Part shown: in pieces, positions 1-64,000 of the stretch
How positions within the stretch are numbered: position 1 is the first letter of the stretch
Layout of the letters: the number at the start of each line of letters is the position of its first letter
Assembly: GCA_964017185.1 (NCBI GenBank)
Contig: OZ024878.1
Location: forward strand, 15,509,351-15,573,350
Source of the DNA: Rugalucina vietnamica
Taxonomy: Eukaryota; Mollusca; Bivalvia; Lucinida; Lucinidae
Direction: 5' to 3'
Length of the DNA stretch: 64,000 nt
The notes under the pieces: model-generated
Told to the model about the DNA's origin: nothing
The model's database searches: none
The model's input: the letters and a program-made list of their open reading frames with translations, nothing else
Program-made: the position numbers and the translations under genes

Positions 1-779
1 AAACCGGCCCAACGTCATAACGACGTCATGCTATGCGCATTCGTGCTGCTGTTAGCTAGCTCTTAAGCATTTTTGGAATCTACCTGGCATACGGGCATCT
101 AATTGTCAGATATGTGTGTATAAGGTGGTGAATGGTGTCGAAACTACAATTCGTTATGTTGTGTATTTCACGAATTCTATTCTTTTCTGTCACGACGATC
201 ATTTTCGACAGTATGACGTTATTTGACGTTACGTTGCGCGAGTCGACATGAACCCTTTTCTGGCCGTGTAGAAATCATGCATACTACTTGTTGATTGCCG
301 TTTTCTTAATTTCCTTGTTGCCATATACGCTTTCTGCTCTTAGCGGTGTTTCTTTCTTTTATGGTCCGTTCCAAACACACAATTTATCGAATACCGTTGT
401 TTCCTTCGCGTTTTAGGCATACCCACTTAACAGTATGCCTTTACGCCCAAATGACGTCACACACTAATATGATGTAATATACTCACCGCAAACATATTGA
501 ACTTTGCTCATACAAAGTTTGGTGAAAAAAGCATGGTAAACTATCAAATGCATTGCCATCATTATACAGCGACGTTTTGCAAAAATGAACAAAAGTGGGC
601 CGGTAATCATGATGTACGGTTTCCATGGCAACCACTGTTAAAATTGTATTCATGCCAGAGCAGCAAAATTTGCTGTATAAGTACAAATAATGTTTGTCTA
701 TGTAACTGTAATATATAGTTTAATTCAGCTGATTTACAAAATAAGAATATGATGGCACTTTTCCGCGAACTTTTTGAAC
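1..779. other. No gene recognised; several CRE-like sites
   Basis: ACGACGTCAT (20-29) and ATGACGTCAC (451-460) are CRE-like. The sequence is CpG-containing to about 460 and then AT-rich. I see no exon of the kinesin gene here. Confidence 0.6.
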
Positions 780-1990
780 ACCCCTCGTATATGTCTGATA
801 TATTACTTATACACCCTATTTTGTCTCAATTTTATAGCCAAATTCAAGAAAAGTAGGTTTTATTTTGTAAGCTCAGAGTCAATCCAATTATTTGCATTTT
901 AATGGTTTCCTCTTATTGGCAAATACAGTTATGTTATTCGGAATTGTGGTTTATTCAGAAAAATATGTCAGTTAAAATAAAACTGATTTTCTCACATTTT
1001 CCTTCATTTTTTTATTATCAAATTTGAAAGAGTTATCGCCCTTGACAGCATACTTAAAATCCATATTTATTTTGTCTTCAAAGTAAGGTTTAGTTGATAG
1101 TTATGTTTGTAAATGAAGTTTGGTTCATGTCAGCATTTACAATAAAAGTATATGTTTGATATGCTACCCCTACCCCCTATTTTGTCACAATTTCACAGCC
1201 AAAATCATGAAAAGTAGGTTGTATTTTGTAAGCACATGGTCAGATTTCAATTATTTACATTTAAATGGTTTCCTACTATTGGCAATTGCAGTTTTATTAG
1301 CTACCAATGAGGTTTATTCAGAAAAATATGTTAGTTAAACAGAAAAATATGCTTTTTTCACATTTTTCTTCATTTTCATCAAATTTCCAAGAGTTATCGC
1401 CCACATACTTTCAATTCATATCTGTTTCATCTTTAAAGTAAAGTTTAGTTCATAGTTATGTTTGTAAATGAAGTTTAGTTGGTCTCAGCATTTACAATAA
1501 AAATATATGTTTGATATGTTACCCCTACCCCCTATTTTGTCTCAATTTCAAAGCTAAGATCAAGAAAATAAGGTTATATTTTGCAAGAACAACGTCGGAT
1601 TCTAATTAATTGCACTTTGGTAGGTTCCGTCTATTGGCAAATGCAAATGGATTGCTTGTCAATGTGTTTCAAATAGAAAAATATGCCAGTTAACATAAAA
1701 ATCCGATTTTCTCAAATTTTCCTTCCATTTTCATCAAATGTTGAAGAGTTATCGCCCTTGACAGCATGCAAGTACTTACGATCCATATCTTTTTTGCCTT
1801 TAAAATAAAGTTGGGTAGATATAAGCTCATTTAAGATAATCGTTATTATTTATATCATTGTCAATAAAAATATACAGCTGATATGCTTCCCCTACCCCCT
1901 ATTTTCTTCCATTTTAATGCTAAAAATCATGTAAATCAGGTGACATTTTCTTCAAACAAAGAAATTTATCAGCAAAATACATTACAGATT
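780..1990. repeat. ~355-bp tandem repeat, about 3.4 degenerate copies
   Basis: TACCCCCTATTTTGTCTCAA recurs near 813, 1169, 1530 and 1897, with matching downstream text (TATTGGCAA, GAGTTATCGCCC, AAGTTTAGT). There is no coding potential. Confidence 0.85.
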
Positions 1991-2109
1991 TCATCTGCTA
2001 TTGGGAATTATTGATTCTATGCTTTAAACACGTTTTACTACAAAACTATTCACAGACAACCACCACTGTCTTAAAAACTTAAATTTCCATTTTGCTTAAA
2101 AGTGCAATA

Positions 2110-3796
2110 CCAGAGGACCAATGGTCCTGTAAACGCTCACCTGAGATCTGCTTCATATACCAATAAACATATTTGAATATTATGGTATTTAACCCCAGTG
2201 CAGGGACAGATGAAGCCCTTGGGCCATTTTCTTTTTTTTTTTCAGAGTAATCAATATTCTGTCCATTTGCCAATTTCCTGCTGATTTTCCCCTTCAAATA
2301 ACATTTTAAAAACAGATGAGCCCCTGGGGTCCATTTTTTTTTCAGAATCATTAAATTTCAGTCCTACTGCCCTTTTCCTGCAAGACTTTCACTTAAAATG
2401 ACATTTTAAAAGTTTTCCCCATTCAAATGCATTGACAACCTATGTTGACCTTGCCATAAAATAGGTCAAGGTCACCACAGGGTCATGTTTTATATATACA
2501 TTGTAGTACTTGAGTCATCCATACTTCATGCAAAGTTTCGTTGAAATCGGTTCAACGGTTCTGGATAAGAAGATATTTTAAGGGTTTTTACCATATATGG
2601 GCATGGCGGCCATCTTGGTCATGTGACCTGGATTATTTATATATACATTGGTTCCCACTTCCTATAGATGCTTCAAATAAAATTTGGCTTTGATTGGCCA
2701 AGTGGTTTCAGAGAAAAAAATCTTTGAAAAGTGTGTATGGACGACAGACTGGCCAAGGTCAAGAGATGACCTTGACCTAAATTAATCATATACCTTCATC
2801 TAATCCATTAGTTGTTTGCATCTACCAATTTTCAGATCTCAGGCTGCAATAGTTTTCAAAAAATAGCTAATTTCCACTTTTCCCATTATAAGTCTATGGA
2901 AACTTAAAGTTACCATAGCAACCAGAGTTCTTATCCGACTGGAATAAAAAACACAAATTATGTAGAGTCTACTGTCAGGAACATGTATACAAAGTACAGG
3001 ATTCATCCACTTGACAGTTTCTGAGGAGAAGATTTTTGAATGTTTTTTTTCAAAATTTTGCCCTTTATGGGGCCCCAGCAACCAATCAAAATAAAGGAGA
3101 TTAGGACAAAACTCGCATGAAACGTCAAACACTACTCAATAAACATTTCTGCAAAACAAAATTCAAATGTCTGCAATTTTAGCGGAAAAATAGCCGATTT
3201 CCACTTTTCCCATTATAAGTCTATGGAAACTTTAAGTTGCCATAGCAACCAGAGTTCTTATCTGCCTGGAATAAAAAACACAAATTATGTAGAGGCCACT
3301 GTCAGGAACATGTATACAAAGTATAGGCTTCATCCCCTTGACAGTTTTTGAGAAGAAGATTTTTGAATGTTTTTCGAAATTTTGCCCTATATGGGGCCCC
3401 TGCAACCAATCAAAATGAAGGATTTGGACAAAAGTCACATGAAACGTAGAGGACTACTCAATAACATTTCTGCAAAAACAAAATTCAAATATCTCCAACA
3501 AGACAGCAAAAACTGGCAATTTTCACTTTTTTCCATTATAAGTCTATGGGAAGCATAAGTTGCCATAGCAACCAGAGTCCTTATCCGATCAATATAAAAA
3601 ACACAATTATTCTTTCCCCCTACCTGTAGATGGTGTATGTGTAATATGAGAACAATCGGCCCAGCGGTTTCAGAGAAGAAGATCTTTGAAATTGTGGACG
3701 ACGGACGGACGGACGACGGACGACGGACGGACGGACGCCGGAGCATGGGTATACTATCAGCTCACCTATGAGCCTTCGGCTCAGGTGAGCTAAAAA
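2110..3796. repeat. CCAGAGGACC...GAGCTAAAAATA interspersed repeat, copy 1
   Basis: Starts CCAGAGGACCAATGGTCCTG, followed by GCTCACCTGAGATCTG. Ends with ACGGACGGACGACGGACG, GAGCCTTCGGCTC (hairpin) and AGGTGAGCTAAAAA. Inside are a TGACCTTGCC...AGGTCAAGGTCA module and about three 330-bp tandem units with CCATTATAAGTCTATGG. The same start and end recur at 18.73-21.55 kb. Confidence 0.82.
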
Positions 3797-5098
3797 TATG
3801 CGCTATTCATTTTCAGAAAACGGTCTTGCCCCACTCCATTTTTTTCACAGATACAACTGCCATACATGAAAGTTTCTTATCAGTCTCAAGAGAATGTTCA
3901 AGTCCCGAGTCTTTTTAAGATATCTATTTTCAGAATGTGCCTATTTTTCTGATTTTCACATTTTCTGCAAAAGTGCTAAATACCCATACTTTAAGATGCT
4001 GCTGCTGCAAGATGCACATACAGACTGATAAAAGAACTATACCAAAGGTAAGTGGACAGATAGATGTCATAAGTAAAGCATTGGTTAAGCTGGGCTCCTT
4101 TTGGAACTATAAAAACTTTGACTTTGAAAAGTGTAATTTTCAAGAAAATTATCTGCAGTTTTTACCGAAATTTGGAAAAAAATGAAGTTGGCAGTTGCCA
4201 TGGCAACGGACGAAGCAAAATATATATTGACAACATTTTTCTTGGTTTTGAGTGGTACTGATCATTGTGTGAAAGTTTCATCCAATTCTGAGACTATGCG
4301 TGCCGGACCCCCATGTTAAAATTTTGGTGGTTACAGAGAATTGATATTAATCACATAATGCAAATTTCCATAAAGAAAGCATTCAGCCCAATGACAAATG
4401 TTTTAAAAGGCTGTAAAATCTAAAGCAATGCCCGTAGCTCAAATCAGTTTTCTGTTCCATACTCGCAGCACAAAGGGCAACGTTTTAAGTGAAAAAAATA
4501 ATTCGGGTAAAAAATCGTGTTTTTAACCAAAAGTGCATTTTAGACACAAAAGTATCGATATTTCGATTATCAAAACAGTTTTGCAGTTGAATAAACCAGT
4601 AAGAAGGGGTAAATGACAGAACTGGATAGGGTAGGCAACAATCAATGAACAATAGCAACTTCAGGGGGTTTCCATCGTTTCTGCAAGTCTTCGAAAACGC
4701 GAAAAAAAGATGGAATGTTTGCACAGTGATGGTTCTGCTTCATATCTATCTATAGCAAAATTTCGGGTGTTAGATTACAAGTATGTCCTGTGAACAAAAA
4801 TAAAGTTTTGATGCTTATCAAACTTTGAGTAGTATACTTTCACCAGATACCCCAAAAACTTTCATAGACTTTCCATGTTATATATAGAAGCAGACTTATT
4901 ATTCACAGCATTTCATGGGCTTTTATATCTTTCTCGGAACAAAAGTTTACTTAATTTTGAAGAGACGCAGACAAACGTCCCAGCCCCAAATGTATTTCAT
5001 TCGGTATCTGTCATTCATGGATTACTCTTTGGCATGCAATTTCAATTCTAGTGTGCCTAGAACAAAGCAACAGACTGTCCATAAAGCCAGGTTCTTAC
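3797..5098. other. No gene recognised
   Basis: AT-rich sequence with short open frames in several directions but no family motif, no paired splice signals in kinesin phase, and no long repeat. If the kinesin gene continues, its next exon is not recognisable here. Confidence 0.6.
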
Positions 5099-5209
5099 CT
5101 TCTTCAATTCTTTCCAGGTTCTTACCTTCTTCAATTCTTTCTGTAGGTCTTTGATTGTCTGACTCTCCCAATCTTTTTGATTCAGATTTCCTGGGACTTT
5201 GTTCTTGAT
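5099..5209 (-). CDS. KIF27: KIF27/7 exon 13 with two tandem splice donors
   Basis: The exon encodes [20 protein letters not shown] then DLQKELKK. A 27-bp tandem duplication has copied the end of the exon with its donor. Using the first GTAAGA ends the exon at 5126 (84 bp). Using the second ends it at 5099 (111 bp) and adds VRTWKELKK in frame. Either product is phase 0. No further kinesin exon was recognised to the left. Confidence 0.82.
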
Positions 5210-8200
5210 CTAAAATAACAGATAAGATTTTGTGAGGACCGGAAACTATGTTTAAGAAATAGATGAGCTCTTAAAGTGATTTGTTCAGTAATAATTCACT
5301 GTTTGGAGGTCAGTTGTAAAGAAGATCAAATCACCAGCACGTAGCGCGAGTGATTTATATTCTTGCACACCAGATAGAGAAATCCTACATTTTACCCCAT
5401 GTGAGAAATTCTTATCCCACCCTCGTTATCTCACCCCGGTCGCACCCTGCATTCAGGTGTTCTTTTTAACATTGGTTGTATAGGACGTCACGTAATTTCG
5501 TCGCTAAGCGCACACGTCACAATGACGTCAAAACGTTTAAATTCAAAATGGCGGACGCCGCGATTGTAGCATTTTTTTAGATAAATAGTATGAAAACCAA
5601 GCTTCGCCGCATTAAGGCGTGCAAGAAAAAGAATCCATCATGCGAGCCTCGTGATGCCAAACTGTAACAGATTTGTCTATCCATACCTGACACTCATTTA
5701 AGGTTCTTATATTCTTACAAATGACCGAAAAATTAATAGTGAATTATTACTCCACAAGTTACGCACTTGAGTTGATCTATTTCGATTCTAACACACAATA
5801 AATGGAATAAAAGTTGCTGAAACCGTTGATATCATTCAGCTCTCTGCCATGGCATTGTAAATATCCCACCAAAAGTTTGATTTACATACAATTATTACGT
5901 TTGTTAAGCTCTAAAATGATGTTATAGCGTCTAAAGTCAAGACTACACAGCTTCATGGGATAGATGACGTCACAAATAACATTGAAAGGGTGCAAAGTTA
6001 TTGCCTTATATAGCTGCTTTACATTATCTAAAACTTTACACTGTATTTATAGTTAGTTGTAATCCCTCCCGAATGTGTATTTTTAAACAAAACTGTATTC
6101 CAAACTGCCAAAAAAGGCGTTTTAGATTGCCAAAAACACTTGTTGGCACCCAAGAATGTTCAATTTACATTGAATGATGATCATTTTGGCAATCTAAAAT
6201 GTCTTTATTGGTAATCAAGCACTGTTTTTGTGTATTAAATGGGATGCTTGCGATTGCTGCTAATAATGTGTGATCATGAAGCCTCTCACTATCCTCTTTA
6301 GAAAGGAAGATGCTTTTGCGCAACTTTTACAACATGTACATGTTATGAAAATACTAACTTCTTCCATGAGATCCAGCCAGTCTTTAAGCCTGATGTCTTG
6401 GCTCTTGGAGAGAATATCTTTCCCCTGGATCTGTATAAACTGTCTATAGGCTTCCTCGGCTATCAGTTTATAATTACCACACTCTGTCTGTAACCTGCAT
6501 GGTGGAGAAGAATCATACTGATATTTTCACCGACAAATATGGATTAATTTTTGTATCTAAATATGCATGCTCTTTACAATGCCAGTGCTATGGAAAGCTT
6601 ATGTTTTGCTCCAGTTGGGTTCAAACCCAGAACCTCTTTTTTAAGTTTCGATTATTGCTTAACATCCCAGTCGACAATTTTTGTGTCATGTCAGGACAGG
6701 GCCACATTTTCCTGGGTGTTGTCAGTTCCAAGGGGAGCTTATAGTGTCTTGCTGAAGTGGAGGTAGGAATCCAACCTGAGACTTCTTTATCCCCAGATTG
6801 TTACTCTACCACTGGGAATCGGCCCTCCAATGTGAACTGAACTGTTGACATACCTAGCCACTTGGTCCTCTAGTTTATGGATCTGCCCAGCATATCTAGC
6901 AGTCTTTTCCGGGTCTAGCTCTGGTCCATTACTCAGCATGGTGGTTCTCTGACGGGCTAACTCTTCTCGGAGAGCCTGAATGCAAAATTACAGGTTATAT
7001 TAAATGTACTTGGCTTCAGGGCTTACAAATTTTCATTTGGAAGACATGTCGATAAATACAGTTGGAGCTCATGTTTTAGAGCTGCACTGATGGATGTCTT
7101 GCCCTCTTTTGAAAGTTTTGTATACAGCCATTTGTTTACTGAATTCACAATTCAAACTGCACCCAAAAGAAGTTTAAGGATTTATCAATATTGACATGAG
7201 TGGGTGGGGTATGTAAAACAGAAATCTACTGTTTTCTTGAATCTGTTAATCAAATGATGATGTGTATTTATTGCTAATAGACATCACAGATACTAGGAAT
7301 GAGTCAATATAGTTATTATTTTAAAATTTTAAATAGCTTGGTGTAAAATTGGAAATGTAACTGGTTTTCGTGGGACCCATTTCCTGGAAAATGGAATGCA
7401 TTTGAATAAAAATTATGCAAAGCCTAAATGTCTAGGATACATAATCTGACAAATTAAAAGTTATTTTGGGGTCATGGAAATGTATTTCTCTGGGGAAAGT
7501 TAGTGTAAACATGTTTTTCTGGAAAATTCTGAAAGTGGGTAACTTGGGGCGGATCGTGTGCGCTTACTGTTTGCTGAAAGATGACATGCCTTTTGTTTCA
7601 GGTTCTTATATGATTTAAGTCAATGACTACATCGAAAAATCTGTCTTATTGTTTTCAAAAAGCTAAGAAAAATGGGTCCGACGATTTCAACCCGGAAGTA
7701 ACTGAAAAATGACTCACTTGCTCTGAGCTGACCACTCATTCCACAATCATGTATACACAAATCCATGTATTTGCAACATATTCAATAGTCCCATGATAAA
7801 GCATGCTAAAGAATGTAGCATTGTTGACAAAATAAACAATGCTTTTTATACAGGTAAATCTTCAATTATGTATATACAGTGACCGGCTATAAGTCCTTAA
7901 GGTTATGATAGAGTAAACGGAGAATATACTGAATTGCCTGTTTGTTTTATTGCCATTTGTCCGGAGCTATGATCATGCCGGGCTGGTTATTTATCCAAAC
8001 CCATCTGTTCCTGGGCTAACCGCCCCAAGACAGATCACCAGTACTTAGTGCATATTTTTTCAACACTAACAGACAAAGGCTTGTCATGACTAAGTGGCAG
8101 AGGGAGAATGACCATAGAAATATTTTTATGAATCTTCATGAAAGCAATGTGATAGATATGACGTCAATCGCTTCAATACATATTTGACAAGCCACCGATC

Positions 8201-11200
8201 AATTTTTTGAGCCAGGTCAAAGAAAATACATTGAAAAACAATATGTAGGCAAAACAAATTAATTACAATACATTACCTTGATTTCAGTTTGCATTTCTTC
8301 GAACCGTATGGACTGTATATCTCTGTTTACAATGGGCAGATTCTTGATATTTCTCGCCTAAAAAGCATATATGAATTTATAAAACCACTCCTCAAAACAT
8401 ACAATTATACCTATGTACATTTTTTAGGAATAAAACTTTTCACTTTAAAATACTTATTTATTTTAGAATGCTACCATAAAATAAAACACAAACTGATAAA
8501 CTTGATTTGTCTTTATATATGTTATCCATTTGTCTCAACATCAGAAAACATACTTTATGCAATAACGGCTGTTATAGCAATACTGACAAATTAGTGACAA
8601 TCCTGTCCAATATGCACATACACAAATTATGTTATGCATGAATATACTAATCAAACAGATTCAAATATAACTTTTTGAACTTTTAGAAATGGGTGAATAT
8701 GGTCACTGGAGCTTGAATATTGGCTGGTTGAACGTCTTAGCAATCATTACATATTATTGTGGCGATTTTGTAAACACCCTAGCTATTCAATGTTTTTGAA
8801 TTTTGATTTTGAATATTTTTATTTAAACTATCCTGGCTATTTTATACGAATGAAACGACACAACACGACGAAACGATGCAACGGACGGGTACAACGGAAC
8901 AAAAATTGTGGATGTAACCTCTTCAACTATAACTGGGACAGTATACCACTCTGATTGATACAATGGGGTGAGCAACTGCTATGGTGTCTTCTGCAACTAT
9001 TAACTGATACAGAATAACGCTTGACATGCAGAAAGTATAACCTAAATTGTAACTAAGCCAGGTTTCATCTGAACGACTCATAACATACGACCCAAAATTT
9101 TCAAAAGAAATATACGAGCCAAATAACGACACCAATACAAGAGTAAGCTCTTTAAGTTAAATGCTTATCTCACATATTTGCAACGGGTATCGTAAGACGA
9201 AGTGTATTGAAAAAACCAGTGTGTTCATAAAATTAGAGAAGAGAAGTCTACGATTTTGATTTGTGCTCAATGACTGAATGACACAAGGATTACACCTCAA
9301 AGCATGCTTTGTGTGTTTCCTCGGCCACCAATCAAATTGCACTAGTCCTAAAATTATCAACCTTATAAAATAGCAGTCAGATTCAATTCAAAAGTAATGA
9401 TTGCCAAGACGTCCAACCAGATGCCGCTTGAATCCCGCCACAACAAATTTACCAAATTTGTCCCCCATTCAGCGGCATATTGGGCGGAAACAGAAGGTTA
9501 AGAATGTAGCCGGTTAATTTGCGGGGGCATTTGAGTCATATATTGTTTTTGTTGGGTCTAGAAGAAAAAGTCGGATCGCTTCCTGCAATGTCAGAAGAAA
9601 AATATGGTTGCCGATCTTTGACAGATGTGTACCATCTCTTTTAAGGAGGCCAGGCGTGTCGGTATCAATCTCGTGAAGGATTGACCGACCCCATGTTAAA
9701 GTTCTCACAGCCTGTCTACCAGCCCGATTGACCCGTTTTCTTTTTTGGTCCATCAATTTGAGTTTTTGTTGTAGGTCCAAATGTTTCATGGACGCTATGT
9801 CATCCAAACCTCTCCATTGAGTCCTGGGTAGAATGTCAGACCACACTATGTATGTGTCATTGAAAACAGACTGCAGATACCATAAAGTCTTTTTGATTTT
9901 GCTCATCAATTTAGCTAATTTGATTGACACCAAATCATTGCCTCCCAGGTGGACCACAATTAACGCTGGGGTAGTATGAAAAAGCATCTTCAGCTGAATG
10001 GTCGGCTTTAGTTGTGGCCAGTGCATGCCTGGCCGGCCAAACCAGCGCACAGTTCTGTCAAGGTCTAAGTTAGCCTGTTTGGATTTGATAGCCTCTTCCT
10101 CGGCATGGGAGATGATTGAATCTCCGATGATCCAAACATCTGGAAGAAAGCAAAATTAAAGGTCTGGTAAACCGTATAAAGGATAGAATACGATATGTGA
10201 GGAAGCCTAAAGGCGAATATACCCGTCAACAGCATCAGACTTCCAACGACCCAATTTTTTTATTGCATCTGACGAAATCCCTTTTGAGGCTAAATCTGTA
10301 GCTCGACCTATGCGAAATGCATGAGAGGTATAAATGCCAGTAGGAAGCCTCAAAACTCTTACAGCTTTGGCCAGAACTGCGCTGAATTGGCTCTGTGTCA
10401 AAGGTGTGCCGTTTGCATGTGAAAAGAAGTAATATGCATTTGCAGGACGAAGATGCATATAATGACGAATGGTTGTGACACAACAAAATGAAGAATCTTC
10501 AGATTTTGGAATATGCAAAGTAGTGGGCAACCCGCGTTGATTAGTTTTTGAAATTCTAATGGTGATGAGTAAGGTGTTGCCATCATCAACAAGTTCAATA
10601 TCACCAGAAAGTAAAGGCCTATCAGGCTGAAGGTAGCTAGAAAAAACTACTTCACTTACCCGCAAAAGTGCAAAGTAAGATAAGAAGTAAGCACTTTGGA
10701 AGAGACAGGATTCAAAATCTGAATAACATATGTTAGGAAGCACATGGCAAATCCTTCTTAGAATATGTTCCGTTATAGGAGCACGGACATCACGGGACTT
10801 GCGTGACCTTTTAAAGCCCTCTAGGAGCTTCTTTACAACAAATGCATTAGTTGGGTCCTGATAGTTGTGTAACTTGTGATAAAAACTTATTCCAGACAGG
10901 TAGGATGCAATGGTAGATGGTGAATATCCAAGTTCAAAAGAATGTGCAATGAACAGCGTAACATGTTGAGTTGGAACAGGCCATATTACGTGCAATGAAT
11001 AATTATTTCTAAATTGTTCAAAAGCTGATAAAGCATTATCATAAACACTTCGAGTGTTGGGCGCAATACTGGAAGCTAACAACTGGTTTACACTTGTTTG
11101 AAGATATTCCAGAGATGGTTGGGTACTGTTGAAGGTTCCGGATCGGCATCGGGAGCGAGTTCGTGGAATTTCTGCAATTGAAAACGGCTTAGCGTATCGG

Positions 11201-14200
11201 CGAGTCTGTTAAAACAGCCTCTTACATGTAGTGCTTTAAAGGCAATGTTAAGTTGCAAGCACAAGAGAGTAATGGCTCTTAAAATGATCATGACTTCATC
11301 ATTTTTGGAGGTCATGGAGTTAATAATATGGACAGATGATAAATTGTCAGATCGGAAAACTATCTTCTTGTTTTTAAGCTCTTGACCCCAAATGTGCAAG
11401 CACACCAAAAGAGGGAACATTTCCAGAACTGTTATATCAGCAGTAATGCCTTGATCAATCCACCACTGTGGCCAATGTGCACATGTCCATTTCCCAGCAA
11501 AGTATGCCCCAAAACCTAAGTCAGCACCGCCTGCACTGTCAGTGAATAACTGAACATCCTCATTTGAAACCCAGTAACGGTCATGAAATACAGATATGCC
11601 ATTAAACTCTGTAAAGAAATTCAACCAAAGCTGAAGATCCTCCTTCATAGCTAAAGTGATATTCAGATGATGATGAGGCTTGGTCAGGCCACAAATAGCA
11701 TTGATCAGTCGCCGACAGAATGGCCGTCCTGGAACCACTGCTCTACAAGCAAAATTGAGGGAACCAATCAAAGATTGCATTTCGCGCAAAGTACATTTCT
11801 TCCTTGCCAGCATACTCACAATTTTTTGTCGGATTTCCTCAATCTTTCCCATGGGAATACGAATGGTCATTTCCTCCGAATCAAGCTCTAAACCAAGAAA
11901 AGATAATTTGGTGGTAGGACCCTCTGTTTTATCGGAAGCAATAGGGACACCAAGTAATTGCATTTTATCCATGAAAACAGACATTATGAAAATGCAATCA
12001 TTGGTATCTTTCTTTCCTCCAAACAAAAAATCGTCTAAATAGTGTAATAAAGATCCACATGGGGATGCCCGTCTTACACAGAATTCTAAAAACGTAGCAA
12101 AAAGTTCCCAGGTCTGGCAAGAAATAGAGCAACCAAATGGCATAGCCTTATCCACATAGAACATCCCGTCAAACATAAAACCGAGCTGATCAATTTCGGA
12201 CAACGATACTGGTAGGATCCTAAAGGCTCGACGGACATCGGATTTCCCTAACAAACAGCCTTGACCCAGGTCCTGTATCATATGCACTGCTTCATCAAAG
12301 CTAGTATACTGCACAGAACAAAGTTTAGGATCAATGAAGTCATTTACAGAGTGGCCTGAGGGGAACGAGAGGTGGTGTATAAGTCGAAATTGATTGGGTT
12401 CCTTCTTAGGGACTAAACCAAGTGGAGAAATGCGTAATGTGGGAATTGGGCGGGAAATAAATGGGCCCGCAACTCTGCCTGCTGTTACTTCGGCTTGAAT
12501 TTTCTCCCGAACAATGTCTGGATTTCCTAAAGCTGATTTTAAGTTTTTCGAGTCCGAAGGAGAATGCAAACCAGAATAATGTAGAGGAAAACCAAGAGTG
12601 AACCCTTCCAAAATTGCCAATGCCTTAGAGGAATGATAACCATCAAGTTCTTGTCGTAGAGCTTCAATATTGATTGGGGATGAAGACAATGTGAATAGAT
12701 CCGGGGAAATTGTGTAATTTTGCCTGGCAGCGGATTTAACAGCTGAGGAATTACAGTCTGTTACCACGCCGGGCTTGAAGTCTTCCCCCACGGTTGGTTG
12801 TATAACCACGTGGTCCGCGAAAATTGGAACCCCCTCGATTGGCATAAGAACCCCTTGAATTAGCAGTAGACTGTTTGAAACATGTCACACGTCCATGACT
12901 GGGGTTATTACAGTTTGAACAGATATGCTTAAATTTACAGACAGTTCGTGGACAAAAACCATCATTAAAATCAAAACATGTACCCAAAACATGGTTGTCA
13001 TACTGCGAATTGCCAGTACTACTGCGACCACCTGTTAATGCACCCGGTTGTGTATTTTGTGGCATGTTGGAAGTAACCGTACTAGACGTCATAAGTCGAA
13101 GCCATAAATCAGAGTTAATCTTACCCCAAGACTGAACCTCGGATTCTTGACGCAAACGAAATTGCTCATCATATGATCGCCAAGTAAAGGTAACAGACCG
13201 GGATGCAGCCTCCCTGATAATGTTCATATACTGCAATATTTCCTGAATTTTGCTTGGGTAACGTTTTAAGTAGATGGAGGCAAATATCAGAAAAGCATCT
13301 GTCCACTTTTCGATATTGGGAACCTTATCTTTGGTATTAACCTGTGGCCTAGCCTCCAACTGACCTTTGCCTGTTAGGTGTACGACACCAGTGGAAAAAA
13401 GGTCTTGCAGTTCGACACTGCCCTTCAAAAGTAAAGCAAGATTAATATATTCGTGGGCCCATATTTTCTTGCAAAGCTGTTCTGGGACATGCGAGGCAAT
13501 ATCATCGGAACCTAACCGGACACGATTTTCAGCAAATGAAATTGACTGTAATGTTGGCAAAGTCTGTTGGGAGGCAGAAATTGCCGAAGGCAAGACGTTA
13601 GGACTAAGAGTCTGTTGAGCAGGTGGTGGTGGTGGTGGGGTAGAATCAGACACAGATCGCACTGAAGTTATATTTGCATCTGCTAGGATTTTTTCGAAAT
13701 CCACAAAGTTGAGCAAAGAGGGCTCCTTAGAGCCACGTATCGTACCTGGCGGGTGGCCTGAATTCGGTGCAATACCGGTACCAGGCCCACCCAGCAAATT
13801 GACCCTTTCAATTTCCTCTCTCTCTCCCGTTTCTTCGGTTTCCTGTCGCTTGCGCTTGGAACCACGACGTCTACGAGTAGTGTACATATCGAATCGAAGT
13901 CAAATCTTGAAATCAATTAACCAAAAAATTGAGAAATTAAGCAACACGTGTTTTTTTTTTAAAATTTTGGAGCGAAAGCAATGACAACCCGGATGTAGAA
14001 AAAAGGTTTTACGACATGCCGAAATTTCCAATAAATCAAATCCATAAACGCTTAATAATTTCAAGTTTCCAAAACAAGCGTCTGAGAATTGCAAGCGTTC
14101 GATTGTCCTGATCACAAACCCGGAAGTGTTTACTGTTGTGATAAAAAGTAAATAATTGAATATTTAAAGAATTGTAAAAGCTATGTCCGCTCAAAATAAA

Positions 14201-17200
14201 TGGGATTACGGTCCGGCCGTGAATCCCCATTATTTGGAACACATGTCAACGTTGTGTTGGGGACAATAAAATCAATGCAAGATGACTCCAACTACAAATC
14301 ATCAAAGACGGATACAGCATCTGAGCTGCCTCATGGGAAAACCAACAATGTGGTTTCCGAACAGGTCGGACACAAACTGGGCTGTAGAAGTACAGAAGAC
14401 AGCTAGAAGCTTGAAATTTCGGATTTAAGAAGAAGAGGAATTGTACTTTCCGAGTAGCGAAAACAAAGGCGCTGATCAGCTTCGCGGTTACCACGAAGCT
14501 GATCTGCGCCTTTATTTTCGCCTAAGCAGATTGTTGGTTTTCCCATGGGGCGGCTCATTTGTCAAGACAATGTGCTGTTCTAACAAAACTAATTTTCATG
14601 ACTATTTGATTTCATAATTTTGTTGTTAACTTCATTTTTGCGCCACTTATTTTTGGCGAACTACAGAACTGTCCTACGCAAAAACAACAACAATAAATAT
14701 GTCAAAATCAACATTTTCACTGCAATTTATTTCCGTGAATTATTCTTTCTTGAAAAAATTGTTCATGAAAATAAATTGATTACAGTAATTAAACTGAGCT
14801 ATGATAACCTACCCTGTTGGCATATTTGAGAGCATTTAGAGATTCATCAAAGTTGGTGGCCGATGGACTGATACAACAGATCATCAAGGTCTTAGCATTG
14901 CCTCCTAATGAATCCTGGAAACGTAGTATGACATATAAGAAATTAAACCTGTCTACACAGTTTCCAACCAGGCCTGACATAAACTGAGCTCTGCAGCCAA
15001 AGATGTTAAGATTTAGGAAGTAAAGGGACTGTATTGCATAAACTTTAGAATGTATGTATGGGCTTTGGTTTAAATTCACTCAGCCATTTTTGTATGAAGC
15101 CAATGCTTCCGCTGTGTTAACCAGTATATTCATTTAATGATTGAAATTCAGATTTTAGCTTTCATTGGATGATGAAAAACATCAGGCTTCTCGGAGACAT
15201 TAAAACAGCTAAAGGTGAAAGCTAAAATCAATACTTATATTTGAGCCTGTGCATGAGAAAACCAACAATTTGGGGTTCCGACCAGGTCTGACACAAACCA
15301 GGCTGCACAGTCACACAATAAAGCTAGAAGCTTGAAATTTCGGATTTAAGAAGAAGAGGAAGTGTACTATCCTTGTAGCGAAAACAAAGGCGCTGATCAG
15401 CTTCGCGGTCACCGCGAAGCTGATCTGCGTCTTTGTTTTCGCCTATGCAAATTGTTGGTTTTCTCATGCACAGGCTCATTTACATTTTATATTATCAATC
15501 AAGTATCAGATTTTTAATTGCACATATAACCGCTAATTTTCATGGTGATACACGACCAACGTCACCACAACAAGAGTAAACAAACAACATCACTGGCTGG
15601 TTTTGACGTCACCCCGCCTGTCCTCTAGATCATGTGACTTAATGTTTTTCATTGGGAAATGAAGAACATCGAGAAAGATGCTTTCATCTAGGGCGATTGC
15701 AATATAAATGTAAATACTGGATGTTAAATGTGTCTTGCCTATGGACATAAATCCATGTCCAAGTTGAGTTCAAGCCCAGGATGTCTTGATTTGGAGTCTA
15801 AGGATATACCACTAGGCCACAGCGCTCCCCTATAGGAAGATTTCAGGTACCTTTAACAATCTTGTAATCTTGGACTCTCTATAAGGAATGTGTGTACTCT
15901 TCTTCTTAGGGTCCCCGAGCGCACTGATAACATTACCCAGAGCCAACAGACCAGAGTTGATGTGTACTGATTCTGGAAATAATGAGAGAAATATGTAAAG
16001 CAGAGTAGACAGGTATAAGTGAGCTCTTTTTCTTAGGGTCCCGCAGTGCACTGATAACATTACCCAGAAACAGCAGACCAGAGTTAATGTGCACTGATTC
16101 TGGAAACAAAATCAAAGGACACATTGAGCCACTGCATTAGAAATCCAAAATATGCATAGGTGAAAACAAAGGCACATATCAGCAGTGCAGTAACTGCACA
16201 GATTGCACAGTGCCTCTTTTCCTTAAATCCAAAATTTCTTCATCTGTGATTCTACAGGCTAGATTGTGTTGGACCTGGTCGGAAATCAAAGTTGTTGGTT
16301 AACTCATGCGAAGGCTCATTTAATTATCAATTTTTTGATTTAGGGTCTAATGTATAGTTAAGGTTATATGGACACCTCCGTTTAAGGTCTCATCCAAAAG
16401 AAACCTGAAATAGAACCCACAAGCCATGGTTCAAAAGGTATGTGCTTCACTGTCAATGCCATGGAAGCTTCTAGCCCTCAAAGTGGGCACATAAATTTTG
16501 GCAAACATGGAAGATCAATTCATTTCATGATTTGAGCCGTCTCGTGGGAAAACCAACAATGTGGTTTTCGAACAGGTCCGACACAAACCGACCTGTAGAA
16601 GCACAGAAAAGAGCTAGAAGCTTGAAATTTTTAATTTCAGTAGAAGAGGAATTGTACTATCCGAGTAGCGAAAACAAAGGCGCTGATCAGCTTCGCATTT
16701 ACCGCGAAGCTGATCTGTGCCTTTGTCTTCGCAATGCAAATTGTTGGCTTTCCCATGAGGCGGCTCATTTATAATCTCTAAAAAAATTTATCCCTATAGC
16801 AATATGTATTGTCTTTCACCAACTCACCTTTGAATCTGTCCCCGACATTTCCAGTCTTATGAGCTCTCTCCGAGCCAGCTAAATCAACAAAGTGAAACTT
16901 TCCAACCATGTTGTGCGTAATTTCTGGAAAGAAAAAATAAATAAATACTCAGTTTTGTTTGTTTTTATGTTAAATGGCCCAGTCAACAATTTTTCTGCAT
17001 GTGAGGACAGAGTCACCGCTTCCTGCATTTTGACCTAAACAATGGTGATTAATGTGTCTTACTCCAGGCCCAGAGGTTATATATCTTTTTTCATGCTCAG
17101 CTCAGCTGAGACTAAAATTTAACATGCTCATAAATGTTAAAATGCCAACAATTATGCCAACAATTGTTGGCATTTTAACATTTATGAGCAGCATAAATTA

Positions 17201-20200
17201 CACGCTTTTGGAGTTCTAAACCTTCAATTTCAATATATTTGGGCTATTTTTGTATTTATGAGCAGTTTAAATTTGAGTCTCAGCTGAGCTGAGCATGAAA
17301 ACAGTTTTTAAATTTATAACCTCGGGGCCAGGACACAACACAGAAACAGTGGGTTTCAAACCTCTGGCTTCAGGATCCCACAGCACTCCCTAAATACTCA
17401 ATTACGTAAATAGATATGTTCAGCATTAAAATGTTTATGTCACATGCATACATTTTGCTGCAGCAATATTTTTGACATTAAGCCAATAAATTATTTTTTA
17501 TAAATTAGCAATTAAGCTGAAAATCTTATCGAGAGTCACGATGCCAGAAAACCTGTCTTTCTGATTTCTGACCAGGTTGGACACAAACAAGACTGTACAG
17601 CCACAGAAGAAGGCTTAAAGCTTGAAATTTCGGATTTAAGAAGAAGAGGCATTGTACTACCCATGCAGCAAGCTTAAAGGTGCTCATCAGCTGTGCAGTT
17701 ACGGCATATATGATTTGAGTCTTTTGTTGTTGTTTTTTGCATATAGGTTAAAAGCTGGTTTTCTCATGATGCTGCACATAGGAGCCACATTGTGCTATTA
17801 TTACCCAACCTTCTATATACAGAGTAATAGCATATTTTTTGCTATATTATGAGTTGGTCTCTGACTGGTCCATAGTTTTGGATATAACATGGGACTATAC
17901 CATGGCCTGGTACCCAGCTCAAAAGATAATATACAATGGCCTGGTACCCATCTCAATAGATATCAGAGCTAAAGCAATGTTTCACAAGTTCACCTGTTGG
18001 TCTCAACTGAGCATGCCCGGACCGGTCCATAGTTTTGGATATAACATGGAACTATACCATGGCCTGGTACCCAGCTCACAGGATTTTAAGGTACATATGT
18101 ATAAGCTGCTAGATGTTATAAAGTAACCAAATCAGAGAATAGATTGGTGATAATTGAAAACACAAATGCAGTTGACGAATGTGGACAGTCTGAACAGCTT
18201 TTTTATACCAAATTGTCGACTTCTCCATTAATGGAAATGTATCTTTTGAAGATGTTAGAAGTCCAATTTGATTTTGAACTGATATGAAGAGTCAGACTAA
18301 TTCAATCTCCATGGTCTCTAGCATATCAGTTATTGTTGGGTAATAAAACAGTTATTTCATGGGTGTTTAATAAATAGTCAAAACAATTGCCCCTTGGCGC
18401 CTCGGATGACCATGGTGGACTATTGCCCTCGGCCTTCGGCCTCGGGCAATAGTCCACCATGGTCATCCTCGTCACCTCGGGGCAACAGTTTTGACTATTT
18501 ACCAAAAGCCCATGAAGTAACTGTTTACTATTGATTCCTTTTTGGCATCTGTAACATTACTATGCCCATGTAAGATATAGATTTTTCTAAAGTTGTAAAA
18601 AAACTGAAAAATTCTAGCAGAATTTTTTATATTTTTTTCTCATTTTTGCTCCAAAACATAGACTGTGGGTACACGTTAGAACCGCCTCTAACGAGTACCC
18701 ACAATCTATGTTTTGGAGCAAAAATAAGAACCAGAGGACCAATGGTCCTGTAAACGCTCACCTGAGATCTGCTGCATATACGTGTACCAATAAACATGTT
18801 TTAATATAATGGTATTTAACCCAAGTGTAAGGGCAGATGAAGCCCTAGGGCCATTTTCTTTTTTCAGAATAATCAATATTCTGTCCATTTGCCAATTTCT
18901 TGCTGGCTTTTCCCTTCAAATGACATTTTAACAGTTTTTCCCATTCAAATTCATGGGCAACCCATGTTGACCTTGCCATAAACTGGGTCAAGGTTGTCAC
19001 AGGTCATGATTTAGATATACATTGTAGTACTTTAGCCATCGATGCTTCACTCCAAAGTTCATGGAAATTTGTAAAATGGTTCAGAGAAAAAGATTTATAT
19101 GGGCATGGCGGCCATCATGGTAATGTGACCTAGATAATTAACAAACACATTGATTCCCCCATCCTATAGATGCTTCAGATAAAATTTGGCTTTAATTGGC
19201 CAAGTGGTTTCAGAGGAGAAGAAGTTTGAATATTATGGTATTATACATGTATACTGTCCCAGGGTGGGGGCATATGAGCCCTTGGGTCCATTTGTTTTTT
19301 TTTTTGTTTTTTTCAGAATCATTAATATTTAATCCTTCTGCCCATTTTCCCCATTCAAATGCATTGGCAACCTATGTAGACCTTGTCGTAAAATAGGTCA
19401 AGGTCACCACAGTGTCAGATTTATATATACATTGTAGTGCTTGAGCCATATATACTTCATGCCAAGTTTCATTGAAATCGGTCCACCGGTTCTGGAGAAG
19501 AAGATTTTTGAAGGTTTTCTACCATTATTGGCATGGCGGCCATCTTGGTAATGTGAACTAGATTATTTATACACACATTGATTCCCCAATTCTATAGACG
19601 CTTTACATAAAATTTGGCTTTGATTGGTCTAGCGGTTTCAGAGGAGAAGATATTTGAATATTATGGTAATTTACATGTATAATGCCCCAGGGTGGGGGAA
19701 GATGAGCCCCTGGGGTCCAGTTTTTTTTTTCAGAATCATTAATATTCAGGCCTACTGCCCATTTCCTGTAAGACTTTCACTTTATATGACATTTTTAACG
19801 TTCTCCCCATTCAAATGCATTGGTGACCTATGTTGACCTTGCTGTAAAAAAGGTCAAGGTCACCACAGTGTCATGATTTATATACACATTGTAGTGCTTG
19901 AGCCATATATACTTCGTGCTAAGTTTCATTGAAATCGGTCCACCGGTTCTGGAGAAGAAGATTTTTGAAGGTTTTCTACCATTATTGGCATGGCGACCAT
20001 CTTGGTAATGTGAACTAGATTATTTATACAAACATTGATTCCCCAATTCTATAGACGCTTTACATAAAATTTGGCTTTGATTTGCCTAGCGGTTTCAGAG
20101 GAGAAGATATTTGAATATTATGGTAATTTACATGTATAATGCCCCGGGGTGGGGTAAGATGAGCTCCTGGGTTCCATTTTATTTCAGAATCATTAATATT

Positions 20201-23200
20201 CAGTCCTACTGCCCATTTCCTGTAAGACTTTCACTTTATATGACATTTTTAATGTTCTCCCCATTCAAATGCATTGGTGACCTATGTTGACCTTGCCGTA
20301 AAAAAGGTCAAGGTCATCACAGGGTCATGATTTATATATACATTGTAGTGCTTGAGCCATAGATGCTTCATGCCAAGTTTCGTTGAAATTGGTCCACCAG
20401 TTCTGGAGAAGAAGATTTTTTTTGAAGGGTTTTTACCATATATGGGCATGGCGGCCATCTTGGTCATGTGACCTGGATTTCTTATATACACATTGGTTCC
20501 CCCTTCCTATTGATGCTTCAAATAAAATTTGGCTTTGATTGGCCAAGCGGTTTCAGAGGAGATGATGTTTGAATATGATGGTAAAGTACAGGTATATTGC
20601 CCCGGGGTGGGGGCAGATGAGCCCCTGGGGTCAAAACTTTTCAGAATCGTCAATATTCAGTCCTACTGCCCATTTCCTGCAAGATTTTCACTTTAAATGA
20701 CATTTTAAAATTTTTCCCCATTCAAATGCATTGGTGACCTATGTTGACCTTGCCGTAAAGAAGGTCAAGGTCATCACAGGGTCACGATTTATATACACAA
20801 TGTAGTGCTTGAGCCATCGATGCCTCATGCCAAGTTTTGTTGAAATCGGTCCATCGGTTCTGGAGAAGAAGATTTTTGAAGGGTTTTTACCATATATGGG
20901 CATGGCGGCCATCTTGGTCATGTGACCTAAATTTCTTATATACACATTGGTTCTCCCTTCCTATTGATGCTTCACATAAAATTTGGCTTTGATTAGCCAA
21001 GCGGTTTCAGAGGAGATGATGTTTGAATACTATGGTAATGTACAGGTATATTGCCCCGGGGTGGGGGCAGATGAGCCCCTGGGGTCAAATCTTTTTTCAG
21101 AATCATCAATATTCAGTCCTACTGCCCATTTCCTGCAAGATTTTCACTTTAAATGAGATTTTAAAATTTTTCCCCAATCAAATGCATTGGCGACCTATGT
21201 TGACCTTGCCGTAAAATAGGTCAAGGTCATCACAGGGTCACAATTTATATACACATTGTAGTGCTTGAGCCATCAATGCTTCATGCCAAGTTTCGTTGAA
21301 ATCGGTCAACCGGTTCTGGAGAAGAAGATTTTTGAAGGGTTTTTACCATATATGGGCATGGCGGCCATCTTGGTCATGTGACCTGGATTTCTTATATACA
21401 CATTGGTTCCCCCTTCCTATAGATGCTTCATTTAAAATTTGGCTTTGGTTGGCCAAGTGGTTTCAGAGAAGAAGATCTTTGAAATTGTGAACGGACGGAC
21501 GGACGACAGACGGACGGACGCCGGATCATGGCCATCCTATAGTGAGCTAAAAATAGGTATACCTCTCCATATCCCAGTTTTGCTATATAAAATTGGGGTA
21601 TAAGGGGGTATATATTACACAGACATATTATCCTTTGATAGTGTGTTTCCCAATGTGGTATAGATATTTACACTCCTGAAAGTTACAGAATATTTTCTAA
21701 ACATCATGCTTAGCACCCAAACCAAATCTAAGAATAAACAGTGATATGCAAATGCCATTCAATAGGTGCTCATGTAAACAAACATGCCTCATGCACACCA
21801 TTCTCTGATTAAAAAAAAATGAAGAAAATCCATAACCTGACAGAACTACTCCATTTGCCATGGTGATAGAAACCCTTTTCCAATAAACTGCCTCTGTCTA
21901 ATTGTCTAAGTTAGAAAAATTTAGTGATATCAAACATTCCAAGTAATTAAATGTGTAGTAACAAAGATAAAATTCAAAAGAGGAAATTTACCATCCATTT
22001 CTCTACTAAATATGCTTCCTGAAAAAGTACAGCATCACGTGGAAACTGTTTCTTTTTTTTTTTTTCTTTTTTTTTTTTTTGCCTATGCGAAATTAAAGGC
22101 GCAAATCATTTGTGCAGTTTCTTTTTTTTCGCAAATCTGATATAACAATTTCTCTTCTTCTTAGTTTTTAAATCAGAAAATTTAAACTTCTAGCTTTTTT
22201 ATGAAACTGCACAGGCCGGTTTGTGTCAGACCTGGTCAGACACCCCAAAGACTGGCAAGACACTCCAATTGTAAACAAGGGACAATTTTGTGTAGTACAG
22301 AGGGTCTTATTAGTCTATTCATAATGTATTTATGTCTATGTCTATGCATTCATGCCGTCATATTTATTTAATGTCTATGCATATGTATTTATGTCTGTGT
22401 AAGGCATATGTTTAAATTTCTTTATAAAAAAAATACATGGAAAGATTATGAAAATTTACAGTTTATGGTATAAACGAAAATACACATGTAAATCTTTAGA
22501 TAATCTCTGAGGCCCTTACAGGGTTTTGGGAAGCTGGAGAGAAATACTGTTTATTATTACAGACCTGGGGAGCAAACACAGTTTGGGGTTTTTGGAGAGC
22601 ATGGGCAAAATTGTTTTAGGGAGATGAAGATGAACAATGTGGAGATCAAGGGTCTTTTGTTTAGGAAGCAGAGACCACCTGTAGGGTCCTCATTTCTTCT
22701 ATCTGGCAGATGATGTTGGACAATCAAGAAGACATCAGCATAAATTTACGCAGATGGGAATGAGAGGTGAGGGGTGGGAGGTATAAAACAAGAAACTTAC
22801 GATCATCCAGTGGTTCGTCGGCTTCATCTTGTTTTCTCTTGCTGGCCATTATATCACCTTCTGACCATTCTTGACCTGAAATAAATAATACTGACATGAC
22901 AAAACCTAAAGATGCTTCTAGATGTGCAGTGACTGTCCAGTGACTTTGATTCCAATTCAATATCGGTACCTCTTCTTCATAAATCTCAAATTTCAAGCTT
23001 CTAGCCTTCTTCTGTGGCTGTTTAGGTCAGTTTGTGTCAGACCTGGTCGGAAACCCCAAAGATAGGATTTCTCATGACATATCTCATACAATATCAGGCA
23101 TGGATGAGGTGACCTTCATGCTTTACATCATATCCCCGCCCCCAAACAGCTCAAGTCATAATATGAGACCTCAATTTGAAGCCTCATCTGAAAAATTGGC

Positions 23201-26200
23201 CTTTGAGAGCATCAGCTCAAACTCATTACCCCTCGTCAACCTTGCAAGTGGCTTAACCACTATGCTGCATAGGCTTCTGAAGTCAAAAACAGTGGTCTAA
23301 ATTGACTTCAAAGGTTCAAATGAAACAACAACTAGACAGGATTATACATATTTCCCTTACCTACAGTAACTGTAAATATAGAGTGAGATCTGCTGGAATG
23401 TTTGTTCATCTGTGAAGACCCCGTGTGTCTGAATGCGGACCCCGAGACAAGCAGAGACATGCCTTACCTATAGTAATTGTGAATATAGAGTAGGATATGC
23501 TGGAATGTTCGTTCATCTGTGTAGACCCTGTGTGTCTGACTGCGAACCCGGAGACTAGTAGAGACATGCCTTACCTACAGTAACTATGGATATAGAGTGA
23601 AATCTGCTAGAATGTTTGTTTATCTGTGTAGACCCTGTTTGTCTGACTGCAGACCCAGAGACTAGCAGAAACATGCCTTACCTACAGTAACTGTAAATAT
23701 AGAGCTAGATCTGCTGGAATGTTCGTTCATCTGTGTAGACCCCATGTGTCTGAATGCGGACCCTGAGACTAGCAGAGGCATGCCTTACCTACAGTTACTG
23801 TGAATATAGAGTGAGATCTGCTGGAATGTTCGTTCATCTGTGTAGACCCCGTGTGTCTGACTGCGGACCCCGAGACATACCTTACCTACAGTTACTGTAA
23901 ATATAGAGTGAGATCTGCTGGAATGTTCATTCATCTGTGTAGACCCCGTGTGTCTGAATGCGGACCCTGAGACTAGCAGAGACATACCTTACCTACAGTT
24001 ACTGTAAATATAGAGTGAGATCTGCTGGAATGTTCATTCATCTGTGTAGACCCCGTGTGTCTGAACGCGGACCCTGAGACTAGCAGAGACATGCCTTACC
24101 TAAAGTTACTGTGTATATAGAGTGGGATCTGCTGGAATGTTTGTTCATCTGTGTAGACCCGTGTGTCTGACTGCGGACCCCGAGACCAGCAGAGACATAC
24201 CTTACCTACAGTTACTGTAAATATAGTTTGGGATCTGCTGGAATGTTCATTCATCTGTGTAGACCCTGTGTGTCTGACTGCGGACCCCGAGACCAGCGGA
24301 GACATGCCTTACCTACAGTTACTGTGAATATAGAGTGGGATCTGCTGGAATGTTCATTCATCTGTGTAGACCCTGTGTGTCTGACTGCAGATCCCAAGAC
24401 ATGCCTTACCTACAGTTACTGTGAATATAGAGTGGGATCTGCTGGAATACTCGTTCATCTGTGTTGACACCGTGTGTCTGACTGCGGACCCCGAGACCAG
24501 CAGAGACATGCCTTACCTACAGTTACTGTGAATATCGAGTGGGATCTGCTGGAATGTTCGTTCATCTAAGTAGACCCCGTGTGTCTGACCGCCGACCCGG
24601 AGACTAGTAGAGACATGCCTTACCTACAGTAACTGTGAATATAGAGTGAGATCTGCTGGAATGTTCGTTCGTCTGTGTAGACCCTGTGTGTCTGACTGCG
24701 GACCCCAAGACTAGCAGAGACATGCCTTACCTACAGTTACTGTGAATATGGAGTGAGATCTGCTAGAATGTTCGTTCTTCTGTGTAGACCCCGTGTGTCT
24801 GACTGCGGACCCTGAGACTAGTAGAGACATGCCTTACCTACAGTAACTGTGAATATAGAGTGGGAACTGCTGGAATGTTTGTTCATCTGTGTAGACCCTG
24901 TGTGTCTGACTGCAGACCCAGAGACTTGCAGAGACATGCCTTATCTACAGTAACTGTAAATATAGAGTGAGATCTGCTGGAATGTTCGTTCATCTGTGTA
25001 GACTCTGTGTGTCTGACTGCAGACCCCGAGGCTAGCAGAGACATGCCTTACCTACAGTTACTGTAAATAGAGTGGGATCTGCTGGAATGTTTGTTCATCT
25101 GTGTAGACCCCGTGTGTCTGACTGCAGACCCTGAGGCTAGCAGAGACATGCCTTACCTATAGTTACTGTAAATATAGAGTGAGATCTGATGGGATGTTCG
25201 TTCATCTGTGTAGACCCTGTGTGTCTGACTGCAGACCCCAAGACCAGCAGAGACATGCCTTACCTACAGTTACTGTGAATATACACTGAGACCTGCTGGA
25301 ATGTTCGTTAATCTGTGTAGACCCCGTGTGTCTGACTGTGGACCCCGAGACTAGCAGAGACATGCCTTACCTACAGCTACTGTAAATATAGAGTGGGATT
25401 TGTTTGTTCATCTGTGTAGACCCCGTGTGTCTAACTGCGGACCCCAAGACATGCCTTACCTACAGTAACTGTGAATATCGAGTGGGATCTGCTGGAATGT
25501 TCGTTCATCTGTGTAGACCCTGTGTGTCTGACTGCCGACCCCGAGACCAGCAGAGACATCACATCATCCAGGGTGTCACATTCAACCTCCTGATGGCCTA
25601 TCACAACTGTAATAAAATACCAACAACCATCAATGCTCATGCTACAAAGTAACGTTTCACGATAACCAGTATGAGCAATGGCAAGTTGGCAACAAACCAT
25701 GTTCATACATCACATGAATTTCTTAGTTGGAACATGGATCTTGTTGTTTGATGGTCATGGCTTTGGAACTACTGTAGATCCAGAAATATTCGCGAGAACT
25801 TAATTTTCGCTAATATTCGCGAATTGGCAGTCTCGCGAATTCAAAGTTCTCGCTAATAAAGTTATTATAAGCTTCATAGACATTATGAGTATCCGCTCGC
25901 AGATTTAAGAACTCGCTAATAATTCGGAAATAGAAAATTCGCGAAATAATAGTCACACGAAAATTTCCGAATTTACAGTATTTGATAATACAATTCAAAC
26001 TCATTAAAGCATGACTCTCTATGGCTTCAAACAGCTATGTTCAAATATATTTGAGCCTGTGCGTGAGAAAACCAACAATTCGGGTTCCCACCAGGTCTGA
26101 CACAAACCGGGCTGTACAGTCACAGAAGATGGCTAGAGGCTGGAAATTTTGGATTTAGAAAGTAGAGGAATTGTACTATCCGTGTAGCGGAAACAAAGGC

Positions 26201-28513
26201 GCTGATCAGCTTCGCAGCTACTGCGAAGCTGATCTGCGTCTTTGTTTTCGCCTATGCAGATAGCTGGTTTTCCCATGTGGCGGCTCATTTAAGGAAGAAT
26301 TTTTGTTTGTACCTGTGTTTCCTTTATCATCCTCTCGTACATGAAGATCTTTGCTTGACGTCTCTAGATCCAGGAGATCTTGTAACTCTTCCTTGTAGAT
26401 CTCTATGTATGACACCTTCACAGAATATCTCACTGTCTTATCAACCTGAAAAAGGCAATAAACCATCGTAAATTTATGTACATTATTTATATCTTATTCT
26501 CTAAACCTTTGCTGGTGTAAGCTGGTAATCGTCCATTGGAAGGCCCCATTTACTATTAAGTCACTTTCTTTCATCAAGAATTCTGTCTCAAAGCTAGTAT
26601 TCCCCCTGTTTGGCGATTGTTAATCAAAACTGTATCATATTCACTGAGGGGAGCATGGAGGCCTTGTGGTAGAATTCAGGACTCTGGAGCGAGAGGTCCT
26701 TAACTCAATACCTATCTTGTCCATGTATGTGTCCTAGAGAAGCACTATTAAAACTTTTTTCATGCTCAACTCAGCTGAGCATGAAATTTAATGTGCACAT
26801 AAATACTGAAATAATCCAAATAAATTGAAATTTCAGGTTTAGAACACCAAAGCCTGTAATTCATCCTGCTCATAAATGTTAAAATGCCAACAATTGTTGG
26901 CATTTTAACATTTATGAGCAGGATAAATTTTAGTCTCAGCTGAGCATGAAAAAGGTTTTATAACCTCGGGCCCTGGTGGATACTCAGGAAGCGCTGGCTC
27001 AGTCCCGACAATTGTTGACTGGGCTGTTAAGCTATTACCAAACCAAACAATATTCAGTGAACTAACCTGCATGATATCAAACATCTGTTTGACAGCCCGA
27101 GGTATGATGCCATACTCGTCCTCTGTTAGGGACGATATGTGCCCTCCTCCTATTGTATATGTCTTCCCTGAACCCTGAATAGTATAGAAAAACACTTGTA
27201 AATAGGTTAATTAAACAGTTATTCACCAAAAATCATTATAGTTAAACTATAAAAGTTGAATCCTCTGGAAGCAGTGAAAACATTCAAAGGGAGATATTAT
27301 GGGGCCTATGGGCCAATATAACACAAACATGTCATGGCTATCTACTAAAAGGAAAAAAGAGAAAACCTCTAAACTCACTTTGACTGATGGATCTAAGCTC
27401 TGTCATCATATTTTATCATAATTATAATCACAGAATAAATGAGCCGTGACGCGAGAAAACCGGTCTTTGGTGTTTCCAACCTGGTCGGACACAAACTGGC
27501 CTGTACAATCACAGGAGCATGCTACAAGCTTGAAATTTCGGATTTAAGAAGAAGAGAAATTGTACTATCCGTGTAGTGAAAACAAAGGCGCTGATCAGCT
27601 TCGCAGTTACTGCAAAGCTGATCTGCACCTTTGTTTTTGCATAGACAAAAATCCGGTTTTGTCACAATGCGGCTCTAATAGATAGCTGAAGAGATCTAAA
27701 ATGAAAACCCTAAAACAGAATATATCAAAACTCCTACCGTCTGACCATATGCAAACACTGTAGCATTATATCCATCAAATATAGACTTCACCAAGTTCTC
27801 TACACACAGTTTGTACATATCCTCTTGCGAACTTTTAGGACTGAGGACGTCATCAAAAGTGAATGCCCTATCTTTGCCCATGATCAGCTGGTTGGTTGCT
27901 GGTAGAATACGGACACACATATCTTCACCAGAAACCTTCTCCTTAGGCAATAGTGGGCGCACCTGTTGAATAAACAATGATGGGTGTCAAACTCTTGATA
28001 TTTAAAATAGGTAGCAAAAATGCAATGGTTACTTTCATAAGATTGCTTTTATTTTTTTATTTTTTTTATTTTTTTTTTTTTTTATTTATTTACTATTTTT
28101 TTTTTGAGGTTTCTTTTGAAAATTCTTGGATTAACAACAAGCTCAAATAATGGCATGTATTATAATTCCATACGTTTAAGACATCTAAATGTCTATAAGC
28201 TAAGAATAAAAAAAACTCAAAATCAACCATATTTCAAGCATATTGTTTTGTGAAGACTTGATCATGAAAATACGTGTCACACTCAAGAGTACAATTTCAC
28301 ACCAGAAGGTGTTTGAACCTCAGACCTCTCAATCTGGTGTTCTTACTAGTAGGCCACTGCACTCCCCTATTGACCCCTTAAATATCTGTGAGCATTTCAA
28401 GCTGATGAATTATCTTGACCAGTGTAAAAAAATGTTGGACTTTCTAAGATGCCTACCCTGACTGCCACTCTAACATTCACTTCTTGCATCGTAGATTTCT
28501 CTTTCCCTTCCAT
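5099..28513 (-). CDS. KIF27: KIF27/KIF7 (Costal-2-type) kinesin, N-terminal 496 residues, 13 exons, 3' end outside window
   Basis: Kinesin-4-family motor related to KIF27, KIF7 and fly Costal-2. In other animals these act in Hedgehog signalling and at ciliary tips. I joined thirteen minus-strand exons: 28513-28457, 27962-27738, 27174-27067, 26445-26313, 25606-25460, 22875-22801, 16923-16828, 15972-15851, 14914-14813, 8357-8277, 6975-6854, 6494-6359 and 5209-5126 (or 5099). All have GT/AG borders and compatible phases, and they total 1488 bp or 496 codons with no stop. The motor shows the P-loop GQTGSGKTYT across exons 2 and 3, [16 protein letters not shown], switch I NEHSSRSH, switch II DLAGSER, and the neck-proximal [23 protein letters not shown] and [13 protein letters not shown] match KIF27/KIF7 better than KIF4 or KIF21. 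The stalk continues past the last exon seen. One invertebrate gene may serve for both vertebrate paralogues. Confidence 0.93.
5360..5630. mobile_element. Possible MITE with TTCTTGCACGCC ends and CRE-like sites
   Basis: ATTCTTGCACACC (5360) and GGCGTGCAAGAA (5617) are inverted. Between them are three CRE-like sites (GACGTCAC, CACGTCAC, TGACGTCA) and AAAATGGCGG. In intron 12 of the kinesin gene. Confidence 0.45.
6359..6494 (-). CDS. KIF27: KIF27/7 exon 12
   Basis: This 136-bp exon encodes [20 protein letters not shown], then [20 protein letters not shown] and DLMEE. Helical stalk with phase 2 entry and phase 0 exit. The donor is GTTAGT. Confidence 0.87.
6590..6835 (-). mobile_element. tRNA-derived SINE, second family
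   Basis: On the minus strand the A-box-like CCCAGTGGTAGAGTAAC and B-box-like CAGGTTGGATTCC are followed by a body ending TTGTCGACTGGGATGTTAAG. That tail matches the GTTGACTGGGACGTTAAAC tail of other copies in the window. Confidence 0.68.
6854..6975 (-). CDS. KIF27: KIF27/7 exon 11 (start of stalk)
   Basis: This 122-bp exon encodes [20 protein letters not shown] then [20 protein letters not shown] and ends in phase 2. The sequence is helical and charged, as expected of the first stalk segment. Confidence 0.87.
7000..8270. other. Kinesin intron 10, no distinct feature
   Basis: Unique-looking AT-rich sequence between exons 11 and 10. No MITE ends, ORF or repeat was recognised. Confidence 0.6.
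8277..8357 (-). CDS. KIF27: KIF27/7 exon 10 (neck)
   Basis: This 81-bp, phase-0 exon encodes [20 protein letters not shown] then EMQTEIK. It follows YANR directly, as in KIF27 and KIF7. The acceptor is TTTTTAG and the donor is GTAATG. Confidence 0.9.
9514..10139 (-). CDS. Ngaro SGNH (GDSL-like) hydrolase
   Basis: The frame starts after a TTCTTCCAG that looks like a splice acceptor and reads [20 protein letters not shown]. Block I is [16 protein letters not shown] follows, block III is [20 protein letters not shown] comes next, and the catalytic D..H is in [13 protein letters not shown] near the C terminus. A predicted esterase ORF downstream of the recombinase is a known feature of Ngaro elements; its role is unknown. 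An ATG-initiated version would start at 10050 and lack block I, so splicing or another start is likely. Confidence 0.82.
10207..11082 (-). CDS. Ngaro tyrosine recombinase
   Basis: About 291 residues from [20 protein letters not shown]. Catalytic residues are visible: Arg in [14 protein letters not shown] (H-x-x-R), Trp in GRWKSDAV, and the nucleophile Tyr in DGYIRL. This enzyme integrates circular DNA copies and so explains the absence of a DDE integrase. There is no ATG at the start. The frame is open upstream into the RT ORF ([13 protein letters not shown]), one base back from the RT frame, so a -1 frameshift fusion is possible. Confidence 0.9.
   Translation of the reverse strand: MLASSIAPNTRSVYDNALSAFEQFRNNYSLHVIWPVPTQHVTLFIAHSFELGYSPSTIASYLSGISFYHKLHNYQDPTNAFVVKKLLEGFKRSRKSRDVRAPITEHILRRICHVLPNICYSDFESCLFQSAYFLSYFALLRVSEVVFSSYLQPDRPLLSGDIELVDDGNTLLITIRISKTNQRGLPTTLHIPKSEDSSFCCVTTIRHYMHLRPANAYYFFSHANGTPLTQSQFSAVLAKAVRVLRLPTGIYTSHAFRIGRATDLASKGISSDAIKKLGRWKSDAVDGYIRL
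11088..12845 (-). CDS. Ngaro reverse transcriptase - RNase H
   Basis: 585 residues. RT motifs in order: [47 protein letters not shown], and the catalytic YLDDFLFGG. RNase H follows with [17 protein letters not shown] and [18 protein letters not shown] and this RNase H type match DIRS/Ngaro elements. The frame is fully open with the catalytic aspartates present. It ends six bases before the annotated recombinase start. Confidence 0.9.
   Translation of the reverse strand: MPIEGVPIFADHVVIQPTVGEDFKPGVVTDCNSSAVKSAARQNYTISPDLFTLSSSPINIEALRQELDGYHSSKALAILEGFTLGFPLHYSGLHSPSDSKNLKSALGNPDIVREKIQAEVTAGRVAGPFISRPIPTLRISPLGLVPKKEPNQFRLIHHLSFPSGHSVNDFIDPKLCSVQYTSFDEAVHMIQDLGQGCLLGKSDVRRAFRILPVSLSEIDQLGFMFDGMFYVDKAMPFGCSISCQTWELFATFLEFCVRRASPCGSLLHYLDDFLFGGKKDTNDCIFIMSVFMDKMQLLGVPIASDKTEGPTTKLSFLGLELDSEEMTIRIPMGKIEEIRQKIVSMLARKKCTLREMQSLIGSLNFACRAVVPGRPFCRRLINAICGLTKPHHHLNITLAMKEDLQLWLNFFTEFNGISVFHDRYWVSNEDVQLFTDSAGGADLGFGAYFAGKWTCAHWPQWWIDQGITADITVLEMFPLLVCLHIWGQELKNKKIVFRSDNLSSVHIINSMTSKNDEVMIILRAITLLCLQLNIAFKALHVRGCFNRLADTLSRFQLQKFHELAPDADPEPSTVPNHLWNIFKQV
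12751..13887 (-). CDS. Ngaro Gag-like protein with zinc finger
   Basis: 378 residues. A basic, charged N terminus ([17 protein letters not shown]) and a proline run are followed by a helical middle ([20 protein letters not shown]). Near residues 300-330 a Cys/His cluster reads CFDFNDGFC, then [20 protein letters not shown]. The C terminus is Arg/Gly-rich ([18 protein letters not shown]). Its end overlaps the start of the RT ORF by 95 bp in another frame, so RT expression probably needs frameshifting or re-initiation. Confidence 0.8.
   Translation of the reverse strand: MYTTRRRRGSKRKRQETEETGEREEIERVNLLGGPGTGIAPNSGHPPGTIRGSKEPSLLNFVDFEKILADANITSVRSVSDSTPPPPPPAQQTLSPNVLPSAISASQQTLPTLQSISFAENRVRLGSDDIASHVPEQLCKKIWAHEYINLALLLKGSVELQDLFSTGVVHLTGKGQLEARPQVNTKDKVPNIEKWTDAFLIFASIYLKRYPSKIQEILQYMNIIREAASRSVTFTWRSYDEQFRLRQESEVQSWGKINSDLWLRLMTSSTVTSNMPQNTQPGALTGGRSSTGNSQYDNHVLGTCFDFNDGFCPRTVCKFKHICSNCNNPSHGRVTCFKQSTANSRGSYANRGGSNFRGPRGYTTNRGGRLQARRGNRL
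14323..14556. mobile_element. MITE family A copy (GAGCCGCCTCATGGG ends)
   Basis: About 235 bp. Terminal inverted repeats read GAGCYGCCTCATGGGAAAAC then CAACAAT. The centre is a hairpin, AAAGGCGCTGATCAGCTTCG against CGAAGCTGATCTGCGCCTTT. There is no ORF. It is in intron 9 of the kinesin gene, next to the Ngaro element. Confidence 0.9.
14813..14914 (-). CDS. KIF27: KIF27/7 exon 9 (end of motor core)
   Basis: This 102-bp, phase-0 exon encodes [20 protein letters not shown] then [14 protein letters not shown], the last strand and helix of the motor core. The following intron contains the Ngaro retrotransposon. Confidence 0.94.
15243..15477. mobile_element. MITE family A copy (GAGCCTGTGCATGAG ends)
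   Basis: Same hairpin core as the other A copies, but the outer ends are GAGCCTGTGCATGAG and CTCATGCACAGGCTC. The copy at 26053 shares its left end, which suggests a subfamily. Confidence 0.9.
15735..15835 (-). mobile_element. tRNA-derived SINE head (second family)
   Basis: Minus strand: GGGGAGCGCTGTGGCCTAGT then GGTATATCCTTAGACTCC and CCTGGGCTTGAACTC. A and B boxes are recognisable. It lies directly downstream of kinesin exon 8. Confidence 0.72.
15851..15972 (-). CDS. KIF27: KIF27/7 exon 8
   Basis: This 122-bp exon encodes [20 protein letters not shown], then [20 protein letters not shown] and K, the conserved helix 4 / microtubule-contact block. A broken second copy lies 50 bp upstream in the gene (16025-16102). 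Confidence 0.93.
16025..16102 (-). pseudogene. Truncated duplicate of KIF27/7 exon 8
   Basis: Preceded by a TTTCCAG acceptor, it encodes [20 protein letters not shown] then DPKKKSS and then leaves the exon sequence before [14 protein letters not shown]. The donor end is missing and the A/L and G/R changes are radical, so it is a relic rather than a usable exon. It sits between exons 7 and 8 of the gene. Confidence 0.85.
16150..16317. mobile_element. MITE family A, partial and degenerate
   Basis: Has GAAAACAAAGGCAC, a shortened hairpin, and the right end GTTGGTTAACTCATGCGAAG. The left third is missing. It lies 50 bp from the truncated exon 8 duplicate. Confidence 0.7.
16534..16766. mobile_element. 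MITE family A copy
   Basis: Complete copy with ends GAGCCGTCTCGTGGG and CCCATGAGGCGGCTC and the core hairpin CTGATCAGCTTCGC / GCGAAGCTGATCTG. It lies 60 bp beyond the donor of kinesin exon 7. Confidence 0.9.
16828..16923 (-). CDS. KIF27: KIF27/7 exon 7 (switch II, DLAGSER)
   Basis: This 96-bp exon encodes [20 protein letters not shown] then [11 protein letters not shown], with the kinesin switch-II motif DLAGSER. The acceptor is TTTCCAG and the donor is GTGAGT. Confidence 0.94.
16972..17400 (-). mobile_element. SINE (second family) interrupted by MITE B
   Basis: The tail GTTGACTGGGCCATTTAAC and body are at 16972-17066; the head GGGAGTGCTGTGGGATCC is at 17333-17395. Joining the parts across the MITE restores AGTAAGACACATTA / GTGTCCTGG in the usual order. 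Confidence 0.7.
17069..17327. mobile_element. MITE family B with CCAGG target duplication
   Basis: Ends CCCAGAGGTTATA and TATAACCTCGGGG-type, then TTTTCATGCTCAGCTCAGCT inverted at both ends. The centre is GTTAAAATGCCAACAATTGT palindromic. CCAGG occurs directly outside both ends (17064-17068, 17328-17332). Inserted in a SINE. Confidence 0.85.
17533..17776. mobile_element. MITE family A, degenerate copy
   Basis: Recognised by GACCAGGTTGGACACAAAC, CTTGAAATTTCGGATTTAAG and GTTAAAAGCTGGTTTTCTCA. The hairpin core has decayed. Confidence 0.72.
17868..18080 (+). repeat. Imperfect tandem duplication (~148-bp spacing)
   Basis: GGTCCATAGTTTTGGATATA then ACATGGRACTATACCATGGC and CTGGTACCCAGCTCA occur at 17868 and 18016; a third partial unit (CAATGGCCTGGTACCC) is at 17935. 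In intron 6 of the kinesin gene. Confidence 0.8.
18348..18525. mobile_element. Perfectly folding 178-bp palindromic MITE
   Basis: Ends AACAGTTATTTCATGGG and CCCATGAAGTAACTGTT. The centre GACTATTGCCCTCGGCCTTC folds onto GGCCTCGGGCAATAGTC. The stem is GC-rich compared with its surroundings. Intron 6 of the kinesin gene. Confidence 0.85.
18571..18729. mobile_element. Palindromic MITE split by the 18.73-21.55 kb repeat (left part)
   Basis: The GCTCCAAAACATAGA.TGTGGGTAC arm folds back through TAACGAGTACCCACAATCTATGTTTTGGAGC. The right part (GTATACCTCTCCATATCCCA...) resumes at 21550-21633. An unsplit relative is at 54.04-54.29 kb. Confidence 0.8.
18730..21549. repeat. CCAGAGGACC...GAGCTAAAAATA interspersed repeat, copy 2, with six ~450-bp tandem units
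   Basis: Has the same start as copy 1 and the same GACGGACGGACG...GTGAGCTAAAAATAG end. GGCATGGCGGCCATCTTGGT recurs about every 450 bp (near 19.09, 19.54, 19.99, 20.45, 20.90 and 21.36 kb). Each unit has TGACCTTGCCGTAAA...AGGTCAAGGTCA and CGGTTCTGGAGAAGAAG. It lies in intron 6 of the kinesin gene, inside an older palindromic element. Confidence 0.88.
22078..22250. mobile_element. MITE family A, degenerate part
   Basis: GCCTATGCGAAATTAAAGGC, then AATTTCTCTTCTTCTTAG and GGCCGGTTTGTGTCAGACCT, i.e. the right half in inverted order after a poly-T run. Confidence 0.7.
22801..22875 (-). CDS. KIF27: KIF27/7 exon 6 (variable motor loop)
   Basis: This 75-bp exon encodes a charged stretch, [20 protein letters not shown] then PLDD. 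It lies between the switch-I and switch-II exons, where KIF27-type motors have a divergent loop. The borders are TTTCAG and GTAAGT. It is supported by position, phase and borders rather than by strong conservation. Confidence 0.85.
22975..23078. mobile_element. MITE family A, right half only
   Basis: CTCAAATTTCAAGCTTCTAG, GTTTGTGTCAGACCTGGTCG and GATTTCTCATGAC match the arm of complete copies. The hairpin is missing. Confidence 0.75.
23345..25560 (-). repeat. Tandem array of the switch-I exon fragment plus splice donor, about 21 copies including the real exon
   Basis: The unit is about 105 bp (some copies 95). On the minus strand each unit has the 3' part of exon 5, from ATGTCTCTGCTGGTC through [20 protein letters not shown], then the donor GTAAGGC. 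It is fused directly to the next ATGTCTCTG. The 5' exon part and the true acceptor are present only once, at the gene-proximal end. Copies carry scattered substitutions, and the reading frame shifts between units. All extra copies lie in intron 5. Confidence 0.93.
25460..25606 (-). CDS. KIF27: KIF27/7 exon 5 (switch I)
   Basis: This 147-bp exon encodes [19 protein letters not shown], then [20 protein letters not shown] and SHSIFTVTV. It holds the switch-I motif NEHSSRSH needed for ATP hydrolysis. Its acceptor (ATTACAG) is unique in the region. Its 3' two-thirds plus the donor are repeated about 20 times downstream, so this is the only copy with a complete exon start. Confidence 0.92.
25771..25982. 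mobile_element. Palindromic MITE TACTGTAGATCCAGAAAT...TTTACAGTA
   Basis: The left end TACTGTAGATCCAGAAATAT and right end TTTCCGAATTTACAGTA are inverted. Inside are several TTCGCGAA motifs and ACTCGCTAATAA repeats. In intron 4 of the kinesin gene, just upstream of exon 5. Confidence 0.7.
26053..26286. mobile_element. MITE family A copy
   Basis: Complete copy with mixed ends (GAGCCTGTGCGTGAG left, CCATGTGGCGGCTC right) and a near-perfect hairpin core, CTGATCAGCTTCGCAGC / GCGAAGCTGATCTGCG. Its right end is 27 bp from the donor side of kinesin exon 4. Confidence 0.9.
26313..26445 (-). CDS. KIF27: KIF27/7 exon 4
   Basis: This 133-bp exon encodes [20 protein letters not shown], then [20 protein letters not shown] and KGNT, and leaves one base (phase 1). 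It directly abuts a palindromic MITE (26053-26286) downstream of its donor. Confidence 0.92.
26648..27035 (+). mobile_element. SINE (second family) interrupted by MITE B
   Basis: Head GGGGAGCATGGAGGCCTTGT then GGTAGAATTCAGGACTCTGG at 26648-26746; tail CAATTGTTGACTGGGCTGTT near 27005-27030, after the MITE. Confidence 0.7.
26747..26971. mobile_element. MITE family B copy
   Basis: TTTTTTCATGCTCAACTCAG to CTGAGCATGAAAAAGG and TATAACCTCGGG, with the central ATGCCAACAATTGTTGGCAT palindrome. The left tip is truncated. It interrupts a SINE, and CCTGG follows the right end. Confidence 0.85.
27067..27174 (-). CDS. KIF27: KIF27/7 exon 3 (P-loop GSGKTYT)
   Basis: This 108-bp, phase-0 exon begins with [12 protein letters not shown], which completes the nucleotide-binding loop, and ends with [16 protein letters not shown]. 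The IGGGH stretch is typical of KIF27/KIF7. The donor is GTTAGT. Confidence 0.92.
27441..27675. mobile_element. MITE family A copy (GAGCCGTGACGCGAG subtype)
   Basis: Ends GAGCCGTGACGCGAGAAAAC and GTTTTGTCACAATGCGGCTC. Shares the GGTCTTTGGTGTTTCC subtype sequence with the copy at 61.8 kb. It lies 63 bp from kinesin exon 2. Confidence 0.88.
27738..27962 (-). CDS. KIF27: KIF27/7 exon 2 (motor, up to P-loop)
   Basis: This 225-bp exon has phase 0 at both ends. It encodes [15 protein letters not shown] through [13 protein letters not shown], including the FTFDDV strand and the first half of the P-loop. The acceptor is TTCAACAG and the donor is GTAGGA. Confidence 0.93.
28040..28110 (+). repeat. Poly-T tract
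   Basis: Interrupted T-runs (TTTTTTTATTTTTTTTATTT). It lies just upstream of kinesin exon 2 on the minus strand. Confidence 0.9.
28300..28375 (-). mobile_element. SINE head fragment
   Basis: Minus strand: ATAGGGGAGTGCAGTGGCCT then ACTAGTAAGAACACC and AGAGGTCTGAGGTTCAAAC. It is within 85 bp of the first coding exon of the kinesin gene. Confidence 0.68.
28457..28513 (-). CDS. KIF27: KIF27/7 exon 1 (start codon exon)
   Basis: This 57-bp exon encodes [19 protein letters not shown] and ends at a GT donor. It joins in phase 0 to the VRPLLPKE of exon 2, giving the expected first motor strand [12 protein letters not shown]. The start is the first ATG in the frame. A second in-frame ATG eight codons later is also possible. 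The 5' UTR and promoter were not resolved. Confidence 0.88.
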
Positions 28514-28915
28514 TGTTAAGGTAACGTGAAGAGCTCTACCAAATCCACACTATTGGGCTGATAGTTTCCAAGTGGGAATAATTCCAAATTATGCAAATAA
28601 CTCTTGAACAGTTAGATTCATTTTATATGGTAAGCTGTATCTGTCAAAATGAGATGTCACCATTCAAATGAAGTTGGCTTCAGTCAATGATTCATTGATC
28701 TTGGTAAATCATGTTTTTGTAAAATCTTCATTCTAGAAATAAAACAATGATTTGTAATCCATATGTACACAGTGACAAATCTCTGATTTTGAGGCTGTGC
28801 ACTGTGATGTAGCCTGTCTGTTACTTCATCATTGTCCTAGACAAAATCTGGAAATATAAATCAATAACAGACCATATTACTTTAATGACTCTTCACACAC
28901 CAACTTAGTGAGTTT

Positions 28916-29297
28916 AGGCCAACCTTAGAAATATTTTTGTTTCACCTTACCCGACCCTGTTTCTCAGGTGTGGGTCGGTCGGTCAGAATATTATTTTATT
29001 TTTATTTTCTCAGGTTTTATATGTATAGATTGAAATTTTTTGTTTTTAGTTGTTCTAATATAGCTAAAACTTGATTGCAGAAATAATACTTACCTAGAAA
29101 GCTATCAATGAAAGCATTATCATACAATAATTTAATGTATCCTTCTAAAACATGAAATTTTTGCCTCTCTGTAATTAACAATAATACAAAAAAAAATAAT
29201 CTTGTACGAAAAATTGCAATAAAATTTTTGGGTATGGGCAATTTTTTAGGGTAGGTCGGATAAGGGGAAACAAATATAATTTTAATTTTGGCCTTAC
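28916..29297. mobile_element. Inverted-repeat element AGGCCAA...TTGGCCT
   Basis: TAGGCCAACCTTAGAAATAT then TTTGTTTCACCTTACCCGAC at the left is answered by GGTCGGATAAGGGGAAACAA and ATTTTGGCCTTA at the right. The loop is AT-rich with no ORF. It is the nearest element upstream of the kinesin start codon. Confidence 0.68.
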
Positions 29298-29716
29298 ACA
29301 TTCTTCTTTCTATACATGTTCAAAAATAAAATGAATTATGAAAAATCAATTTCCATGTTTCGAAAGTGGATCTGACATAATTGATGCAAAAGTCGCCACA
29401 CATTTATGCCATTTATTTGCAAAAACAATGCAGTAAAGATAAAACAACTTGACAATTCAGAAAATAATAATTGATGATAACCAGATTTAGTTATCACCAC
29501 TGGTGATAATCCTCGCAATTGAGGGCATACCAGTAAAACGGCAAAAGCAAAGAATTACTGCGAGATCTCAAGTACGGCAAGACACAACCATTGTTCAGAC
29601 ACTGTATCAATGTTTGACATTATTTTCAGTATGTCTGAAATTCAGTTTGACAACACAGACACAGCAAGCAAAAATAAAGAGTTGTTTTCTAGCAAGTATG
29701 ATTACATCAGAATGAA

Positions 29717-29733
29717 AGGGGGGGGGGGGGGGT
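29717..29733 (+). repeat. G homopolymer
   Basis: About 16 consecutive G in otherwise AT-rich DNA. Confidence 0.95.
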
Positions 29734-29817
29734 GATAGGTAGAAATTAAATTGTTTAGAGATTAATAGTCCAATTTTTCAGTCATGTTGGGACAGTGAGA
29801 ATTCTAGAGAGTTGAAT

Positions 29818-29925
29818 AATTTGTCTTGCACTAGGACACTACAGGTTACCAGCTGGGGATCTAACAGACCTCTCGATTCAAAATCAAATGTTCTACCACT
29901 AGGCCACTGTGCTCCTTTTACAAAG
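29818..29925 (-). mobile_element. SINE head fragment
   Basis: Minus strand: GGAGCACAGTGGCCTAGTGG then TAGAACATTTGATTTTG and a B-box-like AGAGGTCTGTTAGATCC. The tail is missing. Confidence 0.68.
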
Positions 29926-30752
29926 GTCTAAAAGGGAGAGCAAAAATACCCACGGATGACCTTATCCCCAAAAATAGGCGTTGTAGGAATCAACACTCCT
30001 TGGCATTTCAGATACCCTCAGCAAGTACAAATGCCTATTTACACAGTTTTTTCCCCAGACTATTAGAGATTGGAATGAACTCCCTGATTCTCTGATTTTC
30101 TCTGCTGAATGATCAGATGATTGTGTGTCTAAATTTACTTCTCTTGTGAGAGCTCAGGACTAATCCCCTCCCGTCAAGCCCCATCCCCCTTGTGTGGTAT
30201 TGTCAATTTGACGTTTCACCAGTAAACTATTCTGATTCTGAGTTTAGATGCCTAGCTCATAGTCTTACGGGTCTTGTTCCCAATCCCTCAAATAATTTCG
30301 GTTTTTGCAAATATTACAAACTTTTCAAACTGCTTCTTCCTAGGAGGAAAGGACCGAATTGAGGTGGGGTATGAAAGCCCCTGCCGAGCCAAGCTTTATA
30401 AAAGACCCTGCTGAGCCAGGTTTTTGACTTGTAATCAGCAATAAAACTCAAAATACCAAAAATGAATGGTTTCATATGTTAAAATAGATAAAATCGCACA
30501 GATGAGAAAGATATTTTTTGTTATGATTAATTTGAAAACTAAATATGATGGCATTTTTCTATTTGACTGGAACAAAAACTGAGATTTTTCTATCAAATCC
30601 AATAAATTTGGCAAATTGGCATAACTGAGTTTATGTAAACGGTTTCCAATTATATAAAATCATTTCAAATGTTATAAAATATCATTCTGTATATTATTTT
30701 CCATGAAGATATCGAGCTTTAAGCAATAATTAGTCAAAAACGGTAACAAGTC

Positions 30753-30835
30753 AACTCGTACCAAAGTCAACTCGTACCTACTTTTGGTCAACTCGTACCT
30801 TAGTTAAGTCGTACCTTAGTCAACTCATACCTATG
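30753..30835 (+). repeat. Left sub-terminal TCAACTCGTACC array
   Basis: Five imperfect copies of (G)TCAACTCGTACC separated by 3-8 bases (AAAG, TACTTTTGG, TTAG). The outermost copy is preceded by GGTAACAAG, matching the inverted GGTAACTGG at the right end (36842). Confidence 0.85.
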
Positions 30836-31286
30836 TAATTTTCATACCTATTTTTTAGATTTATTTTATCAATATTATTATTTTATTATATTACAAACTA
30901 ATATTTACAGTGTTTACATCTTTAACCACATTTTATTTCATCGCCAGGACCGCATACTGCACTAAGCAAATAGTAAGCAAATTCAATTCAATAACTCGTA
31001 TATAACCAAGATTTAACTTCACATTTTATTTTTGTATTCAAGTCATATCACATAAAGTCATGTCAAAATGATGTGAAAATGGTTAAAGCTGCTCACATAG
31101 TGAGTCACATGATGCCAATATGTCATTAGTTCTTCAGTGTTAGAAATAAGCAATTGCCCACTTGCCCCCCAAGGGTTGAAATTGCTGGGGGCAAGTTGAT
31201 TGACTTGTAAGGTTGCCCCCTGGACAACCTTAAATTCCAGAAAAATAATTTTTTTCAAGTAGTTTTACTTATTAAAACATTTTTTT

Positions 31287-32265
31287 AGCTCGCCTGGACA
31301 AAAGTACAGGAAGAGCTATTGCAATCACCCCAGCGTCGGTGTCGGCGTTTGTGTTCGCGTTCGCGTTGCTCAAATGTTAAAGTTTTTGATTAAAGTTTTT
31401 ATAAGACTATATCTCTTGAACATGTTGATGGATCAAGTTGATACTTTGCATGTTAGTAGATAGTGGTCTGAAATTTTATGCAGTACCATCATGACCTACC
31501 TTGGGTGACCTTGAGGTCAAGGTCACGGACTTGGAAAATTTGTGTTAAAGTTTTTGGTTGAAGTTTTTATAAGTCTATATCTCTTGAACATGTTGATGGA
31601 ACAATTTGATACTTTGCATGTTAGTAGATAGTGGTCTGAAATTTTATGCTGTACCATCATGACCCACCCTGGGTCACCTTGAGGTCAAGGTCACGGACTT
31701 AGAATTTTTGTGTTAAAGTTTTTGATTAAAGTTTTTATAAGTCTTTATCTCTTGAACATGTTGATGGATCAAGTTCATACTTTGCATGTTGGTAGATATT
31801 GGTCTGAAGTTTTATGCAGTACCATGGTGACTCACCCTGGATGACCTTGAGGTCTAGGTCACAGACTTAGAAATTTTGTGTTAAAGTTTTTGGTTAAAGT
31901 TTTTATAAGTCTACATCTCTTGAACATGTTGATGGATCAAGTTGATACTTTGCATGTTGGTAGATATTGGTCTGAAGTTTTATGCAATACCATCATGGCC
32001 CACCGTGGGTGACCTTGAGGTCATGGTCACAGACTTAGAAATTTTGTGTTAAAGTTTTTGGTTAAACTTTTTATAAGTATTTACATCTTGAACATGTAGA
32101 TGTATCAAGTTGATACTTTTGTTTGTAGATATTGGTCTGAAGTTTTACGCTGTACCATCACGACCCACCTGAGTGACCTAGAGGTCAAAGGTCATTCGTT
32201 ATAGATTTTGATAGATTTAGTGGCAAAGCACAAGTCAGGCGAGCTACGCTGTCCTGCGACAGCTC
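31287..32265 (+). repeat. AGCTCGCCTG-bounded repeat with five ~180-bp tandem units
   Basis: Begins TTTTTAGCTCGCCTGG and ends CAGGCGAGCT, i.e. inverted ends. Inside are five copies of a 170-180-bp unit containing TATCTCTTGAACATGTTGAT, TACTTTGCATGTT and TGACCTTGAGGTCAAGGTCA. The last motif is a near-perfect palindrome of the nuclear-receptor half-site TCAAGGTCA. It lies inside the Foldback element. Confidence 0.82.
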
Positions 32266-32449
32266 TTATTATCTCTTGATAGCAGTGTAATAATCTTGAA
32301 ACAGCTATTTAACTTATACAAAACTAAAAACCAAAATATAGCTTTGTTCGTGAAAATTAGCGTTTTAGTATGGGCAAGTTCGAATCCCATGGGGCAAGTT
32401 CAAAACACTCTCAGGTTGCCCCTCGGACAAGTAACTGTATCGGTCTTAT

Positions 32450-33400
32450 TTCTAACACTGTTCTTTAAGGACTCGCGGTACTTTTATCATCAAACTAATA
32501 TTCACGTGCATGAGTTAATTTAATTATCAGGGAAACACGATGGGATTACAAGGGTGATATATTATATAAAAAATATTAATAGTATGTTAATTACGGCTGA
32601 CGGATAAATAAATAAATAAATAAATAAATAGGTAGATGTACACCGGGACTGACGGACAGGCATACAAACAGATAATTATCATCAAACTAATATTATGTTT
32701 GGCATGTGCATGCGTTAATTTAATTATCGGCGAAACTGATTGGATTACCAGGGCTGATGGATGGATAAATAAATAAATAAACAATAAATAAATAAATGGG
32801 TAGGTGGACGCCGGGACTGACGGACAGACAGGCAGGCAGACAGATAAGTATCATCAAACTAATATTCAAGTGTTTATTACTTTTGGCATGTGCATGAGTT
32901 AATTTAATTATCAGCGAAACATGATGGGATTATCAAGGTGATATATAACAAAATTATTAATAGTCTGTTAAATACGGACAAACAGACTGGTAAAAAAATA
33001 AATAAATAAATAAATAGGTAGGTAGATGTACGCCGGGAATGACAGACAGGCAGACAATCAAACTAATATTACAACTGGCACGTGCATAAGTTAATTTAAT
33101 TATCAGCTAAACATGACGGGATTATCAGGGTGATATATATCAAAAATATTAATAGTCTGTTAAATACGGATGAACGGGTAAATAAATAAATAGGTAGGTA
33201 GATGGACACCGGGACTGACGGGCAGGCAGACAAACACATAATTATCATCAAACTAATATTACATTTGGCACGTGCATGAGTTAATTTAATATTGGGATTA
33301 TCAGGGTGATATCTACCAATAATATTAATAGCCTTTGAAATAAGGACGCACAATCGACGAACGGATAAATAAATAAATAAAGTCTGGCAAATAAATAATT
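32450..33400. repeat. ~190-bp tandem repeat with AAAT and GACGGACAGGCAG tracts
   Basis: About five degenerate copies. Each has ATCATCAAACTAATATT, TGCATGAGTTAATTTAATTA, a (AAAT)n run, GGTAGGTAGATG and CGGGACTGACGGACAGGCAG. They fill the region just downstream of the zinc-finger exon, where the rest of a transposase would be expected. Confidence 0.8.
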
Positions 33401-33428
33401 AAAAAGAAAAAGATAAAATACCACTTAC

Positions 33429-33531
33429 CTGTATCACAAACACAGTGCTGCCATCTGTTGCACACATCGCAGGTAACACCGTGCTGGCGCTTCCCCACAA
33501 CCTTACCACACGCAATACAAATATCCGACAT
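33429..33531 (-). CDS. First exon of a probable MULE-type transposase (zinc finger)
   Basis: ATG followed by SDICIACGKVVGKRQHGVTC then DVCNRWQHCVCDT, ending in phase 1 at donor GTAAGTGG. The C-x2-C...C-D-x-C-x-R-W-Q-H-x-x-C pattern resembles zinc fingers found at the N terminus of invertebrate MULE-domain proteins; I recall this from family knowledge and did not search. A TATATAAG box lies about 55 bp upstream (33584-33591). No transposase core was found downstream, where tandem repeats now sit, so the gene is probably truncated. Confidence 0.6.
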
Positions 33532-33849
33532 TTGCACTATCAGAATATTCAAAGATGAATGAGTTTTAGCAAATTTGGACAACTTATATATGAAGCGATC
33601 GGCAACTAAAAGAAAACTAACGCACAGAAGATAATTACCCTTAAAACCCCATCGTGTCATTAACTCCTGTGACCCCTGAAATCGCTGAATGCCGAAAAAG
33701 AGCCAAACAAATTAATTGGGTCTTTCATTAATTTCACACCAAATCTAATCACGCAAACAATAAAGATGTTGATTAACTCGGCGAAAATGAAAGACATCTA
33801 ATTAAAGAAATCTATCTATCTATCCTTCCTTCCTACATTCCTTCCTAAC

Positions 33850-34390
33850 TCGTACCTATCTACATACTAGATGACTAAGGTACGACTTAACTAAGGTACA
33901 AGTTAACCAAAAATAGGTACGAGTTAACCAAAATAGGTAAATTTTACTCCCTCGCCATTGTCCAGTGGAATGCCCTCCCCGAATCTGTTGTATGCTTACA
34001 GAGTTTGAATGCCTTCAAGGCTGCTATCTGTAAGCTGCAACATTCTCGACCATAATCCCACAAAGCTTGTTTTTAACCCTGCTTTTAGCTAATTCTTATC
34101 TATTTTAACCTATCATCTTTTTTTATCCTATCTATCTATCTATCTTCTGATACTGAGTCGATCACCTTCACTTTCACCCTCCTTAAATTTCATTCTTTTA
34201 CCTGTCTGATACTAACAGACTATGTGCACACCTGCCTAGAATGTCCGCGAGGGCGTATGGCAGTATATACAGATAGATAGATAGTATGAGTTGACCAAAA
34301 CAGGTACGAGTTGACCAACGATCAGGTACAAGTTGACCAAAAGTAGGTACGAGCTGACTAAGGTACGAGTTAACTTAGGTATCGTCGGAA
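33850..34390 (-). repeat. Inverted TCAACTCGTACC array split by a LINE tail
   Basis: GGTACGAGTTAACC-type units at 33880-33945 and again at 34280-34380. Between them lies a 330-bp LINE 3' end, so one array appears to have been interrupted. Confidence 0.8.
33948..34285 (+). mobile_element. 5'-truncated LINE 3' end with GATA tail
   Basis: Encodes the C-terminal motif SLAIVQWNALPESVVCL then NAFKAAICKLQHSRP, followed by a 3' UTR with CTGCCTAGAATGTCCGCGAG and a GATAGATAGATAG tail. It is related to the LINE at 38.2-41.9 kb. It is inserted into the TCAACTCGTACC array. Confidence 0.82.
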
Positions 34391-34441
34391 CTTACTTTTT
34401 CACGCACATACGATTTCACGCGCAGTACATTACGGCTGGAT

Positions 34442-35295
34442 CAGGGGTCCTGCTGGCCTTGAAAAATAGGGAGAAATCACTTCTCCCTCCAAGAAAGTTA
34501 GGGAGAAGTTTTGGGACCTAGAGAGAAGTGACAAATAAAGCGACTTATGATACGGAATTGGATTGTTTCGGTTTAAAATGAAATCCTTGATTTGAAATAC
34601 AACATAGTTTTCCACTCCTTGTATTTTTAATGACCAAATAAAAAAGAAAGGAAACATTCTGCTAATCTTCTATTAATATTTCTATGAGACTGCATTTTAG
34701 AGTTAGGGAAACAGTGAAATCATTTTACAAACATAAAGAACCTCAAATAGAAAGGTCAACAATTTTGTAAAAGCTAAAACTTGTAAAACGATCTTTAAAT
34801 AAAAAATAAAAACAACTACTGTGGCACAAAATGTCAATTACTAGGATACATAACTGTCCACACCAAAAAGGCATAATTGTGGAGAAAACTTTTCAAATGC
34901 TTCTTTGACTTTATTGATCTCATTTGAACATGTTGAATGCATGGATAAATAGGCCCGGATAAAAATGACAGGTAAATCTGTGACCACTCACATGTGGAAT
35001 GATCACTGAAATGTGTCAATTTTAACACAATTATGACCTAATCAATGATAATTGATATGCTGAAGGGATTAGCAAACCAACTGCCAGCTGTTTGAAGTGT
35101 TGACAGGTAGGGATAATGTTCCAGTTGATTGCACTAGACATCGTTTGATGACCCATTTGTTTACACAAGTAAAGCTTTTAAAAAAGTTGCAGAAATTAGC
35201 AGGCGAAGTTTTAGTAGCCCTTGGGGCTCCCCAGGGCGATTCCTGGGCTCCTAGGGCGAAGTTTTTCGCCCTAGAGCCCAGTAACTGGACCCCTG
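34442..35295. mobile_element. Nested hAT-like element inside the Foldback element
   Basis: The ends are CAGGGGTCC and GGACCCCTG (inverted), and CTGGAT is repeated directly outside both (34436-34441, 35296-35301). The CAGGGG start resembles hAT termini, but hAT elements usually make 8-bp duplications and only 6 bp match exactly here. There is no coding capacity, so it is non-autonomous. Confidence 0.55.
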
Positions 35296-35816
35296 CTGGA
35301 TATTTCGAGAACGTGACACTGTATTACGTCATCGCTTTCTGTTTATTTACACTGACGATGACTTTAAGCAACTGCCATAAAATATGTGAAAAATTTAGCT
35401 TGGAACGGTAAATTTCATACTCACAATTTCAGCGAGGGTAGAAAATGCTATTTTTACTAACTCCCTTTTGTCCCTTTCTTAAAATCCCTCGCATTTCCTT
35501 AAAAAGCAGTAAAATTGTTCTCTGACTTCTGTGTCTGCTCCCGCCATATGTCATCTTCAAGGTCTCATCCGGGTTACATGACCCTGATAGCCTCATTATA
35601 ATATTTTCACTGTATAGGACATGCTACACGCTAGTTTTATTTTATGAGCGGTACCTGGTCATCTCGACCCCATGGGTGCTTCTTTAGTGTATTTTGTTAT
35701 GCAACTGGCTATGTGAGGGCATTAATGCCCATAATCACCTACAGCAATTGGCATCTGCCCATCAGAAAGTGAAGGAGATGAAATGCTCTATAAGAAAGAT
35801 AACCAGGAAGCTTTCT

Positions 35817-36003
35817 AGTCAACTCGTACCCGGGTCAACTCGTACCCAAGTCAACTCGTACCCATTTTGGTCAACTCGTACCTACTTTTTGGTCAACTCG
35901 TATGGCCCAAGTCAACTCGTACCTACTTTGGTCAACTCGTACCCAGTTTCGTTAACTCGTACCCATTTTGGTTAACTCGTACCTGTTTTGGTCAACTCAT
36001 ACC
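35817..36003 (+). repeat. Internal forward TCAACTCGTACC array
   Basis: About ten copies of GTCAACTCGTACC with spacers such as CATTTTGG, TACTTTTTGG and CGG. It leads straight into a GATA microsatellite. Confidence 0.88.
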
Positions 36004-36004
36004 T

Positions 36005-36067
<63 letters not shown>
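36004..36067 (+). repeat. (GATA)n microsatellite
   Basis: About 16 uninterrupted GATA units. Several LINE 3' ends in this window end in GATA repeats, so this may be a LINE tail remnant. Confidence 0.95.
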
Positions 36068-36068
<1 letters not shown>

Positions 36069-36234
36069 GTTAATGTTAGGTGAAAATAATGTTAGGTAGG
36101 TAGGTAGGTAAGGTGTGGTGAGGTGAGGATTTGACCATTTTATGTCTATCATTGTTTTTCAGTAATATGATATATGATGCACCTTCTTCTTACATTCTTC
36201 TTTATCTTTATTTAAAGTCGCTTCCATATACATG

Positions 36235-36350
36235 TAATACATGTTTATATATCCATCTGTGGAAATTGACTTGCTAAAGGTCACAACAAACGATGCCCCT
36301 GACGAGGATCGAATCGAGGACCTCTCAGCCCAAAGCACCGGCTAGAATAG
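36235..36350 (-). mobile_element. Possible tRNA-derived fragment
   Basis: Minus strand: GCCGGTGCTTTGGGCTGAGA then GGTCCTCGATTCGATCC, a B-box-like sequence after an anticodon-arm-like stretch. No clear tail. It is inside the 7-kb Foldback element. Confidence 0.4.
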
Positions 36351-36756
36351 ATGTTAAGAACTTGGTCAGTAATCTTGAATCTAGATTATTCACAAATACA
36401 CGAATAAATATTATACCAGCCGATAATGCAAAAATGGTGAATAGGTGAAAATTGGCTCTTGTCATTAATTGACTTCTTTATAGCCTTCTTTGATCTTATT
36501 TTCTGATGGAAATAATTTGGTAAATAAAGATTAACTTTAAATTATATTACCTAATTGTTATACCATTTTTGTCCAAGATAAGTGCCAATATACAATATGT
36601 TTTATTATCTTGTATATAGAAAACTTTTCGGCTTTTGGCCTATTTGCATTTCTGTTTTTCATACCATGAGGCTCAACTTTAGTTCTTTAAAATGAGATAA
36701 ATTTCCACAGTATACATCTAATTTTTGTAATACTCCATGCCATACCTTTAAAGAAC

Positions 36757-36842
36757 GAGTACGAGTTGACTTGGGTACGAGTTGACCAAAATGGGTACTA
36801 GTTGACTTGGGTACGAGTTGACTCGGGTACGAGTTGACCAGT
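36757..36842 (-). repeat. Right sub-terminal TCAACTCGTACC array
   Basis: Five inverted units (GGTACGAGTTGAC) with TTGG and AAAATG spacers, ending CAGTTACC. A single further unit (ATACGAGTTGACAAG) is near 37300, close to the right terminal repeat. Confidence 0.85.
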
Positions 36843-37504
36843 TACCACCAGGAATTATGGAGTTCCAGCAGCTTCTAAGAGAAACAGATTGACAGGACAT
36901 GTTAATCCAGAGAGAAACAAGTCAATTTGTTCGAGATAAAAACTAAATGAGCCAATTGCGTTTTGTTCATTAAATTTCACCTCTTTATGAAACTTTGTCA
37001 TCTACTCAATAATTTCCTTTTCATCCGACTACTTGCAGCACAGTTACATTGAGAAAAACGCTATTTTTAGAAAGTGCGTGATTTCTTATGACGTTTTTCA
37101 CAAGTTATGGAATTTGGGTAGCCCAAAGAAAACATGGCTTCCGCGGTAGGATATCATTGATAATTTGTGGAGATCTTTGTAAATAAACAAGTAATTGCAC
37201 AGCATTTAACAGACAAAAGGTAAGTGCATAACTTTGTTTGTTGTTCTGCAAACAGAAACATTAAAGCACATGTGCGTGAAAACCCATATCGCCGGGATAC
37301 GAGTTGACAAGAAAGCGTCAAAAACCTGGCTCGGCATAGTAAGCTCGGCAGCTTGGCTCGGCAGGGTCTTTCATACCCCACCCCGAATTGAGGTTACTAA
37401 ACTGGACATGAGCTATCGGAAAGTGTACCGTGTACTGGCTAAGATTTGAAAATAACGACAAAATTCTGTAACGATGTAAACAAATGGAACTCGGTTTAAT
37501 AGGA

Positions 37505-37732
37505 AATGTAGATGCGCATGCGTCAGGTACGAAGCTGCGGGTAGCTCTATTGACATTGACGTCGTGCCGTGAAATGTCGATTTGGGTCGCACTTGATATA
37601 GCCAATCCGATTGATCCGATCGACCTGAGCATAAGGATTCTAAATCAAGTAGTCGCAATGGAGCGTGACGAAGCGCTCCGCCGTCCAAGGTGGTGTGGTC
37701 GGAGCAAGTCACGTGACCTGCTCTAAAAATAC
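37505..37732 (+). promoter_or_regulatory. CpG-rich promoter-like stretch with NRF1-like, CRE-like and E-box sites
   Basis: TGCGCATGCG (37513-37522) fits the NRF1 motif. TTGACGTCGTG is CRE-like, and GTCACGTGAC (37708-37717) is an E-box of the USF/CLEAR type. CpG is much denser than nearby. It lies just outside the Foldback element and directly before an ATG at 37733. No TATA box was seen. Confidence 0.45.
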
Positions 37733-37891
37733 ATGGCGTCAACAATGTTTCAATGCGAGGAGTGCAAAATTTATTTCTTCAGCATGGAGGTGTTTGTGAG
37801 GCATCCATGCGTATTGCAGGGTAATAAATACGCCGTAAATAAAAATCATTTAAAGCAACTATCTTCTATTGCTTTTCCTCACTTGTTTTAG
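37733..37891 (+). CDS. Possible first exon or small ORF with a zinc finger
   Basis: The frame starts MASTMFQCEECKIYFFSMEV then FVRHPCVLQG; a CAGG|GTAATA after VLQ could be a donor. Read through without splicing, it ends at TAG, 52 residues. C-x2-C-x12-H-x-C fits a C2HC-type finger. No following exon was found: the next 400 bp are AT-rich and then the LINE begins. It may be the start of a gene disrupted or split by the LINE, or a transposon ORF. Confidence 0.4.
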   Translation: MASTMFQCEECKIYFFSMEVFVRHPCVLQGNKYAVNKNHLKQLSSIAFPHLF

Positions 37892-38223
37892 TAATGGGAA
37901 TGCACTCCGTTTGCCCACTTTCCAGTCTATAGAGATGTGCCCATAAATTTCTCCTATATTTTTTATTAACACTCTGACATTAATTGTTGTTTTAACCCTG
38001 TTTGACTGGGAAATGTTGGTTTCAATATCAGAACTTGGTAATTACTCTGCCAAAAGTTAGGTTGATAGTAGGCCAGTTATTGTTTTAAAAATTGTTGCTC
38101 TTTGTTGTTTCGCTTGCTGGGTTTGGATATAAACTGTGTCATGATATCATAGTTGACACAGATTAGACTGTTGAAAAAAATGTGAATCTCTTGTGTTTTT
38201 GTAACAGTGCAAATAAGTAAGTG

Positions 38224-38715
38224 GCAGCTGTGGTGCGGCTGTGAAAAACAATCAGAACAGTATACAATGTGATGGTTGTAACTCATGGTATCATATTCAT
38301 TGTCAGGGCATGAATAGTAGCATCCACCAAATTATGGCGGAACATGCAAGCTATTCATGGCATTGTTTGAATTGTGGCCTGCCAAACTTTTGCACGGATT
38401 ACTATGACGACTTCTCATTATCGGACTGTTCATTGAACAACTACAGTGTGTTAGACAGCTCTCCGCCTCCAATGACTTCAACACCAATCAAAAAGAAACC
38501 AGTTAAAACAAATCCAAATAAGCTCAAAATTATGAATATAAATTTTCAGTCAGTTGTCAATAAAGTCCCTGAACTGCATCTCCTGATTGATACTGAGAAA
38601 CCGGATGTTGTTATTGGTACGGAATCTTGGTTGTCTCCTGAGATCTCCAGCGGTGAAATCTTCCCTCAGACTATACTGCATACCGGACAGACCGAAAGTC
38701 AAAAACACGCAGTGG
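38224..38715 (+). pseudogene. LINE ORF fragment: PHD finger and start of endonuclease
   Basis: CGAAVKNNQNSIQCDGCNSW then YHIHCQGM forms a PHD-type finger. It is followed by LKIMNINFQSVVNKVPELHL and the endonuclease motif VIGTESWLSPEI. The frame breaks after GQTESQKH. Confidence 0.85.
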
Positions 38716-38719
38716 CGGT

Positions 38720-39500
38720 GTGTTCATCCTAGTGCGAAATAGCTTGATCTGTACAGAACAAGCTCAATTTCGCACCAACTGTGAAATGGTATGGATAAAG
38801 CTGGAGGTTGCAGGTGTGCACCCATTATATATTTGTGCATACTATAAGCCTAAGGAGGATGATCAGGAAAATTTACTTGAATTGAGACAGTCTATTGAAA
38901 AGGTTAAAAGGCAAACGTCCGAAACCAAGGGCAACATCTGGGTTCTTGGAGACTTCAATCTCCCCAAGATCAACTGGACGAACAGTACACCTACAGTAAA
39001 ACCAGACTGCTCCTTTACCCAAACCTATGACAAATTCCTTGACCTACTGAATGACTTTGGCTTCACCCAGATGGTAACCTCACCGACCAGACATAACAAC
39101 ATTTTAGACTTATTCCTGACCACAAACCATACCCTAGTTGAGGAGGTTGACTGTCAGCCTGGCCTAGGTGACCATGATATGGTCACTGCTTCCTGTGCTC
39201 TGAAGCCCTCAACCCAAAAGCAAAAACCCCGTAAAGTCCCTCTCCTCCGCAAAGCGGACTGGCCTAAGCTTAAGTCCCTCATGAGGGACTATCAGCAAAC
39301 ATTTCTACACAACCATGCCAGTAAATCAGTTGAAGACCTGTGGTCTGAGTTTGTAAGTGCTCTAGACACTTTTGCTTCCAACTGCATCCCCACAAAGTTT
39401 ATCCGAGGTAAGTCATCTTTACCTTGGATTACCCAGAGTATCCGTAGACAGATCAGACGGAGAGATGACTTGTACAGAAAATTTAAAAAAAAAAAAAACT
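38720..39500 (+). pseudogene. LINE ORF fragment: endonuclease
   Basis: GGVFILVRNSL leads to VWIKLEVAG, then YYKPKEDDQ, NIWVLGDFNLPKINW, TRHNNILDLFLT and GLGDHDMV, the successive APE-type endonuclease motifs. It ends at a frameshift in an A-run near 39.49 kb. Confidence 0.88.
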
Positions 39501-40335
39501 GGAGACCAAGCATTTCGTCACAAATTTCTATCCATGCGTAAGAGTATTAAACATAACATTAAGGCATCCTACAACTTATACCTAGAAGGTCTTCTTGGCA
39601 TAACAGATGAAGACTCCGTCTGCAATACCAAAAAAATATTTTCATTCCTGAAGAGCTCTAAGCAGGATCAGACTGGCTCACCCCCTCTCCAAAAGGGTAA
39701 CGGACTTGTGACGGACACAACTGAAAAAGCAGACTTACACAATCAACAGTTCCAATCAGTTTTTACCACCAAGGCACCCCTATCACTTTCCCGACTATGT
39801 CAGATACAAATCCTGGATATGACAGATTGTGGTAAAATGCGTCATGACGCAGTACCAGATGGAATTCTAAACACTAATCCAAAAATGGAGGAGTTTAGTA
39901 TATCCTGCAATGGCATCCTCAAACTACTTCAAAACCTGAAACCCTTTAAGGCAGCTGGACCAGACAAGCTCAAACCACTCTTGCTTAAGGAACTGCGTGA
40001 GGAAATAGCCCCTATTATACAAATTATTTTTGAGCGCTCCCTCCAAACAGGCAAGCTCCCAGCAGACTGGTGTAAAGCTCAAGTCACCCCAGTTTTTAAG
40101 AAGGGAAACAAATCATCTGCTGCTAACTACAGACCCATATCCTTGACTTGCATACTTTGCAAGGTCCTTGAGCATATCATTGCTTCACATGTGGTAAAGC
40201 ACCTCAACACACATGGCCTATTATATGATCTACAACATGGTTTCAGAGAGAAAAGGTCATGTGAAACACAGCTTACCATGTTGGTTGAGGACCTTGCCAG
40301 GAGTGTGAGTCAAGGAAAGCAAACTGATTTGAAAA
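39480..40335 (+). pseudogene. LINE ORF fragment: N-terminal reverse transcriptase
   Basis: IKHNIKASYNLYLEGLLG leads to FKAAGPDKLKPLLLKEL, LPADWCKAQVTPVFKKGNKS and NYRPISLTCILCKVLEHI. It is interrupted after GKQTDL by the 305-bp insertion. Confidence 0.88.
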
Positions 40336-40643
40336 AAGGTACAAGTAGGCAAAGATCAGGAAAAGGCGCAATCAGAAAAAGATTCCCACTCCAAAAACCG
40401 AGGTGGGAAAAAACCAAACTAACAATCAGGTACTTATACCATGAAACATATCGTAAGCCGAATGAGCAGCTATTTTCCCAATAGGTGGCCACTCAGTTAC
40501 CTTAACTTAACTAAAAATATGAAAACATACATAAGGCGCCAACAGCACAAAAAATTTTAAACACCAAGACATAAAACAAAAAGAACCACTACAGAAGTAT
40601 CGACTTGGAACGATCAGTAACACAAAGTTACTGGCGGGCTTAA
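40334..40643. mobile_element. 305-bp insertion in the LINE (also present inverted at 48.0-48.3 kb)
   Basis: It runs from AAAAAGGTACAAG to GGCGGGCTTAAA and splits the RT codons between QTDL and LLLDFSKAF. A nearly identical inverted copy is at 48015-48332. No ORF, no clear terminal inverted repeats and no certain target duplication. Class unknown. Confidence 0.75.
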
Positions 40644-41739
40644 ACCTACTGCTGGACTTTTCAAAGGCCTTTGATAAAGTAAATCACGCCAAACTCCTGT
40701 GGAAGCTCCATCAGTATGGTATCAGAGGAAATGCACTTGCCTGGATCCGTGCCTTCCTGGGGAACCGGTCACAGACGGTGGTACGTGATGGGGAGGAATC
40801 GGGATCGGTCCCTGTGACCTCTGGGGTACCCCAGGGCTCTGTCCTTGGCCCGATCCTGTTTCTAGTCTACATCAATGACCTGCCGGATGAGTTGTCATCT
40901 CAGGTACGTCTCTTTGCAGATGACACGGCTGTGTACCTTACAATAGGAGGTGCGGAAGATGGCATGTTGCTACAAAATGACTTGGACAGACTTTCTGTGT
41001 GGGAGGACAGTTGGGACATGGAGTTTAATCCGTCCAAGTGCCAGGTGGTGCGGGTGACATCCTCCAGAAATCCTTTTAATTTTCCATACACATTACATGG
41101 TCAAGTCCTGGAGGTTGTCACAAGTGCCAAGTACCTGGGGGTGGACATTTCATGTATCTCCAGTGGCCTATCCTGGAATCCCCACATCGACCGGATATCA
41201 AAAAATGCCACCAGGACACTGAACTTCATCCAACGAAACATAAGAACTAAAAATCAAAAGGTACAAGAAGAGACTGCCTACAACACACTGGTCCGCCCCC
41301 AACTGGAGTACGCTGCCCCTGTTTGGGACCCACATACTAAGGAAAAAGTACTTCAGCTCGAAAAAGTGCAGCGCAGAGCAGCACGCTGGACCACCAGTAG
41401 CTTTGACTACCGGTCAAGTACAACTGAAATTGTGAACAATCTTGGATGGACAACGCTTGAGCAAAGACGGCAGATGCGCGCCTATGTCTTTTTTTCAAAA
41501 TTGTGCACGGAATTGTTGCAGTACCCCTCCCTGATTACATTCAACCCTCAAATCGAATTTCTAGATATTGCCACTCTATGACATTTCGCCAGTTACATAC
41601 GACAAAAAATTACTATAAATACTCCTTCTTTCCACTGGCCATTGTTCAGTGGAATGCCCTCCCTGAAACTGTTGCATGCTTACCAGACCTTGATTCTTTC
41701 AAGGTCTCAGTACGTAAGCTGCAACACTCCAGGCCATAG
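40644..41739 (+). pseudogene. LINE ORF fragment: reverse transcriptase catalytic and C-terminal part
   Basis: LLLDFSKAFDKVNHAKLLW leads to GVPQGSVLGPILFLVYINDL and the catalytic FADDTAVYL, then FNPSKCQVVRV and KYLGVDI. After a frameshift near 41.54 kb it ends FFPLAIVQWNALPETVACL then SVRKLQHSRP. The catalytic residues are intact but the frame is not. Confidence 0.9.
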
Positions 41740-44700
41740 ATCTGGAAATAGTTGTTTTTATCCTGTTTTTAAATCCCACTTAACTATTTTAACCTATCAT
41801 CTTTTATCCGCCTTACTGAATGCTTTTAACCTGTCTTTTCATTAATTTTCAGCCTTTTTCTGTTCGACAGCGCATCTGCCTAGAATGTCCGTGAGGGCGT
41901 ATGGCAGTATAGAAAGATAGATAGATAAACAAAAATAAAATTCAAATACATGTATCACTGGTCCTACACATTTCAAGTTGAAAAACCACCTCTGCTAACT
42001 TTCAGTTTACATGCACGGATTTACGGCAGACAAATGGTTTTATCTGATGCTGTAGAGCAGATTGTGTTTATTTTAAAAATAAAGCTGTCATGGTTTTGAT
42101 ATATCTCCATGTACTTTAGGACTGCCAGAAAATACAGGGGCACTTGGTCTATAGACTGTTTCCCTTGATTTAGCGTGCTGCTCGGATCAATCCGATCACT
42201 CTTAAAATTTCTAAATCAAGTACGCCCTTGGTTTCTGTGTTTCTGGTCAACTCTGACGTGAATGCCCTGGTCAACTCTGACGTGAAGCCCTGGTTCGAGA
42301 ACGACTGCCGATCATCCCGATATCTGGAGACGGTCATGGTAAATACCGCTAAGAACTACTAAGAACTACTAAGAAGCACTAAGAACTACTAAGAAGCACT
42401 AAGAACCACAAAGAAGCACTAAGAAGCACTAAGAACATCAAAAAAACTATTAAAACACAAACGACGAATAGCAGGAGGGTAAGAAAATAAAAGTATTTAC
42501 TATTTGTAACGGAAAATTAAAAAAGAAAATCGGCAATAATAGACTCTCTAGCTTTCAGATATTTTTTCTTATCTTGAGAAAAAGTCAAACCAATAAAATT
42601 AGTTATGTGCTGCAGTGCGAGATATGCATGCAGACGTGCAGAGAAATAGAGCCATTAAACAATTCTTGAACTATTCTTATTGAAAAACAAACTAATTGTT
42701 TAAATTAAGCAGAGATATTGTAATCGGTGACACGTGCGCTTTCCTATATTGTCAATCGGTGACACGCGTCGCCTGACACGTGCCAATGCTAGAATATACC
42801 GGCACCAATATACTCAAAACGGATTAGCATAAAAGGACACCTTGGTTTTTTTTGCGTCATTTCGAATGATACAGCGCTGCTAACCGGCGAATTATTTTTT
42901 TTTTATTTTTATAATATACCCGTATATACCTGTACATGTACAGTCATGTGGTATCTGTTTTGCAAATTGCGTATTCGAAATCCCGACTGCATATACACGT
43001 AGTCATTGGTGGGACTCTAAAACTATATGTGTTATGGGCCAGGTTTTTTTATTGTTATTTCATAAAAATGTTGATTAATTTCGGCAATTAAAACGAGGCC
43101 AAGATTTTATTCTCTTAGTATGCATATATACTTTTAAGCGGGAACGATGTCTTTGTTAGTTGTCACTTTTTCCCCTAAACCAAGATTGACGAGAATATGA
43201 CTACATGCAATCTGTTGTGTTCAATGATTATTAAATAAACTCCTGTAAAAACTCCTGTTGCATGCTTACCAGACCTTGATTCTTTCAAGGTCTCAGTACG
43301 TAAGCTGCAACACTCCAGGCCATAGATCTGGAAATAGTTGTTTTTATCCTGTTTTTAAATCCCACTTAACTATTTTAACCTATCATCTTTTATCCGCCTT
43401 ACTGAATGCTTTTAACCTGTCTTTTCATTAATTTTCAGCCTTTTTCTGTTCGACAGCGCATCTGCCTAGAATGTCCGTGAGGGCGTATGGCAGTATAGAA
43501 AGATAGATAGATAAACAAAAATAAAATTCAAATACATGTATCACTGGTCCTACACATTTCAAGTTGAAAAACCACCTCTGCTAACTTTCAGTTTACATGC
43601 ACGGATTTACGGCAGACAAATGGTTTTATCTGATGCTGTAGAGCAGATTGTGTTTATTTTAAAAATAAAGCTGTCATGGTTTTGATATATCTCCATGTAC
43701 TTTAGGACTGCCAGAAAATACAGGGGCACTTGGTCTATAGACTGTTTCCCTTGATTTAGCGTGCTGCTCGGATCAATCCGATCACTCTTAAAATTTCTAA
43801 ATCAAGTACGCCCTTGGTTTCTGTGTTTCTGGTCAACTCTGACGTGAATGCCCTGGTCAACTCTGACGTGAAGCCCTGGTTCGAGAACGACTGCCGATCA
43901 TCCCGATATCTGGAGACGGTCATGGTAAATACCGCTAAGAACTACTAAGAACTACTAAGAAGCACTAAGAACTACTAAGAACCACAAAGAAGCACTAAGA
44001 AGCACTAAGAACATCAAAAAACTATTAAAACACAAACGACGAATAGCAGGAGGGTAAGAAAATAAAAGTATTTACTATTTGTAACGGAAAATTAAAAAAG
44101 AAAATCGGCAATAATAGACTCTCTAGCTTTCAGATATTTTTTCTTATCTTGAGAAAAAGTCAAACCAATAAAATTAGTTATGTGCTGCAGTGCGAGATAT
44201 GCATGCAGACGTGCAGAGAAATAGAGCCATTAAACAATTCTTGAACTATTCTTATTGAAAAACAAACTAATTGTTTAAATTAAGCAGAGATATTGTAATC
44301 GGTGACACGTGCGCTTTCCTATATTGTCAATCGGTGACACGCGTCGCCTGACACGTGCCAATGCTAGAATATACCGGCACCAATATACTCAAAACGGATT
44401 AGCATAAAAGGACACCTTGGTTTTTTTTGCGTCATTTCGAATGATACAGCGCTGCTAACCGGCGAATTATTTTTTTTTTATTTTTATAATATACCCGTAT
44501 ATACCTGTACATGTACAGTCATGTGGTATCTGTTTTGCAAATTGCGTATTCGAAATCCCGACTGCATATACACGTAGTCATTGGTGGGACTCTAAAACTA
44601 TATGTGTTATGGGCCAGGTTTTTTTATTGTTATTTCATAAAAATGTTGATTAATTTCGGCAATTAAAACGAGGCCAAGATTTTATTCTCTTAGTATGCAT

Positions 44701-46410
44701 ATATACTTTTAAGCGGGAACGATGTCTTTGTTAGTTGTCACTTTTTCCCCTAAACCAAGATTGACGAGAATATGACTACATGCAATCTGTTGTGTTCAAT
44801 GATTATTAAATAAACTCCTGTAAAAACTCCTGTTGCATGCTTACCAGACCTTGATTCTTTCAAGGTCTCAGTACGTAAGCTGCAACACTCCAGGCCATAG
44901 ATCTGGAAATAGTTGTTTTTATCCTGTTTTTAAATCCCACTTAACTATTTTAACCTATCATCTTTTATCCGCCTTACTGAATGCTTTTAACCTGTCTTTT
45001 CATTAATTTTCAGCCTTTTTCTGTTCGACAGCGCATCTGCCTAGAATGTCCGTGAGGGCGTATGGCAGTATAGAAAGATAGATAGATAAACAAAAATAAA
45101 ATTCAAATACATGTATCACTGGTCCTACACATTTCAAGTTGAAAAACCACCTCTGCTAACTTTCAGTTTACATGCACGGATTTACGGCAGACAAATGGTT
45201 TTATCTGATGCTGTAGAGCAGATTGTGTTTATTTTAAAAATAAAGCTGTCATGGTTTTGATATATCTCCATGTACTTTAGGACTGCCAGAAAATACAGGG
45301 GCACTTGGTCTATAGACTGTTTCCCTTGATTTAGCGTGCTGCTCGGATCAATCCGATCACTCTTAAAATTTCTAAATCAAGTACGCCCTTGGTTTCTGTG
45401 TTTCTGGTCAACTCTGACGTGAATGCCCTGGTCAACTCTGACGTGAAGCCCTGGTTCGAGAACGACTGCCGATCATCCCGATATCTGGAGACGGTCATGG
45501 TAAATACCGCTAAGAACTACTAAGAACTACTAAGAAGCACTAAGAACTACTAAGAAGCACTAAGAACCACAAAGAAGCACTAAGAAGCACTAAGAACATC
45601 AAAAAACTATTAAAACACAAACGACGAATAGCAGGAGGGTAAGAAAATAAAAGTATTTACTATTTGTAACGGAAAATTAAAAAAGAAAATCGGCAATAAT
45701 AGACTCTCTAGCTTTCAGATATTTTTTCTTATCTTGAGAAAAAGTCAAACCAATAAAATTAGTTATGTGCTGCAGTGCGAGATATGCATGCAGACGTGCA
45801 GAGAAATAGAGCCATTAAACAATTCTTGAACTATTCTTATTGAAAAACAAACTAATTGTTTAAATTAAGCAGAGATATTGTAATCGGTGACACGTGCGCT
45901 TTCCTATATTGTCAATCGGTGACACGCGTCGCCTGACACGTGCCAATGCTAGAATATACCGGCACCAATATACTCAAAACGGATTAGCATAAAAGGACAC
46001 CTTGGTTTTTTTTGCGTCATTTCGAATGATACAGCGCTGCTAACCGGCGAATTATTTTTTTTTTATTTTTATAATATACCCGTATATACCTGTACATGTA
46101 CAGTCATGTGGTATCTGTTTTGCAAATTGCGTATTCGAAATCCCGACTGCATATACACGTAGTCATTGGTGGGACTCTAAAACTATATGTGTTATGGGCC
46201 AGGTTTTTTTATTGTTATTTCATAAAAATGTTGATTAATTTCGGCAATTAAAACGAGGCCAAGATTTTATTCTCTTAGTATGCATATATACTTTTAAGCG
46301 GGAACGATGTCTTTGTTAGTTGTCACTTTTTCCCCTAAACCAAGATTGACGAGAATATGACTACATGCAATCTGTTGTGTTCAATGATTATTAAATAAAC
46401 TCCTGTAAAA
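41669..46410. repeat. 1.58-kb unit repeated three times in tandem
   Basis: Units start at 41669, 43255 and 44830 (spacing 1586 and 1575 bp). They are almost identical over their whole length. Each begins inside the LINE codons for TVACLPDLDSF, runs through the LINE 3' UTR and GATA tail, and continues into about 1.3 kb of unrelated AT-rich DNA. Most of the length difference is in an internal TAAGAACTAC-type array. The only coding trace is a LINE-like VKPWFENDCRSSRYLETVM near 42.29 kb and its repeats. Confidence 0.95.
42340..42460 (+). repeat. ~10-bp minisatellite (TAAGAACTAC / TAAGAAGCAC)
   Basis: Alternating ACTAAGAACT and ACTAAGAAGC units. The array recurs at about 43.93-44.03 and 45.51-45.61 kb in the other two large units, with one unit fewer in the middle copy. 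An inverted array is at 47512-47613. Confidence 0.88.
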
Positions 46411-46517
46411 GAGATAGAAAGATGATACGGAATTTTATTGGATACACAATAACATTTTGGAAACAGATATGCTGATTAAGATATTTATGCCCGTACTTAA
46501 CAAACCAGCGGGACATC

Positions 46518-46755
46518 TACTTAGGGCATCATTTGATAATTGTCTCGAGTGTCATGATAATAAATTATGAGATATGGCTGTACCAATTACTTTTAAAATA
46601 AGAATGCATGTGCATTGCGGATTGCGACAATAAGCTACTTAGGGCATCATTTGATAATTGTCTCGAGTGTCATGATAATAAATTATGAGATATGGCTGTA
46701 CCAATTACTTTTTAAATAAGAATGCATGTACACTGCGGATTGCGACAATAAGCAT
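46518..46755 (+). repeat. 117-bp tandem duplication
   Basis: Two nearly identical copies beginning CTACTTAGGGCATCATTTGA, the second starting at 46635. There is no ORF or other signal. Confidence 0.88.
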
Positions 46756-47511
46756 ATAACCTTAGAAAGATAAAATAAATAATAAATAGATAAAACAAAT
46801 TAAATAGCAAATAAGTATTTATACATCTAACCGCAAAATCAATGCAATACTTTGTTTAACACCTGTAATTCAGAAATGATCAATTCACTTTTGCTTAAAT
46901 GTGGTACAAGCGTCATTATTGTTGAATTCTACACATACCGGGTCTCATTTTTCTTATATTAATACCTGATTTTCAAAATGTGTGAAGCCTAAATTTGTGG
47001 GCAATAAACTTTGACAACCCTTTGAACAACGATTGCATATTGGAGATAAACCGCGAAACTTTTAAGCATATTTTAAGAAAACTATATAACGGTAATGACC
47101 GATCAAATTTGAGTGGTTAAAGACGAACAGCATTGGTTCAACATCACAATCTTCAAATAGCTTAATTGCAGCTTTAGTTTGAAACACATGCTCGATCTTG
47201 AATTGATTGTACAAATGTATCTTTGAATAATCACGGCAAAAAACACGCCGGCTGCATTTCGTCTTTATTCTTTACATTCATAATAACAAAAATAAATATC
47301 CCAGTGCTCCAAACATAAACTGTAGAAATATTTGATCAGATAAACAGATAACTGTGCCGTTGTCGGGTCCCAAGCCCCGGGTGAGAAAATCAGGAGGGTC
47401 TGTTTGTTTCAACATTTACCTGAATAAAAAAGACATTTCAAAAACATTTAAATTGAATTCATAACAACATTTTAGTGTTTCTTCATAGTCCTCGGGGCTT
47501 CTGTGTATTTC

Positions 47512-47613
47512 CTAGGGCTCCTTAAACGATCTTAATGCTTCTTTGTTGTTCTTAGTGCTTCTTAGTGCTTCTTTGTGGTTCTTAGTAGTTCTTAGTGCTT
47601 CTTAGTGGTATTT
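47512..47613 (-). repeat. Inverted copy of the TAAGAACTAC minisatellite
   Basis: Reads GTGCTTCTTAGT / GTAGTTCTTAGT units and ends GGTATTTACC. This is the reverse complement of the array and its GGTAAATACC border in the 1.58-kb units. Confidence 0.85.
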
Positions 47614-47629
47614 ACCCCGACCCTCTGGA

Positions 47630-47986
47630 GATACAGTATATGATGTCGACAAGACTGTAACTATGGTGAACAGAGTACTAACGGAATGCGCCGAGGAGTC
47701 TGCTCCCAGGAAACAACGACGACCAAGGAAAGCGAAGCTAAGGACATGGACACCTGAAATCCGAACCGCCATAACTAACAAGAAGACAGCCTTCCATAAA
47801 TGGAAATCGGCAGGCAGACCAATGGATGAAGGTAACCAGCTCCTCGAACATAAGACAAAAATGACCAAAGCGCTACGTCAACTCTGTAGAAAAGAAAATG
47901 CTGACCAGTATATGAAAGAAAAGCAGGAGATTCTTGATGCTAAAGGCCATGAATCAGTCCTATTCTACATTCTAAAAACGGCTTAA
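47630..47986 (+). pseudogene. LINE coding fragment (linker between endonuclease and RT)
   Basis: Open frame with MVNRVLTECAEESAPRKQRR, RTWTPEIRTAITNKKTAFHK and WKSAGRPMDEGNQLLEHKTK, ending at TAA. Sequences of this kind lie between endonuclease and RT in LINEs. No RT follows; the inverted 305-bp element begins 30 bp downstream. Confidence 0.6.
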
Positions 47987-48014
47987 GCTGAGGGTGAGGT
48001 TATGGTCATGTAAA

Positions 48015-48345
48015 ATCTATTTAAGCCCGCCAGTAACTTTGTGTTACTGATCGTTCCAAGGCGATCCTTCTGTGACGGTTCCTTTTGTTTTATGTCTTGG
48101 TGTTTAAATTTTTGTGCTGTTGGCGCCTTATGTATGTTTTCATATTTTTAGTTAAGTTAAGGTAACTGAGTGGCCACCTATTGGGAAAATAGCTGCTCAT
48201 TCAGCTTACGATATGTTTTCATGGTATAAGTACCTGATTGTTAGTTTGGTTTTTTCCCACCTTGGTTTTTGGAGTGGGAATCTTTTTCTGATTGCGCCTT
48301 TTCCTGATCTTTGCCTGCTTGTACCTTTTTATCTTCGCCATGTTA
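48015..48345. mobile_element. Inverted copy of the 305-bp element
   Basis: Reverse complement of 40334-40643 with few differences, bounded by TTTAAGCCCGCC and CTTGTACCTTTTT. It follows directly after a LINE coding fragment. Confidence 0.78.
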
Positions 48346-48404
48346 AATGGGTACGAGGCTGAGTTACATTCGGAATGGGTTTCGAATCATTTCGACCCAT
48401 GGGG

Positions 48405-48960
48405 ATTAAGATAAGATAAGATAAGAAAATTTATTTTAAGACGGCATAACAGTACATAACAATAAACATAAGCTCTAATGAGCTTTTGACCGTCTATAAA
48501 ACATGTAAACTAGCTACAGAATTAATTTAAAGTCTAAGATAGGAAAACATTATTGCATACAAAGACCTGAAATTTAGATAAAAGTAGTATTTTATGTAAA
48601 AATGAGAAACATTTAACACTAGATCATAGGACAATAGACATATCAGAGTATAAAAATATCATAATAAATATTACTTTATATATGAAAATGTACTATAATT
48701 TTGGAAAAAATAATTTTAGCAAAAGTATTAATTAAGAAAATTGCACTTAATAAGACAATGACTAACAACACCATCACAGGTACTTTTGAATATAATCAAA
48801 CTGGTAAGACGTATAAAATTTAAACGTAATGTAACTGAAATTCAATTAAAATTTAAACAGAAACATTGAAACTGACAAACTCAGAACATTAATTAAAACA
48901 ATAATTTATTTCAACTGTTATTGGGGGATTGTAAACATCAGCTGATTTGTTCGAGACTAC
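48405..48960 (-). mobile_element. Probable 3' end of another LINE with (TCTTA)n tail
   Basis: TAAGATAAGATAAGATAAG precedes AAAATTTATTTTAAGACGGC and an AT-rich stretch with no ORF. On the minus strand this looks like a LINE 3' UTR ending in a 5-bp tail repeat. Assignment is tentative. Confidence 0.4.
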
Positions 48961-49658
48961 TGTGACAGGGGTATAAGCCCCGAGTAATATGGTGACCTAT
49001 TTTTACGATAAAATTTTGTAGAATCAACACGGGTACGAAATGACTCAAATTTCTATTTACGTTGGCACGGCATTTAAGCTAATAGCAAATATTCTCATTT
49101 CCCTTTTTTTTCTTAACTTTTTCTTCTTTTACTTGATTTTATTTCATTTCCTTTATTCCCTTTTTTGAAATATTTTAGAATGTAAAATGAAAACAAAAGA
49201 GTCGAAAGAGCGAAACGGAAAGTACGAACTTTCCTCTATGAACAGCAAAACCTAAAACTGTGCTTAACTGAAAAACTCAAGCGGAAGAAAGCTTGATATA
49301 ATAGGATTGTAGAAGATTTTGTGGTACTTAAGTAGATATTTTATTGATCAAATAACAAACATATGTTCAGTTGCTGTCAGATGACATTTAGGTCTGGTTT
49401 TATCCAAGATAATCTAATAGTCATATATATTTTCGCGACACACTAGATTGCTCAACCAAAACGTAGTGCTTCACTGTGCACCACAAGCTCAAATCTATGT
49501 TCCTTCAATCATGAATGCATGTGTCCACATTTATCTTATCATTATTCTCTAAACACCTGGGGAATGGTGGATGCAAAGTTCTTGTGAATCACCTGAGGTG
49601 ATTGTTCGACAGTATCAGAAGATAGATGGCCAAATTTAACTGGAGGCCCCTTCTGCCT
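48961..49658. other. Intergenic, no gene recognised
   Basis: AT-rich stretch between LINE debris and MITE A. No ORF with a recognisable motif. Confidence 0.6.
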
Positions 49659-49782
49659 CTTTAAGAAGAAGAGGAATTGTAGCAAAAACAAAGACGCTGA
49701 TCATCTTCGTGGTTACCTTGAAGCTGATATGTGCCTTTGTTTTAGCCCAAGCATTTTGTTTGTTTTCTTATGCAGTGGCTCA
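49659..49782. mobile_element. MITE family A, right half
   Basis: AAGAAGAAGAGGAATTGTAG, the hairpin (AAAGACGCTGATCATCTTCG...), then TTGTTTTCTTATGCAGTGGC. The left arm is absent. Confidence 0.78.
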
Positions 49783-49789
49783 GTTAAGT

Positions 49790-50500
49790 GTCATGGTTCT
49801 TCAATTGACACGATCGGCGTGACGTCATAGGTCATTCGTACGAGGTGATTTCCTTGGTGTTTATCGCTGTAACCTTACTGAATTAAAATCAGAAAATATG
49901 AAAACAAAATAAAAGTATTAATAAAGCTTTGCATGTCTTTTTAGATCTCCATTATCTATTCAACTCAAGGTATGAACCCTGTTATTATTCTGACAAATTA
50001 TGATTTTATAAGCGTCTAAAATGATTAAAGTACAGCGATATTGACCGAGTTATACCCTCGACCGAATGAGCGAAGAGGCGGGAAAGGTCCAGTTATGGTA
50101 ACCAATATTGATTTTTTCTAACGAAAGAGTAGCTTGCCGACCGGGTCAATGACTGACCTGGCAAAAGGCCCTTTTTCTCAGGACACATATTTTCATCAAA
50201 AAGTCAGGAAACTTTTCAAATCATGAAGACACCAATTTTTTATTGTAAGTTTTGAAAACAAAACCCACAAGTCAGCTGGTCAGTGGATCTCCAATTTAAT
50301 TATCATTATCGAGCAGGTAAATTGAGTACAAACAATTGCTTTAATCCACTTGTCGCAGTGGTAAAAGGTAATACCTGACGAGTCCAAAATACAGTTATCT
50401 GATGCGTAAACCAATATTTTTGATCAGGGTATAGACAGGTGACGTAAAAGTCATGTAATAAAATACTACTGTATTTGAAGGTACAGTTCAACTTCATAAT
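49790..50500. promoter_or_regulatory. Possible upstream region of SAP30BP
   Basis: GCGTGACGTCATAGG (near 49819-49833) contains a perfect CRE in a slightly CpG-richer stretch about 2 kb before the first coding exon. A non-coding first exon of SAP30BP would be expected upstream of the acceptor at 51801. Only position and the CRE support this. Confidence 0.25.
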
Positions 50501-50502
50501 AC

Positions 50503-50655
50503 AATGCAGTAACTGCACAGCTGATCAGTGGATCAACGGATAGTACAATTCTTCTTCTTTCTAAATACAAAATTTCAATCTTCTGACCATCTTCTATAGC
50601 TTCACAGGCGGTTTGTGTAGGACCTGGTGAGAAACCCCAAAGACCATTTTTCTAG
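50503..50655. mobile_element. MITE family A, degenerate inverted part
   Basis: GCACAGCTGATCAGTGGATC, GATAGTACAATTCTTCTTC and GGCGGTTTGTGTAGGACCTG match the second arm. It lies 30 bp before the second Foldback-like element. Confidence 0.72.
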
Positions 50656-50692
50656 TAACTTGCTTCATATAGAAAAAAACTCAAAAGGTTTA

Positions 50693-51755
50693 GGCAGTGG
50701 CTATTTTGCCGGACCCGGCAAAATAGCTCCTAGGGGCTATTTTGCCGGCCCCGTCAAAATAAGGCATAATAGTCTGTAGGCTATTTTGCCGGACCCGGCA
50801 AATTAGCTATACTATACATATAGGCTATTTTGCCGCACCAAAAACTTAGTGAAATTTTTAATTTATTTTTAGCGTTTTTTTTTTTTTTTTTTTATCTACA
50901 TTTTTTTTTTTTTTTATTTACCTTATGTTTTAAGATAAGAATATACATACCGAAAATGTTGATAAAAGACTTTATTCAGATATAAATGGGATTATGGCTG
51001 GCATTCTGGGACAGTTTAAAAGGGAATCAAGGAGAAAAATTGTAGTGAAAAGATCTGAAGATTAAAGCCAGAATACACACAGATGATCCCCAAGAATATA
51101 TGCATTGTAGAAATCAACACTCATTGGCATTGCAGATATGTTTAGCTAGTAAAGAAGCGTACAAAATCAGTTTCTTTCCACAGACTATCAGGGACTGGAA
51201 CTTTTCACCCATCAGACTAACATATTCCTTTGTGTGCCTGTCAGAAATTTTACTATCCCAGTTCTGGTAATTTTCAGTTGTCTCAAAATGTCATTATACC
51301 CCCGAAATTTATGCCAACGGGTATATAGCTTTTGCTTTTCCGTTTGTCCGTTCGTATGTTAGTTAGTTTGTATGTTTATTTGTAATTCAGGAACGTTCGT
51401 AGAATTTATGTCTTTGGTTAAAGTTTCTCTGTGGTGTATATCTTATGAACCAATGACCAGAAACCTTTCTAACTTTACTAAAGTTGGGTCATAAAAAAAG
51501 CACAAAAAGCAACCTATTGATTGAGAAATATCTCAAATAAATAAATAGATAAATAAAACAAAAATGTAGATAAAAATACCTTACAAAATATAAAATAAAA
51601 TTTTTAATAAGTATTTGGTACGGCAAAATAGCCTATAAGTCCAATATAGCTATTTTACCGGGTCCGGCAAAATAGCTCCCAGGGACTATTTTGCCGGGTC
51701 CGGCAAAATAGCTCCTAGGGGCTATTTTGCCGGGTCCGGCAAAATAGCCACTGCC
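50693..51755. mobile_element. Second Foldback-like element, 1.06 kb, with 9-bp target site duplication
   Basis: AAAGGTTTA occurs directly outside both ends (50684-50692 and 51756-51764). The ends are GGCAGTGGCTATTTTGCCGG and its inverse. Both arms are built from repeated GGCTATTTTGCCGGACCCGG / CCGGCAAAATAGC units (about four per arm), each itself palindromic. The loop is AT-rich with poly-T runs and has no ORF. It ends 46 bp upstream of the first SAP30BP exon recognised. Confidence 0.85.
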
Positions 51756-51815
51756 AAAGGTTTATGGACAACCGACTCATTATCTAAGGTTCTCTTTTCA
51801 GTTAATAGCCTCAGA

Positions 51816-52089
51816 ATGTCAGTTCCGCACATGGACAGAACAGACAGCTCAGCTGCTATGGCATCACTAGCCACATACGCCGACCCTTCAGATTCTGAAG
51901 ATGACGATACCAAGGTGAAGTCGGCTGTTGATGCCATCTCAGACGAAGAGGTGGGCACTGCGACTCCTACCCCCACCCCCATCAGTAACACAGCGGCAGC
52001 TTTGGCATCCAAGATAGTCCAAGAACATGATAATGACTCTAGATCGAGCATGGATCTCACAGAACATACAAAACCTAGGAAAAAGAAAA
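51816..52089 (+). CDS. SAP30BP: SAP30BP exon 1 (coding)
   Basis: The first ATG gives MSVPHMDRTDSSAAMASLAT. A second in-frame ATG at MASLATYADP aligns better with the short N terminus of vertebrate proteins, so either start is possible. A TTCAG at 51797-51801 precedes the exon and leaves 14 bp of 5' UTR. The donor is GTAAGT. Confidence 0.88.
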
Positions 52090-55000
52090 GTAAGTGTTTT
52101 TAATCACCCTGCTTTGATCTGGGGCTATAGCTCTGATGATTATACTATGAATAGCAATTTATCTTTGTGAGCAATTTATTTTCGTGATTCTCAAAAAGAA
52201 AAAGAAAAATTTGGGAAAATAATACGAAATATCCATTTTGACATACTGTACTGTACATTGTTCTTGCATAAGTCAGTTCTTCAGTCGATGGAAATAGGTT
52301 GTAAAAAAAAATATGAATGGAGACATTTTGTTAATTGCAGCAAATGTTAAACACAAAATATTTAGGACAGAGTTTCTCCTCCCTACAAGAAAATTAAAAT
52401 GTTCCGACTGGAATTTTGGGTATGCCTATGTGTTCTTTTCTCCCTTAGCTGAAACTAGAGGATTCTTTATCTAGGTAGACATAGTCTCCCTTGTGCTAGG
52501 AAGACACAGGCTCCCTTGTGCTAGGAAGACACAGGCTCCCTTGTGCTCCTGTAGCTTATTCCTAGACAGTAAATATGTAACACTCTTAAGTCTCTATTCT
52601 TCTTCAGCTCGCCGACTGGTGTCATATGGAGCCGATGAACTTGAAGAGTCGTCTTCTTCAGAGGAAGAAGAGGAGAGTCCAGATAAACATGGTTCTTTTG
52701 TTGTCGAGGTAACACTAAGTTGCTGAGACTCAATGCTTTGTAAATATCCATTTTGATTATACATTGATGTGAATTTCTACCTTATTAAACCTATCATATA
52801 AAATTTGTCTGTTGGGTTATGCACCAAGTCATACTCAGACCAAGCTTAACAGCCACAGAAGATGCCGATATCAAAAATATAGAGCCTATAAATATTTCAT
52901 ATTTAAAATGTAGAAAAATTAGCATCTATTTTGCAAAACTGAAGGCATTGATCAGCTGAGCTTGTCTCGGCATTTGATTAGTTTTGTAATTACATGTGCA
53001 GGTAATTTGGTGTTTTATTTTCAGGGTAAAATTGTGAGCTCCTCTTTGAATGTAGAGCAAGCATGTAAGTATTGATACGGGTCATATGGAAAATCAGAAC
53101 AGAATCTTTTATATATGCTATTCACGCTTTTAGCTGTATCCCAGATAAATTAATGGACCATAAATGGTTTAAAGACTGATTCTTTGCACAAGTACATGTA
53201 TATCTTATTCTCAGTATAGTACATTTTGGATTGGAACCCCATAATAATGCACGGTTTTAAATGTTTTTGTTCTAGAATTTATATCATCTTGTGTATTATA
53301 CAAAGTGAGCCGGCTTACAAAAACCTGTCTTGGGGTTTCTAACCAGGCCCTGAGGTTATAAAACTTTTCATTTCATTCTCAACTCACCTGAGCATACAAT
53401 TTCAATCACTCATGGATACTGAAATAGCCCAAAATATTGATTTTTTTTTTTTAGACCTTCAAGGCAAGTAATTTATCCTGCTAATAAATGTTAAAATGCC
53501 AACAGGATAAATTTTAGTCTCAGCTGAACTGAGCATGAAAAAGTGTGTATAACCTGGGGGCCTGATCTGACACAGTCAGCCATAAAAGATAAGGGCCTGA
53601 AATTTTATTCGGAAAGAGAGCATTATTTTTGTAGCAAAAAACAATGGCACTGATCTGACAGCTGTGCAAATACTGTGCAGCTAACCAGCACCTCTCTTCT
53701 TGCAAATGCAAAATGCAGGTTTTGTCATAACATGGTGATTGCTCCTTATTTTGCTAGATACCAGAGAACATAACAATAAATAAATAAATAAATTGTGTTT
53801 GAATTTAAAATGTTAACAGCAGTGTTTTTTTTTCTCACTTTATAGCATCATTATCCAGAAGTATGCTCAACAAATCAATAGATGAAATAGAATTGCCGCC
53901 AGAACCTCTAGCAAAATGTAATAAAAGATTGCAGGTAATCAGTCCATGTGGTGCATACATGTTGCCTAACACTCTGACAGATATGGCTGATTAAATAAAC
54001 AGTGTCAATATACATTACGAAAACATACCCATATATATATACAGATTTTCTCAAGTTGTAAAAACTGAAAATGTTCAGTAGAATACATTTGGTATTTTTC
54101 TTATTTTTGCTCAAAACATAGATTGTGGAGACACGTTAGAACTGCCTCACTGAGGCGGTTCTAACGAGTACTTACTACCAATGTTTTGGAACAAAAATAA
54201 GAAAAATAGTTATACCCCTCCATACCCCAATTTTGCTATATAAAAGTGGGATTCAATGGGGTATACATGTCACATACATTTTATCCTGATGATTTGCATA
54301 CACCAAAATACAAAGGTAACAGTGAGCTGGATACTTCGCAGTTATTCAACCCCTTTATTTTCACATCATTGGTTGTACAATCCTTTTGGGGAGCGTGGTG
54401 GCCTGGTTGGTGAGCAAATCGAGAGGTCTTGATCCCCACTCAGGACTCGAGGTTATAAAACATTTTTCATGCTCAACTCAGCTGAGCGTGAAATTTCATT
54501 TCCTCATAAATATTTAACTAGTGAAAATCATTGGAAATTTCATGTTTATATCACAAAAGCTTGCATGGGTGAAAGTTTTCAGTATTGATACTGAATTCAG
54601 TTTTGGGAAGATTTTTCCCCAATGTATTGGTATAGGAAAACCCTAGTTTTCAGTATTGGAAAAATGGCTTTTTAGTATTGAGATTTTTTGGAACTTTCAC
54701 CCATGAGCTTGTAATTTATCCTGCAATAAATGTTAAAATGCCAGCAATTGTTTGCATTTTAACATGAGCAGGAATAAATTTTATTCTCAGCTGAGCTGAG
54801 CATGAAAAAAGTTTTATAACCTGAGGGCCTGGTGGGTGAGCTTTGGTCTCCGAACCGAGAAGTCTCGATTCCCATTAAGGGCAACATGTTGTGTCCTTGA
54901 GTAAGATATGAGCCGCCTCATGGGAAAACCAACAATCTGCATATGCGAAAACAAAGGCGCAGATCAGCTTCGCGGTAATCGCGAAGCTGATCATCGCCTT

Positions 55001-57066
55001 TGTTTTCGCTATTCGGATAGTACAATTCCTCTTCTACTTAAATCCGAAATTTCAAGATTCTAGCTCTTTTCTGTGACTGTACAGGCCGGTTTAAGTCTGA
55101 CCTGTTCAGAAACCACATTGTTGGTTTTCCCACGAGGCAGCTCATATATTAACTCCCCAGAGTACTGGTTAATGCAAAGAAAGCTGTGGATCTGTCCAGA
55201 CATTGACGGAAAAATTGTTGACTGGGACGTTAAACTTCAATACATGCAAACAAATACTTCTTTTGTTGCTGCCACGTACAGCACAGTGTTCATCAGATTT
55301 CATTCAAAATGAGGAAGGGAAATTCAAATTTGCCATTCTAGTCTTTGACACTGATATCAATGAAAATTTCAGGATAAAATAGCCAGTCTTCATGAAAAAA
55401 GAAGAAGAGAAGGAACTAATCTAAACAATACAATACAGAGAAGAACAGATTTCAGAAACCCTAGGTAAATAATACATATTCCTGCCTATACCATGTATTT
55501 CCTAAGCCTCAAGTTGTCATGAACAAAACCTGTGTTAAGACTGGGTACAGCATAAACCAAGCAGAACAGCCATTTATGAATGCTTGAAATATAATGTGGT
55601 CTAAAGCGGTTTTCATGTAATGGGGAGTTAGAGAATTGACAAGCTGCCATCTCTTTTCAACACTGCTTCTAGAATATGCACATGTTCTGACATTATGGAT
55701 TATCCACACAGCCAATAAACCATGGATTGCGATTCAACTTGAGCCCAGGCTTTTGGATGAGACTTTAACAGAGGTTCCATCTCCATGTGACAGTAGCCAT
55801 TGAGTGAGATGTAAAACTGTAACACTGTCTTAAGACTTACTGACAGTTGCTGCGCAGGTTTTTCTCCACTTGGGTCTTTTGGTGGGACTTAGGTGCTGAT
55901 TGCACCATATATGAGCCGCCTCATGGGAAAACCAACAATGTGGTTTTTGAACATGTCCAACAGAAACCAGGCTGTACAGCCATAGATGACAGCTGGAAGC
56001 TTGAAATTTTGGATTTAAGAAGAAGAGGGATTGTACTATCCGTGTAGCGAAAACAAAAGCGCTGATCAGCTTCGCAGTTACTGCGAAGCTGATCTGCGCC
56101 TTTGTTTTCGCATATGCAGATTGTTGGTTTTCTCATGTGGCGGCTCATATATGTACTTTGTGGTCAGGAATAGGGGTATTTTCTGCTATAAAGGAGACTA
56201 GCCTTTAATCTGTATAGCGATTGTTGATATTTCAAAGTCATGGTTATATTTATACTTTTCATTGCTATTCTTTTACAGTATATATGAAAAATTGATAGAA
56301 TTCTGTGGCATTGATGAGAAAGGGACCAATTATCCTCCGGTAAGTCACTTTTCATTCATTTGCTTAATAAGCTCTTGTGTGTGGCTGGTAAAATTAACAA
56401 TTCCTGGATGAAAAAATGCCGATTATCTTGCATATAACACACCTGCCATGCTTTTCAGTACTATGTCATAGAAAATCAATCGTGTATTTTTTCATTTCAC
56501 TCTTAGAAAATTGCATGTTTTTTTTCCAGTGTCTGTTGTCATACATTCACTGAGATTGGTCATTAAATCTGATTTCTTCAATCATTTAATTCAGAATGAC
56601 AGCTGTAAGTTACTGGTAAAAGTTAATTACCTAGCAATGTATGCTACCATAATTTGGTTTCCAATTATGTGTATGTTTGAAAACATTTTAACATGTGAAA
56701 GATGTTTTGATGTGTCTTACAGGAGTTGTTTGACCCCTACTCTTGGGGTAAGGAGTCATACTATGATGGTCTAGGTAAGCATGGCCCAATTAAAAGTTAA
56801 TATTTTGATTTCTTAAGCAATTTGCATACACAAGATTTATCAGCCTTAGAGAATGGCTAGCTTTCCATGATATGACATCAGATTTGTTTTCAGTGTCATA
56901 TCATCTTTTTGAAAGGCAAGTTTGTTCAATCCTGAACAGTTTTTCTCAGATTGTATTATCTTTAGAAGATCAATTATGTAACTATGGATTGCTGACTAGG
57001 ATTCATGTAATGAAAGAAATGCACTGATAGCAGCTGCATGTTAACCATGTTAGCTGCTTTACGCCT

Positions 57067-57098
<32 letters not shown>

Positions 57099-58408
57099 CA
57101 TATGCAATTAAAAAAGGATTTCCCTGGACATGAATTATATCCCTAAGGAATAGGTCTTTTCCATGCTATATTTTTTTTCACAACTAATCCATTATGATGG
57201 GTAGATATCTACAGTGGGGGTAGGAGGAATTGATCATGTGCCAGGTTTAGTACAGGTTAATACTAAGGAAGCGGTGTCTCTTTCAAAATGTCTGAAAACC
57301 TTTTGACTTGGGCCCAGTTGTTCAAAATTAACGACGTCGTTAGTTAACGTTTCGTTAAAACTTCAAACATTAATATTACAAATACACTGTTATTTTATGT
57401 TGAAAAAAATGTGAGAATCCTTTGCACTGCAAAGGATTCTCACATTTTTTCAACAAAAAATAACAGTGTATTTGTTACTTTAGCTGATATTTGCTTAACA
57501 AATTTATGTCTTAACGATATTGTTAAGCTAACGATGCTTTGAACAACTGGGTCCTGTTGACTTGGACGTTAAACCAAAAACAAATCCTGCATATTTGTTT
57601 CAGACAAAGCCCAAAAGCAAGACATGGAGAAGAGAGAAAAAGAAAGAAAAGAAAGAACTAAGGTACTTAAGACAAAATTGATGTTAATACAGGTGTCAAA
57701 AAATCAAATTTGGCGGCCCCCGTGGCCGAGCGGTCAAGAGCGCGGTTTCTTAATCACTCGCTCATCTCACTGCTGTGTCTGGTGTGGGTTCGAAACCTGC
57801 TCTGGCCACGTGAGACAAGCCAAGTTCTGCTTGCGGGTGTGCCAGGTGGTCTTTCTCGGGGTTCTCCCGTTTTCGCCCACCTACTGATTGGCCCGTCTCA
57901 TATGAGCTGAAATAATCTTGAAACGGACGTAAAACTGAATTTAAAAAAAAAAATCGAATTTAGATTTAAAATTAATGGAAATTAAAAAGAAACTGCATGT
58001 AATTTGCCTATATCAATACAACCAGCTTTTATCCTGCTCATAAAAAGTAAAATGCCACAAACAGTCAAGCTTCTTTAAAATTTCTACACTACAAAATGTT
58101 TTAAAAAATAACATTTTCATGCTTGAAAATGAAAACTATCACAAAAAAATCATGCTCAAAGTTTTTCAATATAATTTCAGGTGGAATTTGTAACAGGAAC
58201 AAAAAAGACTAAAACAGACACTAGTGCCACTACAGACGATAAAAAGAGAAAAACTAAATGGGATAGTGAAGTGTCTGGCCCTGCCAGGGCTGGCAATGTG
58301 GCTGCCTCTTTTAATCAAAGTACCGCAAATTTGACATCTTCCGCAACGGGTACAAAATCCACTGTGATACCTGCCACAGGGAATATAACAAAGAAAACTA
58401 GCAAATGA
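51816..58408 (+). CDS. SAP30BP: SAP30BP (HCNGP), complete coding region in nine exons, 331 residues
   Basis: SAP30-binding protein: a nuclear factor linked to SIN3/SAP30 transcriptional repression and, with RBM17, to splicing of short introns. Exons are 51816-52089, 52608-52708, 53025-53064, 53846-53934, 55373-55464, 56279-56339, 56723-56774, 57604-57662 and 58181-58408. They sum to 996 bp, or 331 codons plus stop, with consistent phases. Family landmarks in order are SLATYADPSDSEDDD near the N terminus, an acidic serine-rich stretch, SIDEIELPPEPLAKCNKRLQ, DFRNPSIYEKLIEFCGIDEK, ELFDPYSWGKESYYDGL, and KERTKVEFVTGTKK before a lysine-rich KRKTKWDSE tail. Length is close to that of vertebrate SAP30BP. 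An AG acceptor at 51800-51801 suggests a non-coding exon upstream. Confidence 0.95.
52608..52708 (+). CDS. SAP30BP: SAP30BP exon 2 (acidic, serine-rich)
   Basis: This 101-bp exon encodes RRLVSYGADELEESSSSEEE then EESPDKHGSFVVE. The borders are TTCTTCAG and GTAACA. Confidence 0.88.
53025..53064 (+). CDS. SAP30BP: SAP30BP exon 3 (40-bp microexon-like)
   Basis: This short exon encodes GKIVSSSLNVEQA and leaves phase 1. It is needed to join exons 2 and 4 in frame and has TTTTCAG and GTAAGT borders. Confidence 0.8.
53307..53743. mobile_element. MITE family A copy interrupted by a family B MITE
   Basis: The left part GTGAGCCGGCTTACAAAAAC...CTAACCAGG stops at 53347. It resumes at 53561 with CTGATCTGACACAGTC and ends GCAGGTTTTGTCATAACATG. 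The gap is a complete family B element. Confidence 0.78.
53348..53560. mobile_element. MITE family B copy nested in family A
   Basis: Starts CCCTGAGGTTATAAAAC directly after CCAGG and ends TATAACCTGGGGG. The internal palindrome has lost one half. Confidence 0.82.
53846..53934 (+). CDS. SAP30BP: SAP30BP exon 4
   Basis: Encodes SLSRSMLNKSIDEIELPPEP then LAKCNKRLQ, the conserved IPPEP-type block of the family. The intron before it holds a MITE with a second MITE nested inside. Confidence 0.92.
54041..54285. mobile_element. Unsplit relative of the 18.6-kb palindromic MITE
   Basis: Same order without interruption: AAAACATAGATTGTGGAGAC, a GCCTCACTGAGGC stem, AACAAAAATAAGAAAAATAG, then TATACCCCTCCATACCCC. 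It shows the empty site of the repeat inserted at 18.73 kb. Lies in intron 4 of SAP30BP. Confidence 0.8.
54446..54827. mobile_element. MITE family B copy containing a nested 142-bp element
   Basis: CGAGGTTATAAAACATTTTT and CATGCTCAACTCAGCTGAG at the left; CTCAGCTGAGCTGAGCATG and TTTTATAACCTGAGGG at the right. It is longer than other B copies because of the insertion at 54564-54705. Confidence 0.83.
54564..54705. mobile_element. 142-bp palindromic element with 6-bp target duplication
   Basis: Ends CATGGGTGAAAGTT and AACTTTCACCCATG. AGCTTG occurs directly outside both ends (54558-54563, 54706-54711). Inner arms share TTTTCAGTATTG and GGAAAA motifs. No ORF. Confidence 0.82.
54910..55143. mobile_element. 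MITE family A copy, inverted relative to 14323
   Basis: Complete, with ends GAGCCGCCTCATGGG and CCCACGAGGCAGCTC and the hairpin GATCAGCTTCGCGGTAATCGC. It is inserted in a SINE in intron 4 of SAP30BP. Confidence 0.9.
55373..55464 (+). CDS. SAP30BP: SAP30BP exon 5
   Basis: Encodes DKIASLHEKRRREGTNLNNT then IQRRTDFRNP and splits the next codon (AG|T). This is a highly conserved basic segment of the family. Confidence 0.94.
55913..56146. mobile_element. MITE family A copy
   Basis: Complete copy flanked by ATATAT on both sides, with a near-perfect hairpin core. In intron 5 of SAP30BP, 130 bp before exon 6. Confidence 0.9.
56279..56339 (+). CDS. SAP30BP: SAP30BP exon 6
   Basis: Encodes IYEKLIEFCGIDEKGTNYPP, nearly the human motif. 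The acceptor is TTTTACAG and the donor is GTAAGT. Confidence 0.94.
56723..56774 (+). CDS. SAP30BP: SAP30BP exon 7
   Basis: Encodes ELFDPYSWGKESYYDGL (family motif FDPxxW...SYYxxL). The borders are TCTTACAG and GTAAGC. Confidence 0.94.
57068..57099 (+). repeat. Poly-T tract
   Basis: About 30 T in a row in intron 7 of SAP30BP, upstream of the 57.3-kb MITE. It could be the inverted A-tail of a lost retro-insertion. Confidence 0.95.
57310..57554. mobile_element. Palindromic MITE GGGCCCAGTTGTTC with probable 8-bp target duplication
   Basis: Ends GGCCCAGTTGTTCAAAA and TTTGAACAACTGGGTCC, with a perfect central stem GAATCCTTTGCACTGCAAAG GATTC. TTGACTTG is found just outside both ends, with two extra bases at the right. 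In intron 7 of SAP30BP. Confidence 0.78.
57604..57662 (+). CDS. SAP30BP: SAP30BP exon 8
   Basis: Encodes DKAQKQDMEKREKERKERTK, a charged helix. A tRNA-derived SINE (57712-57950) sits in the intron 49 bp downstream. Confidence 0.92.
57712..57950 (+). mobile_element. tRNA-derived SINE
   Basis: The head CCGTGGCCGAGCGGTCAAGA (A box) with GGTTCGAAACC (B box) resembles a tRNA-Leu/Ser with a long variable arm. The body follows with TTCTCGGGGTTCTCCCG, and the tail is CGGACGTAAAAC plus an A-run. AAAATCAAATTT before it and AAAATCGAATTT after it form a near-perfect target duplication. In intron 8 of SAP30BP. Confidence 0.85.
58181..58408 (+). CDS. SAP30BP: SAP30BP exon 9 (last exon, stop codon)
   Basis: Begins VEFVTGTKKTKTDTSATTDD then KKRKTKWDSE and ends in a Thr/Ser-rich tail, NITKKTSK then TGA. 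The last bases, ACTAGCAAATGATAG, are the apparent seed of the minisatellite that follows. Confidence 0.92.
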   Translation: MEFVTGTKKTKTDTSATTDDKKRKTKWDSEVSGPARAGNVAASFNQSTANLTSSATGTKSTVIPATGNITKKTSK

Positions 58409-59400
58409 TAGTTTTGGGAATAGAGGATGTAAAAATCTTGAAAACTAGCTAATGATAGTTTTCCTGTGTAAACGAATGGGAAAACCTTGAGTTCTAGTAA
58501 ATGATAGTTTTCCTGTGTAAAGGAATGGGAAATCCTTGAGATCTAGTAAATGATAGTTTTCCTGTGTAAAGGAAAAGGAAAACCTTTAATTCTAGTAAAT
58601 GATAGTTTTCTTGTGTAAAGGAATGGGAAAACCTTGAGTTCTAGTAAATGATAGTTTTCCTGTGTAAAGGAATAGGAAAACCTTAAATTCTAGTAAATGA
58701 TAGTTTTCCTGTGTAAAGGAATAGGAAAACCTTGAATTCTAGTAAATGATAGTTTTCCTGTGTAAAGGAATGGGAAAACCTTGAATTCTAGTAAATGATA
58801 GTTTTCCTGTGTAAAGGAATAGGAAAACCTTGAATTCTAGTAAATGATAGTTTTCCTGTGTAAAGGAATGGGAAAACCTTGAATTCTAGTAAATGATAGT
58901 TTTCTTGTGTAAAGAAATGGGAAAACATTGAATTCTAGTAAATGATAGTTTTCCTGTGAAGGAATAGGAAAACCTTGAATTCTAGTAAATGATAGTTTTC
59001 CTGTGTAAAGGAATAGGAAAACCTTGAATTCTAGTAAATGATAGTTTTCCTGTGTAAAGGAATAGGAAAACCTTGAATTATAGTAAATGATAGTTTTCCT
59101 GTGTAAAGGAATGGGAAAACCTTGAATTATAGTAAATGATAGTTTTCCTGTGTAAAGGAATAGGAAAACCGTGAATTCTAGTAAATGATAGTTTTCCTGT
59201 GTAAAGGAATGGGAAAACCTTGAATTATAGTAAATGATAGTTTTCCTGTGTAAAGGAATAGGAAAACCGTGAATTCTAGTAAATGATAGTTTTCCTGTGT
59301 AAAGGAATAGGAAAACCTTGAATTCTAGTAAATGATAGTTTTCCTGTGTAAAGGAATGGGAAAACCTTGAATTCTAGTAAATGATAGTTTTCTTGAGTAA
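58409..59400 (+). repeat. 49-bp minisatellite starting at the SAP30BP stop codon
   Basis: About 20 head-to-tail copies of a roughly 49-bp unit containing CTAGTAAATGATAGTTTTCC, TGTGTAAAGGAATRGGAAAA and CCTTGAATT. Copies differ by a few bases, mainly A/G in AATRGG. The first imperfect copies begin inside the last codons of SAP30BP. The array therefore probably makes up the gene's proximal 3' UTR. No polyadenylation site was chosen within it. Confidence 0.93.
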
Positions 59401-61838
59401 AGTAAAGTGTAAATCTTGAATTCAGAAAATTTAGAGTATGTGGAAATTCTAAGACAGACCGGATGTTTTCACAGGGGAAGTAGTTCTGTTTGATGGAGTT
59501 GAAGGACTTCTTAAGTCAGCACACAAACTCATAACATTATAGATGCAACAGCATACAGCTTTAAAAAGCCTCAATACAGATAAACTTATGCATTTACTCA
59601 TTTTGATCAGCTTGGCATAGCATTGTGGACCTAAAAATCTCAAAGACATTTTTATAGCCCCAAGGGCTTATTAATACCGTTATTCATAGATCATGTCAAA
59701 AATAAGAAATAATTATTAAAACAAATGAGTCTTTATAACTGATATTAGCCTAGCATCCTATTTGCAGGACACAGGAAATCAGTATTGCCCTCAGATATGA
59801 AGCCTCCATCCTATCTGAGGCTGTTCTGTGTGCTTAGAGGACTTCCACTGAAAAATGAAATAAAATTTTTAATCACTCTTGATGTCCCTTGAAATGAAAG
59901 TGGACTGTTCCAGTTAATAATGATGGATAAGTCTCTTTGGCGCTAATGGGTTAAAAATCTTAACAGATCTGCTGAAATGAATTTCGTTGCAGTCTGTAGG
60001 ATGGGAGTGCTGTGTGAATGCCCCTGGGGTGAGGGATGCTAGATTCAAGACCTACCCGTTCTCTCTTCAAGCATTTACTCTCGCCATAACAGGGTTGATT
60101 ACCATAAAAACAAGCAAATTCAGAGAAATTTTGTCCCCCGCCTTGATTGTTTAGTTACACAAATATACTTTGCACATTAAATTTAGCAATTTATGAACTA
60201 CATTCGCCAGTCTCTGCACATACATGTAATGAATAAAAGTTATATTTTTGAATATAGGCATAAGTGGTAACCTTTCAACAAGAACTTGCAAGCGAAAAAA
60301 TTTTGAAAAAGCAAACCTTACAGCGACACTGACGTCACATCACAAACTAAGACAAATGATCAAAACTTGCAGGTCTGCTAAAATTGGGAAACCAAAATCA
60401 TGTTTAAGCAACTATTTAGTTATCAAAACAAAGAAAAAAACATTTAAACATTTTATCGCCAAGAAATAATAAGTTAATTCTTGAATTTGACATTTTTTCC
60501 TTTGCTCTTACATTATCGCCTATTACAGTTATGTTTCTAATTAGAATTTTCAAAAAATCGGCACTGAGTTTAAATGCCTGGTGCGTACAAATATGTCAAA
60601 ATAAAATGCCCTATCTTGGCTTCATTATGTGAGCTTAAATAACGTCAGCGTTATCCCACTAGCATGACGCGTTATGGCCCTGAAACATTCAAGTGTTACT
60701 CGCCACTGTACTGGCTACATTGTGCTTTGTCTTGTTTTGTTTTCTAAAATCCATGGAAACCGAGTACATGTAACTCAAAATTAAGAAAATTTCGACCACT
60801 TTACGGCACATTGATGTCATTTTTTCGGCAGGTAAAGTTTGTACCGAAAAAGACCAATCTCATTTGTCACATAATTAACAATGTTGATAAAGGATGAAAA
60901 GGATGTGTCTAATCGACTAAACAAAAGTCAGCTGTTTGCATTGTGTTCAATGGTTGAGAATTTTGCCTTCACACCCTTTCTGTATTTCTTGGTTGCTCCA
61001 AAAACCTCTCTAAATGATGGCGTTTTTTAAATTCATCGAATCATGTGCCCAAGACCCTGTTCTTGTCCTTTAAATGAAAGAAACGTCCAAAATTGCTCTA
61101 AGATGGTCAAAAATTTATAAAACATAAAAATTGCTAAATTTATTTTGCATAGTATATTATCTTAGATTAACGTATATCCAAACCACATGCACTTTCTTAG
61201 TGTAAATGCCTGAAAAACGACTATTAAAGTTCATGATAAAAATTAAAGTGAGGATTATATCCAAACCACATGCGTATCATCTATAAAGTTTCAAAAGAAT
61301 CGGAATAAAACTGTAAGAGGAGTTGCACACACAAGGTACATACTACTATAGGGGGACGGAAGGACGGACTTATGAAGGATGGAAAGTCGAAAACTACGTC
61401 CCTCCGCTTTTCTTCGAAAAGGCGGGAGACAATAATGGTGTTTGAAAACTCTATTCATAATTAAATGAGATATGCAGCTTTAAATTTTAGTAAAGTTCCA
61501 ACACCATGCACATATAAAAATCTAGTGACTTTATTAATTAGGTAAATCCATTTCACAGATGGTCTTGGAGCTTGACCTTATTATATGACCGAATGCATCA
61601 ATTAATGCTCATATGAAGAAAAGGCTATCTGCTACAAGACTTCTACTTACATTTTTGTAAAAGGGTATCTCTTTTAAAGATTCTGTTGTGCGCAACTTTT
61701 TCAAGAGACTTTTGCATGTTGCAGATAGGCGAGTCATTATTAATTAATACCTTTGTCATTGCTACACTGTAGGAACATACAAATGAAGCCAATCTTGGGT
61801 TGTAACCAAGTTTAATCACTCTATTTAGGATGTCATTT
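59401..61838. other. Intergenic, downstream of SAP30BP; nothing clear
   Basis: AT-rich with short open frames lacking family motifs. A small GACGGAAGGACGGAC tract near 61355 resembles the end of the GACGGACGG-type mollusc repeats. Confidence 0.6.
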
Positions 61839-62073
61839 GAGCCGCATCGTGAGAAAACGGGATTATTGCCTATGCGAAAACAAAGGCGCAGATCAGCTTC
61901 GCGGTAACCGCGAAGCTGATCAGCGCCTTTGTTTTCGCTACTCGGATAGTACAATTCCTCTTCTACTTAAATCCGAAATTTCAAGCTTCTAGCCTGCTTC
62001 TGTGACTGTACAGCCCGGTTTGTGTCGGACCTGGTCGGAAACCCCGAAGACCGGTTTTCTCGCGTCGCGGCTC
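61839..62073. mobile_element. MITE family A copy (GCATCGTGAG subtype)
   Basis: Ends GAGCCGCATCGTGAG and CTCGCGTCGCGGCTC. The centre AGATCAGCTTCGCGGTAACC / GCGAAGCTGATCAGCGCC is a near-perfect stem. Subtype sequence GAAACCCCGAAGACCGG. Downstream of SAP30BP. Confidence 0.9.
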
Positions 62074-62164
62074 ATTTAATGTAATAATTACATGTATTGC
62101 TAAATTTCCGTGATTTAAACATAATGAGTCAATATTATAATCATTCAAAGTTTTGTGTAAAATT

Positions 62165-62232
62165 GCAGTGACGGTACAGACCATTTGTGTCTGACCTATT
62201 CAAAAACCACATTGTTGGTTTTCTCATGACTC
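62165..62232. mobile_element. MITE family A fragment
   Basis: CAGTGACGGTACAGACCATT, then TGTCTGACCTATTCAAAAAC and TTGGTTTTCTCATGACTCAT: only the outer part of one arm remains. Confidence 0.7.
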
Positions 62233-62599
62233 ATTTATGTCAAGCTTTGATAAGACAGCCATTTATCAATGCCACTAAAAGCCATTATTTTAGGATACCA
62301 ACTCAGAAACAAACAAATATAAAAGCAATATCATGTGCTTTATTCTTGACTAGAACATAACTATGGCACATCAACACTTATGTATATGTACTTTGTGATA
62401 ATGACAAAATGGAACAAATAAAATTCAATTAAAGCCAAAATTGACTTAGACTTCTATGAATTGTAAGTGGAGGAATATGGACACCAGGCGGTTTAATCCA
62501 AGCCCGGGACGGGCGTCCAGCTGATCAACCTTAGAGTCGCACGCGCCAAACCCTGATTTATGCTTGCAGCTTCCATTTTGAATCCATAATAAGAATTCC

Positions 62600-62700
62600 G
62601 AGATATGCATTCCAAAACATGCATTCCAAAATATGCATTCCAAAATATGCATTCCATTCCATCCATAAACGCATTCCAAATTATGCATTCCATTCAATGT
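62600..62700 (+). repeat. Short ATGCATTCCAAAAT tandem repeat
   Basis: Five to six units of 14-16 bp (ATGCATTCCAAAAC, ATGCATTCCAAAAT, ATGCATTCCATTCC). Low complexity, no gene. Confidence 0.85.
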
Positions 62701-63059
62701 ATGTGTTAAGAGCAATTTCCTCGAGATGCCATATAAACAGAATCCAGATCTGTTGGACAAACTCGAAAAATATTCCGAAATTGCCAGCGTCTGGTGCGAG
62801 CGACAACTTTTTATTGTAACGATTTGGATTTCATAAATTTAGCCTACTTAAGATCTGGGATCCACCTCGTCTAAAGGTTCCGGTAATCAAGTACCGTGTC
62901 CGGAAGACAAGATTTCTCCCAGTCTAAACTAAAAACTAAAGGATAAAAAACAGAAGAGTAACTTGGGCCCCATTCCTGGTTGCAAGTATAAATTTACAAG
63001 CCAGATTCCAAACCCAAGCCTCATATAGCTTAATAAACTTAGTAGATCAGCAAGACGCC

Positions 63060-63140
63060 CACCCCGGAACCGCTGAATCCCGCCACAGCAAATTTATGCG
63101 ACTATCTAATAGCAAAATTTTGTCCCCCAATTCAGCCAGA
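63060..63140 (-). repeat. Conserved Ngaro 3' inverted repeat (copy 2)
   Basis: GCTGAAT at 63072 and ATTCAGC at 63130 flank AATCCCGCCACA...TTTTGTCCCCCA. The same arrangement occurs at 9421-9478 in copy 1. It lies directly beyond the hydrolase gene in both copies. Confidence 0.7.
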
Positions 63141-63152
63141 GTTATAGACCCT

Positions 63153-63660
63153 TTATTGCGGATTAGACAGAAAAGCTGAAACCGCCTCCTCAAGTGTATT
63201 TAGAAATATAGCATTACCGACCAGGGTAAGGTGGCAACCGTCGGCTTTAAATAAGCCAGGTATAACCAGATCTTTCTCACATTGGGTAAAATGTAGGATT
63301 TCTCTATCTGGTGTGCAAGAATTAACCATCCCCTCCATTTCAGCCTAGGCAAGATATCGGACCACACTAATATGGCCTGAGGAAACACTGAAGCGATGTA
63401 TTTAAGATCACGTTTGATCCACTTGATCATTTTGCCTTGCTTAATAGTGACTAAATCATTACTAAATCATTACTGCCTAAATGGATGATTATCAGGGATG
63501 GAGAGACAGAGGATAGCATGGCTTTCTGGAAACCCCCCTTCAACTCATCCCAGTGCATGCCCCCTTTTCCATGCCATGAGAATCTCGTGGTTACAGCCGA
63601 AGGTCTCGGTTCTTGCATATCATGTTGTAAATGGAACACCAACGAGTCCCCCAAGACCCA
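63153..63660 (-). pseudogene. Second Ngaro copy: SGNH hydrolase, broken by frameshifts
   Basis: Fragments in three frames: GDSLVFHLQHDMQEPRP to IIHLGSNDLV (63654-63451), then IKWIKRDLKYIASVFPQAIL to WSDILPRLKWRG (63430-63340), then [20 protein letters not shown] to DGCHLTLVGNAIFL (63338-63153). One break coincides with a duplicated ACTAAATCATT near 63450-63473. The GDS, GSND and D..H blocks are all recognisable. Confidence 0.82.
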
Positions 63661-63720
63661 AATATCTGCAAGTAAAAGTAATATATAAAAATTATGTAAC
63701 CAATAATATAGTCTACAACC

Positions 63721-64000
63721 CTATGATCTAATGTAACGTTCTACGGCGCCACTTCCAAGCTTCATAATGGTTTCGCAAGGTACTCCCTTAGCAGCCAAAT
63801 CAGAAGCCCTGCCAATACGAAACGAGTGTGAAGTATATAGCCGAGGTGATAAACCCAATTCCTGGACTGCCTTTGACAATACGCCACTAAATTGGTTGCT
63901 CGTCAATGGACGGCGATTCTGGTGACAAAAGAGATAAAAACCATTAACTGGCCGATAATAAGAAACTGTTGAACTGCAGTCACACAACAGAGTGAGGGAT
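63721..64000 (-). pseudogene. Second Ngaro copy: tyrosine recombinase C-terminal part, runs off the window
   Basis: Open to the right edge. Shows CDCSSTVSYYRPVNGFYLF, then HSFRIGRASDLAAKGVP and KLGSGAVERYIRS. H-x-x-R and the Tyr are present. Compared with the copy at 10.2 kb, three residues including the Trp of GRW are missing (KLGSGAV against [10 protein letters not shown]), so the enzyme is probably inactive. Confidence 0.8.

Follow-up and report, generated by a model that had tools for sequence, protein, structure and literature searches.

A mirage-type minisatellite carrying an exon end and its splice donor in a kinesin gene of the bivalve Rugalucina vietnamica

Tandem repeats that lie across an exon-intron boundary have been described under the name of mirages in the globin and Adh3 genes of lancelets, where they occur on the donor as well as the acceptor side (PMC3087553). 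Unit numbers of six and three are given there for two haplotypes of a single gene, and the RT-PCR of that account suggests normal splicing despite the repeats. Mirages in TnC and PGBD5 were added in a further account and are said there to yield no aberrant mRNAs (PMC3902484). Boundary repeats are also on record for human genes: the minisatellite of IFI6 (6-16) supplies multiple splice donors (as cited in PMC2572611 and PMC4526556), and variable internal tandem repeats at the exon-intron boundaries of duplicated genes are reported to alter splicing (PMC2812944). A related process is the gain of introns through tandem duplication of segments containing AGGT (Rogers 1989 and Hellsten 2011, as described in PMC4974935). 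The literature searched, which covers the field in part, yielded no molluscan report of such arrays.

Here we describe an array of this kind in a kinesin gene of R. vietnamica. The window, that is, the whole stretch of DNA analyzed, is 64,000 nucleotides long and belongs to a contig of 57 Mb. The gene lies on the minus strand of the window, where six coding exons join into an open frame of 240 amino acids (Table 1), and more motor exons of the same kinesin are found near 16.9 and 15.9 kb. The predicted protein contains a kinesin motor domain (Pfam PF00225, E 4e-63) and has KIF7 as its best solved relative in a PDB search (E 3e-70); we call the gene KIF7/KIF27-like, its kinship with KIF27 being our assumption. 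Exon 5 encodes the peptide NEHSSRSH, which we take to be the switch I motif.

The tandem array at the end of this exon was found by TRF at 23355-25559, with a period of 107, 21.0 copies and a score of 3199. Each unit joins ~100 nt from the end of exon 5 to ~7 nt of intron (GTAAGGC); the acceptor of the exon and its initial 47 nt are not part of it. A script parse of the minus strand located 21 donor positions, 20 of which read GTAAGG, and the array occupies about 2.1 kb of the 2584 nt of intron 5; no GTAAG is present in the 479-nt unrepeated part. A preliminary description of this DNA had spoken of about 20 tandem switch-I exon copies with a donor but without an acceptor, placing some 20 extra donors inside intron 5. 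All of this was borne out, one of the 20 donors being dead (ATAAGG). Its coordinates needed adjustment: the authentic donor starts at 25459, 25460 being the end of exon 5, and the far limit of the range 23345..25606 is the start of exon 5. The period of ~105 bp given there was approximate as well, with donors spaced 107 nt apart in 15 of 20 steps and 89, 97, 97, 105 and 106 nt apart in the other five. Alignment of the 21 copies over 107 columns gave a mean pairwise identity of 90%, with five copies gapped in the coding part. On both strands of the whole 64-kb window, the string AGGTAAGG was counted 20 times within the array and one time outside it. The array is a mirage-type minisatellite that spans an exon-intron boundary and whose unit carries the splice signal.

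Table 1. Features of the kinesin gene (window positions) and exon-edge arrays at other loci of the same genome (L numbers; C numbers are contigs). The slash marks the exon-intron junction. Splice sites of the other arrays were judged by eye, and their copy numbers include the authentic copy.
Feature	Position	Strand	Side and copies	Basis
First coding exon found, ATG at 28489	28457..28489	-		translation, splice sites
Coding exon 2	27738..27962	-		translation, splice sites
Coding exon 3, P-loop GSGKT	27067..27174	-		translation, splice sites
Coding exon 4	26313..26445	-		translation, splice sites
Authentic coding exon 5, 147 nt, acceptor TTACAG	25460..25606	-		translation, splice sites
Authentic exon-5 donor GTAAGG (TAG/GTAAGG), starts 25459	25454..25459	-		parse
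Intron 5, 2584 nt	22876-25459	-		splice sites
Intronic array	23355..25453	-	20 extra copies	TRF, donor parse, alignment
Single dead donor ATAAGG (TAG/ATAAGG), at 24944	24939..24944	-		parse, alignment
Unrepeated rest of intron 5, 479 nt, acceptor TTTCAG	22876..23354	-		splice sites
Coding exon 6	22801..22875	-		translation, splice sites
Extra upstream copy of later exon, acceptor and ~88 nt	16011..16109	-		
Authentic later kinesin exon, 121 nt	15852..15972	-		splice sites
L025, switch-I exon end with donor of another kinesin	4926-5389 of C2:33646000-33654000		donor-side, 5 copies	
L026			acceptor-side, 2 copies	
L028, kinesin P-loop exon with acceptor CTTACAG	3998-4945 of C10:32695500-32702000	-	acceptor-side, 6 copies	
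L030			acceptor-side, 4 copies	
L041, first place			donor-side, 4 copies, one without GT at the donor	
L041, second place			tandem overlap, splice side ambiguous	
L050, two places			acceptor-side, 5 copies and 2 copies	
L060			acceptor-side, 2 copies, diverged	
L063, PFAS exon end with donor	270-641 of C1:80526000-80527300		donor-side array	

The surrounding region is rich in tandem repeats, with other arrays at 19345-21483 (457 bp x 4.7), 31375-32194 (168 bp x 4.9) and 58432-59430 (49 bp x 20). TRF also reported similar blocks with ACCACTAAGA decamers at 42243, 43829, 45404 and 47530, ~1.58 kb apart and the last one inverted. At 9514-13899 on the minus strand, open reading frames that encode a tyrosine recombinase domain and a reverse transcriptase domain belong to a DIRS/Ngaro-like retroelement, and those with a PHD finger, an endonuclease and a reverse transcriptase at 38217-41581 on the plus strand form a non-LTR retroelement.

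The kinesin array resembles the lancelet mirages in unit size (150-160 bp in globin, 60 and 108 bp in PGBD5; PMC3087553, PMC3902484), in having boundary-spanning units with a splice site, and in the presence of such arrays on both sides of exons and in several genes of one genome; the concerted evolution reported for the units of one globin gene we count as a further likeness. It differs in its 20 extra copies, in belonging to a mollusc genome and in being known from one assembled haplotype, and the signature of exchange between exon and array described below is a feature of the kinesin array that goes unmentioned in the portions of the lancelet accounts we drew on. The human internal repeats likewise overlap exon-intron boundaries, but their units average 30 bp with four copies, and novel introns are reported for them (PMC2812944). 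As in intron gain by AGGT duplication, the kinesin unit contains AG/GT, so that duplicates can be removed by splicing and leave the protein unchanged. Intron 5 nevertheless runs on for 479 unrepeated nucleotides past the array to an acceptor of its own, which speaks against its being a new intron produced by such a duplication. IFI6 shares with the kinesin gene an arrangement of tandem units that each have a donor at the exon end. The IFI6 unit is short, at 12 bp, and its minisatellite was reportedly presented by Turri in 1995 as providing multiple splice donors. IFI6 makes isoforms from two downstream units (PMC4526556), whereas the downstream donors of the kinesin gene would all lead to a stop.

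Partial copies of exons are not restricted to exon 5. A second duplication in this kinesin gene, at a later exon (15852-16109, minus strand), mirrors the donor array: the copied acceptor sits 127 bp upstream of the authentic one, and its use would shift the frame. A kinesin search of the genome gave at least 133 matches (122 of 251 candidates scored), of which 12 were in this gene and 121 outside it, and 78 of the outside matches fell in the 36 genome regions that were examined. At nine places in seven regions, 13 of these 78 exon matches (17%) overlapped a local tandem partner, compared with 2193 of 10800 random intervals (20%) that overlapped local tandem pairs in the same 36 regions; exons are therefore struck about as often as their surroundings. 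The rule that is visible is that surviving copies carry a splice site on their intron-facing side, which we read as survivorship. Donor-side and acceptor-side forms are both present in this genome. For example, the end of another kinesin's switch-I exon is repeated at L025, where the four extra copies have an in-frame TGA in common, while the P-loop exon of L028 is repeated in units of ~166-170 bp, one of its six copies being internally deleted. L063 belongs to PFAS (PDB match E 1.1e-4, Pfam E 4e-6); its first extra unit is 108 nt long and open, so that splicing at the second donor would lengthen the protein by 36 amino acids in frame. Among the short translations scanned, Pfam matched this PFAS string and two kinesin strings, and there was no convincing match for five from other listed arrays. 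A further candidate, L062 (C10:11441400), resembles a diverged whole exon at 68% identity and was not counted as an array copy. Three closely spaced myosin-head exon matches to the same part of the profile (C3:16465077, 16466025 and 16467003) are possibly alternative exons of a muscle myosin. A muscle-type myosin fragment of this genome had squid and scallop myosins as its best PDB matches (E 7e-85 to 1e-84), followed by vertebrate and arthropod chains at 5e-74 and weaker, in agreement with a molluscan origin; lancelet genomes are about half as large as the 1.09 Gb of this one.

Donor arrays were also sought by motif across 1.09 Gb. Three AGGTAAG motifs separated by gaps of 75-105 gave 1609 matches and the same motif read backwards (GAATGGA) gave 416, while the control motifs GAGTAAG and GAATGAG gave 392 and 1496 in the same pattern; the raw matches, which are dominated by a few large arrays, therefore prove no enrichment. 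A hand count of distinct places on contig C1 found at least 20 for AGGTAAG (about three of which resemble short simple repeats), 1 for GAATGGA and 9 for GAGTAAG, and is suggestive only as a sign of donor-array enrichment. As single motifs, AGGTAAG, GAATGGA, GAGTAAG and GAATGAG occur 35, 28, 14 and 34 times, respectively, in 259 kb of examined DNA.

It had earlier been suggested that skipping could lengthen exon 5 by multiples of about 105 bp. This needs amending: the first step measures 89 nt, and when the exon was extended by script to each later donor position, the reading frame was lost within the first intronic copy and the same stop was reached at codon 224 in 20 of 20 extensions, in every case at least 63 nt upstream of the next exon junction. 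Given this shared stop, no later-donor product is a longer kinesin, and such transcripts would encode truncated proteins and probably be sensitive to NMD. Most likely, the donor at 25459 is the one chosen, as it alone would make a short exon, of 147 nt, with the genuine acceptor. From established splicing knowledge, the choice would be based on exon definition together with the order of transcription, in which this donor comes first, and errors involving later donors would be removed or useless. In every other array examined as well, choosing the shortest exon would be right and choosing the shortest intron wrong; the authentic copy, which runs on into the rest of the exon, gives the shortest exon, as is required if the additional copies are intronic. 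To treat donor choice as an open question, as had been done, was too strong, since mirages with normal splicing are reported from lancelets and exon-edge copies recur in this genome.

We favor the view, at a probability of roughly 85%, that the array is a passive mirage, born at the exon edge, with past exchange between exon and array. A tandem duplication would have taken up 100 nt from the end of exon 5 together with ~7 nt from the start of intron 5; as each unit included a donor, the exon would still have been complete with the first copy, and further copies would have become intron, to be spliced out and hence largely tolerated. The array may then have expanded and mixed by unequal exchange or conversion, and array and coding exon may have swapped sequence during their history. 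Two other ideas were tried and set aside. A simple scheme in which copies were captured from the end of the exon in order is opposed by the private changes of the copies, which show no gradient with distance (rho 0.03), as well as by the four-gamete failures given below. A role in telescripting or poly(A) protection was dropped since AATAAA and ATTAAA are absent from the sense strand of intron 5.

The case for exchange comes from the variants that the copies carry. Variant letters in columns 1-99 of the 21-copy alignment were classed by the reading frame of exon 5, for which the neutral expectation is about 27-29% synonymous. Variants present in two or more copies comprised 15 synonymous and 5 nonsynonymous changes, whereas those present in one copy comprised 8 and 36, one being a stop (Fisher p = 3.4e-5). 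In each of the two wrong frames 2 of 20 shared variants are synonymous, which ties the effect to the true frame. It was also observed with the 20 intronic copies by themselves (13/5 shared versus 10/36 singleton, p 3e-4). Recurrent CpG mutation could inflate the shared class, and with changes that destroy or create a CpG dropped, the signal is weaker yet present (6/3 versus 8/31, p 0.012). Exon 5 differs from the array consensus at six coding positions within the unit; all six differences are silent, and each of the six exon letters also occurs in intronic copies. In addition, among sites at which variants are widely shared, the four-gamete test failed for 55 of 78 pairs. From these patterns we infer past sequence exchange between exon and array, which may have gone in either direction. 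They suggest that private changes were born in unconstrained intron copies and would be neutral, while changes that spread had an exon history or took part in exchange: such variants would either have gone through the exon or have existed alongside it, and would have been filtered for protein change. No current coding constraint is evident in the intronic copies. The other arrays provide a less favorable picture. A small pooled test of five of them, with the internally deleted L028 copy left out, gave no significant contrast (10/4 shared and 27/20 single variants, p 0.53), and the in-frame stop shared by the extra copies of L025 is missing from the L025 exon, which counts against the exchange signature. 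A more far-reaching proposal treats the exon and the 20 intronic copies as a single system in which sequence moves both ways, the array storing silent variants that overwrite the switch-I exon while protein-changing versions are purged by selection. We offer it tentatively, and consider it rather doubtful.

The foremost rival to a passive mirage is an attenuator, in which 20 roughly equal donors compete with the first and the length of the array sets the fraction of productive kinesin mRNA. The donors would be suited to this: 20 of 21 are intact and identical over TAG/GTAAGG, which is the least variable nine-column window and the sole one among 99 to have no more than one variant cell, and every alternative gives the same premature stop at codon 224, at least 63 nt before the next junction. 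The use of two downstream repeat-unit donors reported for human IFI6 (PMC4526556) is a possible precedent. However, the conservation is not significant on singletons, of which the donor nonamer has 1 against 4.0 expected (P 0.09), and the exon filter by itself can remove shared donor changes; we do not claim selection to keep the extra donors. Lancelet mirages, moreover, are reported as not disturbing splicing (PMC3087553, PMC3902484), and the near-background rate of copies at other kinesin exons suggests a general mutational process. An attenuator appears improbable to us.

Recursive or self-correcting splicing would make use of the fact that the units end in AG/GTAAGG and so allow re-splicing to the same junction of exons 5 and 6. 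TAG directly precedes the donor position in every unit, a splice from a donor to a unit end would leave the mRNA unchanged, and an ACAG 9 nt upstream is preceded by 6-13 pyrimidines in 17 positions. The context of the TAG itself is less accommodating, with 8-10 pyrimidines in 17 positions where the acceptors of coding exons 2-6 have 11-13 and both those of the later duplicated exon have 14, and a branch-site-like YTNAY is present in 9 of 21 copies, at a distance of only 23 nt from the donor. We therefore regard this reading as very unlikely. Slightly less likely still is an assembly artefact: tandem arrays are error-prone, but the copies are ~10% apart with private changes, the contig is of chromosome scale, and the same class of array is found at other exons. 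That the copies serve as alternative or mutually exclusive coding exons has next to no chance of being right, for although 14 of the 15 intronic copies without gaps, each considered by itself, are open in the frame of the exon, frame and neutrality contradict it, every copy lacking both a full acceptor of its own and the initial 47 nt of exon 5, the 107-nt unit leaving a remainder of 2 on division by three, the singletons being neutral with one a stop, and five copies having indels.

The finding extends mirage-type arrays, so named in lancelets, to a mollusc genome in which partial exon copies are recurrent. For splice-site choice it provides a natural test, with 20 donors of the same nonamer in exon contexts of ~100 nt that are ~90% identical, so that the donors differ chiefly in their distance from the acceptor. 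The mirage type itself has already been described in lancelets, and the exchange between exon and array is the part worth following. Comparing shared with private variants by reading frame gives a simple detector of exchange between an exon and its intronic copies, and if the two-way movement of sequence proposed above is true, the exon's own sequence would be partly a copy of its intron.
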